Assembly: GCA_016748015.1 (NCBI GenBank)
Contig: JAAOMT010000630.1
Location: 352,708-416,707 of the forward strand
Origin: Geosiphon pyriformis
Lineage: Eukaryota; Glomeromycota; Glomeromycetes; Archaeosporales; Geosiphonaceae
Length of the DNA stretch: 64,000 bases
Direction: 5' to 3'
In this document: positions 1 to 64,000 of the stretch, in pieces
Position numbering within the stretch: position 1 is the first letter of the stretch
Layout: the number at the start of each line of letters is the position of its first letter
Translations under genes and position numbers: made by a program
Notes under the pieces: generated by a model
What the model was told of the DNA's origin: nothing
Seen by the model: the letters and a program-made list of their open reading frames with translations, nothing else
Databases searched by the model: none

Positions 1-780
1 TTAAACAAAAAAGTAATTATATTCTAGAATGCTTTTATAACCAAGTCAGCAATTTTTTTTAGATTTCAAAAAGTTTAAGCTTTGCAATTATCAAAATTAA
101 TATTTAAATAAAATTATATTTAATAAAAAACTCTTAAATATTAATACTGCTACAAGTGTTAAAGTTTGGATTATTTGGTTTTGAAATACAAAATGCTTTT
201 TTTAGCTATTAAAATCTGCTGTAAAGTTATTTGTTATGTTTAAAGTTTTTGTAAATCAGTTTGTTAATTAGTTTTTTATGTCAAAACTATTGTTTTATTT
301 CAAGTGTTTTATTTTGTAGACTCTAAAAATAGGTTTAAATCTGTAATTAAATCTATTGGTTTTTAGTTATTTTTTTACTGGCTGTTAAAAATATATTTAT
401 AACAAGCTTAAATTCTTGGCATTTATCGTTGGGAACTCAGGATAGAGTTTTTTTAAGTTGGTTATTAATATATATTAAAATAAGTATGAAGCATGTTTAT
501 TAAATAGCAATAAAATAATTAATGCTATTGATTTTTTATTAAGTGAATATGTATTTAGTAATCTAATAATTCTTTAAGGTTATTAAAAAAGCTATAAAAA
601 TCAGGGATAGCGAATTCATTTAAGATAGTAGTTAAATAATTATTGTGGCTGGTCACGTGTTGTTTGTAGCCTGATCCACATCTAATATACAATAGTTGGT
701 GGTTGGACTACACTTGTTTGGCAATAATAAAAAATAAATATAAATATAATAAAATTAAAATTTTATTATGTTAATTATTA
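1..780 (+). pseudogene. Decayed transposon-like reading frame ending in a LINE-like 3' tail
   Basis: One forward frame can be read from about position 145 to about 590 with roughly nine in-frame stops, all of them TGA, TAG or TAA codons that a single C-to-T or G-to-A change could create from CGA, CAG, CAA or TGG. The stretch ends near 700-760 in GGTTGGACTACACTTG followed by TTTGGCAATAATAAA and A/T-rich simple sequence. The same kind of ending (GCAATAATAAAA, then AAAT repeats) closes the LINE at 55.0 kb. I read this as the 3' part of an old retroelement, but I do not recognise the protein. The part from 437 on is repeated in inverted orientation at 38427-38836. Confidence 0.4.
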
Positions 781-846
781 TTTATAATTTTTGTTCAACT
801 TTATTAGAATGTATTTTAGAAAATACTTCCATATAATAAATTTAGA
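437..846 (+). repeat. Left arm of ~410-bp inverted repeat (partner 38427-38836)
   Basis: Reverse-complementing this stretch gives a near-identical match to 38427-38836, from the TCAGGATAGAG at its left end to the AATTTATTATATGGAAGTA near 846. The match runs past the retroelement tail (~780) into the 3' flank of BTB gene A. The two copies therefore arose by duplication of a gene-plus-element block, not by two independent insertions. Confidence 0.85.
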
Positions 847-904
847 GCAAAGAAATAATCATGTTAGATACCACTCTTAAAAGGGAAAAAATCAAGTTAA
901 ATGG

Positions 905-2382
905 TTATAAAACTTTAAAAACTTCATAGTCTTGCATTTGTAGGCTACTATTTCCAAGGCTTGAAAAAATGTTGGGATAGGTGTGTACTGAACTGTGGTA
1001 CCAATAATTTCCACTTATATAAAAATCATGTCCACCACCAAAAGTTGGTCCATAACTAGAATAGTTATAAACAGCATATTGGTAATTGGTGGTAATTCGA
1101 CCAATCTGCCCTGATTGACTACTCGAATCCGAAAACTGAAAAATAAAAGTAGAATTCGAATTTTGGTAAGTTCCATTACTGTTCCAGTTTAGAGGATTAT
1201 AACCGCCAACAATAATATTGTTTGATGAAAGCTTTACGATAGTGAATGTAGGTCCTTTATTATCACATCTACTATGAAAATTTCCACTATCAAATCCATC
1301 CCGACTGGCGCGAAACAAGTTTTCAAATTTGTAGGAATGCTTTTGCTCTGATATCGAGTTCGTTCCTGCTATCCAATTACCGATTACTCTTGCGATCTTC
1401 TCATCAATTATAGTGGAGTCAATTTGAGCTCGTAATCGAGGTTTCAAAGTAGATTGAATTGGTATACTCGAATTCAGATAATGCTCAATGATGTTGTCAA
1501 AAAGAGGCTCGGAGAATACCCGCTTATAAGAGAAAACCTTGTGCTGAAAATCAGATGACTTAATCTCTTCCCATCGGATTAGAGGTAGCAGTGGTTCTAA
1601 GGTAGCTGCTACTGCGATGAAGTCTTCTCGGGACCATTTAGAAACCTCCTTTTTCAAAGATGTGTGTTGTGCCGTACCCCAATCAATTAAATACTCCCAA
1701 ATTTTTATTTCTTCAATGTCAAGGTCATCCCGTTTCAAGAGCATCAAAAGAATTGATCTGTCGATAGAGTGAAAACCCTTTGATTCAAAAATTAATTTCG
1801 GGTTTGCACAAATATCCTCGAGACAATAATCACGGATGCTGTGACACGCTTCATGTCTGAAAACAATATCAAGCACTTGCACGGGATTTTGGTTTAACCA
1901 TTCACGTTTCTCTTTGATCAAGTGTTGTTGTATATGAGCTGATAAATTATCCAATTCTAATTCATCAACTGCAACCAAAAGTTTCAAAATTTCTGGAGCT
2001 TCCTGACTTTTCAGGTCAACCGTTGCGCTGTATAAAAATCTATTTAGGTTTTGAAAAAGTTTTAACAAATGGTAACGATGTTTTAAAAATATTAATTAAA
2101 TGCTAAATATTCGAAAGCATACTTCAAGATAACGTCAAAAACTTTGGGTGAAATGTTCGGCTTTTTAAACACAAAAATTCCATCTTGTTTCTTTGCCCAA
2201 TTAGCTGATAGACCGGTGCGAAAGTAACGCGACCTCGCACATAGTATAAGAGAATGGGCTTTATATTCTTTAATGTTTGGTTTTTCACCGGCGCAAATAA
2301 TTACATCATGTGCATTGTTTTGTTCCAGAATTTTCCCAATATCAGCGCAAAATTCTTTTTGAAATTCGGAAACATCAGACAT
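905..2382 (-). CDS. BTB-BACK-TLDc domain protein (gene A)
   Basis: Two exons, 2123-2382 and 905-2039, joined across an 83-bp intron (GTATGC...AATAG) that splits codon 87. The product is 464 residues. The BTB/POZ domain covers about residues 13-116 (DVII, then KAHSLILCARSRYF), BACK about 120-210 and TLDc about 293 to the end. BTB-BACK proteins are generally substrate adaptors for cullin-3 ubiquitin ligases; TLDc is linked to oxidative-stress protection and V-ATPase binding. No substrate can be inferred. The start MSDVSEFQ matches the start of gene F, its closest relative over the promoter and front half; the C-terminal ~45 residues instead match gene E. A TATA box lies ~45 nt upstream of the ATG. 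The frame is intact, so it is probably functional. Confidence 0.92.
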
Positions 2383-2420
2383 ATTATATATATTATAGGA
2401 AAAATTATAAGCTGGATAGT

Positions 2421-2427
2421 TTTTATA
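2421..2427 (-). promoter_or_regulatory. TATA box of BTB gene A
   Basis: On the minus strand this reads TATAAAA inside TTTTTGGCTATAAAAACT, about 45 nt before the ATG. The same core occurs before BTB genes F, D and pseudogene C. It is conserved more strongly than the leader that follows it, as expected for a core promoter element. Confidence 0.65.
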
Positions 2428-5005
2428 GCCAAAAACCAATAATGAGGCTGGAAGAAATATTATGCACTTTGACCAGTTTAAATTTAAGTTTGCCCTAATT
2501 AAAAATTTCAACCTGTTTTTTTATTTTTAAATGGAAATGCATGTATTAGCCATCATTAGAGTGATAACCAGCGACTTTCAGATGATACATTAACCTATAT
2601 TTTAGTTGGGGGTTTGGGGTCAAATAATTTTTATATAGCCTATATCAGTAAGTTTTTTTGCCGCCTCTAAACTTTAACATTATTCCAATTTTAATTGATT
2701 AATATAAAATTGAAAATAATAAATTAGCTTAATAAAATGTAGTATTTATTAATGTTTTAAATAATATGACAAAGAGTTACTCATACTGCATAAATACTTT
2801 TAAGAGATGATTAGCCATTAGAAATTCAACTTAAATATTAAAAAATTGTATTTAAATATTTAGACAAATTTTATTAGGCTTTAGTATGATCAGAAATTAA
2901 CTTTAGAAATAAATTTTTGAATAAATATCTTTATTTAAATAGACAAATATAAAATAATGTTAAGAAATATTCATAAAACTTTGTGAGCTGCAAAAAAGTT
3001 GTATTTTATGATATTTTAAATCTTAATAAGTAATATATATGAACTTAATTATAATAAATATTTTTTATCGAGTCATTTCTTACATTGATTTTAATCTTAA
3101 TATATTAATCTTGATATTGCTATGCAAAAGAAACAATTTCTAAATTATAAATGCTTATAATAAAAGATGTAATTTATTTTAATGATTTCTGATTATATTT
3201 CTTAATACTATTGAAATTTGAAATACTTGTATGCTTTTTATATTTAATAATATAACTTTTAGCAATATTTTATATTATGACTCTTTTATATATTTTTTTC
3301 CAAAGATAATTTATAAATCATAAAAATCTTGGTAAGTAAATTAATGATGTATGCTTATGCTTGAGCCTATGATAATTCTATATAATAATAAAATAGAAAG
3401 AATTAACTGAGTCCTTGATGGGATTTGGACAATTTAAAAAAACTGATAAATAAAAAGAAAATGTCATTTTATTTTATTTTATTATATACTTGCTAAATAT
3501 AAGCCAACAAACTAAAAAATAAACATTGTTTCTTGTTATTCTTTAACATACCTAGAAAATTAGCTTCAAAAAGATCTTTTGATTAAAAGTTTATGACTCG
3601 TGAATATTCCTTGTTAATGAAAAAGAAAAATTCTTTATTATAAAAATAATGTATTAATAGATAAAAACATCAAAGCTCAAAAATCAAGATAAACAAACCA
3701 AATCGAAAAAACAATTATAACCATTTTTTCTAATCTTCCAATAAAGTTATTTTATTCTTTTGAAATAAAACAAATTGTATATTGTTTCCAAAAACCCAAA
3801 TTTTAGAATATAACTATTTTTACACTGAATAATATAAATTTTTTAAATTTATTATTTCATGATTATGTAATCAAGATTCAATTAACAAATATTCTTAAAT
3901 AAAATATTATATCGATTAATTGTATAATTACAAAACATAATTTTAAAATTATTAATTAATTATAAATTAATTATTAAAAATTAATCTATATTAAAAAATA
4001 AATTGATAGTTATTTTAATATATACTAATTATATTAATATTAAATAATTTTAATTTATTAAAAAATTTTAATTTTAATGATTTATAACAATATTCAACAA
4101 TTAAAATTGGGTTTACCATTTATATATATATTATTAATTTAATAATTAATTAATTAACCAAAAAAACTTATTATATTGATACTTTAATTAAAATATCAAA
4201 AAATATTTTTTACTTTTATTTTAATATAAATTAATTAACACTTGGACTTTTTTTTCTGAATTTTATTTTATTTAAAATAATACATTTTTTTAAAAAAAGG
4301 ATTTATTTATTTTTACATATTTTATATTATATTTTATTTATTATTTAAAATATCAAAAAAAAATAAACCCATTTTAAGCTTTTATTAATAACTGGTTGGG
4401 CCACACTCGCAATAACAAATAAAAAAAATGAAATGAAATTATAATAAATAATAATATTAGTATGTAAGTAAATAGCGGTTGGATCACATTTATTAAAACA
4501 AAATAATAAAATTAAAAAAATTAAAAAGTAACAATAATTATTACAAAAATAATAATAATAATATAATAAACAAAAAAAATAACTCCTACTTTTATTTATA
4601 TTAATTTGAATTCTTTTATAACAATTATAACAGAAAAACTGTTAAAATTATAATTAAACTCATCTCATTTAAAAGGTTTTATATTTTATAATATTTATAT
4701 GTATTTTTATTTATTTTTAATATTTTAATATTGAAAATTCAAGATTTGTGTCACCCCCTTTACTAATTTATCATGTGATTCAAACCACCGAATTTTTGAA
4801 TTTTAGCCACAAAACAAATATTAAAAAGCGGAAAGTCCCATTCATTAAATTCTAACCCTTCATTATTTACAAAACAATATAAATTTACTTTTTTACCTCA
4901 AGAAACACCTTAGAGAATTCGCGAGACGCAGCAGTCGGTCATCTCAGAGTTCAGGGCTCCCCAATATTTGAGGATCGTAAGGAAGTGGTCGAAGAAGGTA
5001 TTCGT
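2428..5005. other. Intergenic, very AT-rich
   Basis: Roughly 2440-2520 still matches the upstream region of gene F (39840-39950). From about 2700 the sequence is low-complexity A/T with no readable frame. Two LINE-tail-like fragments lie near 4391 and 4475. From about 4740 to 5005 the base composition becomes more balanced and probably holds the 3' untranslated region of the gene at 5006. Confidence 0.6.
4391..4500 (+). repeat. Two LINE 3'-tail-like fragments
   Basis: GGTTGGGCCACACTCGCAAT followed by AACAAATAAAAAA at 4394, and GGTTGGATCACATTTATTAA at about 4477, resemble the ending GGTTGGACTACACTTG...GCAATAATAAA at 700-760. Each is followed by an A-rich simple repeat. They are probably heavily truncated LINE insertions. 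The match is short, so the call is tentative. Confidence 0.35.
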
Positions 5006-7378
5006 TCATGAAACGTTTTGATTACCAAGATCTGAATTGAAATGACAAGGAGTAGCACGCCAATTAAACACTTTTGGTCCCGACTTTATTCGACTTTGCT
5101 CAAGAATATATGTCCAAGTAATCGGACCACCATTATACCCTTCAGACCCTTTACTACCTAATCGATTCAGCCTAAAAGGTTTCCCGGTTTTTGGAGTTTC
5201 TTCTTCGGCATCAAAGTTTTTATTCACTTGGTGATTAGGGACTTGAGGTTGATACGATGCTACTTCATTTGATCCTATCACACCATCTTGCTTCGTTGGT
5301 GATCCGTTATCTTCTTCTTCAGATGAGAAAATATCGTCATCTATTTCGGTGAGATCACTTGTTTCGTAATTGGAATCAGAAAAGAGGTAGTCACGTCGCT
5401 TATCGACGGCAGTTTGGCGTATTAAAGGCGCGATTGCTTTCCTCATCATATAAAAGTTAGATTTCTTCTCATTTGACAGTTTCATGCTGTCCTCTTGTTT
5501 ATCTGAATTCTGCGAAGGATATTCTTCATTAACGGTTTTAGAGGCCTTCTGGTCTTTACCTTTTCTACGTGCTTCACGTAATCTTTTTCTCTCTCTATGG
5601 ACCCATTTTCTAACAGCCTTTAGGGAATTCGGATGTTTTGGAAGACGTTCTCTCCTTGTCATATCACAAAACAAATATTTTGAAAATGGCATCGGTTTCT
5701 TTCCTAACTTTAAAATCTCGTGGTATACAACTGTATTTGTACATTCAGGGTCCTTTAAACGTAGCTCATAATAATACATAAGCTCATCAATAAACTTCAA
5801 TTCCTCTTCACTTAGAGGAGAGCAATTTCGTAATCTAGCCGGTTGGGTCCAAGTTGAATAATCAGTATACTTTATTTCAGGTTCCGGGTCAGATGATGAT
5901 GATGACAAATCTGATGATGAATCCGAAGATGAGGATGTGGACGGCTGTTTAAACCTTTTCGATGGCGGTGGCGATGATTCATCTGTAAAGCCTTTGATGC
6001 GGGCGTATTCTGAAAATGGCGGAGTTGATGGTGTTAAGAGTGATCGAGGTGGTTTGTATCCATTATCAGTAGAGCATTTCAATCGTAGTTTCGATTTAGT
6101 AGCTTGATTGGCCTTTCGACGACGTTTGGATGATACATCCCATTCTTCAATGGCGCTTTCATCACTCGACATCCAATCAGTATAAACAGGGACTTTTCCA
6201 ACCGCAACGCGTCGGAGTCGTTTAGACCAGTTACTATCGACTGAGGGTGACATACGATCAATTGATCCTGATTCAGATAAATATTCCTCACTTGAATTTC
6301 CATCTGATTCATCGTTTGGGTATTGATCTTCAATCTCCTTCGATGATGGACTAAAATAACTAAAAGTGTGAAAGCTACTTGAATAGTATAACTCTGAGCT
6401 GTGATCGTAATTTAATGCTTTTCTGGACTTAAAGTCAGAAATTTTATTATTGCCAACCACACTGGGAGTTTTAGTTGGGGAAGATGGGTTTTCATTTAAT
6501 TCATTTTCCGATCCATTTTGAGTTTTATTCGGATTATGAATGCCTTGCTGAAAGAGACCCAAAGCTTCAGTTGCCAAAAGGGTTAAAGAATCTTGAGTGG
6601 AAAGATCTTGATAGCTCACAGTGACCTCTTTTACCGCTAACTCGTCCTCTTTTTCTTCTGAAGGCCGATATTGTTTTGGACCCTCGGAAGCGGCAAATTG
6701 AGAAAACGGGACATCTTTTTCTTGGAAAGTAACAGTCCGACTTTCGGAAACCGAAGGCGTGATAGTGGAAGGTTGGGAAAGCTTAAAATAAGCTTCTGCA
6801 TATTCTTTGGTTGATTTATTAGAAGCTTCTATCGAGGATAATGGTTCAATATTGATAGGGGAAATCAAGCTATCCACAGCCATGATCTTGTCCCCATTTG
6901 ATTTGTTCGAGGTTGGAAGCTGATTAGATTCTTTTTTTGGTACTTGTTGCTTGGGTTGTCGGTTGTATATTCGAAGATCGATTCGATTATGTAGTTTGAA
7001 ATCGCCCTTATACCGAGGAGGTGTTAGCGAAGTAATGACGCTATTTGGTCGGCCAGAAGTTGAGTCGTGATCCAAATGTTGATAATTTGATGAAATCGTT
7101 TCAGACGATGACCCTGAAGAGTTGTGAGAGTCCATTGCTCGACGAGAATCCCGAGACCAGATTTCGATCGCTCTAGTCGTGCCAAATAAAGACTTTCAAA
7201 GTTTTCGGTAGAATTTTAATTTTAATTTCGTAACGAAAAATCAGTATGTGGGAAGTTTAAATTTAAATTTGGTTTAACAGTAAGGATTCTTGACTTCAAA
7301 ATTTATTGAAAAAGATATACATACCGCACTTTTGGGAGGCTTTTCGCTCTTTGAAGATGATGACGAAGAAACATCCAT
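5006..7378 (-). CDS. Ser/Asp-rich probable nuclear protein, orphan
   Basis: I do not recognise this protein. I infer two exons. Exon 1 (7325-7378) encodes MDVSSSSSSKSEKPPKSA and stops at a GTATGT donor. Exon 2 (5006-7192) opens after AG with SLFGTTRAIEIW. Both sides are phase 0 and the 132-bp intron has an in-frame stop, which gives 746 residues. Without splicing, the frame would start at the Met at 7135 (709 residues). Most of the protein is low-complexity Ser/Asp/Asn/Pro sequence with acidic patches, for example around residues 428-450. The only part that looks folded is about residues 477-565: helical, starting LSEEELKFIDELMYYYELR and ending in a very basic RERKRLREARRKGK. Further basic clusters (KRLRR, SSKRRRK) suggest nuclear import. 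Base composition is balanced, unlike the flanks, which supports a real gene. A chromatin or transcription role is only a guess. Confidence 0.8.
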
Positions 7379-9862
7379 GGGTCATTAAGTTGTTGAATTG
7401 AACGCGTTGTGAATTGTAAATATTTTAAGAATTCACTCGTTCACGTCATGTACTTCACTTTACCGAAAACTTAATGGACGTGATAATCTTTGAGCGTCAA
7501 GTGCGTTGTTCGTCAAAAAACGACAACTAGTAGATAAGGTTTTCAAATTTTTTTTTTGGATAGTGAAGGAACGCGGAGGTTGGCCTTCAATCCCATCCCC
7601 TGCTGAAATGACTATGTGACTGAATTTATGTCATGTTCGACTGCATTACCAGAAGTAATAATATTCAAAATTTGAGCAGGGATGGTGAATGCATCAAATG
7701 CATGTACGACGCAAACATTGAAGGGCTTTACGATTTGGTAAATTGGCATGGGAAAATCGGGCTGGTTTGACGATCATGGGGTCATATTGTTCTTTTGTCC
7801 TGTGAAGTTTTTCAAAAAGCATTTTTAAAATATGATTTTTTTTTCGTAGACAAGAAAAATTCAAAATAGATTTAAACAGAATAATTGAATTTCAGAATCT
7901 AAGGATTATTTGATAAAATAAAGATGGTTATTATTAATAAAAGACTTGGAATTGAAAATTCTCTCATGCCAAAACAAAAACGAGAAATAAAAAAATGAGT
8001 AATACATAATTTTTGAATAGAAAAAAAAGATCTGTAAAAAGATTATAATAAGGATAGAATTTTTATTTTTATATTTATTTGAAAACTTTAAAAAACATAT
8101 AATATATAATTTTTTTAAAAATTTTAATATAATACATAAATGTGTATAAAAATATAATTATTTTATTAAATATATACATAATTTTTGTTTTAATTGTATA
8201 TTGTTAAAAAATTTAATTAAAAATAATTTAACTTTAAATATTTATTTTTTATTATGAAAATTGAAAAAAAAATTATTCTTTTATATTTTAAATAATTGTA
8301 ATTAATTCTTTTTTTTATATTGTTAAATATATTTGTTAAATTTTGAAAAATTTTAATAAAACAAAGTTTAAAAATTTAATATAAACTAAGTTATATTATT
8401 GATATTTGTATATACATATTAGTAAAAGTATAATAAACAAAGAATATATTAATATTGTCTCATTTTAAATTTGTTTTCTAAACATTTATTTATTGTTTTT
8501 CTTATAGATAATTTTGCATTATAATAAAAAAAAATAGTTTTTTGAATTAAGAAAATCATATATATTGAATTTAAATTGAACAATCAATTTAAAATTTTGT
8601 TGTCATTTAAAACAAATGATTTCAAAAATCAAATTTTTAATAATAATAACACCGTTTATTTTTTGTAAATTTTATTGATTTCACGGTCATTTCAAATTAA
8701 TAGTGATTAAAAATTTTGAAATTATTAGATTTCATATAAGTCAATTAAAAACAATAACAACTACATACAATTTGGCATATAAAATTTATGAAAATTATTA
8801 TATTTTAAAATATAAAAGTAATTAAAATTTGGCTATATATATAAATATTAATAATTCGGGTTTAATTCATCTTTTCAGAATAAGGTAGATTAATATTTTA
8901 ATTTCTAGAATTCGAACGAATTTTTGCTATTGCCATTGAGAATTTGATATAATTTTTGATAATCACATTTGGAAAAATCTTGTTTTCGATTTAAAAATGA
9001 TTATATTATTTCCTTAACGAATATTTTGTTTTAAAACAATATATGTGCTTACTTTTGAGTTTTTGCTACGGATACATTTATAGCTAATCTCATTAACCAA
9101 CTAGAAGTAAATGCTAAGTTTTTCAAAGCACGTGTTAATAACACTAATGCGATTAATGAAATCAATTCACTTGTAGATTCAAAAATTCTACTCATCGATT
9201 TGTCTAATCAAATTCTTGATTTTTGAAAATTATAATTTCATTAATTGTTTTGGGACTGGAAATGATATTTAAATATAATATATTTTATCTTATCAATCCA
9301 ACTATAAATTTTTTTCAAATTCATTGCCCTCGTTGTCAAATTGATTGAAATTACCTACACACAAGTATAATTCTTATTCATACATTACTTTCCTAAAAGA
9401 TGTTTTTGTGAACTACTTGTTTTCAAATAGGTTACGTAAAAGATCTGAAAAATTGTTTTTATTAAAAGATAAATTTATATTACCCCCCTCAAGTTTCTCT
9501 AATGGTCTTTAGAACTCTAAATCCTATAGGTGACTCGAGATTTTCTGAACTAACTAACATGAAACGTAGATTTGGTGTAAAAAGTTCTTTGAGACTTGAC
9601 ATTCAAAAATAATTATATCAGAATTATATCATTTTCTATGAATAAGCGTATTTTGTAATTTATTCTCATCCTCCCAAAAAAGGACTAGTTTTTTATAGAC
9701 AATCGAAAATTTTCTCATGGAAACTAACATACTTTAAAGTTGCTATTTCATTTTTGCTAAGTGATGACATGGTACAAGTACGTATGTATATACACTCAGA
9801 ATCATATTTAAATTGATCTCTCACTTGAATTCACTGTATAAGCCAACTAACTCGGCACAAAT
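7379..9862. other. Intergenic between divergent genes
   Basis: About 7380-7800 has balanced composition and probably holds the promoter and 5' leader of the minus-strand gene, although I see no clear TATA box. About 7850-8880 is low-complexity A/T. A 55-codon open frame lies at 9059-9226. From 9240 to 9862 there is moderately AT-rich sequence with no recognisable gene, directly upstream of BTB gene B. Confidence 0.55.
9059..9226 (+). pseudogene. Short coding-like relic (55 codons)
   Basis: The open frame runs from just after a TGA at 9056-9058 to the TGA at 9224-9226 and has no ATG at its start. It reads like protein (for example INQLEVNAKFFKARVNN, then SLVDSKILLIDLSNQILDF) and stands out against the low-complexity surroundings. 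It is probably the tail of a dead gene or element. I do not recognise the family. Confidence 0.3.
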
Positions 9863-11341
9863 ATGACCGAGGTTTCTAACTTTCAAATAAAGCTATGCGC
9901 TGATATTGGAAAAATTCTGGAGCAAAATAATGTACACGATGTAATTATTCTTGTCGGTCAAGAACCAAACGTGAAAAAGTACAAGGCCCATTCTCTTATA
10001 CTATGTGCGAGGTCGCGTTACTTTCGCATCGGTCTATCAGCTGATTGGGCAAAGAAACAAGATGGAATTTTTGTGTTTAAAAAGCCTAACATATTACCCG
10101 AAGTTTTTGAAATTATTTTAAAGTATGCTTTCGAATATTTAGTAATTGATGGTTATTTTTAAATGTCTTTACCATTTGTTAAACTTTTTCAAAACCTAAA
10201 TAGATTTTTATACAGCGCAACTGTTGACCTGAAAGGTCAGGAAGGTTCAGAAATTTTGAAACTTTTGGTTGCAGTTGATGAATTAGACTTGGATGATTTA
10301 TCGGCTCATATACAACAACACTTGATCAAAGAGAAACGTGAATGGTTACACCAAGATCCCGTGCAAGTGCTTGATATTGTTTTCAGGCATGAAGCGTGTC
10401 ACAGCCTCCGTGATTATTGTCTCGAGGCTATTTGTGCAAGCCCGAAATTAATTTTTGAATCAAAGGGTTTTCGCTCTATCGACAGATCAATTCTTTTAAC
10501 GCTCGTGAAACGGGATGACCTTGAAATTGAAGAAATAAAAATTTGGGAGTATTTAATTGATTGGGGTACGGCACAACACACATCTTTAGGAAAGGAGGTT
10601 TCTAAATGGTCTCGAGAAGATTTCACTACAGTAGCAGCTACCTTAGAGCCGCTGCTCCCTCTAATCCGATGGGGAGAGATTAAGTCATTAGATTTTCAGC
10701 AAAAAGTTTTGCCTTATAAGCGAGTCCTACCCAAGCCTCTTTACAAAAGCATCATCGAGCATTATCTGAACTCGAGTATACCAATTCAATCTACTTTGAA
10801 GGCTCGAGCCGCAATTCACATTGACTCCACCATAATTAATAAGAAGATTGCAGCTGTAATCGGTAATTGGATAGCAGGAACGAACTCGATATCAGAGCAA
10901 AACCATTCCTACAAATTTGAAAACTTGTTTCGCGCCAGTCGGGATGGATTTAATAATGGAACTTTTCATAGTAGATGTAATAACAAAGGACCTACAGTTA
11001 CTATTGTGAAGCTTTTATCATACAATATTATTGTTGGCGCTTATAATCCTCTACACTGGACCAGTAATGGAACTTATCAATATTCGGATTCTACTTTTAT
11101 TTTTCAGTTTTCGGATTCAACGAGTCAATCAGGACAGATTGGTCGAATTAACAACTCTTACCAAAATACTGTTTATAACCAATCTAATTATGGGCCAACT
11201 TTTGGTAGTGGAAATGATTTCTTTATAAATGGGACGTATTGGCGTCATTCTACAGGGAATAGTTATCCAAATATTTTTCCTTCCTTTAGTACAGGTAATA
11301 ACTATCAGATGCAAGAATATGAAGTTTTTAGAGTTTTATAA
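9863..11341 (+). CDS. BTB-BACK-TLDc domain protein (gene B)
   Basis: Exon 1 is 9863-10122, exon 2 is 10204-11341, and the intron is 81 bp (GTATGC...AATAG). The join splits Lys87 and continues into FLYSATVDLKGQEG, giving 465 residues. The BTB domain is about residues 13-116 (HDVIILVG, AHSLILCARSRYF). BACK is about 121-210 (HEACHSLRDYCLE, IKIWEYLIDWG). TLDc runs from about 293 to 465 (IDSTIIN...IGNWIAG, and the ending MQEYEVFRVL). The intron must be removed: an in-frame TAA follows GYF shortly after the BTB core. An AATAAA signal lies at 11446. The coding region and about 1.1 kb downstream are repeated in inverted orientation at gene D. The upstream region is not shared, and the GGCTATAAAA promoter box of its relatives is absent. 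The product is probably a cullin-3 adaptor-type protein, as for gene A. Confidence 0.93.
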
Positions 11342-11445
11342 AGCATTTAACTTGATTTCTTCCTTTTAAAGAGTGGTATATAACATGATTATTTCTTTGC
11401 TTTATAAGTTTTCGTCAATTTGCTAGCCCGTGTTATCTGTTTACG

Positions 11446-11451
11446 AATAAA
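11446..11451 (+). terminator. Polyadenylation signal of BTB gene B
   Basis: AATAAA lies about 105 nt after the stop codon, in the context GAATAAAATTCAATAA. The same context follows genes D (22600-22605, minus strand) and E (36967-36972), and a shortened form follows gene F (41553-41558). Confidence 0.5.
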
Positions 11452-12440
11452 ATTCAATAACTATAGCTTCAAAAAGATGTTACATACTTCTATAGGCAAA
11501 TTTGATTAAAAAATTATTTAACGTATTCAGAATTTAATTTTAAACCTGATGTTTAATAATGATAAAATTGGTAATTTTAACTTATTGAAACCAAGAAAGC
11601 GACTTTTTTTCTAATAAAAGTGTTAGTTTCACAAATAAAGAAACTAAAGTATCTAAAATTTATGTGCTTTTCAAATTTTTCCTACGTATTAAAATACCAT
11701 TGACAAAAACAGTTTGATGAGTTTAAAAATGGGAAATTAGTAATTATTAAATTGATTTTTTAAACTGATATTGAAAATAACATAAGATCTCTAATACTAA
11801 ACCAACAGTTTTATTTGTAAGTAATTTATATTATTTGATTTTTATTTGCATCATAGTATTTTATTAGACTTAATTATTATCATTTAAACATTTAAACTAT
11901 TCAGTTATTTCTTCGCATTTTTATAGTTTAATGTATATTTAATCTATGATTTACATGATTAGTTTTATATATAACCGTTTATTTGTTCTGCAATAAATTA
12001 ATTCTTAACTAATTAGTTTTCTCTTTTTAATACATGATATATTAATATTTCGCTGTATTATTAGTATATTCTTTAATTATTTTTATAATTTTTACAAATG
12101 AAAAATTATTATTAAAATAAACTACAAAATCTGAATTAAAAACAAAAATAGACAAAATAATAAATAATAAAATTGGAAAATAGTAATTAATATTAATCTT
12201 ATTATATAATAATGTTTTTTTAACCAAATTCTTAATCTAATTAATATTAACTATTAGTAAAATAAAATTTCAATAAATAATAATTTATATTGTTGCAGGC
12301 CAAATAAAAAAATTAACAACTAGCAAAAAATAGAATAAATAAAAACAATAATTAAATAATATAACATAAATAATTGAGATAATTTAAATACAAATATAAA
12401 AGATAACAATATAATATTTTATATTATATATAATTTATAG

Positions 12441-15400
12441 AAACATAATAAATTATAACAATTATTCTCTTTATAGTTGAATTTTATAATTATAATTACA
12501 TTATCAGTATTTTTATTGAATAGAAAAAACAGAAAATTTGAATAATTATTTATTGCGTTCCAAAAGTACATTATAACACAAAGTTGTTTTTTTTGAAATT
12601 TTGCAAAATATTTTACTGTTCATAGAACAATTTTAAAAACAAAGTAATAAGAAATTAATTTCCTTTAAAATTTAAATATTTAAGTTTGGTAAGAAACAAA
12701 TTATGTTTATAAATATAAATTTAGTCTGTAAAAACTATACTTAATAATTTATTTATGCAATCAAATTAATTTAATGAATAACTTTTTTCATTTTACAAAT
12801 AAAAAAATAAAAACTTTTCTAATTTTTATTAAAAACTGTTTATTTTTTTAGCTGTACAATTTAATAATTTTTTAAATTTCTTCTAGTTGGCTATATTTTA
12901 AAAATTATAATTTGAAAACAATGATATTCAATTAAAATTATTAATACATTTACTTATAGTTTTTTTATTCTTAATTTCAGTTATTTTAAATACAGTTTAT
13001 GTTTCAGTAAAAAAATATTGACAACCATATTTTAAAAGAATACGCATTAAGCAATTTCAAAATTGTTTTTTGAAATATTGTGTTAAAATATGTTAATTTA
13101 TTAACTTATCTTTAAAAAAATTTATAACATAAATTTGAAAGAAGAATTAATATATTTAAAATTTGGGTGCTATTATTAGTTGAAAATTAATTCTTCATTT
13201 TGATTAATTTTTTTGCACGCAATGATTATTTGTTTTGCGCTTTTTTAATTCACTTTTTAAGTGGGTTTTTTTTGCTGCTTTTTGGTTTTAGTATTTTTTT
13301 TGTATAAACATATATTTTATTTTACTGATATATATTCTTCAAAATTTTAGCTTAGATTTTAACAATTTTATATTTTTAAAAATATTAATAAAGTATTGCA
13401 AATATTTTGAAAATTTTTGTTTATATGTATTTAAGGTTAATAAAGTTAAATTATATAAAAAGTTTGCTAGATACCTACAAGATTTATAATTATAAATATT
13501 ACTATGCATTATTTTTTATAGCAAGAATTTTCTAAAATTTATTTATATTCATGTTTAAACATAGTTCACAAAAAGTAAATGCTTCTTAATTGCTTAATTA
13601 ATTTTGTTAAAATTCTTATTGTGCATATGTTTTTAATAAAACTTAATAAGTAAATAAAAACAATTTTTTATAATTATATTTATTAAGTCTGAATAAGATT
13701 TTTTCAACAAAAAATATTTATTTTTAATTTTATGTACAATTTTATTATTTAATATTTAATTTATGGTCTTTTTGATCACATTCTAAATTTTGCATATTTA
13801 GTATTATTTTAATATTTGTATTTTTTTATGTTTATTCAAGACTATTGCAAAATCAAAACAGCAAACAAGTCATTATTTGTTTAAAATAAATTTGTAAACA
13901 TAATAAATAAGTATAAATTGAAATTAATTGCTATTACTTAATTTAAAATTGCAACTATGTATAAATTAAGGCTTTTATTTATTGAAATAATATTTTTAAT
14001 TTTAAAGTTTTTGATAATTATATAAATATTAAAATATTTAGAATTATTAAATGTTTAAAATATAGTTTTAATATATAAAGGTATTTTGTTTTACAATAAT
14101 AATAATAATAATTAGATTTGTTTTATATAAATAATTTGAAAAACAATATATATTGTCAATTATCAGTATAAAATTTAAAAATTAAAATTTTTTAATGTTT
14201 TTTCTGGTTACTTATCTGCTTCTAAGTAGCTTCTTTTTTTTTACATTGTTTAGTCTTTTTTTTAATTAAATTTTTAGTTTTTGCTGAGAAATTATTGAAA
14301 AATGTCAAATTTTTTCTTTTTTCTGGTCATAACTAAATAACATTAGTTTTTGATTTATTTATTTGCAGCAACCAAACCATTTTATTTTTGGATAGACTTT
14401 TTTTATCAATTTCGGTTTTATTTTCACTTTTGGCTTCAGTTTCAGTTTTTATATTAAATCTCTTTATGCTGTTTTAGATTTGGTTTAGATCAACTAATAT
14501 TTTAATCACAGATTTCTTGCAATATAGGATATAAATAAATTAAAAAAAATATTAATTAATATAAATACAATTTTGTATAGCCTATTTTTTTATCTATAAA
14601 ATAGTCATGTTTAAATAATTTGCCAAATTATTTACATTTGCTATAATACTTATATTTATCTTATATAGTGTTTATTATAAATTTAAAGTATTAATGTCTT
14701 AATTATAATAGTGTTGTAATTGAATTTTTAGTTTTTAGTTTTAATAAATATTTGATTATATTTAGTTACATTTTTCCGAATTAGTTATTAATATAATTAT
14801 TAACTTAATTATTAATCTAATTATAAATTAAATTATTAATAACATTACTAATCTGATTATTAAATTTTTTTAAAAATTATATAAGAAAATACCTCAGTAT
14901 TATTGAAGATATTTATATTAATCAAGTTTTAAAAACAATTTATTAGCAAGATTAATATTATAATTTTAATATCCTTTCATTATTATTTTTTTTGTTTAGC
15001 TTTTGTAAAGTAATTGAATAAAAATTTTCTGAAAAGTATAAACAATATTTGTTATTAAATTTTAAGAAGCATTAATTTAAAACATAGAATTTTAAAAGCT
15101 GTGTTATCTTTATTAATAATACAAACTATCTTTTTACATTTAAGTTTTATTAATTCTTTTTGAAAATAATAACAACTAAAATATCTATGAAATTAATTTT
15201 GCATATTATTTTTTACAAATTAAAATTACTTTTTTAGTTGAACTTTTCTTTGATCATTTTCTTATTATACAATATTTGTTTTTTTTGCTATTTAATAGTG
15301 TGTGTATTTTAATTCATAACAATATTTTATTAAAAAAAAATCAAGTAATTTTTTTAAACTTAAAATATAGTGTATTTTATTATGAATATTAATTTAAACA

Positions 15401-16169
15401 ATATTTAAAAATTTGTGAATTTTGATAAAATTATAATTTATTAAAATGTTTTATAAATTATTAACACTAATAAAGCTGAATAATATTTTGATAATATAAT
15501 TATAGTTATTTATTTTTTAAAATAGTGTAATTTTGATTGGCTAGTCATTAAATTATTATTTAAGTAATAAATAAGATATACATATATTTTTATTTAAAAT
15601 TGCAAAATCAATTTATAATATTACAATAGTTTTATTTTGTAAATAATAATAATTTTTATAATTTTCAATTAATTATTATTATTATTTAATTATATTATTA
15701 TTATACTGTTACAATTGAATTTCAATTCAATAAAATTCATGACTCTTTTTTTATTTTTTAATCATGTATTAGTAATTATATTATATATTTTAAATTATTT
15801 AACTTAATTATTGAATTATTCAGTTAATTTAGTTGTTAACTTAATCAATTTTTTTATTGAATATATAAAAAAACTCTCTTAAAACTGCGAAAAAGCATTA
15901 CTTTTAAATTAGACAATCTTTTTCTTAATACTTTAAGTTAATACAAAGGCATTTTTTTCAACAATAATATTAAAATTAACTTAAAAAATAAAAAATCTGC
16001 TTATATGATATGAAATGTGAAACTGATTTTTTAATTGAATTATTATATATTTGATTTGGTTTTTTCAAGTAATTTTTATTAATTTATATTGTTACAATTG
16101 AATTTTGAATTTGAATATTATATATGCTTTATTCCTCTTTTTATTGTGTGTATAAAATTATTTTAAAAC
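12441..16169. other. AT-rich spacer with dispersed repeats
   Basis: No gene is seen. The sequence is low-complexity A/T throughout. About 14760-15300 resembles 61720-62180 in the same orientation: runs of TTAATTATTAACTTAATTAT, then a conserved ACTAAAATATCTATGAAATT block. The related phrase TACAATTGAATTT recurs near 15710 and 16090. These look like old copies of a dispersed element whose coding part is gone. Confidence 0.5.
14760..15300 (+). repeat. Dispersed repeat, related copy at ~61720-62180
   Basis: It starts with alternating TTATTAA/TTAATTA modules (AATTATTAACTTAATTATTA) and continues into a block shared with 61720-62180, where AACTAAAATATCTATGAAAT and TTAATTTTGCATATTA have near-identical counterparts. 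Related TTAATAATTAA module arrays are seen at ~21265-21340 (inverted) and ~28303-28372. The family is unknown. Confidence 0.45.
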
Positions 16170-16690
16170 ATGTTAATATTTTGTCGGCTTTCCATTCATA
16201 TCCAAAACTCCTTTAGATTTTTGTGACATTGGATATACAACTTTCCAAAAAATTGAAGTACTAAATTGGACGACTTTTCTCTTAGAGCAGCCTTAATTCT
16301 TCTACAATCTTTAGAAAATTTTGGCGTTTCTGGATATTATTATCCAGATATTTTGATCGGATTAAAGTCGGGGATGTAGGCCAATTCATAGTTTTTTTGT
16401 AGACTATTTTATAGCTTCATTTACAGTATAAATTGTTGTATTATTTTGTTGAAACACCAAATTTTTCCTTTACCAATAAACAAGCTATTTTGTAAAAATG
16501 GTTTAATATTTTTTTAAAAACCTTTGAATTAAATTTTCTATTAATTTTTTCTTTGTTTTTGTCAAAAATACTAACAGACTCTTGATTTCTTTTATAAAAA
16601 ATATCCAAACTATTACCAAGCTGATTAATTGTGTACGGATATGTTTCATATTTCCACCAAACAATATTTTGTCCAGCATATGTTTAAATG
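16170..16690 (-). pseudogene. Tc1/mariner-type transposase relic
   Basis: Read on the minus strand with frameshifts, the order of Tc1/mariner landmarks is visible. There is a VFQQNNTTIYT segment where the family has FQQDNAPIHT, so the catalytic Asp is lost. After it, near 16355-16395, comes YELAYIPDFNPIK, matching the WPAxSPDLNPIE block. It ends in ELRAALREKSSNLVLQFF with a basic C-terminus. Several stops and frame changes make it inactive. No terminal inverted repeats are evident, so only the 3' half of the gene seems to survive. Confidence 0.6.
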
Positions 16691-18111
16691 TTGAAAAAAA
16701 TAATAAACAAAAAATTTGAACTATGAATATTTCAATAGGAAAATTTTTACGTTTTTATTTATTAATCCGACGGGCATTATTTTCCAACATGGTTGTAAAT
16801 TGAGAATAGTAAAGATTATTCATGCTTTTTTAATCTTTCATTTAATTTTCTTTAATATATGTATTCAGGTATTATTGCAAATCAATAAAATATAACAAAT
16901 ATTATTATTTGTTAAGTAAAACATTTGACAAAAGCTTTGTAGTTTTCTTTAACAGTTCAAACAAAATAAAAAGATAAAAAAATATCCATTGAATTTTATA
17001 AATTAAAAAGGTCATTAAAACACATCCTTACAAGTAATTACTATAATGATGATTATTATTATTATCAAAATATATAAAAAAACAAAATATTTATTGGTGA
17101 CAAGAAAATATAAAGCCAGCTTTAATTTTTTGTATTTTTCTATTGTAATAATATAGTATTTTACTTTGCTTGAATATTAAGTTCAATTTTCAAATATTCA
17201 ATTTTCTTAAAATTACAATTGTATGCAATTTATCCCCGAAAAAATTTGGAGCTTTAATTTTTTTGACTTATTTTACTAATAAATTGATTCTTTTTAATTT
17301 TTTTTGTCATCAGATTTAAAACACGGGTAAAACATTTATAGTATAGTAATTCAACGTTTTCGTGGTTACATGCTAAAAAGTAATTGCGTATTTATCATTT
17401 GTGATAAGTGTTATTATTTTATTATTTAATTCAAATTTTTGAAGAAAAGTAATTGTCATTGCATATTAATACCTGTATGTTAAATTGTAAAAAAAATGAT
17501 ATTAAATAAAAATTTTATAAATAATAACTTCTAAAAATTTTATAGCAAAATTTTTTTTGCAGATTGTTAAAATAGATGGCACATTTTGTAATAATGTTTA
17601 ACAAAGAAAATTATCATATAAATTATTATATAAAATTTCGAATGAATTAATTAATTTTGAATTTTAAATTCAAAAAGTAGATATAATTTATTTTTAAATT
17701 CTAATTTTTATTTTTTTACTTTTTATTTAAATACTAAATTAAATCATAGTATTTTTAAACAATGTGATTATAAAAAATATATTATTATTACAAATAGCAA
17801 ATAGAAATTAATTAATATCTATTAAGAATTATTAATACATTTGTAAATTGGCAATAAGCTGTTGACGCGTTAATTATATGATGAGCAATAAAAAAAAATA
17901 AACAAGGGGTAAAACTAGAAAGTCCATAACTGAGGATACAGATTTTTTTCCCATTATATAGTTTCCTTAATAATGAAATCGATCAGGTTATTATCATCAA
18001 CATCTAATCTTATCTATAACTGCGCTGGTGCTAAAAACCTTCAGAATAGATTATTCTTTGTAAAATGTGGGACTTTCCCTCTATATTCTCAGCATAAAGC
18101 TTTTTTAGATT
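16691..18111. other. AT-rich intergenic sequence
   Basis: No gene is seen. The first part may hold further decayed transposon sequence. From about 17960 the sequence becomes homologous to the upstream region of gene D (24200-24350), including the shared stretch around AACTGCGCTGGTGCTAAAAA. Confidence 0.5.
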
Positions 18112-18116
18112 TTGGC

Positions 18117-18123
18117 TATAAAA
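18117..18123 (+). promoter_or_regulatory. TATA box of BTB pseudogene C
   Basis: TATAAAA lies within TTTTGGCTATAAAAACC, 58 nt before the ATG at 18175. It has the same core and nearly the same spacing as in genes D and F. Confidence 0.6.
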
Positions 18124-18174
18124 ACCCCCCGGCTTATCGCTTTGCCTAAGGGCCTCGAGGAAAAGATTGTTAAT

Positions 18175-19258
18175 ATGTCCGACATTTCTAACTTTCAAAT
18201 AAAATTTTGTGCAGATATTGGAAAACTTCTAGAGCAAAACAATACATATGATGTAATTATTCATGTCTGTCAAGAACCAAACATAAAAAAATATATGACC
18301 CATTCTCTTGTACTGTGTGCAAGGTCGCGTTACTTTCGCATCGGCCGATCAGCTACTTGGGCAAATAAAGAAGATGGAATCTTTGTATTCAAAAAGCCAA
18401 ACATTTTACCAGAAGTGTTTGAAATTATTTTAAGGTATGTTCTAAAATATTTAGCGTTTAAGAAATATTTTTAAAATATACTGAAAATTTATTGGCCTTT
18501 TTTAAAAACGGGCTAGATTTTTATACAGTGCAACTATTGACTTGAAGAGTCATTCAGCTCCAGAAATTTTGAAACTTTTAGTTGCAGCTAATGAATTAGA
18601 ATTGGATGATTTATCGACTTAGAACCACTGCTCTCTCTAGTCCGATGGAGAGAAATTGAGTTATCTGATTTTGATCAAAAGGTTTTGCCTTATAAGCGGG
18701 CATTGTGTGAATTAGAGTATACCAATTCAATCTACTTTGAAACCTCGATTACCAACTCAAATCGACTCCACTATAATTGATAAGAAGATCGCAAGAGTAA
18801 TCGGTAATTGGATTGCAGGAACGAACTCGATATCAGAGCAAAAGCATTCCTACAAATTTGAAAACTTGTTTTGCACCAGTCGAGATGGATTTAATCATCA
18901 AAGTTTTGATTGAAAATGTGATAACAAAGGACCTACAGTTACTATTGTAAAGCTTTCATCGAGCAATACTATTGTTGGCGGTTATAATCCTCTAAACTGG
19001 ACCACTTATGGAAGTGTGGGAAGTTATAGGAATCCTTTTATTTTTCATTTTTCGGGCTTAACAAGTCGATCAGGGGAGATTTGTCGAGCCATTCAGCGTG
19101 CCCACTACCCTTTTTGTGACTATCCTGGTTATAAGCCAATTTTTGGTGGGAGAAAATGGTTCTCTATAAATAAAATTGATTATAATTTTCATAGTAGATT
19201 CCTTCCCCTAATGGAGGAATTTATGATGTGCAAAAATATGAAGTTTTTCGAGTTTTAG
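18175..19258 (+). pseudogene. BTB-BACK-TLDc pseudogene (locus C)
   Basis: Exon 1 (18175-18434) still encodes an intact BTB start, MSDISNFQIKFCADIG, and keeps a GTATGT donor at codon 87. The exon-2 counterpart begins after CTAG near 18510 with RFLYSATIDLKSH. At about 18618 the text jumps from DDLS straight to the LEPLL part of BACK, with a stop. About 420 bp present in the intact genes is missing. A second deletion (~39 bp) lies near 18710, and a TGA interrupts TLDc near 18913. The TLDc tail still resembles the family to 19258. Its front is closest to gene E and its middle to genes A/F. It cannot encode a full protein; a truncated BTB-only product is possible. Confidence 0.88.
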
Positions 19259-22200
19259 TGAAGAATTAAAATTAAATTTTTTCCCCTTGAGAAAAGTGGT
19301 AGCCAAAATTTTCCCACCCTGATATTCTAAGCTTATAAAACTCAATTATCTTTTTATAAATGTATTTTCATGTTTCCATCGGTAAATTTATTAAGCTTTT
19401 GAATTTTTTCGCCATTCTCTAGTTAATTTTTAGCTTTTATCATAAAATGGCTAAATCAAGCTTAAATACATAATTTAAGACTATTTGTGTTGCTAAAATA
19501 TTCAAATACGCTTAGCTAAAAAAATTGGCCGGTCTTATTGCTAAAATTTTACTATTTTTTTGAGAATATTTGAATCAAAGCTATAAATAAAGATAATTAA
19601 ATTTGCGTATGAAAATTTCAAGATATTTTCTGGTCCTTGTTACAATAAGAAGCCACCAAAAGTTCATCCTGATGTTTGACTAAAGATCACAAACAAAAAC
19701 GAGTAAAATGAATGCAAAGCCACTTAAATAACAACTGAAATAATTATTTTACTAATGAAATCGCTTTTCAAAATATAACCAAAAATATTTACTTGAAGTG
19801 ACTTTTTTATTAAAAAAAACTAAGTCTTTGTTTTAAAAGAATAATAAACGCGAAACTTTATGTTGAAAATTCGAAAATCATATTTCAAAATTTTCGAAAC
19901 AATAAAAAGGGCTAGCAGTTTCAGAAACTAACAATTCTAAACACACTAGTTGTTTTGCTTGATTATTCTTAGAATAATAATATTTAATTTATGAACTGAT
20001 TAATAAATAATTTGAATTCAAATTTTATTGAGAATTTATGAAATTTAATAAAAAAAGGTAATAAAATTATAAATAAGAAATTAAAATTATATTTTTAATA
20101 GTATAATACAATTCAATAAAATTAATAAAAACAAAAATGTGAAAAATTATAAAAAATAGCAAAAAAATTATATTACAATTCTATAATAACATTATTATAT
20201 ATAATTTGGACAGAAAGTAAAAACACAAATTCAAAACATATTTATTTGAAATATCTTAATAATAATAATTTTTTCGCATTTATGCATTATAAGTTTTCTT
20301 AAATACACTTTTTATATTTTTTTATTAACTTAAATAAAAATTAATTTTTATGATTTAACAATATTTGCTTTAAAATTTTGAATTGGTTGTAGCTCCTTAA
20401 GAATTTAATTTTCAAATTAAAAGTTAAAATTTTATAAAATTGGTTTTACAAGTAACTAAAAGTCTTTAAACTAAGTTTTTGGTTCTTTAAATACAAAAAT
20501 ACAAAAATAGTTTGTTGATATTTTTAATTATTTTTTCGTTTATTTTAAGATAATATTGCTTTTGTTAAAACCTGTAATCTTAATTAATTACTAGTTATAT
20601 AATTTGTTTATGAAAACCTGTTCAAAATTACATATTGTTATGGTTTTTTCAAAAATATTATAATATTACCTATAAAAATATTAGCATTTTATAATTATAG
20701 AAATTTTTTTGAATAACCAAAAATAAAACAAATTAGTAATTCAATATATCAGTTAGAAATTAAATTTCCAAAACATTAAAACCATTTTAAATTTAATTAA
20801 TATTGTGAATTATATAATAAATAACAAGTAAATTTTAACAATCTCAAAGAAAGCATTATTTTCATGTTATAATTAAAGTAACAACTGATAAATAACAAAT
20901 AAAACAATAAAAAATATATTTAGACTCAAATTGCAATTGATAATTTTTTCAAAGAAAGTTTTACGGTTGCTTATAATTCTATATTTTAATTGATATTTTT
21001 GAAATTTAATAACAAATTATTATTTTTTAACAGTTTTTTATTTAATGAATTATAAAACCACATTTTTTTATTTTTTAAATAAATTTAACAAATACCAATC
21101 AAAAAAATAAAAGTTGACTTTAATTTAAAGATAAAAAAATGTTAAAAATATAATGATAATTCCATAAATAGATAATTCTTTAGTTTTAAATACTTTTTAC
21201 AGTTTTGAAAAATATTGTTTATATAACTCAAAAAAAAATTAGTAATCACATCAATTATTATATTAAAACGTAAGTTAATATTCAACTTAATAATTAATTA
21301 ACAATTAAGTTATTAATCAAGTTAATAATAAAATTAAAATTAAAATGACTAAATATGGAATATTAATAACTAATACATGATTGATATAAATAAATATTAA
21401 TTACTATAATATAATAATAAATTTTTTCAACTATAATCATACTTTCAATATATTTTTGATGTTAATTTAATTCAAAAAATATATAAATATTTTATATTAA
21501 TGTTTATATAAACTGAAATTATAATCATATAATAATTAAATATTATCATTGTATTTTATTTTTGCTATTTAAATTATCTTAATTATTTATCTTTTAATAT
21601 TTAACTATTGTTTTTATTTATCAAATTTTTTGCTATTTGTTAATTTCTTATTTTAATCTGTAACAATATAAATTAATATTTATTGAAATGTTATTTTAAT
21701 AAGAATTAATATTGATTAAATTAATAGTTTTGTTAATAAAAACATATTTTATATATAATTAAGTTAATATTAATTACTATTTTCCAATTTTAAATATTTA
21801 TGATTTTGGTTATTTTTTTGTTTTTAAGCCAAATTTTGTAGTTTATTTTAATAAAATTCTTTATTTGTAAAAATTATAAAAATAATTAAAAAAGAGAAAA
21901 CTTATTAGTTAAGAATTAATTAATTGCAAAACAAATAATTAGTTATAAATAAAACTAATTATGTAAAACCATTAAAAAAAATTATTATACATTTAAATAT
22001 TACTTTATAATAAATTGGTTTATATATTAATTACAAAAAATGCATCTGATAATCTGACTTATTTGAGAATTTCATCGATTGGAAAATCAAAAAATACGAA
22101 AAAATAACTGAATATTTTAAATGTTTAAATGATCTAATAAAATAGTATGATGCAAATAAAATTAAATAATATAAATTACTTACAAATAAAACTGTTGGTT

Positions 22201-22707
22201 TAGTATTAGATATCTTATGTTATTTTCAATATCAGTTTAAACAATCAATTTAATTATTACTAGTTTCCCATTTTTAAACTCATCTATTTTAATACATAGG
22301 AAAATTTTGAAAAGCACATAAATAAAATCCTAAATTTTAGATACTTTAATTTCTTTGTATTTTCTCATGAATTGTAAACCAAATATCAGAAAACAGATGA
22401 GAAAGTTTGTGAAATTAACACTTTTATAGAAAAAAAGTCGCTTTCTTGGTTTCAATAAGTTAAAATTACCAATTTTATTATTATTAAACATCAGGTTTAA
22501 AATTAAAATCTGAATACATTAAAATAACGTTACATCATTTTTAAGTCAAATTTGCCTATAGAAGTATGTAACATCTTTTTGAAGCTATAGTTATTGAATT
22601 TTATTCGTAAACAGATAACACGGGCTAGCAAATTGACGAAAACTTATAAAGCAAACAAATATTCATGTTAGATACCACTCTTTAAAAGGAAGATCAAGTT
22701 AAATGCT
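19259..22707. other. AT-rich spacer, right part inside the inverted duplication
   Basis: 19260-19960 is moderately AT-rich with no recognisable gene. 19960-21480 is low-complexity A/T, with an inverted copy of the TTAATAATTAA module array near 21265-21340. From ~21500 to 22707 the sequence is the 3' flank of gene D and matches 11342-12440 in inverted orientation. Confidence 0.5.
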
Positions 22708-24183
22708 TTATAAAACTCTAAAAACTTCATATTCTTGCATCTGATAGTTATTACCTGCACTAAAGGAAGGAAAAATATTTGGATAACAATTCCCTGCAGA
22801 ATGACGCCAATACGTCCGATTTATATGGAAATCATATCCACCACCAAAAGTTGGTCCATAACTAGGATTATTATAAACAGCATTTTGGTAGGTGGTAACT
22901 CGACCAATCTTCCCTGATTGACTACTCGAATCCGAAAACTGAAAAATAAAAGTAGAATCCGAATTTTGGTAAGTTCCATTACTGATCCAGTGTAGAGGAT
23001 TATAAGCGCCAACAATAATATTGTATGATAAAAGCTTCACAATAGTAACTGTAGGTCCTTTGCTATCACATCTACTATGAAAAGTTCTATCATTAAATCC
23101 ATCCCGATTGGCGCGAAACAAGTTTTCAAATTTGTAAGAATGCTTTTGCTCTGATATCGAGTTCGTTCCTGCTATCCAATTACGATTACAGCTGCAATCT
23201 TCTTATTAATTATGGTGGAGTCAATTTGAGTTGCGGATCGAGCCTTCAAAGTAGATTGAATTGGTATACTCGAATTCAGATAATGCTCGATGATGCTTTT
23301 GTAAAGAGGCTTGGGTAGGACTCGCTTATAAGGCAAAACTTTTTGCTGAAAATTTAAAGACTTAATCTCTCCCCATCGGATTAGAGGGAGCAGCGGCTCT
23401 AAGGTAGCTGCTACTGTAGTGAAATCTTCTCGAGACCATTTAGAAACCTCCTTTCCTAAAGATGTGTGTTGTGCCGTACCCCAATCAATTAAATACTCCC
23501 AAATTTTTATTTCTTCAATGTCAAGGTCATCCCGTTTCACGAGCATTAAAAGAATTGATCTGTCGATAGAGCGAAAACCCTTTGATTCAAAAATTAATTT
23601 CGGGTTTGCACAAATAGCCTCGAGACAATAATCACGGAGGCTGTGACACGCTTCATGGCGGAAAACAATATCAAGCACTTGCACGGGATCCTGGTGTAAC
23701 CATTCACGTTTCTCTTTGATCAAGTATTGTTGTATATGAGCCGATAAATCATCCAATTCTAATTCATCAACTGCAACCAAAAGTTTCAAAATTTCTGAAC
23801 CTTCCTGACCTTTCAGGTCAACAGTTGCGCTGTATAAAAATCTATTAAGATTTTGAAAAAGTTTTAAAAAATGGTAAAGACATTTAAAAATAACCATCAA
23901 TTACTAAATATTCGAAAGCATACTTTAAAATAATTTCAAAAACTTCGGGTAACATGTTTGGCTTTTTAAACATAAAAATTCCATCTTTTTTCTTTGCCCA
24001 ATCAGCTGATAGACCGATGCGAAAGTAACGCGACCTCGCACATAGTATAAGAGAATGGGCCTTGTACTTTTTCACGTTTGGTTCTTGACCGACAAGAATA
24101 ATTACATCGTGTACATTATTTTGTTCCAGAATTTTTCCGATATCAGCGCATAGCTTTATTTGAAAGTTAGAAATCTCAGTCAT
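21500..24183 (-). repeat. Right arm of inverted duplication (partner 9863-~12440)
   Basis: This is the reverse-complement counterpart of BTB gene B and its 3' flank. It carries extra segments absent from the left arm, for example ~22360-22400 and ~22020-22080. The right arm ends at the start codon of gene D. Upstream of that ATG the sequence is like pseudogene C, not like gene B. Confidence 0.8.
22708..24183 (-). pseudogene. BTB-BACK-TLDc gene D, single-base frameshift
   Basis: Exon 1 is 23924-24183, exon 2 is 22708-23841, and the intron is 82 bp (GTATGC...AATAG). All domains and the ending MQEYEVFRVL are present, and the sequence is very close to gene B. One base is missing near 23183: the other copies read AATCGGTAATTGG (IGNW) and this one reads AATCGTAATTGG. 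This shifts the frame at the start of TLDc and brings a stop a few codons later. With the base restored the gene would be family-length. It is either a very young pseudogene or an assembly or sequencing error. As written, it encodes BTB plus BACK but no TLDc. A polyadenylation signal lies at 22600-22605. Confidence 0.85.
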
Positions 24184-24233
24184 AATAAGTATGTTATTCT
24201 CGAGTTCCGTGGGCAAAGCAATAAGCTGGGGAG

Positions 24234-24240
24234 TTTTATA
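24234..24240 (-). promoter_or_regulatory. TATA box of BTB gene D
   Basis: TATAAAA on the minus strand, within TTTTGGCTATAAAACTCC, 57 nt upstream of the ATG at 24183. Core and spacing are shared with pseudogene C and gene F. Confidence 0.62.
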
Positions 24241-27200
24241 GCCAAAATCTAAAAAAGTATTATGCTTAAAATATATAGGGAAGGTCACATTTTGCGAAGA
24301 ATAATCTATTCTGAAGATTTTTAGCACCAGCGCAATTATAGATGAGATTAGATTAGATTAGATTTGATGTTGATAATCATTAATTATTATGTAACGTTGT
24401 TTAAAATAAAATATCGCAATAAATTATCATTTAGCATACTATGTTTCAATAATCTGGTTATGTTAGAAAAATTTCAAATAGTTCAAATATTGCCAAATTT
24501 TAAAATAAGTATTTTTTATTAATATAATATAATAAATATGTTATGGTTTAAATCAATAATTATTTAATATACATATATAAGTTTTTCATTAATATAAAAA
24601 GTGAAAAATAAAAATTATAACGAATTTAATATAGTCAGTTATCATCATAAATTTTAATATAAATTTATATACAGGAAAAACATTAAATCATTGTTTAATA
24701 ACTAAATAATAAATGTTTGACATAAATAAACACAATTAAAATTAAACATTAAATTTTTTATAATAAATTATATATCTTTTTGTTGATTTAAAACTCAAAG
24801 TTTATTAAATGAATTAAAAATTAATATTATAATTTTTATATTAAATTTAATATTCAGATAATAAAACTTGAAGTTTTGGTAAAAACGGTTTTTTAATATA
24901 AAACTTTAAAATTTACACATTCGAATTTATCAAAATAGAGATATATATTATAGTGTTAAATAACAGTTTTTTTAGTTTTTTGTTAGTTTTTATTCTGGTT
25001 TCATTTAAATATAGTTCTAATTTACTTTTTTTAACATTGCTTTAATTTTTTTTCAAATGTATTAAAAATAAAAAATAAAAAATATATAAAATAGTACACA
25101 AAAAATTAATTCATCTATTTTAGTTAATAATTTTTTGTTATAACAATAAAATAAACATATTCAAACTGATGAATTTTATTATTAAAAAATATCAACACCA
25201 TTATAAGATGTAGTCTTATTGTTCTCTACATGGATAAAATCAAACTTTTATAATAAATACAGCTTATGTAGTTTTAGTATGTGACCATTGATTTGGATTT
25301 AAGGTATTTATCTTTCAAACTAAAAAAATTTTAATGTTTTATTTCATTTAAATAATCTATGAATATTTGTTTATTATAAATATGTTTTTGCATTTATTTT
25401 TTTATTGTCTTCTTATAAATATTATCTTCTCTTCTGTCACAATTTACATATTATATAATTTTTTATAGTTATCATATAACCAGAAACTAACTTTCAAAAC
25501 CACAAATATTTATAATATAAATTTTTTTTTATGTTTAAACTAATTAGAGCTTTTAAGCATATTAGTAATTACTTCAAATATATTTGTTTTACACTTTTAA
25601 TAAAGTATAATTATTATTTAAATAATATAACAAAAAATGTTACATATAAGTTTTTTATATATAATTAACCATTTGAATTTATGTTAAAACTATTTTAATT
25701 AAATATCAAAAAAAATCTTTTTGTATTATTTTATCAATAATATAATTTATATTAAGTCTGCTTAAAAAAATACTAATAAGTTTTATTATTAATTATATAA
25801 ATAAGTTGAATTTTGCATTTTAATATGTAAAAATTTATTTCGAATTTTAAGTTTTAGTTAAATGTAATAAAATAAGACATAATAAATTAAATGCTTAAAT
25901 ATAAAAAATAAAACTTACAAAATAATTTAAATATAATAAGCATTTTTAAATAAAACAAAAAACCAGTTTTATAGACTAAAAACCTAATACTCTAAACTTT
26001 AATAAATTTATAACAACACCAATATTTAAAATTTTTATATTAAATAAAACCTTTTTTAAAATATTAACTTTAATTATAATAATATTAAAACTTAAAAATT
26101 ACAATTACATGTTTTAGTTATAATAATTATTTTAATTATTTTTAATTAAATATATTATTTACTAAATTATTTACATTAACTATTCTATTTTCAAAATAAT
26201 TATAAATTTTGTTAATTGTCTTTTTTACAAGTATATAAATCAAACTTTCTTGGTTTAAAAAGTATTTAATTATTTTAATATTAAAAATATAATATAATTT
26301 TATTTTTCTTATATTCTTTTATTAAATATTTTTTTTCTTGATTGTATATTGTAAATCTTAGCAAAGTATTATTAAAAAAAATAAATATTGAAAAATACAA
26401 ATAATATTTATTATTTAATATATATATATTTGTTTTTTATCAATTTTTTATTTTAATTTACAACAATAAGTTAATTTTAATATAAGTTTGAATAGCTTGA
26501 TTAAATTTAATTCATGTTTATAATTGTTTAATATTAGTTACATAAATATTGAATGTACCACACTTTGTTAAAGTAATAAATAAATTATAAAAACACAAAA
26601 TTATAAAATAAAGTTTTATTATTACTCTTTTTTGCACACAAAATTGTTAAATTTTTTTATTTATCTTATAAAAAAATGCCAATATTACCAATAGATATAA
26701 ATATTGAAACTATATTTTTTTGAAGAAAAAACAAAAAAAATAAAATATATTTTTGTATTAATTATGCTTTTGTAGTATTTGACATCATATAAAAAAATTT
26801 TTCAACCATATTTTAATTAGCTGTAATAATTAATTTAAATAACATTTTAATATTTAAAAAAAAAAAAAAAAAAACGCAATTATTGTGTATAATTGGTATA
26901 AAAAAAATTGCCAAATTAAACTTTAATCAAACTAGAAACATGTAAATTTTAAATTTTTTAGAATTAATAATAAAAAATGAGCTTTAATTGCATCTGCAAT
27001 TAAAATTTACTGTTTAATAATAAATAAAGTAATAAAATAATTTTTATATTTAATATTTGTGAAAAATATTGAATTATTTTGAATGTTTTAATTAAAGAAA
27101 TAATTATTTATTTTGAATAATAATTCTTTGTTTTAAAATTTAGGTTTTCTATTTATTTTTTCTGATAAATTGTTTTTAACGCTTATTTAATTATAAATAG

Positions 27201-29937
27201 TTGTTTTTAAAAGAATTATTTAAACTTTTATTGCAAAATAGTTATATCTAATTTAAGGAACTGTTTTTTATTTATTACCATGTTTAATTTTAAATAAAAT
27301 TGTAAGTAATATGCAAATTACTTTTGCTATAAACTTGATTAATTGCTAATTGATTCAATAGATTAAAAATTAATATATAATAAATATTGGTTTTAATAAT
27401 AATTTTATTCGGTTTATAATAATTTACAGATATTTCAATTAATAATTTATATCAATGAATTATGACAGCATAATGTTTAGTTGAAACTTCAAATTATATA
27501 GCAGTGATTAATTGTAACCAATGTGATGATTATTTGACAAATTTGCAATTCTATTTTATTTTAAAAATAATACTGGTGTTTTAACAAATAAGTATAAATG
27601 TTAAATAAAGATTCTAACAAATTTTCATTAATATATTCACAAAATCCAGCTAATTTTGGTTCAGAAAATTTATAAATTGATTTAAAATAAAAATTGTATA
27701 TTTTTATTTAATCAATAAAACAATTATATGAACGATATTTTGAGCAAAATATTTGTTTTTATTAACAAAACGGTTATAAAATTTTTGTATTTTTTAAAAA
27801 CCATTATTGATTTTGAATTCGGTCTTGAATAAATCATACTAAATAATATATTTTTAATTTTGTTTAGCAATTTGAATAAATAGTGTTGTTTTAATAAATA
27901 CATATTTATTTCAACTTGTTTGGCTGTTAATAAAGTAGTTTTTATTGTGTTCTATTTTGCATGATTGCAATCACTTAAATTGACATAAAGTAGCTAAAAA
28001 TATTAAATTAATTTGAATTATTATATTAATAATAGTTATTCATAATATATTAACTTTTTATGTTTTAAATATATTTTAGTTAAATCAATTAATAATTTTT
28101 TATAATTTTAATTAGACTTTGATATTAATGAATTATTAGATTTTTTAAATTTCACTAATTAAAAAATATCAAATTATAATTAATTGCAACAATTGTCAAC
28201 AGTTGTTGTAATTATAGCTATTTGTTAAAGTTGTAATAATTGTGGCAAAATCAATTGTAAAAATTTTAATCATTGCCAATTAATAAAATAAAATAAATGA
28301 TTTAGTTAATAATCAAGTCAATAATAAAGTTGGGAATTTGATGAATAATTGAATCAACCATCAAGTTATGAATCATATTAATGATTTAGAAAATAAATAA
28401 TTTTAAAAATAAGATGTAAAATATATATTTGAATTAGTAAAATTATTCAAGTTTTTTAATCAAGCATTATTATTTTTAAGTTTTAAAAACATTTCAAAAA
28501 TTATTATTTGATAGTTGTTAAATATATTGAAACTTTTATTTAATCATATCAAATATTAAAAATTTTATATATAAAGTTTAATAAAAAAATAGTTTAAGAA
28601 AGATATTATGAGTTTATGAATTTATTAAATTATTAAAAATATTTTTTGGTAATTATTATTTATTAGCAAATATGATAAAATATTAATATAAATGATTTTA
28701 TTAACCATTATTATTTAACTTAAAATTAATTACAGAAAATTTTTTACGTGAATAAAGTTTTTAAGATTGAATACAGCATCATGTTCTGGTCAAAGTATAG
28801 ATTTTCATTAGCAAGTATTCAATTTAACTTTATACTATGAAATCAAAACTACACAATATATTATCATTAGGATTGGATAAAAAAAACATTGACATATGAG
28901 ATTTGCGTACTACATGTATGACAACATTAGAGCTTATCGATTTCTTTCCTTGCATGTTTTACTAAATCATAAAGTAGAATTTGTTCTTTGTTTGAAAAAG
29001 TGGTCATACATACATATATACACTTAATAAAGATGGGTTAGTACATATAATCTTTCTAAAAAGCATTTTCTGAATAAAAAATCCTGATACTTTTATACTT
29101 TAAATACGCAGTTAATTGTAAAAACTTGCAATTTTCAAAATCATCCAATCAAAACCAAATAATTTTTTAATTAGAACCATGTTTCAAAATCAAATCCAAG
29201 AGACCATAAGCAAAACAATAAATTTACTTTTTTGATTCTAACATTGAATCATTTTATGTTGTCAATAAATAAAGTTCAAGATCCCCATTTCTTATATGAA
29301 TAACGATTTAAATTCAATTAAAATTTTCTATTGTTTTTTCTTTTGTTTTTTTCAAGCTTTTTAATTCTTTTGATTTTATTTATTTTTCAATATACGAAGA
29401 TTGAAACTCAAATTCGCTTGATGAAAAAATAACTAAAATCATATTCGAAAATTTTCAAAATGATTTTTAAAAATTCTATCCCAATTTTCATTCAATTTTT
29501 GATTCTTAGATAAAATTAAATAATATAATTTTAAATTAAACATAATTCTTAATTTCTTGAAATTCAAATCAAATCAAATTTAAATTGGCATATATAATGA
29601 TTCAAACTAAAATCTCAATTAATTACAGAAAACAATGATTATTTAATTGTAAAAAAAAACTATTTCAGATATTATTTAATAAAAAATTTCATTCTTTACA
29701 ATAATCATGTTCTTTTTTTTATTATCATCATAATATAATAAAAGATAAATCATCAATTCACGTATGAGTGGCCAAAAACTTGAATTTTTTTAATATTTAA
29801 GTAAAATTAATCAAAAAAATTTTCTTGTCAAAAATTTACACTTAAAAGATTTACACTTTTGATAATTTATTTAGTATAAAGTTCAAGATTAACAGATATT
29901 GGTACCTAATCTCTCGAATTTTGATACATCTTCATCC
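24241..29937. other. Long AT-rich intergenic desert
   Basis: 24241-24350 matches the region upstream of pseudogene C. The rest is low-complexity A/T without a readable frame. Around 26400-26640 it loosely resembles the 3' flank of gene D (21540-21700), and 28303-28372 carries a TTAATAATCAAG-type module array. From 28740 the composition becomes slightly more balanced, but I see no gene before the lipase stop at 29938. Confidence 0.5.
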
Positions 29938-32239
29938 CTAATCTTTTTTACCTAATTCCCATAATCCTTCTCTCTCTCTTTTGTAACTATCAAATTCTTC
30001 ATCACTCTTTCCAACACTGTTTTTCTCATCACCATCAATATTCCTATTATAATTATGATCACTGTTTTTATCATCCTCATTATCATCATTATCATCATTA
30101 TCGTCATCTTCATTATCAAAATATATCCGAGCACGTTGCATCGCCTCGAAATATCTAATCGGTAAATGGTTTCTAAAAAAAGTAGGTAACACTCGTTCAA
30201 TCCAGATTAAAGGACTCCCAACAGGATGTTTGTAATTCGGTTCAGTACGAAAAACGTCTTTTCTACTGAACCACGGTTTACCATTTCGACAAAATTTTGA
30301 TTCGGTTTCACTGTCAGCCACTTTCCCTTCACTATCTAAAGAATTCCATCCAAACATCGAATATAATGAATAATTTCTTCTTTTTCGTTGTACAACGACC
30401 GGCTCAATTGCATTATCAAAAGAATCCCAAGTTGATACAGGTTTCCTACCATCCCGGAAAAACCTCATTCCTTCACCAACATGTGCATAATTTAAAAGAT
30501 TCATCTTGTTGATGAAACGTCTGATGCTAGGATCTTCATAGCCTGGTGGTAATTTCGTGATAATATCTGTATCATTTATTACTCGCCATAACATATTCGG
30601 CCTATCGAAAGGATCATTTGCAGCAGCTGCAAAATGTGCCGCAAAATCTGCATCACCGATAGCTGGAGTACCAAATAGATATCCATCTCGTAAAATACAA
30701 TTCTCATCAAGATCTGAAGGTGACTGAAGGAGGCGAGAGTAGAATAGAGTTCCTAGAGCAGCACCTAGTGAATGTCCTGTCACCCAAAGATTTATCGGTT
30801 GAGAATGTTCATTACTTGATGATGATGATGACAATTTTGATAATGAGCGAATTTGTAAAGCTTTAGCACGAACTGCTCTTATGATTGTTATGTATGGACT
30901 TGTTGCATGGCCTCTTGAACTTTTGTGACCTGCATCTGGAAAGAGGGACGTATAGAATCCTTCATGAATTTCCCCAAACACGAATCCTCTTTAAGAGTGA
31001 AACATTATGAGAGTAGTGAATTGTTTCATAGATATTATAAGCAATATTATTAATAAAAAAAACTATAGATTTTTATTTTAAACGTTTTGCATTTCAAAAA
31101 AATAAAAAAGTACCTCGCATCAACACGTTGAATCATCAAATCCACCAAAAAATCTTCAAAGTTAGTCGGCGTCGTTCCTTTAAATACAACCACAATGAAT
31201 CGATGTGCATATGACCAAAACATTCCAGCGAAGGGTCCACCCAAAGAGTTTAATTCCGATAACGAAGTAAATTCTAATCCCCACTGATCGGCTTGCTTGT
31301 GTATGCGAGCTTCACTTTCTCTCAATTGTCGATTCACCTCCTCGAAAGCTTCTGGAGTTCGTTTTACTTTATTTTTAGAGAGAGATGTAATCATTTTATG
31401 AGCATTACGAACCATCGTATCATCACGTTCATATACAATCGCTGACATGAGAAGTAGAGTTTCGGCGATATCGAGATTAAAGGGTCGAGTTTTCTTTTGG
31501 GTGCTTGTATCAGATTTTGCGGCCTCGTGTTGGTAAGCTGTTGTGGAGGGCAGGGGTTGGTCTAACCCTAGAATACCATCATTTACTATGTCACGAACTT
31601 CTTCCGAGAATATTCTTGGATCCCCTGGACATTATGAAATATAATGAATTTGAGTGTTTGTAATTTGATTGAGGGAATTATTAATTCGTTGAAATTATTC
31701 GATTGTAATCGAAATCGCTAAAATCTACTAGCTAATTCAAATGAATAAAAACACGCTTCGTATCTGTACTCACACCAATTAACAGGAGTCAAACCATCAC
31801 CCCATTTTTCTGAAACTCTGTTCAACACGTTTCCAAATCCACATAAAAAAGCCATATGTAATGATAACTCAATAATCACCAAAGAAACTACAATAGCGGG
31901 AAACACGGTAATGGTCAACATAAAATTCACTGGATGAAAAATTGGCATTGACCAATCAAATAATACTGTTAATAATAAATTTCGTATAGCACGATGAACA
32001 TAAACTACATAAGTTAACGAAGGAAAAAGTGTGGGAAGAGAAGTGAATGATTGGGTAGCTGTTGATTTATGTTCTGGTGTTTGTGTTAAATCTTTTAGAT
32101 GAGGACTGGCATCTTTATAATGCTTTACGTGGCCATTTAGAAGTGGAATTGATGTTTCACGATGGGGCTGAGAGGTTGAAGGTTGAGGTGGATTTGGCCT
32201 TTTGGGATTTTGATTTTGATTTGATTTTTGAGCCGACAT
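29938..32239 (-). CDS. Membrane-anchored class 3 lipase
   Basis: Three exons: 31774-32239, 31114-31624 and 29938-30988. The introns are 149 bp (GTGAGT...CCAG) and 125 bp (GTACTT...AAAG). Phases agree (1, then 2), giving 675 residues. Residues 1-~75 are a Pro/Ser/Gln-rich, probably cytosolic tail. About 80-140 are hydrophobic, with one or two membrane helices (MLTITVFPAIVVSLVIIELS). The alpha/beta-hydrolase part holds an IVVVFKGTTP strand (oxyanion region), the nucleophile elbow VTGHSLGAALG (Ser399), RVINDTDIITKLPP (likely catalytic Asp467), YAHVGEG, and RNHLPIRYF, whose His (about 600) is the likely third triad member. The family hydrolyses acyl esters of glycerolipids. The membrane anchor resembles diacylglycerol-lipase-like enzymes, but the exact substrate is unknown. 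The C-terminus is an Asp/Asn-rich run made by an ATC/ATT repeat at about 30060-30110. Confidence 0.92.
30060..30110. repeat. ATC/ATT trinucleotide repeat inside lipase exon 3
   Basis: Imperfect ATCATT/ATC repeats on the plus strand encode an Asp/Asn-rich tract on the minus strand near the lipase C-terminus. It is in frame, so length changes by three would only lengthen or shorten the acidic tail. Confidence 0.7.
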
Positions 32240-35200
32240 CTTAATAAAAAATGGGGGAATAAATTATTTTGAAAACTTATTTACAAGATTCTTTAATTTT
32301 AAACTCCAAAGGGTTGGGATTCGTTCTTTAAACTATATTTCAAATTGGAATTTTATGAGAATACAAATAAAGTCTCTATGTTCTCTATCCTCCGAATTTT
32401 TTGCATTCACCAATTATAAAGAATAATAATGGTAAAAGGCAAATCTTTCCCGGCCAAAAGTATTGAGACGAGGTTTTTATAATCAATTTCTTAATTAAAA
32501 TGTAGGAGTATCTGGGATCCAGAAGTAAGCTTGTTAAAAAGATTTTACCGGATTTTTTTGTACCCATTTGTATTAAGAATCGACAAGAAATGTATGCTTT
32601 AACCACTTTGTCAAACAAACAACAGGTTTTTTATTCTACGAATTGGATCACAAGAGAATAAATCATGTTAGATTTCTTTACGATAATCTGAATCTCAATC
32701 CGATAATGATTCAAGTAACTAAATTTGATTTTTAGAAATACTTTGGTAAAATTTAAATCATTTTTGCTAATAAAATTTAAATAACTTTTTCCATGATTAT
32801 CTCCGAAACTATTATTTAATCATATATTGAAAATAACCATATAATCCAGTCTTTTAGTAAAAACCATTTGGAAATAGTCTTTCAACGAAATTGTTACTAT
32901 GCTCATTCCTTTAATTTTCCAAAAACTGTTGTGTAACTTGATGGCTAAATGCAAATCCTTGTTTTTTCCATACCAAACTACGAAAAAATCCGTCAAAAAG
33001 TGAGACTACCCGAAATTTAATGATAATAATATCATTTAAAATGAAGAAGGTTTCCCAAAATAAATAATTGCAAAGTTAAATGAAAACATTTATTTTCAAT
33101 TCAAAATAATTTGGAAAAATGTGAATATTTAGACGGGAAGAAATTTTATCATTCAAAATAAATTTATAATAGGTAAAAGTTATTACACAAAATATTAGTT
33201 AAAGATAAGTATAGTTACTTGATATATAATCTGAATTATTAATATTTAAACCATATTTTTATTATTTAAATTTGAAAAATATTATAATTATAATTAAAAT
33301 ATCTAATATTTTTTATTTTTTATTGTTTTAATTAAAGTATTTTAATAACTACTTATTAAAAAAAAAATATATTATAATACAAGATTAAATATTTAATACG
33401 AGATAAAAATTTATTTAATTTTTAAAGAAAAAAAAATTCAGAAAGTTATCATACATGTCAAATTAATTGAAAAAAAATATATCATATTTATGAATTATCA
33501 ATTATATATTATATATTATTTTAAGATAATTTGAATTTAAATTATTATAATATTTGTTTTTTATTAATTATAATATTTTTTTTAATTTAATATTATAAAT
33601 TATTTAATTAATAAATAATTACATATATTTTAATATTAAATTGATTTTGTTAAAACTTACAATTTTATATTTTATATTTTATATTTTAAAAAAAATTTAA
33701 ACTTGATTATCAATTTTGAATTTAAAAACTTTTTTGCTAATTTTAAATATATATATATATAAGAAAAATTTATAAATAATCTATAAAACCAATAAAAATA
33801 ATTAAAGATGAAATCTTTAAAGTTTTAAAAATCTAATTACTTTTAATTGAAAGTATAAAAATTTCACAAAAAATAATAGTTTTTAAAGTTTAAAGAAACT
33901 AGAATAAATATTTTATTTAAAATTTGATAAAAAAAATAAAAAAAATAAAATTTAATTAAAAAAAATTATAACTAAAGTTTTAATAATTCAAAAATAAATT
34001 ATTTTTTGGGGTAATATTATATATACAAGTTCCAAATATACCCAATAATTAAATCAATAATTACGTTACAAATAAACACACTAAAATAAAACAATATTAA
34101 ATTTATAAACGTCATATAATAAACTAAGAAATAATGATAATATTAAATTGTACTAAGATTTTATAAATAATTATAAAATAAAAACAAGTTATTAATATTT
34201 TTTGATTAAATAATTTAAAAAAATTTGTATATATATATATATATTATAATTATTTTTAAATTCTATTTTCAAAATATAATTCCAAATTTTATAATAAGAA
34301 TAGTATTATGTAATAGAATTCTAAATATTCAACCTTTTAAAACTTTGAAAGCAAATTAAATATCTTTATAAAGAAATTTAATGTTAACTTTATATTAAGA
34401 AACTATAAATATTTTTTTGATAATTCAAAAATCAAAAAATAATTATCTAAATTTTTTAAAAAATTAATTAATATAATATTTTATGTTTTAGTCGTAAGTC
34501 TTTATATTAATATAAATAATAAAATTCATATTTTGTGACTTGATTAACATTTTTGAATATACTTAGTGACAAATAGATCAATCATTGTTTCTAAATTGAT
34601 TTATTTTTAATTTATCTGATCAACTTTTATCAAAATCTTTGCTGATTAAATTTTTAGAATAAACATATAAATCCTTAAAAAATTATTTTGGTTTAAAATA
34701 CTTGGAATCTCGAAACCCTTAAAAAAGATCGTTCAAAGAACTCCTACTTTTTATCTGTTAACTTACAATTGAAGATATAGGTACCATTTCTGGTAAGATT
34801 TAAAATTTCCGTGATTTTTTATTCGCGTTTATTATAAAATAATCAAAAGATTTTGCGCGTTTTTTTCTTACACTTTTATTACAAAAGATCATAATGTCAT
34901 ATTTTTAGTTAAAACATATTATTTTAATATAAACAATTTCAATTGTCTTTGTTTTACCTTAAAAGTGAACCATAACAATGAAATTTTTCTTTTTACACGA
35001 GTGGTATTTTTTATCTCTTGAATAGATTAGAAATTAAACCAGCAATCTCGATAAAATAAAGAGATGATCAAAAAATTCTTGTTGAATAAATCTTATACGA
35101 GTCTTAAAAATCAGCGCAGCACAAATTCTCAAAGTTGCTAATTGTTTTGCTTTTGTTCCCTTTAATAATAACTAATACCAATTTGCGCTGCATCCATACC

Positions 35201-35399
35201 TTTTATACCTCATAAATAATAGCAAAACAACGAAGCCAATTGTCTAATTTAAATTATAAAATGCAATTCGAAAATAATGAAGTGAATCCCTATTTATACT
35301 CTGTAACATCACCTCAAAGTCTTGACTTGTCTTTAAAGTTAAAATCATCCAAGCTTATATTAGTATTTTTCTAAAGAACTCGAGAAAAAGATTGTTAAT
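32240..35399. other. Intergenic between divergent lipase and BTB gene E
   Basis: 32240-33010 has moderate composition and probably contains the lipase promoter; no clear TATA box. 33010-34740 is low-complexity A/T with TA runs near 33750 and 34228. 34780-35290 is a copy of the region upstream of gene F (39376-39840). No gene is seen. Confidence 0.5.
34780..35290 (+). repeat. Upstream block of gene E, direct repeat of 39376-39840
   Basis: GATTTTGCGCG, AGTTGCTAATTG and AACTAATACCAATTTGCGCT occur in the same order in both places, about 4.6 kb apart and in the same orientation. Each lies upstream of a BTB gene. In gene F an extra gene-A-like promoter segment (39840-40012) sits between this block and the ATG. 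Confidence 0.8.
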
Positions 35400-36864
35400 A
35401 TGTCCGACATTTCTAACTTTCAAATAAAATTTTGTGCAGATATTGGAAAACTTCTAGAGCAAAACAATACACATGATGTAATTATTCATGCCGGTAAAGA
35501 ACCAAACATGAAAAAATATAAGGCCCATTCTCTTATACTATGCGCAAGATCGCGTTACTTTCGTATCGGTTTATCAGCTGATTGGGCAAAGAAGAAAGAC
35601 GAAATCTTTGTGTTTAAAAAGCCAAACATTTTACCAGAAGTGTTTGAAAATATTATAAAGTATGTTTTGAATTTAAGAAATATTTTGAAAACATTCTGAA
35701 ATTTTCATTAACATTTTTCAAAACTCGAATAGATTTTTATACAGCGCAACTATTGACTTGAAAGGTCAGGAAGGTCCAGAAATTTTGAAACTTTTGGTTG
35801 CAGTTGATGAATTAGAATTGGATGATTTATCGGCTCATATACAACAATACTTGATCAAAGAGAAACATGAATGGCTACACCAAGATCCTATGCAAGTGCT
35901 GGATATTGTTTTTCGGCATGAAGCGTGTCACAGCCTCCGTGATTATTGTCTCGAGGCTATTTGTGCGAACCCGAAAGTAGTTTTCGAATCAAAGGATTTT
36001 TACTTTATTGATAGATCAATTCTTCTAATGCTGTTGAAACGAGACGACCTTGACATTGAAGAAATAAAAATTTTGGAGTATTTATTTAATTGGGGTACGA
36101 TGCAACACACATCTTTAGGAAAGGAGGTTTCTATCTGGTGTGGAGAAGATTTCACGGCAGTAGCAGCTACTTTAGAACCACTGCTACTTCTAATTCGATG
36201 GGAAGAGATCAAGTCATCTGATTTTCAGCAAAAGGTGTTGCCTTATAAGCGGGTCCTACCCAAACCTCTTTACAAAAGCATTATCGACCATTATCTGAAT
36301 CCGAGTATACCAATTCAATCTACTTTGAAGGCTCGAGCCGCAACTCGAATTGACTCCACTATAATTAATAAGAAGATTGCAGCTGTAATCGGTAATTGGA
36401 TAGCAGGAACGAACTCGATATCAGAGCAAAAGCATTCTTACAATTTTGAAAACTTGTTTCGCGCCAGTCGGGATGGATTTAATGATAGAACTTTTCATAG
36501 TAGATGTGATAACAAAGGACCTACAGTTACTATTGTGAAGCTTTTATTAAACAATATTATTGTTGGCGCCTATAATCCTCTACACTGGACCAGTAATGGA
36601 ACTTATCAAAATTCGAATTCTACTTTTATTTTTCAGTTTTCGGATTCGAGTAGTCAATCAGGGAAGATTGGTCGAGTTATCACCTACCAAAATGCTGTTT
36701 ATAATAATCCTAGTTATGGACCAACTTTTGGTGGTGGACATGATTTCTATATAAATGGGAATTATTGGTGCCACAGTTCAGTACATTCCTATCCCAATAT
36801 TTTTTCAAGCCTTAGAGGTAATAACCTACAAATGCAAGACTATGAAGTTTTTAAAGTTTTATAA
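35400..36864 (+). CDS. BTB-BACK-TLDc domain protein (gene E)
   Basis: Exon 1 is 35400-35659, exon 2 is 35733-36864, and the intron is 73 bp (GTATGT...AATAG), the shortest of the set. The join yields ILKFLYSATIDLKGQEG and a 463-residue protein. Domain order is as in gene B. BTB (MSDISNFQIKFCADIGKLLE) is closest to pseudogene C. BACK and early TLDc (LPKPLYKSII, KARAATRIDSTIINKK) are closest to B/D. The last ~45 codons (GGGHDFYINGNYWCHSS, MQDYEVFKVL) and the first bases after the stop match gene A. It is thus a recombinant. The frame is intact. No GGCTATAAAA box precedes it. AATAAA lies at 36967. Confidence 0.92.
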
Positions 36865-38426
36865 CCATTTAACTTGATTTTTCCCTTTAAAATGTGGTAT
36901 CTGACATGATTATTTCTTTGATTTATAAGTTTTTGTCAATTTGCTAGCGCGTGTTATCTGATTTTTAATAAAACTCAATAATTATATTTAATTTTCTATG
37001 GGCAAATTTATTTAAAAACGGTTTAGCATCATCTCATACAATTTTAATTTCAATTTATTGATAAATAAAAGTGGATTCAGGAGTCTCGAAAAGTATTAAA
37101 ACCATCCATGCCACTATTCATCACAAAACCTAAGCTATAATCATTGTAAAGAGAAAAAAAAACAAAGCCTCAAGTCTTACATATTATTTATAGGTTATAA
37201 AATCAACTGCTTTTCTATATACATTTTATCACCTGATAGCTCAAGTAAAAATTTCAAGTGAAAAAGTCAAGAATTAAACATATTTTACTTGCCATAAAAA
37301 AAATTCTTTCCCACCAAAATATCATTTTCTCATCGTTTCCGTTATTTTTCCGGTACCAACTCAAAATTCAGAATACTTCCTCGATTCGTGATTAAGTAGC
37401 AAATAGCACAGATAGTATGTATTAGAGATTAGACTTAGTCTTATAAGAGATTAGCAGAATGGAAAAATTTAGGTATAATAAAATTCTAAATATTTCGCTG
37501 TTCCATTCCTCTCTTCTACAATATTCCAAATAAGATTTTCCTTGCTAAAGAATATTTTTCAATATATTTTTATGAATTAATATTCATTTTGCACTATCAG
37601 ATTCAAAACTGATATTTTTCATTAAAGAATTTAAAATTTATCTTAAATTAGAAATGCAATAATATCTAATATTTCATATTTTTTATACATGTAAATTATA
37701 TTTTTATTTCCTGATGTCCTGATGTCTGGTTTTAAAATGAATTTTATATATTAAAAATGTGGTTCATAGGGGAATCAAAAAAAATACATATCTGAAATTC
37801 TCAAATAATCATTCGGACTATTCATTATGGAAACGAGTAGTGTGCACGATCTATGGCAGAAAGATTTTTTGGTTTTGTTTTATTAGCGAAATATATCATT
37901 AAGAAACTGATCTCCCGAATTTTGCGGAATTATTTATATAATACCAAGTTAAAAAATTTGAAATGAGATTTTTATTAATTTATTATTTTAAAGATTAAAA
38001 TCTTGGGGAGGCAAACCAAATTTCAAATACAAAATTATGTTTTACGGCTAAAAAATAGTAAAAATTTTTATCAATTTACAAAACTATCCTTGCAATTTAG
38101 CAAAATCATTATCTTCTTTTATTTAAGTCAATAAACTATAGCTAAAATTCAAAATTTTTGCTTCAAATTTAAAAGCAGATTATTAATTTGGTCAAAAACA
38201 ATTACATTTGTAAAAAGTCGACGAGGTAGATAAATTTACAAATATTTGATTTCACAAAAGTTATTTCTGCGAAGACAATTATTAATATATAAAAGTTTGA
38301 ATGTATAGTATAGCAGTATAAATAGCATCATTTAAAGCTGATTAAGAAAGTAATTTAGAAATTTAATAATACAGCGATCATACAAAAAAAATCTAATCAG
38401 CAAATTTAAATCACAACTACTTTTGA
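36865..38426. other. Intergenic downstream of gene E
   Basis: The first ~130 bp are the 3' flank of gene E, switching from gene-A-like to gene-B-like text. The rest has moderate to high A/T content with no readable frame or recognised element. Confidence 0.5.
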
Positions 38427-38836
38427 TATAAATTTATTATATGAAAGTATATTCTAAAATACATTCTAATAAAGTTGAACAAAAATTATAAATAATAATT
38501 AACATAATAAAATTTTAATTTTATTATATTTATATTTATTTTTTATTATTGCCAAACAAGTGTAGTCCAACCACCAACTATTGTATATTAGATGTGGATC
38601 AGGCTACAAACAACACGTGACCAGCCACAATAATTATTTAACTACTATCTTAAATGAATTCGCTATCCCTGATTTTTATAGCTTTTTTAATAACCTTAAA
38701 GAATTATTAGATTACTAAATACATATTCACTTAATAAAAAATCAATAGCATTAATTATTTTATTGCTATTTAATAAACATGCTTCATACTTATTTTAATA
38801 TATATTAATAACCAACTTAAAAAAACTCTATCCTGA
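38427..38836 (-). repeat. Right arm of ~410-bp inverted repeat (partner 437-846)
   Basis: Inverted copy of the LINE-tail-containing block beside gene A, including TTGCCAAACAAGTGTAGTCC. It runs directly into the assembly gap, so its true right end is unknown. The homology probably continues inside the gap, because the left copy has at least 436 more bases on that side. Confidence 0.85.
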
Positions 38837-39373
38837 NNNNNNNNNNNNNNNNNNNNNNNNNNNNNNNNNNNNNNNNNNNNNNNNNNNNNNNNNNNNNNNN
38901 NNNNNNNNNNNNNNNNNNNNNNNNNNNNNNNNNNNNNNNNNNNNNNNNNNNNNNNNNNNNNNNNNNNNNNNNNNNNNNNNNNNNNNNNNNNNNNNNNNNN
39001 NNNNNNNNNNNNNNNNNNNNNNNNNNNNNNNNNNNNNNNNNNNNNNNNNNNNNNNNNNNNNNNNNNNNNNNNNNNNNNNNNNNNNNNNNNNNNNNNNNNN
39101 NNNNNNNNNNNNNNNNNNNNNNNNNNNNNNNNNNNNNNNNNNNNNNNNNNNNNNNNNNNNNNNNNNNNNNNNNNNNNNNNNNNNNNNNNNNNNNNNNNNN
39201 NNNNNNNNNNNNNNNNNNNNNNNNNNNNNNNNNNNNNNNNNNNNNNNNNNNNNNNNNNNNNNNNNNNNNNNNNNNNNNNNNNNNNNNNNNNNNNNNNNNN
39301 NNNNNNNNNNNNNNNNNNNNNNNNNNNNNNNNNNNNNNNNNNNNNNNNNNNNNNNNNNNNNNNNNNNNNNNNN
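38837..39373. other. Assembly gap (537 N)
   Basis: Unresolved bases between the retroelement-tail repeat and the upstream region of BTB gene F. The gap length may be an estimate. A repeat running into the gap is the likely reason the assembly broke here. Confidence 0.99.
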
Positions 39374-39375
39374 CA

Positions 39376-39840
39376 GCTGCCATTTCTGATAAGATCCAAA
39401 ATTTCTGTGATTTTTTTATTTGCGTTTATTATAAAAAGATCACTGAAATCTTTTGATTTGAAAAAATTGCGTGAATAGGTGAGCGAAAGATTTTGCGCGA
39501 TTTTCAATTGTCATTGTTTTACCTTAAAAGTGAACAATAACAATGAAATTTTTCTTTACGCGGGTGGTATTTTTATCTCTTGAATAGGTTAGAAATTAAA
39601 CCTGAAATCTCGGTAAAATAAGCAGATGATCAAATATCTCGTTGGATAAACCTTATTCAAGTCTTAGAAATCAGCACAATGCAAATTCTCAAAGTTGCTA
39701 ATTGGTTTGCTTTTATTCCCTCCAATAATAACTAATACCAATTTGCGCTGCAATGCATACCTTTTATACCTTAATAAAAATAGCAAAACAGCGAAGCCAA
39801 TTGTCACATTTAATAAAATCCAATTCGAAAAAAGTAACGT
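39376..39840 (+). repeat. Upstream block of gene F, direct repeat of 34780-35290
   Basis: Same landmarks in the same order as upstream of gene E, with small indels (an extra segment near 39445-39490). It marks a local duplication that placed two BTB genes in tandem. Confidence 0.8.
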
Positions 39841-39954
39841 TTGCGCTTCCATTTGAAAATAAAAAAAAAGATTGAAGTTTTTAATTAGGGCGAACTTAAA
39901 TTTAAACTGTTTAAAGTGCATAATATTTCTCCCAGCCTATTATTGGTTTTTGGC

Positions 39955-39961
39955 TATAAAA
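39955..39961 (+). promoter_or_regulatory. TATA box of BTB gene F
   Basis: TATAAAA within TTTTTGGCTATAAAAACTAT, 58 nt before the ATG at 40013. The preceding ~110 bp also match the region upstream of gene A, so the whole promoter segment was inherited from, or converted by, a gene-A-like copy. Confidence 0.65.
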
Positions 39962-40012
39962 ACTATCTAGCTCATAATTTTTTGTACAGAACCTAGGAAT
40001 AAGAAATTTGAT

Positions 40013-41493
40013 ATGTCTGATATTTCCGAATTTCAAAAAGAATTTTGCGCTGATATTGGGGAAATTCTTGAACAAAATAATACACATGATGTAATTATCT
40101 ACGTCGGTGAAGAGCCAAGCATTAAAGAATATAAAGCCCATTCTATTATATTATGTGCGAGGTCGCATTACTTTCTCACCGCTCTATCAGCTGATTGGGC
40201 AAAGAAAGAAGATGGAATCTTTGTGTTTAAAAAGCCGAACATTTTACCCAAAGTTTTTGAAGTTATCTTGAAGTATGCTTTCGAATATTTAGTATTTAAT
40301 TAATATTTTTAAAACATCGTTACCATTTGTTAAAACTTTTTCAAAACCTAAATAGATTTTTATACAGCGCAACTGTTGACCTGAAAAGTCAGGAAGCTCC
40401 AGAAATTTTGAAACTTTTAATTGCAGTTGATGAATTAGAATTGGATAATTTATCGGCTCATATACAACAATACTTGATCAAAGAGAAACATGAATGGTTA
40501 AACCAAAATTTCGTGCAAGCGCTTGATATTGTTTTCAGGCATGAAGCGTGTCACAGCCTCCGTGATTATTGTCTCGAGGCTATTTGCGCAAACCCGAAAT
40601 TAATTTTTGAATCAAAGAGTTTTCACTCTATCGACAGATCTATTCTTTTAATGCTCTTGAAACGGGATGACCTTGACATTGAAGAAATAAAAATTTGGGA
40701 GTATTTAATTGATTGGGGTACGGCACAACACACATCCTTGAAAAAGGAGGTTTCTAAATGGTCCCGAGAAGACTTCATCGCAGTAGCAGCTACCTTAGAA
40801 CCACTGCTACCTCTAATCCGATGGGGAGAGATTGAGTCATCTGATTTTCAGCACAAGGGTTTCTCTTATAAGCGGGTATTCCCCGAGCCTCTTTTTGACA
40901 ACATCATTGAGCATTATCTGAATTCGAGTATACCAATTCAATCTACTTTGAAACCTCGATTACCAGCTCAAATTGACTCCACTATAATTGATAAGAAGAT
41001 CGCAAGAGTAATCGGTAATTGGATAGCAGGAACGAACTCGATATCAGAGCAAAAGCATTCCTACAAATTTGAAAACTTGTTTCGCGCCAGTCGGGATGGA
41101 TTTGATAGTGGAAATTTTCATAGTAGATGTGATAACAAAGGACCTACATTCACTATCGTAAAGCTTTCATCAAACAATATTATTGTTGGCGGTTATAATC
41201 CTCTAAACTGGACCAGTAATATAGGTTATGAATATTCGAATTCTAATTTTATTTTTCAGTTTTCGGATTCGAGTAGTCAATCAGGGCTGATTGGTCGAAT
41301 TAAGGCCTATAACCAAAATGCTGTTTATAACCATCCTAGTTATGGACCAACTTTTGGTGGTGGAAATGATTTCCTTATAAATGGGACGTATTGGCGTCAT
41401 TCTGCAGAGAATAGTTATCCAAATATTTTTCCTTCCTTTAGTGTAGGTTTTAACCATCAGATGCAAGAATATGAAGTTTTTAGAGTTTTATAA
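40013..41493 (+). CDS. BTB-BACK-TLDc domain protein (gene F)
   Basis: Exon 1 is 40013-40272, exon 2 is 40356-41493, and the intron is 83 bp (GTATGC...AATAG), giving 465 residues with the family's domain order. The promoter, BTB (MSDISEFQKEFCADIG), BACK and early TLDc (EPLFDNIIEHYLN, LKPRLPAQIDSTIIDKK) match gene A. The last part, from about NDFLINGTYWRHSA to MQEYEVFRVL, matches genes B/D. This is the reciprocal of the tail arrangement in gene E. The frame is open throughout. AATAAA lies at 41553. Expected role as for gene A. Confidence 0.93.
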
Positions 41494-43261
41494 AGCATTT
41501 AACTTGACTTTTTCTCTCTAAAAAAATTACTAGTCTATGTTATCTTTTTACTAATAAATTCAATAATCATATCATAATATATTTCAAAATAATAGTAAAA
41601 TTAGGAATATAGAATATGTTTGAACACAGTAAAATTAAGGAAACAATATATTTTATACTTTTTATTATTTTTTTCCGCAAAAATCTTAAAGATTTTATAG
41701 TAGAAACGTTAAAGAAATGTAGAAATGAAAAACATATCTATAATTTAGGATTTTTTTATCACTTTTTATTAAACTGATATTAAAAACCCTCATGAAATAT
41801 TGGTTACTAAACTTTTTTCAAAACCTGCCATATTTAAGTAATCTACACTTATTTTTAACTATTAAGTATGATAAATATAAATATTTAATAATTACTTTTA
41901 TTAAAAATCAAATAAATTGTATTAAAATTCTAATAGAACTTACCAAAAAATAAAAAAAATTTGGTAAATACAATTAAATAAATCACAAAATTTTAAAACA
42001 AATTATGAATGGTATTTTAATGAAATAAACATAATCCATCAATAAACTTTATTAAAAAAAAAATTATTGCTAAATGATTAAACAAATAATAAATTAAACA
42101 ATGAATACAATTTAAAGAAATTTTGTAACTTAATAAATCTGTTTCTGTTACAATTTATTATCGTGAAAAAAATACATTAAAAAATTGAGCAAGCTTTCGA
42201 TTTAATTAAAATTTTTAAAAAAACTAAATATATTTTTAACTTGTTAAAAATTATAATATTTAATTTATAAAAAAAATTAATTTTTTCAGTTTTTACATTT
42301 AGTAATTTTGATAACCAAATCTTTATTTAATAAATAGGTTTTTATATAATTGTTTTTTATGATTGTTTAACAATAGAAATTTATTTTCAATTTTCTTAAT
42401 GCCTAATTTAATAACATCGAATTTTAAAAAGAACAATTTCAAAACATATAATTTTGCAAAGATATAAAAAAGATTAAAAGATATTTTAGTTTTTTTAAAA
42501 AAAATTTTAATACAATTAATAATTTTAATATTTTTGAAGTAACAAAATTTAAAAATAACACAACTTGTAATACGTTATTAATTTTTATATCAAAAAATAA
42601 ATTTTTTAAACTTTAATAATTCAGGAATAGCAAAAATAATAATATTCAAAATAATTTTTTTTTAAATATATTTATTTTAATATTGAAATAATATATAAAT
42701 GGTTTGAAATTTACGATATAAATAAATTTGATATACAAAATATATTAACTTTTATTATTATCTCAAATTGTTAAAATATAAAATATTTTTAATTAATAAT
42801 TGATCGCATTGTTGATAAATAAATTAATTACATTTAATAATATTTGATAATTAATAATTAATAAATTTAAAAATAAATAACAGTTCTTTGGTCTTTATTT
42901 TTATTAATCAATAATATTTTTTAACAAAGATTTGTGATTATACACTTTTAAAAGATTTACAAATGTTATCTTTATATTTTTTTTAATACTATTTTATGTT
43001 TAATAATAAACTTTGAAAAAAATAAAAGACTGAGAGAGAATTCTTAACAAATAAAAAGTTCAAGAATGTTAGAGAGAGCAGAAAATTTCCTTATTTACAT
43101 TGCATAAACGGGTAGAATTCAAATGACTGCAAAAGCGTAAAAGGGAGCTTGTCATTATCATTCCTATTTTAGTTAAATGAAAACCTGAATTGAGTCACAC
43201 TTTGGTGATTGCTAGTTTTGATAGCTCATTTAAAAATGGAATTTTCAGGTTTGATTATATT
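41494..43261. other. AT-rich intergenic sequence
   Basis: A short 3' flank of gene F, then low-complexity A/T to about 43020. 43020-43261 is the decayed 3' flank of the lipase pseudogene. No gene is seen. Confidence 0.5.
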
Positions 43262-44140
43262 CTAACGTAAGAGAAAATTAAAAGTTTTAAGAAAATAGCT
43301 TACCGGACTTTCTCTCAATATATCTTCATCATCCATCCCAAGACAATAAATTAAATCAAAACTATCACAATCGCATTGAGTTTTGATCAAGTATTTCGTT
43401 CCTGAATTTACATACATAGCGGGAATTTTATTACTCGTATGAAATTGGAATCTAGTAACTTGGTCATCCATTAAAGTAACTACTGTTAATTGATTGTTAA
43501 CATGTCTTGTAAATTCTATATTCCATGTACTCAAATACGACTTCAGTTGCTATGATAGAAAAAATTATTGTCAAGAGCATAAAATAAATTCGTCCTAAAG
43601 AAATGGGAGAAGTTCTAATTTTAGTTTTAAATTAAAATTCATAGAAATAGAATAAACAAATAAATTATGGAAGATACCTCTAATTTTGTGATCTTTTATA
43701 ATATGTGTTAATTGGCTGGGATTATACCTATTTTTTAAATATCCGGCTAATTCATGAAATCTCCCAATTATCCTTACGCCATAAATTCGTGTTGGCCATC
43801 GAAGTTTTTCTCGATATTTGATTCAGGTTGAGAGGCACAACTGCTGACTAATAATTTATTCACTTTTATCTGAGCCGTTTAGAAACTGCTTTAGCGTATC
43901 CTCTTACGCTTATTGTTTTGCTGAGTTTTTTCTATTATATTAGAATTTTTATCTAAATTAGTTTCGAAAATAATATTAAGTCGCTTCGACAAGTATTTGA
44001 CAATTTTGTTTGAATCACAGAATACAAAATTTTCTTATATATTCTCTGAATCATTCCAAATCTCTAGTTTAGATTTAACTAAGCTATATAGAAAAAATGC
44101 AAATATAGCGATAATACTGGGAAAATAAATGAAATAAGGA
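43262..44140 (-). pseudogene. Class 3 lipase pseudogene, catalytic core deleted
   Basis: A broken paralogue of the lipase at 46724-48184. Near 44040-44140 a counterpart of the N-terminal exon is readable (KLEIWNDSENI for AEIWNNSENI) but has no ATG and hits a stop. Near 43680-43760 HELAGYLKNRYNPSQLTHII followed by KDHKIR matches the end of exon 1. At about 43535 the text YLSTWN, from the start of exon 2, is joined directly to EFTRHVNNQL, from exon 3. The deletion therefore removes the whole nucleophile-elbow region. The exon-3 remainder still has the TLMDDQVTRF block and ends at a GTAAGC donor-like site. The fourth exon is not recognisable. Confidence 0.75.
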
Positions 44141-46723
44141 ACCAATTTGCTTAGTTATTGACTACTAAATTATAAAAATTTTTATTTTTCTTCACCCTTA
44201 TTTTCTCATTAATTTCTTTTGGTAAGCAAAATTTTAATCTTTATTGTTTAGTAAACAAGCAATGATAATATAAAATATTAATTTTTTTATTATAAATTAA
44301 ATAGCTCAATTTTGTTTTTGATTTACTGTACTAAACAGCAAAATAGTGATAATTTTATCCCTAACAAATTTTTGATAAAGTTTCCCATTGTTAAAAACAT
44401 TTTTTTCGGTATTTGAGCAAAGGTAATATGTATGATTTTTTACGGTCAGTTAAATTATGCTGTAACTATTAGTTATTGAAAAAGCGGAAAAGTAATTTGG
44501 AAAAGAATAATAGCTCAAAATTTAAAACTAATCGTAACAAGAAGGTAAAATATGCTTTAAAGTTAATGAAAAAGGGATATATAGTTTTGACAAAATATAG
44601 AAACGAATAAATTTAGAAGATTAATTATAATAAGCCAAACTTATAGCAGATGATCAAAACACAAAATACTTTACGATAATGATTTAATGTATGTATTTTT
44701 ATTTTCCCATCATACTCTTTTATTGGAATACTGTGCTTATCAATTACAATTTATCGAAATACTGAGAAGGGACGATGAATACCAAGTCGATGTTTACCCA
44801 ATTAAAATTTAGAGATTTATTTGTATCTCTTTGCAACATTAATAAACTCAAGGAGTTTAAATATATTTTATATAACATTGACAAAAAAAATAATATATAT
44901 TATTTTTTATTCTAGAACTCTCTATACTAGAAAACTAAACAATTTTTTCATCTGCAATGTTCATTATTTAACTACTTTGATAATATTTCGATCAACGGAG
45001 CATATACTGTGAAAGCAGTTTTGGAAAAGGAATAAAATTACTTTGAATTTTTCTTTAATTAAAATATTAAAATAAAAATCTAAAAAAAAACTTGGTTCTC
45101 CTTCAGTTTTCAATTTTAGTTTAGACATTAAATTATGAATTTAATAAATAGTGATTTGTAATTTTTGAAATTAAAATTATGAATTATGAAGCTTTTTAAA
45201 TTAAGCAAAAATCTATGGTTGTTTTGCTTTATTTGTTATCTAATCAGAAAGCCCTAGCATCTCTTCTACAAACTTTGGTTAGTCTTATTTGAAGAGATGA
45301 TGTAGCATATGCTAAAAAAGATGAACCTTTAAACTTTGTGCTGACTTGAAACTTGAAAATAAATTATTGCACAAAAATATTTTAAATACACGCAAACATT
45401 GGTTCCATGTCCAGTGAACCAATTTTCATGATATCAGCACGATAAAAGATGTTTTTCACAGTTTAAATAAATCAAAAGAAAGCAAGCAAACAGATAAACA
45501 AACAAGCAAACAAACAAATAAACAAACAAACAAAAAAAAAATAGTTTAACGTTTCTTTATACATTCATTCCCTTTCAAGATTAAATAAATAAAAAAATTA
45601 ATACCAAAGTTAATTTGACAACAATTTTTGTCAAATAATTATTTCCATGAAAAAGTAGTAATAATTTATTCACGTAATATACATGTATTAAGGGCTCTAC
45701 AAAATTTTTAACAAGTAAAAAATTTCTCGTTAATTAAACGTCATTAATTATTGAGTGTTAGTATTTATTCTTAACAGTTTGATTAAAAAAAATTTTTATA
45801 ATTTTTTTTGAAGCTCAATTTTTTGATTACATGATCCAAATTTTTTGGAGAACATGTTTTTTTTTATAAAGAAATAACAGGATAGAAATATTTAATTGTT
45901 AATAATAAATATTTTTTTTCTTAAATTGTATATATTGGTTGATATTGTCAAAAAAAAATTGTTGCATAAAGTAAAACCGAAAATAGAAAATGAAAAAAAA
46001 ATTTAAATTTTTTGTTTTATATATATATATATACAATCAATATAAATTTCTAATATTTTTTTTACAATATTTATTATTATTTAATTAAATTTTCAATTAA
46101 AAAAAGTTAATAAATTTTTAATTGTTTAATTTATTTATAAAAATATTGTATAACATAAAATATTTTATACATTAAAAGTAAAAAAAAAAAAAACTTTTTA
46201 AGAAAATTATTTTTTTCTAATAAAATGTAATAATCATGTTTATTAACTAATATCAAATTTTTATTTCATGCCTATATTTTAAAATTATAAACCCATTTTC
46301 AAAATTTATATTAAAAAATAGTTTTGTAATTTACAACATACAATTCAATTTTAATTTCTTAGTCATAATTTATAAAATAAAAGGTAAAAATTTTTTTAAA
46401 AATATAACTATTTAAGTCTATTTATTGAAATCTTTTAAGAAATTTCAAGTATTCAATTTTTAAAATATCAAGAAATTTTATATAAAACATATATATCTAG
46501 AATTTAACTATTTTGATATATATATATCTAAATAAAATATTATGTAAAAAGTTAAATGTCTAATATGAATTTTTATCGGGTATCATTGAAAAAATATTTA
46601 AAAACTTTTAAAAAAGCGATTTTTTTTAGATTTAGTAGCTCAAAATTTTAAAAACCAACCTCGCTCCCAAATTATTGTTTTTTTAATCGCAACTTTATTT
46701 AAAAAAATAGTAAACTACTCATT
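44141..46723. other. AT-rich intergenic sequence with AAAC microsatellite
   Basis: No gene is seen. 44141-45470 is moderately AT-rich. A CAAA-type microsatellite lies at 45477-45535. 45780-46620 is low-complexity A/T with a TA run at 46021-46034. Confidence 0.5.
45477..45535 (+). repeat. CAAA/AAAC microsatellite
   Basis: Imperfect four-base repeat (AAGCAAACAGATAAACAAAC and onward) of about 60 bp, ending in an A run. Confidence 0.85.
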
Positions 46724-48184
46724 TCAGTTCCTCAACATTAAAGAATGGTATTTATTATGTTTTTTTATATGACCATATGTATAACCAAAATAAGGACCAT
46801 CATATGTAAATTTGGGTTCATGTTCAGGTTGTGCATTATTACAATACTATAAAATAGAATTCCCCAATTTAATCCTAATCTAGCTTAAAAGAAAATCAAA
46901 ATTTTCAAGAAAATTGCCTACCGGATTTTCTATCAATATATCTTCATCTTTATCATCTATCACAGGACAATAAATTAAGTCAAACCTATCACAATCGCAT
47001 TGAGTTTTGATCCAGTATTCCATCCCTGGATGTACATACATAACGTGAGCTATATTACTCGTTTGGAATGGGAATCTAGTAATTTGGTCATCCATTAAAG
47101 TGACTCGGTATACTGTTAATTGATTGTTAACATGTCTTGCAAATTCCATATTCCCAATTCGTGGTAATCCAAAAGTATAGACAATAAAATTCTCAATTTT
47201 TGAAGAGAGCTCTTGAATCAGCAAGGCTGTAAATATTGCATATACTATATTTTTTAAAATGAAAAAAAAATTAAGAAATTCTACCACTACAACCAAAATA
47301 AAAATGTGTGCAGCAAAATATACCTCCTCCTAAGCGATGTCCAAGTAAATAAAGGCCTGTTTTTGTACTGGTATTTATCATATTCAATAAATATAATATT
47401 ATTTCATCTTTGGCTTCCAAGAAATCAGTATAAAAGATTTTATCAACCTTTGCATCTTCAATATCGGGATAAGATTTAAATATATTTTCTCGGTTTTTAT
47501 TCCATGTGCTCAAGTACCGAATTTCAGGGGCTATTATAGTAAATAACATTGTATGATGTGTAATATCAACTCTTCCTATAGAAAGTGGAGAAATTCTAAT
47601 TCAAAATTTTTAATTCAATTGACAGATACGGATTGAAAAGTTTAATTACAGAAAATACCTCTAATTTTGTAATCTTTTGTAATATATCTTAATTTATCAG
47701 GATTATAATTGTCTGCCAAATGTTTTGCGAATTGAGTAAATAAATTAATTTTTTTTTTGCCTTGAACTTGAGTTGGTTTCACAAGTTCTTTCTCCAATGT
47801 TGGTTCCATAAGTTCTTTCTCAAATTCAGAGTCAATATTTCTAGCTGATAAAATATCTCTTTTTGTTTGAGCTGATTGAAAACTATTTTGTCGTTTGTTT
47901 TTACACTTCTTTTGTCGAGTTTTTCCTAGAAATTTTTTAGAGGATAATCGGCAATAATTTTTAAAGATAATTTCTGTATTGAACTTTTTATCCTCATTCT
48001 TCTTGGAAATGATCTTTTGTTGTTTTGGAAAGGTTATAATAATTTTATTCCGATCGAGAGATGCTATTTTGTCTAAAATATTTTCTGAATTATTCCAAAT
48101 CTCTGCATTGGATTTGATTAAAATATATTGAAAATATTCAAATATAGTGACAATAATTAGAAAAATGATAAAGGAAGAAAACAT
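46724..48184 (-). CDS. Secreted-type class 3 lipase with catalytic Ser replaced by Arg
   Basis: Four exons are inferred: 47659-48184, 47324-47530, 46922-47226 and 46724-46846. Donors are GTATTT, GTATAT and GTAGGC; acceptors are AATAG, ACAG and ATAG. Phases match, giving 386 residues. It opens with a signal sequence or anchor (MFSSFIIFLIIVTIFEYF). A long Lys/Asn/Ser-rich stretch follows, then the lipase fold: FAKHLADNYNPDKLRYITKD, the elbow LLGHRLGGALLIQ, TFGLPRIGN, and RVTLMDDQITRFP with the usual Asp (291). The family elbow is GHSLGG. Here residue 241 is Arg (codon CGC at 47334-47336), one base from AGC Ser, so normal hydrolysis is not expected. The RGT oxyanion strand is also not evident and the catalytic His is unclear. 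Intact splicing suggests a pseudoenzyme or a very recent pseudogene. A broken paralogue lies at 43262-44140. Confidence 0.8.
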
Positions 48185-50793
48185 TTTGTTTAATTATCAA
48201 TTACTAAATCACACAAAAAATTAATATATATATATATTACTATATATATCTCAAGTATATTTTTGTTTAATCATTCTCCTTTATTAAGCAAACTTTAATC
48301 CCATTTTTTATTATGAGTTAATATTCTTTAATTTATAAAACATTTAAAAAATTGATGATTTAAACGAATTAAATTAGTTCAAATAATTAGCACGATTAAT
48401 ATTGGGTATCAAACATTCTAAACTATAGCCATTCGCATTTTGTATCATCCCTATCATATATTTGTGTTTAAAAAAAAGTTAATGATTTAATTGAATGAAA
48501 AACATTTTTTTTTGATTTTTAGAAATTTTCATAATGTCCAATTATTTACTTGTTTTAGTTTTTATGTATGTTAGTGTATTGTTTTTAAAAAAATATACTT
48601 TTATCAACATAACCAATTTCCAAAAAACTCTTTATTTTTCACATTATAAAAATTTCTATTTTTCCGAGATTAAATATGTTTAATGTTTATTTTAATTATG
48701 TCCAAATACAATAATTTTGTTTCCGACAAATTATAGAAAGGATTAATTAGAAAATAAATGAAGATTTTAACCAAATTATTTGATAATAATGATTAAATAT
48801 TTATATTTTCTTTTTTCTAAAATAATAATATAATTGTCAATTAAAATTTAATGAGTTTTAATTAATATAATGGCAAGGAAACGAATATCAGGCTTTTAGG
48901 AAAGCTAGTTTCACTTACCCTTCCCCTTTCCCCCTCCCCCCCAAAGATCGGAATATTATTAAATGATTAAACAATAGAAATCACTGACAGTCAGAAAGAG
49001 TGATTAGAAATAGTAATTGGTATTGATTAGATTAAAAAATTTTGTTAATAAAAAAAGCTGTATATATAATTATTGATAAACTATAATATTCTATAATAAT
49101 TATGCAAAGATTTTAGAATTTATAATACCAAAGAAAAAAATGAAATTATAATTTAATTAAAAAATATATTAAACAATATAATTACAATGTAACAAAAAAA
49201 TTAAACATTCTAGATTTAAGAGTTTTTATTATTTTAAGTGAGAATAATAAATAAATATGGATTGAAATATCATATGAATACAAGTCAATAATGAATAAAA
49301 AATTTATGTTTAAAATTTTTATCAGTTTAATCATTTACCTCGAATTATTATTAATGATTAGATGAATTTTTTTCTAAAGTTTTTAAAAATTGTAAAATTT
49401 TTATTTAGTTTAAAAAGTCAAAAATTTCTAAAATATTATTTATATTATCAAGGCAAAAAAATTTTTGAACCTTTGCACTTTTATGAATCTTGAGAGATTT
49501 TTAATATTAGAAAAGAAAAATGGAAAACTTTAAAGGGTGCATATATTTTATTCATATTGTATTATAAGTTAAAGAACCCACAATAAATTTTACAAATTTC
49601 TATCTCAAGATTTAAAAATCTTTTAATCGATCTTATAAAGTTTTTGATGATCTAAATGTTATGAAACAAGGAATCAGTTACAATATTATTATTATTATTA
49701 TAGGGTTTAAAGATCGAATTTAATTATTGATTAAATGAATTTTCTCGGATCGTTTATTATGACAATCTCGCGTTGTATAATTTTCTACATTTATATGAAC
49801 CTCAAAACATTTAGATTTCAAATAAATGGAAATCAATAAATAAAATATGATTCGATCAATCTTACCTGGTAAAATGAACGCAACCTGACTATACCTTTGA
49901 GATTGAAAAAATTAAAAAGTAAATATCAAAAATAGTTTTTCTTAAAGTTCAAGTTTTTTTTCTTTTACTTATTTTTATTCGCAAAAAGTTTTTGATAGAA
50001 ATATAAAATTAAAAATTATATCGTATTCACATGAATCTTGCATAATTGTAAAATATTTTAAACGACTCTAGGGTTTAAATATTGTCTAAGAATAAAATCA
50101 TGAGTTAGAGGATTTACTCAAAACAAATTTTTTTTAATAATAAAACAAATTTTAGAAAATTTAAAATAGATTTTATTTAATTTCATTCAACACTTTTTGA
50201 CATTAGATAATGGCTATTTTTATTTTTATTTCATTTAATTAATGATTAAAAACGTGGTATCGAGCAACAAAATTAATTCAACCTGTAATAAAAAATTCAT
50301 CATCTTAAATAAACTTTGCTTTCAATGTTTAAGAAAATTAATAAAATTTTTATAAAATCAAAGTTTAACATAATGTTGAGAATTTTTCTTGACAAAATTT
50401 TTAACGGTTAAGATTAATTGTCAACAAATTTTTTACATTCAAAAAAAGTTATCTACAAAAATTACTAACGTTACCCCTAAAATTATTTACAAACTCAAAA
50501 GTCTTTTGGCTAGTTTATTTTCACCCGATTGATTGTGCAAATTGTAAACAATTTTAATACAAATATTATCATTATTTTAATTGTATAAATAAATCTTTTA
50601 GAATATTTGTTGATCTTTGAAGCAACGTCGAGTTTCGAAATTTAAATTTAAATTTTTCCGATTCATCGATTATCAACATTCGAAATATCCTTTATCATTT
50701 TTCTTCTCTTATTCACAATTGACTTTAATTTCAAAAAAAAAATTTAAATAACGAATTTGTTTTTGAAACTCTAATTATTTCAGCTCTTATTGC
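48185..50793. other. AT-rich intergenic sequence with a C-rich tract
   Basis: No gene is seen. A striking C-rich tract lies at 48918-48942. The remainder is A/T-rich, with a short ATT run near 49690. Confidence 0.5.
48918..48942 (-). other. G-quadruplex-type tract (minus strand)
   Basis: The minus strand carries G-runs of 7, 5, 4 and 3 separated by 1-3 bases, which fits the classical four-run quadruplex pattern. It is isolated in sequence otherwise poor in G and C. It lies about 730 bp upstream of the lipase gene at 48184. Confidence 0.6.
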
Positions 50794-50799
50794 TTATTT

Positions 50800-51330
50800 T
50801 ATGCAATTTTTGGTCAATCGTTCATGCCAAACCAATTCCAACCTTTGGAAATAACTTTGATAGTGATTCTTTTTCATTTGAAATGGAGACAATATTTTAT
50901 TAGATGAACCAACATCTCCATAAATAAATTGGTCCAATGGTTTTATTCTAAATGAATAGTGAAGTTTTATTCTCAAATAAACTTTCGTCATCGTCATCGT
51001 CATCGACGAATGTTTGGGAGCCAAATGAATTCAAAACGAATGGAGAGGATAAAGAGATTTTCTTAAACATTAATAAATAAACCGATCAAACGAATTTGAA
51101 AACCATTATTGATAACACTGCACTTGTACAAGACTTATCTGAAACTAACATTTCACAATTCACAAGCAATCAAGGTTTCCCTTTTCTGATGCTGAATTGG
51201 TTAATATCTTTGCTTCAAATTATGATAACAATATGAATACTCAAATACTTACATCAGCAACTGAAGAAGATCCACAGGTATTACCCGCAAGTGCGAAAGA
51301 AAAAGAAGGATTCTAAGTTATTGCTAGAAT
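50800..51330 (+). pseudogene. Coding relic, possibly bZIP-like
   Basis: Pieces of protein-like sequence appear in shifting plus-strand frames: TFGNNFDSDSFSFEM, then NILLDEPTSP, LSSSSSSTNVWEPNEF, FSDAELVNIFASNYDNN, and at ~51260-51310 TEEDPQVLPASAKEKEG. The overlapping frame there gives RKKKKDSKLLLE. An acidic, Asn/Ser-rich front followed by a basic A-S-A-(K/R) region recalls a bZIP transcription factor, but no complete basic region or heptad zipper survives. Stops and frameshifts rule out a working gene. The minus-strand open frame over the same bases (50794-51024) is probably a shadow. The family call is weak. Confidence 0.35.
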
Positions 51331-51379
51331 AGCTAATAAAGCCATTTGTCATAAAAAAAAAACTAAAAGATTCAAACGA

Positions 51380-52110
51380 ATTGGTTTTTGGTGCTCTCAA
51401 TCACTGATTTTTGGATTTGCAATTTTTTGGTTGAACTTTTAAGAACTCATTGCAATTTTTCATTAAGCTAAGAATTAGCCTAGTTAACAATTTTTTGGCT
51501 TATAATAAGAATACTATTGAATTGCAAAATATATATCACAAAAAATTACTGAGCACATTTTATTTAACTACTAATGTTCTAATATCTGATACTTTAAGTG
51601 TTTTATTGTATTATAATATGGTCTATTCTTTAAAGAAATTTGATATAACAAGCATGATTAAATTTTTGATTGAAAAATATTTTGTTATCAGAAAAGATTG
51701 AATCCAAAAGATCTTGTGCCTTAATGGTTTAATTTTGTTGTAAGTTTTTTTTATGTTAATAGTTTTTGTTTGTCTAACTTCAAGGCATTTTATGGTTCTT
51801 GTTGCCAAAGTATCCACAAATCAAGTAGTTTTTTTGTAATTAGAAGTGTCTTAAAAAAGCAAAGTTAGATCGTATTAATATTTTTACAGACAGTTTATTA
51901 AAAAATATAGGTTTGTCTGCCATTGTTAGTAGTGTTTTAGTTTTTTTTTAACAATTTAGGTTTGAACATAGATCTTCAAGTTTAAGGCCTAACATTGTCA
52001 ATATTGACTGAATTGCAAATTAATACTTTAGCTTTCAAGTACATATTGATTCCTAGTGTGATGATTATCTATTTTTATAATTAGACAGCTTTTAATATAT
52101 ATGTTTCTGA
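51380..52110 (+). mobile_element. Decayed LINE fragment (end of RT to RNase H)
   Basis: The forward reading FLDLQFFG, then QFFIKLRISLVNNFLA and LLYYNMVYSLKKF, matches the minus-strand LINE at 56652-57005 (FLDLQILG, HFIKLQVSSVNNFLA, SLYYNLVYSLRRF). It continues with DPKDLVP, a stop and WFNFVVSFF, then the start of an RNase H domain: INIFTDSLLKNIGLS, ILTELQINTLAFKYI. Stops are TAA, TAG and TGA at places where the family has Gln or Trp. Both ends are truncated. Confidence 0.7.
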
Positions 52111-55009
52111 ATTTAAATTAATATTGCTAGATTTATGCAATTGCTATTAAATAAAAAGACACCAAATTGCAAACATTATTTCAGATTAAAAAAATTTTGT
52201 TACTTAATCCAAGATTAAAGATTATTCTGATAATATAAGCAACAGTACAGTTAATACTATAATTTATAAAATTGCTTATTTATTTTTTATTCTATTTGTT
52301 TCTATTCAAAAAAGGTTTTTTTTGGCAGATAATATTACAGTTTTTAAAAATGCTTAATATTTTGTTTGTAATATGTATAAAACTATGTATTATGCTCAAT
52401 AAAAAACAGATTTTAATATTGAAATAATAAATAGCTTTTTAATTAAAAACATTAATTACATATATATTTTTTTGGTATAGTATTCCAATTTACACATGTT
52501 GTCTGAATTTTTTCTTAAACATATTGCCAATTTATGTATTTATTTAATAAAAACAATTTACAAATAATTGTTTTTAATAATTAAATAAAATTTGTATAAC
52601 AAATATTACTTTAGAGTTTTATGTTTGTATTATAAAGAAACAGATTTTTTAAATCAAGTTTTTACTTTTAAAATAAATGTTAAGTATTATAAAAAAATAT
52701 TATTAAATTATAATAGTTGTTAAAAATTATTAGCTAGTATGCAGTTTTTTTATTTTTAGTTTTACATATTTTATTTTTTGCTCTTTAGATAATAACTTAT
52801 ATACTGCTTTTTATAAGAGTTTTATTTTTAAAAATTAATATATCAAATTTTTTTAATCTAAAAATATTAAGACTACTTTTGTAAAATTTGTAATTTTTAT
52901 GTACAGTTAATTATTAGTTATAAAAACAGAATTCGGTTACATAGATTTAAATATAAAGCTACTATAAAAAAAAGTTGATTAGTAATAATAAGTTAATGCT
53001 TTATATAATATATAGTTTATTAAACAGGTTTTCTGTTGGTGTGATTTGTATACTCAGTATAATTAAAACATATATGATAAATTTTGGTTTGTGTAATTAT
53101 TGCTTTTTTCAGATTTTAAGTAGTAAAGTTACAGTATATATATATATAATATAATTTTAATTGTTCCAAGTAATTAGTTATATGTAAATTATATTTAATA
53201 AAATTTACTTAGTCTAATTTTTATACTAAATAATAATCGGATCTTACTGATAAAACATAATAAAATATACAATTTTAATAAATTAATTAAAAGATTATAG
53301 TTATATAATTATTATAAAGTTTAAAATTAATTAATATGTAAATTTATTATTTAAAAATTAAAAATTTTAAGTTTTTTATTTTATTATTTATAAATACATA
53401 AATTAATAACTAAAATAAAAAAATATAAATTCTTAATTAAAAATAAAATAAAATAAATAAAAATATAAAATAAAAAAGCTTAATTGAGTATATTTTTAAG
53501 AAAAATCATCATTATATTATTTAATACCAGCTAAGTATATTGTTAATAAATAATATTTATTTGTATATAATTGTTTAAATATTATAATTAATATAAATAG
53601 ATTCTTTATAGTCTTTATTATCTTTATCTAAATCTTATTTTTTATCTTAATATTTTATTCTTTTTTATTCTTTTGCTTATATAAGTTTTTAAATTAACAC
53701 AAAATCTTAAAGTTATATAACTTTACTTATTATTACTAATATTATTTTATCCGTTGTATTTTATAATAAAATTAATATTCAAAATTATAACTGACAACAG
53801 TATTTTTATTTTTAAATTTTTTAGAATATATTATACATATTATATTTTTTTAAAATAATAAATTTCAAATAACATAGCTATGTATATAATAATAATATTA
53901 ATAATTAAAGTATTTTTGAGTTTTATAAATATAAATATGTTAAAATAAAAACAATTTACAAATGTTGAATTATAAAAATGAAAAATATTGTTAATAAAAG
54001 CTTATATATTCTTATTAATAATTACAAAAATAAAACAAGAATTTAAAGGACAGTAAAACTTTTAAAAAAATAAAAAAAATTACAATAATAAAATTTATAA
54101 GTTTTGTTTTATACTTTTGTATAAATCGATAAAAATGTGTATAAATTAAAATTTATACTAAAAAAAATCAACTTTTTGTTAATTTTTTAAATATCTGATT
54201 AATTATATAATAATAATTATTTATATTAAAAATTGATTGTTTGTTAACTTTTTAAATATTTTTTTAAAAACATGAATTGTTATAATGCCTATTTGTATAT
54301 ATTAAATTAGATTTAATGTAAATTAATTGTTAAATATATGACAACAATTGTTTATACTAAAAAAAAATTAACTGTTTACTGATTTATTAAATGCTTTTTT
54401 AGAAATATAGATTGTTATATTGTTAATTTACATGTATTAAATTATATTTAGTAAATATTAATTGTTAAATTTATAATAATAGTTGTTTATATTAAAAAAA
54501 ATTAATTATTTACTAATTTTCTAAATGTTTTTTTGGAAATATAAGTTATTATAATATTTATTTATATATATTAAATTAAATTAATGCAAATTAATTATTA
54601 AATATATAGTAATAGTTATTTATATTAGAATAAAACAGTTGTTTATTGGTTTTTTAAATAGTTTAAAATATAAGTAATTTTAATATTAATTTGTATATAT
54701 TAAATTAAATTTAGTATATATTAACTATTAAATAAATAATAATAATTATTTATACTAAAAAAAATCAACTGTTTATTGATTTTTTAAATGTTTTTTTAAA
54801 GCATGTATTATTATAATATCTATTTGTATATATTAAATTAAGTATAATATAAAATATATATTAATAATTGTTTATATTAAAAAAAATTAATTATTTACTG
54901 TTTTTTAAATGTTTTTTTAAAAACAAAATTTGTTATAATATTAATTTATATATATTAGATTAAATTTAGCACAAATTAATTTTTAATTATATTTATTATA
55001 GTTAAAACT
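52111..55009. other. AT-rich spacer containing a tandem repeat
   Basis: No gene is seen. 52111-53100 may hold further unrecognisable retroelement sequence. 53150-54120 is low-complexity A/T. 54150-54990 is a degenerate tandem array, described separately. Confidence 0.5.
54150..54990 (+). repeat. Degenerate tandem array, unit ~123-137 bp
   Basis: The phrase ACTGTTTACTGATTTATTAA and its variants recur near 54233, 54368, 54505, 54637, 54767 and 54890, with a further partial unit before them. Each is followed by a TTTTTTTAA-type run and TTGTATATATTAAATTAAAT. A single related unit lies at ~62205-62290, beyond the other end of the LINE. Spacing shortens slightly along the array (about 135 to 123 bp). 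Confidence 0.7.
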
Positions 55010-55129
55010 TTTTTTTAATTTTATTTATTTATTTAGTTATATTTTATTATTGCAATTTAATAAATAAAGCCTAATCACTATTTAATATACAAAATTAGAC
55101 TAAGTAACCGAAATTAGATATGACTTATA

Positions 55130-56060
55130 CATTTATTACATGTGGCCAGCCATTTAAGCCAAACAAGACAACACTATACATTTATTACAACTTTTATATT
55201 GCCAATCAAACTCAAAAAGAAAAAACATGATTTATGTCTATCAAAACTAATAGCAAAAAATTCAGCAATACTAAGAAGTCAGACTATACTATCTGACAAC
55301 TCAGCCACCAAGCCATAAAACACATTGTACACTACCTCACCATCATTTGTCAAGCCGGTTTTTTCTATCTCAGTCTTAAATATAGCTCTACTAAGCCAAA
55401 TCAGTGAACAATGCTTCTTTACCAATTAACTTATAAATAAAACAACAGCTTTTTTCTTAGTGTCAAACATCACTAATACTTCCATGCACCAGTCTTTAAG
55501 CATAAAATTCTTACAAATCACAGTGTACAAGTTCACATCTACTAAGCAATAGAAAAGAGTTTCCAATACAACAGATGACAAAAGATTATATGAACCAGCC
55601 ACAAAAATTTACTTGTCAAAAAACTCTGCAAAAATATTTTTATGGCTTTTAACATTTTCAATACATGTGAAAACATGATCCAGAAGCTTTATTTTACTAT
55701 ACAGCAAACACAACACATTTAAATAATTCTTATTATATAATTTTTTTCTAACCACCACTAATAAATATCTATATACAGTCTTTATTAAATAAGTTCACAG
55801 ATTAGTAAACTTTTTATTGGTAAAATCAAACAATATATATAAATTAGGGTGCCATATCTTAGCAGTAAACAGCCAATTCACTTTTTTAATCAAAACATTA
55901 AGTACCACTCAACAACTTGGACCAATTTTTTATTGAACACAAGAAATAAAACTGTATATATTCTGAATGAAATAATGTGTATTGTCAAAAACAGTTATGA
56001 CATCAGCCATAATATAGTGTTCTTTAACTCTAATTGGCAGAAACAAATGAGATTCAGCTG
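55130..56060 (-). pseudogene. LINE ORF2 C-terminal region, decayed
   Basis: Downstream of RNase H, the minus frame reads through segments such as VKEHYIMADVITVFDN, TAKIWHPNLYILFDF, VVVRKKLYNKNYLNVLCLLY and LLDHVFTCIENV. This Cys/His-containing stretch (CLLYSK...HVFTC) is in the position of the zinc-knuckle-like C-terminus found in many LINE polyproteins. Several TAA/TAG stops interrupt it. Confidence 0.6.
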
Positions 56061-56480
56061 CCTTACTAGCCATTTGATTAACCTTATTATTATTCTACAT
56101 CCCTAAATGATCCTTGATTTTTATCCATTCAACTGAGAGATTTTTATTCCTTATTAAATTGTGTATATGTCTATTTAACAACAATTGCAAAAATCTGGCA
56201 CAGCACAATTAATCACAACAACACATGTATTAATAGCCATCTGACTGTTTATATATAGAACCACTATACAAAAAAAAGAGACACATTCCAAAAACAAAGC
56301 AACAGTCTGTAGCTTGATCAAAATAAATGGCAGGAAATCATCTACTCCAATGCCAATACCTATATCTGCAGCAGAAAAATATGCAGCAACTTTATTAGTG
56401 ACTTTAAAAAAGCCTTAGTTCTTTAAGAAGCTGTCTGTATACATGTCCAAAGCATTTAATCAAACCTTATGCAAATGTTC
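56060..56480 (-). pseudogene. LINE RNase H domain, decayed
   Basis: The minus strand reads KVAAYFSAADIGIGIGVDDF, then ILIKLQTVALFLECVSFF, YINSQMAINTCV and WIKIKDHLGM. This follows the RNase H order (first strand, ELxAhxxAL helix, DSxxA, then VKGHxG...N). The DSQ catalytic Asp reads Asn in YINSQMAI (56230-56262), and Glu of the ELQ motif reads Lys (IKLQ). The domain cannot be active. Confidence 0.65.
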
Positions 56481-56999
56481 ATGAATCTCAAAAAATCCAA
56501 CAGAATCCAACATACTTAAAATACAATATCTATTAATATGTAAAAAAACAAATATTATTGGTTTATTATTATCCTAAAACTTTAAAGTCAATTTGAATCA
56601 AAATAGCATTAAGCCCCTGATATCTAACTTTTTCCAATAACAAAATGTCTTTCAATCCATAACTCTGTTTTTTTTATCCAGAAGTTTGTTATTAAACATT
56701 ACCCCAAACCTCCTAAGAGAATAAACCAAATTATAATACAAAGACTTTTTAAGAATATTAGACATTAAGACTTTTCTGGGACTGCAAAAAGCATTAAGCA
56801 AGATGTTATCTAAAAACAACTTATTAACCAAAAAAATTCTTATAATTTCAGCCAAAAAGTTATTGACAGAACTAACTTGCAACTTAATAAAATGTTTCAA
56901 AAAATTTGAAAGAACCCAACCCAGAATCTGCAGATCCAAAAATTGATGTTCAAACAAATGCCCAAGGATGTCTAGAGTATTAGTAAACATAATCACTAA

Positions 57000-58320
57000 T
57001 AACATGCTCTCAGTCTAAATCTGTTTGAATGACTTCAAATTATACAGAGAAGAATAGTACAAAGTTTCACTTGAGAAGTCACATGGCAAACCAGTCTTGA
57101 ATTTAAAACTTTTTCTAATTAATATATCTCACTTATAATACACACTTGGCAAGACAAAACTAAACTGAGACCTATAGTTAACTATAAGCTGAAAAATAAC
57201 CAACACTAAATAAGAAAACAGCTTATTAGTAATAATTTTTTTAAGCACCACATTAACAAAAAATCAAATATTTGAATAAGTTTTTGCTAGACTTGGCTTA
57301 AACAGCCTTTCAGTTGACAAAAAAATACTCAGATACTTATGTAATTCTCCCTTCTTGGTAATTAAAATTGACAGCCCACCAATCTTTAAAAAAGTAATTT
57401 TAACACTTTGATTAATAGAGATAATCACAGTTTTTTTATAGTTGATTAAAATGTTATTAACCCTAAAAAATTCACTTACAATGTTTAAAACATACTGTGT
57501 AGAAAACTTGACAGTTCCCAACCAAGATCATATTGTCTATAAATAAATCAGCAGCAAAAAACAAAGACATTCCACCAATATTTTCTATCCTGCTCATTTT
57601 GGCAACAAATCTAATATTAATTCAATATTTACACAAATATTTATGTCTCTTAACCTTATATAACAATAAATTATAAAAAATTTTCCAAAGGAGAAGTGAA
57701 AAGATTTCATCTTGGTCCAATTTATTATATATTCTGTAGCCTTCTGAGAGACCAAAATCAGTTATTATTTTATTAATTTTATCTTCATGTATGTTACTAA
57801 AAAACCCAATAAACTTTTTGCATATTTTAATTCATTACAAGCTAGCTCTTAAGTAATGCTAACTAACTAAGTTATATGTTTTACACATATTCTATAAGAC
57901 CAACCAAAGTTTTTTGTTCTTTTTTAAAGCATCATTAACTACCAACCTGACAGTAAACACAGGAGACTAAGTAAATGTATTCTTTAAAACTGAAAAATTA
58001 TCATCCCAAAAAACACTAAATCTGCTACATATAACTAAAATCTAATTAGAAAAAACTTTGAAAAGAATTTTCCTAGCCATCTTGATCAAAACAATAGGCC
58101 AAGTGTTTGTCAAAATCTTATTCCAATCATAAGGTTTTGAAATTATTGAGACCTAAGTCTTTTTTCATAAAACAAGAATACTACTAAAGAACAAACATGC
58201 ATTCAACAACTCCAGAAGACATCTCATTATATCATCACTACTATGCTTTCAAAGTTCATTAAAAATAACAGACAAATCAGCAATCTTGCCATTGAACAGA
58301 CCACCAACCACCAAGAGCAA
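57000..58320 (-). pseudogene. LINE reverse transcriptase, decayed
   Basis: Fingers/palm landmarks can be followed on the minus strand: FNELxKHSSDD, ISKPYDWNKILTNTWPIVLI, then CKTYNLVS, LDQDEIFSLLLWKIFYN, FFAADLFIDNMILVGN and SEFFRVNNILINYKKT. RT motif A (normally K-A-Y-D) reads KTYN, near 57855-57885, and the motif-C Asp-Asp pair reads Asp-Asn (FIDN, near 57530-57560). At least one frameshift follows motif C. The thumb-like part continues to ~56650 and matches the plus-strand fragment at 51380. Confidence 0.75.
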
Positions 58321-58699
58321 TTTTTTTATATTGATCACACCTATTATACCAGAGAAAACATTATTATTTATATAATCTAACAGCAAATATTGGTGAGCCC
58401 AAAGATTAAGCATTACTAAAAGCACATTCTATTTCCTTGTTCATCTTTCCATAATCTTATCAACACTGAGTTTTATATCTTCTAGTTCTAAAACCAACTT
58501 ACTTTCTACTATCAAGTAATTCAAAACTATCTTGTGAAAAGACTGATTCAGAATACTTTTAATTATACTCTCTTTATTAAAACAAAAACTTTTTATGTAC
58601 TTCTCAACAGCCTTTTTAATAGAAGTTTTTTTAGCTAATCTTAACTTGTAAAGCTTGGGCTTCTTGTATTCTTTATAAATCATTAATAAATGTTTGAGA

Positions 58700-59825
58700 A
58701 CTTTCATTAAATTTACACTATCTTAAATTATGTCCATAGTTTTAAGAGTCTTAACTCTATCTAAAGTCAACTATTTCATAGCAAAACAATTAAATTCACT
58801 CATGTTACCTAAGCTTAACATCTTAACAATCTTAGTAATTAGCAGTTTCAATTCAAAAAACTTTGACAAATACTAGTTTCTTATACACTAAAACTTATTA
58901 AATCAACACTTAAAAAATGTTTTATCTGTCAATTCTACTATTATTTCCTCTAATAATTTCTATATAGTATTTAGATCCCCATAAGTCTTTGCTCTTGAGA
59001 ATACATTTTCTATTACTGCAAACTTGGCCAAAGAACAACCCTTAAATCATGTTCATTTGGCATTATTTGCATCCTTAATTCTAAACTTTCAATGATTTTT
59101 ATTAGTCTGTTTGTGCATGCTATTCAACCAAACATCTAGAAGACCACCCAAACCAATTGATACTGAAACAGCTCTGTGATCAGTATTAAAAAATTTAAAC
59201 ATAGCATAAACCTCATAATTCACAATTGCAAATAACAGACTTCTGCTTACCAAAACATAATCAATAACTTTTTCAACACTCTTTAAGTTGTTTCACATAG
59301 AGATCTTAATTAACAAATGTCTACCAAATGAATTGACCAGATCCAAATCTGAACAAAACTTGAAACTTGCACTCTTTTTAAACCTATTTTTATTGAAATC
59401 TCTACTCAAAACTACAAAGCTGCTAGAATTGACTGTCTTAGCTATAAAAGAGTTGATTTTTGAAACCAGTTCAAACTTAATCTCAGCAGAAACACTAATA
59501 TATAAACTCAGAAATATAACTAAAAGCTTGCCTTTAAAGAAAAGCCAAACAGAAACAAGACAACCAAGAATTTTCTTAATTTTAGACACATAACAAACCA
59601 AAAAATTGTTCATAATAATTGCTATTCCAGCACCAAGAAATTTTTTGTTCAATTCAGATAAGAAAACTCTTATCTCATTAAACTTATTTATAATTTATAG
59701 TCTAATGCCAGACTTCAACTTTGTTTTTGTAACAATTGAAACTATATTCCCTAATTTATTATGCTAACAAACAATATTTTCTTGCTTGACAGAGACATTA
59801 ATATTTTAAATATTGTATGTTGCTA
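58700..59825 (-). pseudogene. LINE EEP-type endonuclease, decayed
   Basis: The minus strand reads SIVTKTKLKSGIRL (the E-T-K motif as TKTK), then LNKKFLGAGIAIIMNNFLV, VSVWLFFKGKLLVIFLSLYI and FVVLSRDFNKNRFKKS. This matches the endonuclease order ETK, GVGIL, Y-P and GDFN. The best open part is 59293-59652. The Gly before DFN is Arg. Past 59290 the frame breaks often. Confidence 0.7.
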
Positions 59826-59839
59826 CTTTCTATACTAAT

Positions 59840-61665
59840 TCACTCATTGAAGAGAAGTGTTTGTAAAAAAACTGAGTCAGCACACAACTGATCCAATTTT
59901 GCTAGTACTAAATTAATAGAAGCCTTGAGAGCCACCAATTTTAACTCCAAACAGTTCATCTTAGTAGTCAAAATCTTTGAACTACTCAGATCTAAAGCCA
60001 AAACATTGGAAAAAGCCAAAGAAGAAAACAAAAACAACAAATTAAAATTATCTAAAACCATATCTAAACTTGAATTTAAATTAGCAGCCATTGAGATAGT
60101 TAAGTCATAAAAAAAAAAAGAGAGCCAAAAGCACTAATTCCATTTTGCTGAGTCTATACACTATGCCAAAAACTTGATCTACTAAGAACTCTAAAAAATG
60201 CTTTAGAAAAGCCAGACAATTATTAATTAACAAATCATTTTTGGCAACCAACACATTTTTCTTCTTATTTAAGACATTAGAAACAGAAAACTAAAAACCA
60301 AAACTAAAACCAATACCATCAAAGGAGACAGCAAATAAAACTACCTAAATCTATGTTTTGCTATTAAAAAAAACTGAGCAAACAATGGAAATCTGTTTTT
60401 TCTTATATATGTTTGCCAAATAAATACAATCTTGTAAATTGATAGTTTTTTTCTGTGATTACCCAAATTTCTACCAGTTAAACAGCCATCAAAAATATGG
60501 CCAAATTATTTATACTCAATGCAACAGACCAGAAAAAGACCAGCCCAGTACAAATTTACACTTTTGAAAACTAACAGAAAATCAATAATAGCCAATTTGA
60601 ATGCTTTATTAGCAAAACAAATTACAACACATTTGTTACATATATATGGACTCAAATTATGGTCAATAAAACATGTTTTCTTATTATATAATTCCAGCAA
60701 ACCAGAGAGATTATGGGCAATAGTGCTTACTAGCAAAGTATACAATAAAGTTTAATGCTAATTTCTTAAAACTCATGATTGTTTATCATTAATTACCAAA
60801 GCTACATGTATAAAATCTTTTTTTATAAAAATTGACTACTTAGAAACAACCAAATTAGCAACATCTGATAATTTAAACTCTATTAGGATCTTTTGCTAAA
60901 GACCAATCAATTATATTTTAATTAAAATTATCTTGCCAAATTTAGAAAACACTAATTTTACTGCCAATTAGGGAAAATTGATTGGAATCTCCTTAACAAT
61001 TATTTCTTGATTTGTATAACTGTTTGGTTTACTTATATTATCATTAACTAAAAATTTTTTACTAATAGTCATTTTTTTTGTTTTGCTTAAACTTAATTCA
61101 AAAATTAAAGTAAATCTAATAATGTTTAGAAGTTTTAAGAGAATAAAAAATCCCCCAAAACTATTAACTTGATAACAAATTTTTTTCACATATAATAACT
61201 TATTACTAATAGTTTTGCTAGGCATAGCAGACAATTTAACATCCAATGCAAATGATTTAATAGACTTAAAAATTTGTCTTTTAAGATCATATAATTTAAC
61301 TAATAACAGCTGATTAACACCAATAAACTTAGGAAATAGAAAAACCAGAATATTATCATTATTGCTTATGTTTTTAAATAAAAATGTTTTTGAAAAGTGG
61401 TTAAGCACATACATTTGAGTGCAAATTTTTTTCAGTGTGGTCTTGTTTATATTCTTATTATTTGCTGAAATATCTGAATTTATATAGTTTGTTTTTTTAA
61501 TAACTGTGTTTTTTATATTATTAATGTTTGACAAATCACTGATACTATTTACAATGCTGCTAACATTGCTTTTTCAGAACACTACAGATTTAACACTGGC
61601 ACTACTAACATTTTTCAAGCTCAGAAAGCTAGCAAACAAGTTAACTATATTATCAGTTACAGGTT
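59840..61665 (-). pseudogene. LINE ORF1-like protein, decayed
   Basis: The largest open part, 60968-61534, encodes a Lys/Asn-rich start followed by KSFALDVKLSAMPSKT and IRFTLIFELSLSKTKKM, and ends in VKEIPINFP. The next block (60506-60745) holds TIAHNLSGLLELYNKKTCFI and ends WAGLFLVCCIEYK, where a CxxC-type nucleic-acid-binding knuckle would begin. The last block (59840-60091) contains DLSSSKILTTKMNCLELKL, a coiled-coil-like region. The 60968-61534 block has a clear relative in the plus-strand copy at 63060-63350. The role would be RNA binding in the retrotransposition complex. Stops and frame breaks separate the blocks. Confidence 0.65.
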
Positions 61666-62590
61666 TTTTTGGTTAATTATAATTAATTATATGTATTAAT
61701 TATTGAATTTATTAGCTAATTATTTTATTTTTAGAAATAGTTATTAATGTAATTATTAACTTAATTATTAATTTTTTAAAACTATAGAAAATAAATCTAT
61801 ATTTAGATTAAAATTCATTTAAAGTAAATATTAATATAATTATACTAACTTCTTTATTTTTTTTAATTTTTTTTTATATAATTGTTAATTTTTGTAAAAT
61901 ATATTAAATAAATATTTATTGAAAAATAAAATTAATACCTAATATTAAATTTTAAAAATATTAACATATATTATAAAATTATATTAGTTTGTTATTTTGT
62001 ATTAATAATATAACTATTTTTCTATTTTTAGATTCTTTTGTTATTTTTTAAAAAAAATAGTAACTAAAATATTTATAAAACTAATTTTGCATATTAAATT
62101 TTTACTAATTGAATTTATTTATTAAAATTAAATTATTTTTTATCATTTAATACTGTTTTTTTGTTATTTATTAATATTTTATATTTTGATTATAATAATA
62201 TGATAACAATTATTTATATTAAAAAAAATCAATTATTTACTAGTATTTTTTTAAAACATAAATTGTTATAATGCTAATTTATATAACTTAATAGCTTTGT
62301 AAATTTATTTTCTATTTTTTATTTATTTATCTTATAATATTATATATTTTATGAAAAAAATATTTATATTTAAAAATTTTTTTATATATAGTGTTTACAA
62401 TATTAACTAATTTTTATTAGTTGCTATTTTTTACTTATATTTTATGTTAATTTTAAATATCTTAAATACAAAATAGAGAATATATAACAAACTAATTAAA
62501 AAAAATGTGGTTTATATTATATATAACTTTTGATAATATGTTTATTAATTGTTTTTTTTTATTTTTTTAAGTTTAATTATATTTATTATT
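61666..62590. other. Spacer between head-to-head LINE copies
   Basis: About 61720-62180 is a copy of the dispersed repeat at 14760-15300. About 62205-62290 is a single unit resembling the 54.2-55.0 kb tandem array. The rest is low-complexity A/T. No gene is seen. Confidence 0.5.
61720..62180 (+). repeat. Dispersed repeat, related to 14760-15300
   Basis: It opens with AATTATTAACTTAATTATTA and contains ACTAAAATATTTATAAAACT followed by AATTTTGCATATTA, near-identical to the 14.76-15.3 kb copy and in the same orientation. No coding potential is left. Confidence 0.45.
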
Positions 62591-62599
62591 TTAAAAAAA

Positions 62600-63670
62600 C
62601 ATATACAAAAATAACTCTTTTGTGGTGGACCTGGAAATTGCTTCAAGTAGCAGTATGTTTAAGAAAAAAACTTCAAAAAATGCTTTTTATGGTCCTGTTA
62701 GTAGTACTTTCTCTTAAAAGAAAAAAGTTTTTATTGGCAATATTAAACACTCCAGTAATGAAAAAAAATTTTTTTTGACCAAACCTGGTGTCAATAATGG
62801 CATGTATTTGAATATAAATAGTGAGCTTAATAACAATAATCTTAATAGTGCTACAATAGATTCAGGTAGTAATTTTTTTTTTGATTTGACTGCAACAATT
62901 CTTAAAGCTAAGAGAGTCAATAATGATTTGATTGGTAGTTCTTCTATTAATACTATTAATTTTGGAATGAATGAGGATATGGTTTATCTCTCTTTTCTTC
63001 TCAATATCTTTTTTGACAAAAGATAGATTGATCCCAAAGTAGTAAAAACTCAGATTAAAGTGCTCATCAAGAAATTTTTTGTTTTGAATATTAATTTCTC
63101 AACTGTGGAAAAAAAATTAGTGATGGCAAAAACTCAGTTTGCTAGAAAAATTTTTTTAGTTGTTAATAGTTTTAGGGGGGTTACTACTCTCTCAAAATTT
63201 GAAAAGATCATCAAATCTACCTTTACTTTAGAAATCAGCATGAAAAAAGCTATTTTATTGGCCAAAAATAATAGAATTATTACAAATGTCAATGTTAAAA
63301 AACAAGGAATACATTCAGATTGAACTGTGATCATTAAAGAAATTTCTATAAATACACCAAAAAAAATAATCGTCATTGCAGTATCTGAATTTAGGAAATT
63401 AAATCAATCAAAATTCAGTTAATTGGAATATAGCAGAAAGCTATGGTGGAATTTGCCAAATTGGGTCAGACTAAATAATTGGCTGATAAATAGTTTTTTT
63501 TTGATTGAAAAAGATTTAATGTGAGTGGCTATGGCTGTGGGAGATTGTGATATCTGGGCATTAAAGAATCAATTCAGAACTCTGTTGTATACTTTGCCTA
63601 TGAGAACAACTGTTCATAACTTGAGCACTCTTTTAGAAAGAATTGGTGGTGTTATGGAATGGTTTTCTTG
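62600..63670 (+). pseudogene. Second LINE copy, ORF1 part, decayed
   Basis: One plus-strand frame reads from about 62620 (VVDLEIASSSSMFKKKTSKN) through VFIGNIKHSSNEKK, DLTATILKAKRVNNDLIGSS, KFEKIIKSTFTLEISMKKAI, VIIKEISINTPKK and WALKNQFRTLLYTLPMRT to about 63665, with only a handful of stops (TAA, TAG, TGA). It is the 5' half of the LINE ORF1, in opposite orientation to the copy at 55010-61665, and breaks off before the CxxC knuckle. Stops sit where Gln, Arg or Trp codons would differ by one transition. It is probably the 5' part of a copy with an internal deletion (see the next entry). Confidence 0.7.
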
Positions 63671-64000
63671 GTATATTTAATTGCCAATATTCCGTTTTAA
63701 TTGCAATCAGTCTCTCATGAGTTTCTCAATTCTATTTGTGTGATAATGTCACTGTTATATTGAAGGCTTTCTCTTTAATGTCACAATGTAAGTTATTTCT
63801 CAATTTCTGATTGTTGTGTGTGTTTATGTAATCCTTCCCAGAGGTTGAACTGAAATCTACCTACTGTCTGAGGTTTTCTCTGAGGCTATCCTTGCAATTG
63901 TCTGATGTGTTTCTCTAATCTAGAAACACAGAATGTTAATGGCCTTTAGTGCTTTTCTTAATTTTTACAATAAAGCTTTTATTAATTAGTAATAACATGA
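63671..64000 (+). other. Non-coding tail after the LINE ORF1 fragment
   Basis: More balanced, T-rich sequence without an open frame, ending TTTACAATAAAGCTTTTATT. The AATAAA at about 63969 would act as a polyadenylation signal. It may be the 3' untranslated tail of the same element after an internal deletion, or unrelated host sequence. The window ends here, so this cannot be settled. Confidence 0.35.

Follow-up and report, generated by a model that had tools for sequence, protein, structure and literature searches.

Several described systems bear on the locus reported here. A gene conversion model has been put forward for the rDNA copies of Rhizophagus irregularis (PMC6123716). In the portions of two accounts drawn on here, arbuscular mycorrhizal fungi are described as having expanded BTB/POZ families, high in copy number and sometimes arranged in tandem (PMC8647823, PMC9453076). 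The MATH-BTB and F-box adaptors of Caenorhabditis elegans form a large family in which a conserved adaptor part carries a fast-changing head (PMC4334554). For the TLDc domain, a glycine-rich loop has been placed between β7 and β8 of NCOA7-AS (PMC8329711). In the literature library searched, no paper combined TLDc, BTB and arbuscular mycorrhizal.

As with the rDNA of R. irregularis and ectopic conversion generally, the cluster examined here shows short, probably non-reciprocal tracts between copies on the same contig and a patchwork of identity; unlike the rDNA, its genes are protein-coding, and a divergent cassette is kept as two types and not homogenised. With the BTB/POZ families of arbuscular mycorrhizal fungi it shares high-copy BTB genes in a repeat-rich fungal genome, whereas TLDc heads, tail exchange and a variable C-terminal half do not appear in the portions of those accounts drawn on (PMC8647823, PMC9453076). 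Base composition and the expanded BTB families suggest that the DNA itself comes from a glomeromycete. The likeness to the C. elegans adaptors lies in the large family, constant adaptor and fast-evolving head; the head is TLDc and not MATH, and in the wider family its variable part has a dN/dS of about 0.8 whose interval spans 1, which leaves positive selection unproven. The mechanism behind the mosaic genes is already of a known kind, and the variable half of TLDc is the more interesting lead.

The window, by which we mean the whole stretch of 64,000 nucleotides analysed, corresponds to positions 352708–416707 of contig C368 in an assembly of 124.7 Mb, and is AT-rich. At least 149 TLDc matches were found in the genome. 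With the gene E protein as query, the assembly gave seven full or near-full loci at about 78% identity or more, all on C368 and counting among them the decayed gene C (61% identity over a part only); the next protein matches fell to about 35–37%. Six of the seven are genes A–F of the window, and the seventh, gene G, lies 29 kb to its left (Table 1). Gene H begins 3.5 kb past the start of G, with its body inside an N run of 1664 bases, and the two-gene block G–H parallels block E–F. The genes consist of a BTB exon, one intron of 73–83 nt and a BACK-TLDc exon; A, B, E and F encode intact spliced proteins of 463–465 residues, whereas exon 1 of gene G carries a 1-nt insertion and the gene has lost its stop. 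N runs that could hide copies lie at C368:327254–328917, 340017–352707 and 391544–392080; one of the N runs of the region sits between E and F. The run at 340017–352707, 12.7 kb long, abuts the left edge of the window near the 3' flank of A and may hide further copies. In E, the 415-nt block shared with that flank has been displaced downstream, about 1.49 kb past its matching point. Near the BTB genes, at 29938–31631 and 46880–47600, are two class 3 lipase genes or fragments.

Table 1. Coordinates of the BTB-BACK-TLDc genes and their parts (window positions unless a contig is named)
Feature	Position	Strand	Remarks
Gene G	C368:323394-324868		outside window; seventh close copy
Gene H	from C368:326927 (L021 7928-8250)		outside window; F-like eighth copy, start only
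Gene A	905..2382	(-)	type 1 tail; intact, 464 aa
Gene B	9863..11341	(+)	type 2 tail; intact, 465 aa
Gene C	18175..19258	(+)	degenerate; large exon 2 deletion
Gene D	22708..24183	(-)	type 2 tail; frame broken by 1-nt deletion near 23183
E exon 1	35400..35659	(+)	BTB domain, Pfam BTB 1e-8; donor GT at 35660
E intron	35660..35732	(+)	GT..AG, 73 nt; splicing gives one frame, 463 aa + stop
E exon 2 body	35733..36585	(+)	BTB remainder, BACK, TLDc first half; Pfam BACK 3.4e-6, TLD 1.1e-20; B/D-like from ~36117 (S3 tree A,F,G versus E,B,D, support 100)
E segment S4	36586..36735	(+)	almost identical to D and G; the breakpoint first noted arises at its 3' end
E tail	36740..36864	(+)	type 1, with A and G; A,G,E versus F,B,D 100/100
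E 3' flank	36865..36986	(+)	A-like ~30 nt, B/D-like from ~36930 (alignment)
Shared block	38422..38836	(+)	415 nt, 99% to A 3' flank 437-851; ends at N run
F exon 1	40013..40272	(+)	BTB; A-like; pairs with A in S1 (99.6/100); donor at 40273
F intron	40273..40355	(+)	1/76 differences versus A
F exon 2 body	40356..41206	(+)	A/G-like; A-F dS 0.010 in S3
F odd segment	41207..41359	(+)	~84-91% to every other paralog; unlike all
F tail	41365..41493	(+)	type 2 cassette, common to B and D

All three domains of the BTB-BACK-TLDc family were found by Pfam. The BACK match of F scored 1.3e-6, and the TLD match ran over positions 4–169 of 170 in E and over positions 4–140 in F (1.2e-17). An AlphaFold model of E minus its first exon had a mean pLDDT of 82, with values of 64–89 in the tail. 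Foldseek aligned the TLDc part with NCOA7-AS, mEAK7 and Oxr1, and the BTB-BACK part with KLHL11 and KBTBD2; judged by fold, the proteins are similar to BTB-BACK adaptors of the CUL3 type that bear a TLDc head. In contrast to NCOA7, mEAK7 and Oxr1, the domain is here fused to BTB-BACK and is 12–18% identical, and binding to CUL3 or to V1 of the V-ATPase would be a hypothesis drawn from fold similarity. By motif and strand order, the GPTFGGG boundary described below appears to correspond to the β7–β8 loop of NCOA7-AS, in which case the exchanged tail would comprise β8, β9, a long loop and β10 of the TLDc head.

Nucleotide alignment and recombination testing, as the initial annotation had proposed, gave positive results by PHI, maxchi and a GENECONV-like scan. 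For the seven close paralogs (A–G), PHI was 0.122 against 0.361 when permuted (p = 0.001). The GENECONV-like scan returned global p ≤ 0.004 for the pairs AF, AG, AD, FG, FB and GD, and 0.0075 for AB. Maxchi gave p ≤ 0.001 for F and A, its largest signal having A as F + E (chi2 = 100.8; break at F 41206/41221, E 36583–36598), and Hein-type parsimony also placed breakpoints. A Hudson–Kaplan Rm of 32 was set aside as inflated by repeated hits at sites. Trees differed by segment: exon 1 with the intron gave (A,F), (G,E) and (B,D), each with about 100 support; the mid-body (E 36117–36584) separated A, F and G from E, B and D at 100; and the tail (E 36740–36870) separated A, G and E from F, B and D at 100/100. 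AU tests rejected the body trees when these were fitted to the tail, and likewise the tail tree when fitted to the mid-body (p < 1e-10), and a single tree for both gene halves is refuted by these tests together with PHI. The genes are thus made of segments that back different trees, with significant breakpoints, as expected of a gene conversion mosaic. Mosaicism, breakpoints, tail types and divergence contrasts are direct results.

Sites at which A = G differ from B = D were then compared between parts of the genes by Fisher's test. Gene E favoured B/D by 40:11 across 36117–36584 and stood at 10:24 from 36740 onwards (p = 1.2e-5), which bears out a B/D-like body with an A/G-like tail; gene F changed from 3:48 in the body to 31:1 in the tail (p = 3e-18). 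The boundary between body and tail is the GGTGGTGGA block, the last body-type sites being E 36705–36709 and F 41331–41335 and the first tail-type sites E 36747–36761 and F 41373–41387. A breakpoint near the GPTFGGG codons is real on the evidence of site types, maxchi, segment trees and AU tests, and the last ~45 codons do fall into two types, A/G/E (type 1) and B/D/F (type 2). Nor is the tail peculiar to E and F: the cassette of F is also present in B and D, and other parts of A, D and G show mosaic structure. In A the 5' part is F-like and the 3' part G/E-like, G combines D-like and A-like parts, and D is E-like from about 36300 to 36735 (E coordinates).

Taken part by part, the two genes are less simple than first described. 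The B/D likeness of E, said to run up to GPTFGGG, holds from the mid-body but not in exon 1 and the intron; exon 1 is of a G/C-like lineage, pairing with G at a support of 99–100. In segment S4, synonymous divergence is low (0–0.08) among A, G, E, D and F, and E shows 0/32 synonymous differences from G and 1/32 from D, with 96–99% identity to both. The E tail is of type 1, but is "like A" only to that extent: 8–10 sites private to A and G have the state E=F=B=D, and its dS to A and G (0.16–0.22) is no different from that of the E body. The likeness to A was also said to continue past the stop, which it does briefly; the flank is back to the B/D type within at most ~70 nt, and E need not be the recipient. 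For F the types had been called correctly, but likeness to A ends at 41206–41221, about 150 nt before the 41350–41370 originally given, and F joins B/D only at 41359–41375 (maxchi break with F as A + B, 41359/41365). A GENECONV-like F–B fragment spans 41375–41447 (global p = 0.003); the 3' end of the F tract is poorly fixed, being blurred by a deletion. The stretch F 41207–41359 differs from A, G and E at ~15 nonsynonymous but 1–1.5 synonymous positions by simple count.

The two tail types are strongly diverged, with dS of 0.5–1.1 between them, where bodies reach 0.32. Type 2, common to B, D and F, forms an island of ~130 nt with flanks only ~10% different; the UTR directly after the tail likewise differs by only ~10% between A and B/D. 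Divergence between types exceeded that of the body by Fisher's test for AB, AD and GB (p ≤ 0.0002) and for EB (p = 0.037), whereas E–A and E–G showed no such difference (p = 0.79 and 0.58). Among the B, D and F tails there was no synonymous difference (0/22 for F against B and D). A search of the genome for a donor of the cassette found only the six known loci. Comparison with C (5 type 1, 7 type 2, 11 neither) did not decide which tail is older, nor did a profile of the larger subfamily described below, used as outgroup, in which the tail adds 3–6 bits for both types.

These observations are probably best explained by repeated, non-reciprocal ectopic gene conversion among BTB-BACK-TLDc paralogs, with occasional crossover-like joins and two tail cassettes; conversion as the process, its direction, the missing donor and function are what we infer. 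Short stretches would have been pasted repeatedly, one way, between close copies of the cluster. The ~130-nt type 2 cassette was probably imported from a divergent donor into the B/D lineage, because the types are far more diverged synonymously than their flanks, while the distances among A, G and E stay at the level of the body. Gene F would then have come recently to share its type 2 tail with a B/D-like copy, whereas no move is required of the E tail, which is at the normal distance of E from A and G. What looks like a breakpoint in E would for the most part mark where a homogenised stretch common to E, D and G stops on its 3' side. Such conversion would reshuffle part of the TLDc head surface, the tail being β8–β10.

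It is unlikely, though it has several points in its favour, that A is the main recombinant, formed by unequal crossover from an F-like 5' part and a G/E-like 3' part and flank, F having kept the older combination of body and tail. The strongest maxchi signal is of this form, the flanks of A are F/H-like on the 5' side (154 nt) and G-like on the 3' side, and the pair G–H parallels E–F. However, F and G share the mid-gene too, which calls for another event, and the divergent tail island and the 0/22 among B, D and F would be left unexplained.

Somewhat less likely still, in our judgement, is the reciprocal tail exchange between E and F offered in the initial annotation, which would take a double crossover or a two-way conversion. 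In the alignment, the breakpoints of the two genes fall together near GPTFGGG, and set against the mid-body the tails look crossed, but one moved lineage suffices to reconcile the mid-body and tail trees. Incompatible site pairs between mid-body and tail stood at 0.53 with all genes, 0.06 without F and 0.08 without E; the conflict collapses when either gene alone is removed, so only one recombinant lineage is needed. Both timing predictions of a swap also failed. The E–A tail should be as diverged as the F–A body, yet 4/21 against 9/179 synonymous differences were observed (p = 0.035), or 4/21 against 1/104 for F–A in the adjacent segment (p = 0.003); the F–B tail should match the E–B body, yet 0/22 against 32/185 were observed (p = 0.029). 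As only ~21 synonymous sites underlie the tests of the tail, and later homogenisation of the A/F/G mid-body would weaken the E–A comparison, these small counts amount to moderate evidence. The tail, of 130 nt, has ~10 sites private to A and G, but the mid-body, of 468 nt, has 2; barring later homogenisation of the mid-body, this implies that the E tail predates the A–F split. A swap also leaves the strong divergence between the tail types unexplained, and neither partner-like tail distances nor two moving lineages were found for E and F. Flank homology was rejected as proof of a swap, because insertions and N runs have fragmented the flanks of E–F and G–H too far for events to be dated. Recombination between paralogs stands; the mismatched ends of E and F are real and strongly supported, and the timing and one-lineage tests make a reciprocal exchange an over-interpretation.

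It is very improbable that the tails came to look alike without recombination, through selection on amino acids of a convergent or diversifying kind: hypervariability does mark the C-terminal half of TLDc across the wider family, but synonymous sites divide along the same line as the amino acids (A–B 12/21 in the tail against 27/183 in the body), and a shared 3-nt deletion and one UTR site follow the tail split. An assembly that joined reads of different paralogs is no more credible, for although N runs occur in the region, the breakpoints do not adjoin them, and a recent chimera is unlikely because the E and F tails are 4–9% from every other copy, none being ≥99% identical.

Beyond the cluster, a second, larger and dispersed BTB-BACK-TLDc subfamily (L030–L054, on other contigs) comprises 77 matches, mostly of 63–94% amino acid identity. 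For 19 of its loci, the last ~97 aligned codons were compared with those before them. The C-terminal part had dN of 0.23 and dS of 0.29, against 0.074 and 0.22 before it, giving dN/dS of ~0.8 (95% interval 0.59–1.16) and ~0.33 (0.27–0.42), respectively, with codon bootstrap intervals that ignore shared ancestry. C-terminal dN was 2.4–4.1-fold higher, with dS nearly unchanged (ratio 0.90–1.81), and windows reached a dN/dS of 1.37. This hypervariability reflects either relaxed constraint or diversifying selection; the interval spans 1. PHI was weak in this subfamily (0.494 against 0.511, sd 0.009), and mosaicism is not clearly family-wide.

The segment exchanged in the cluster falls within the part of TLDc found to be hypervariable in the dispersed subfamily; this yields a testable idea on the role of expanded BTB families. 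We suggest only tentatively, and with more doubt than conviction, that in a family of >100 genes a conserved BTB-BACK chassis bears a variable recognition head, formed by the C-terminal half of TLDc and diversified by amino acid substitution and, within clusters of this sort, by cassette exchange; it would be a fungal counterpart of the fast-evolving MATH-BTB and F-box adaptors. Each gene of the cluster carries several histories, and in repeat-rich fungal genomes mosaic paralogs of this kind lead gene trees, orthology and dating astray. Elsewhere in the window, an AT-rich tandem array of about six copies of a ~133-nt unit occupies 54198–54992, and GC skew is strongly negative (−0.25 to −0.32) over 56000–60000, where the ORF tested had no Pfam match.
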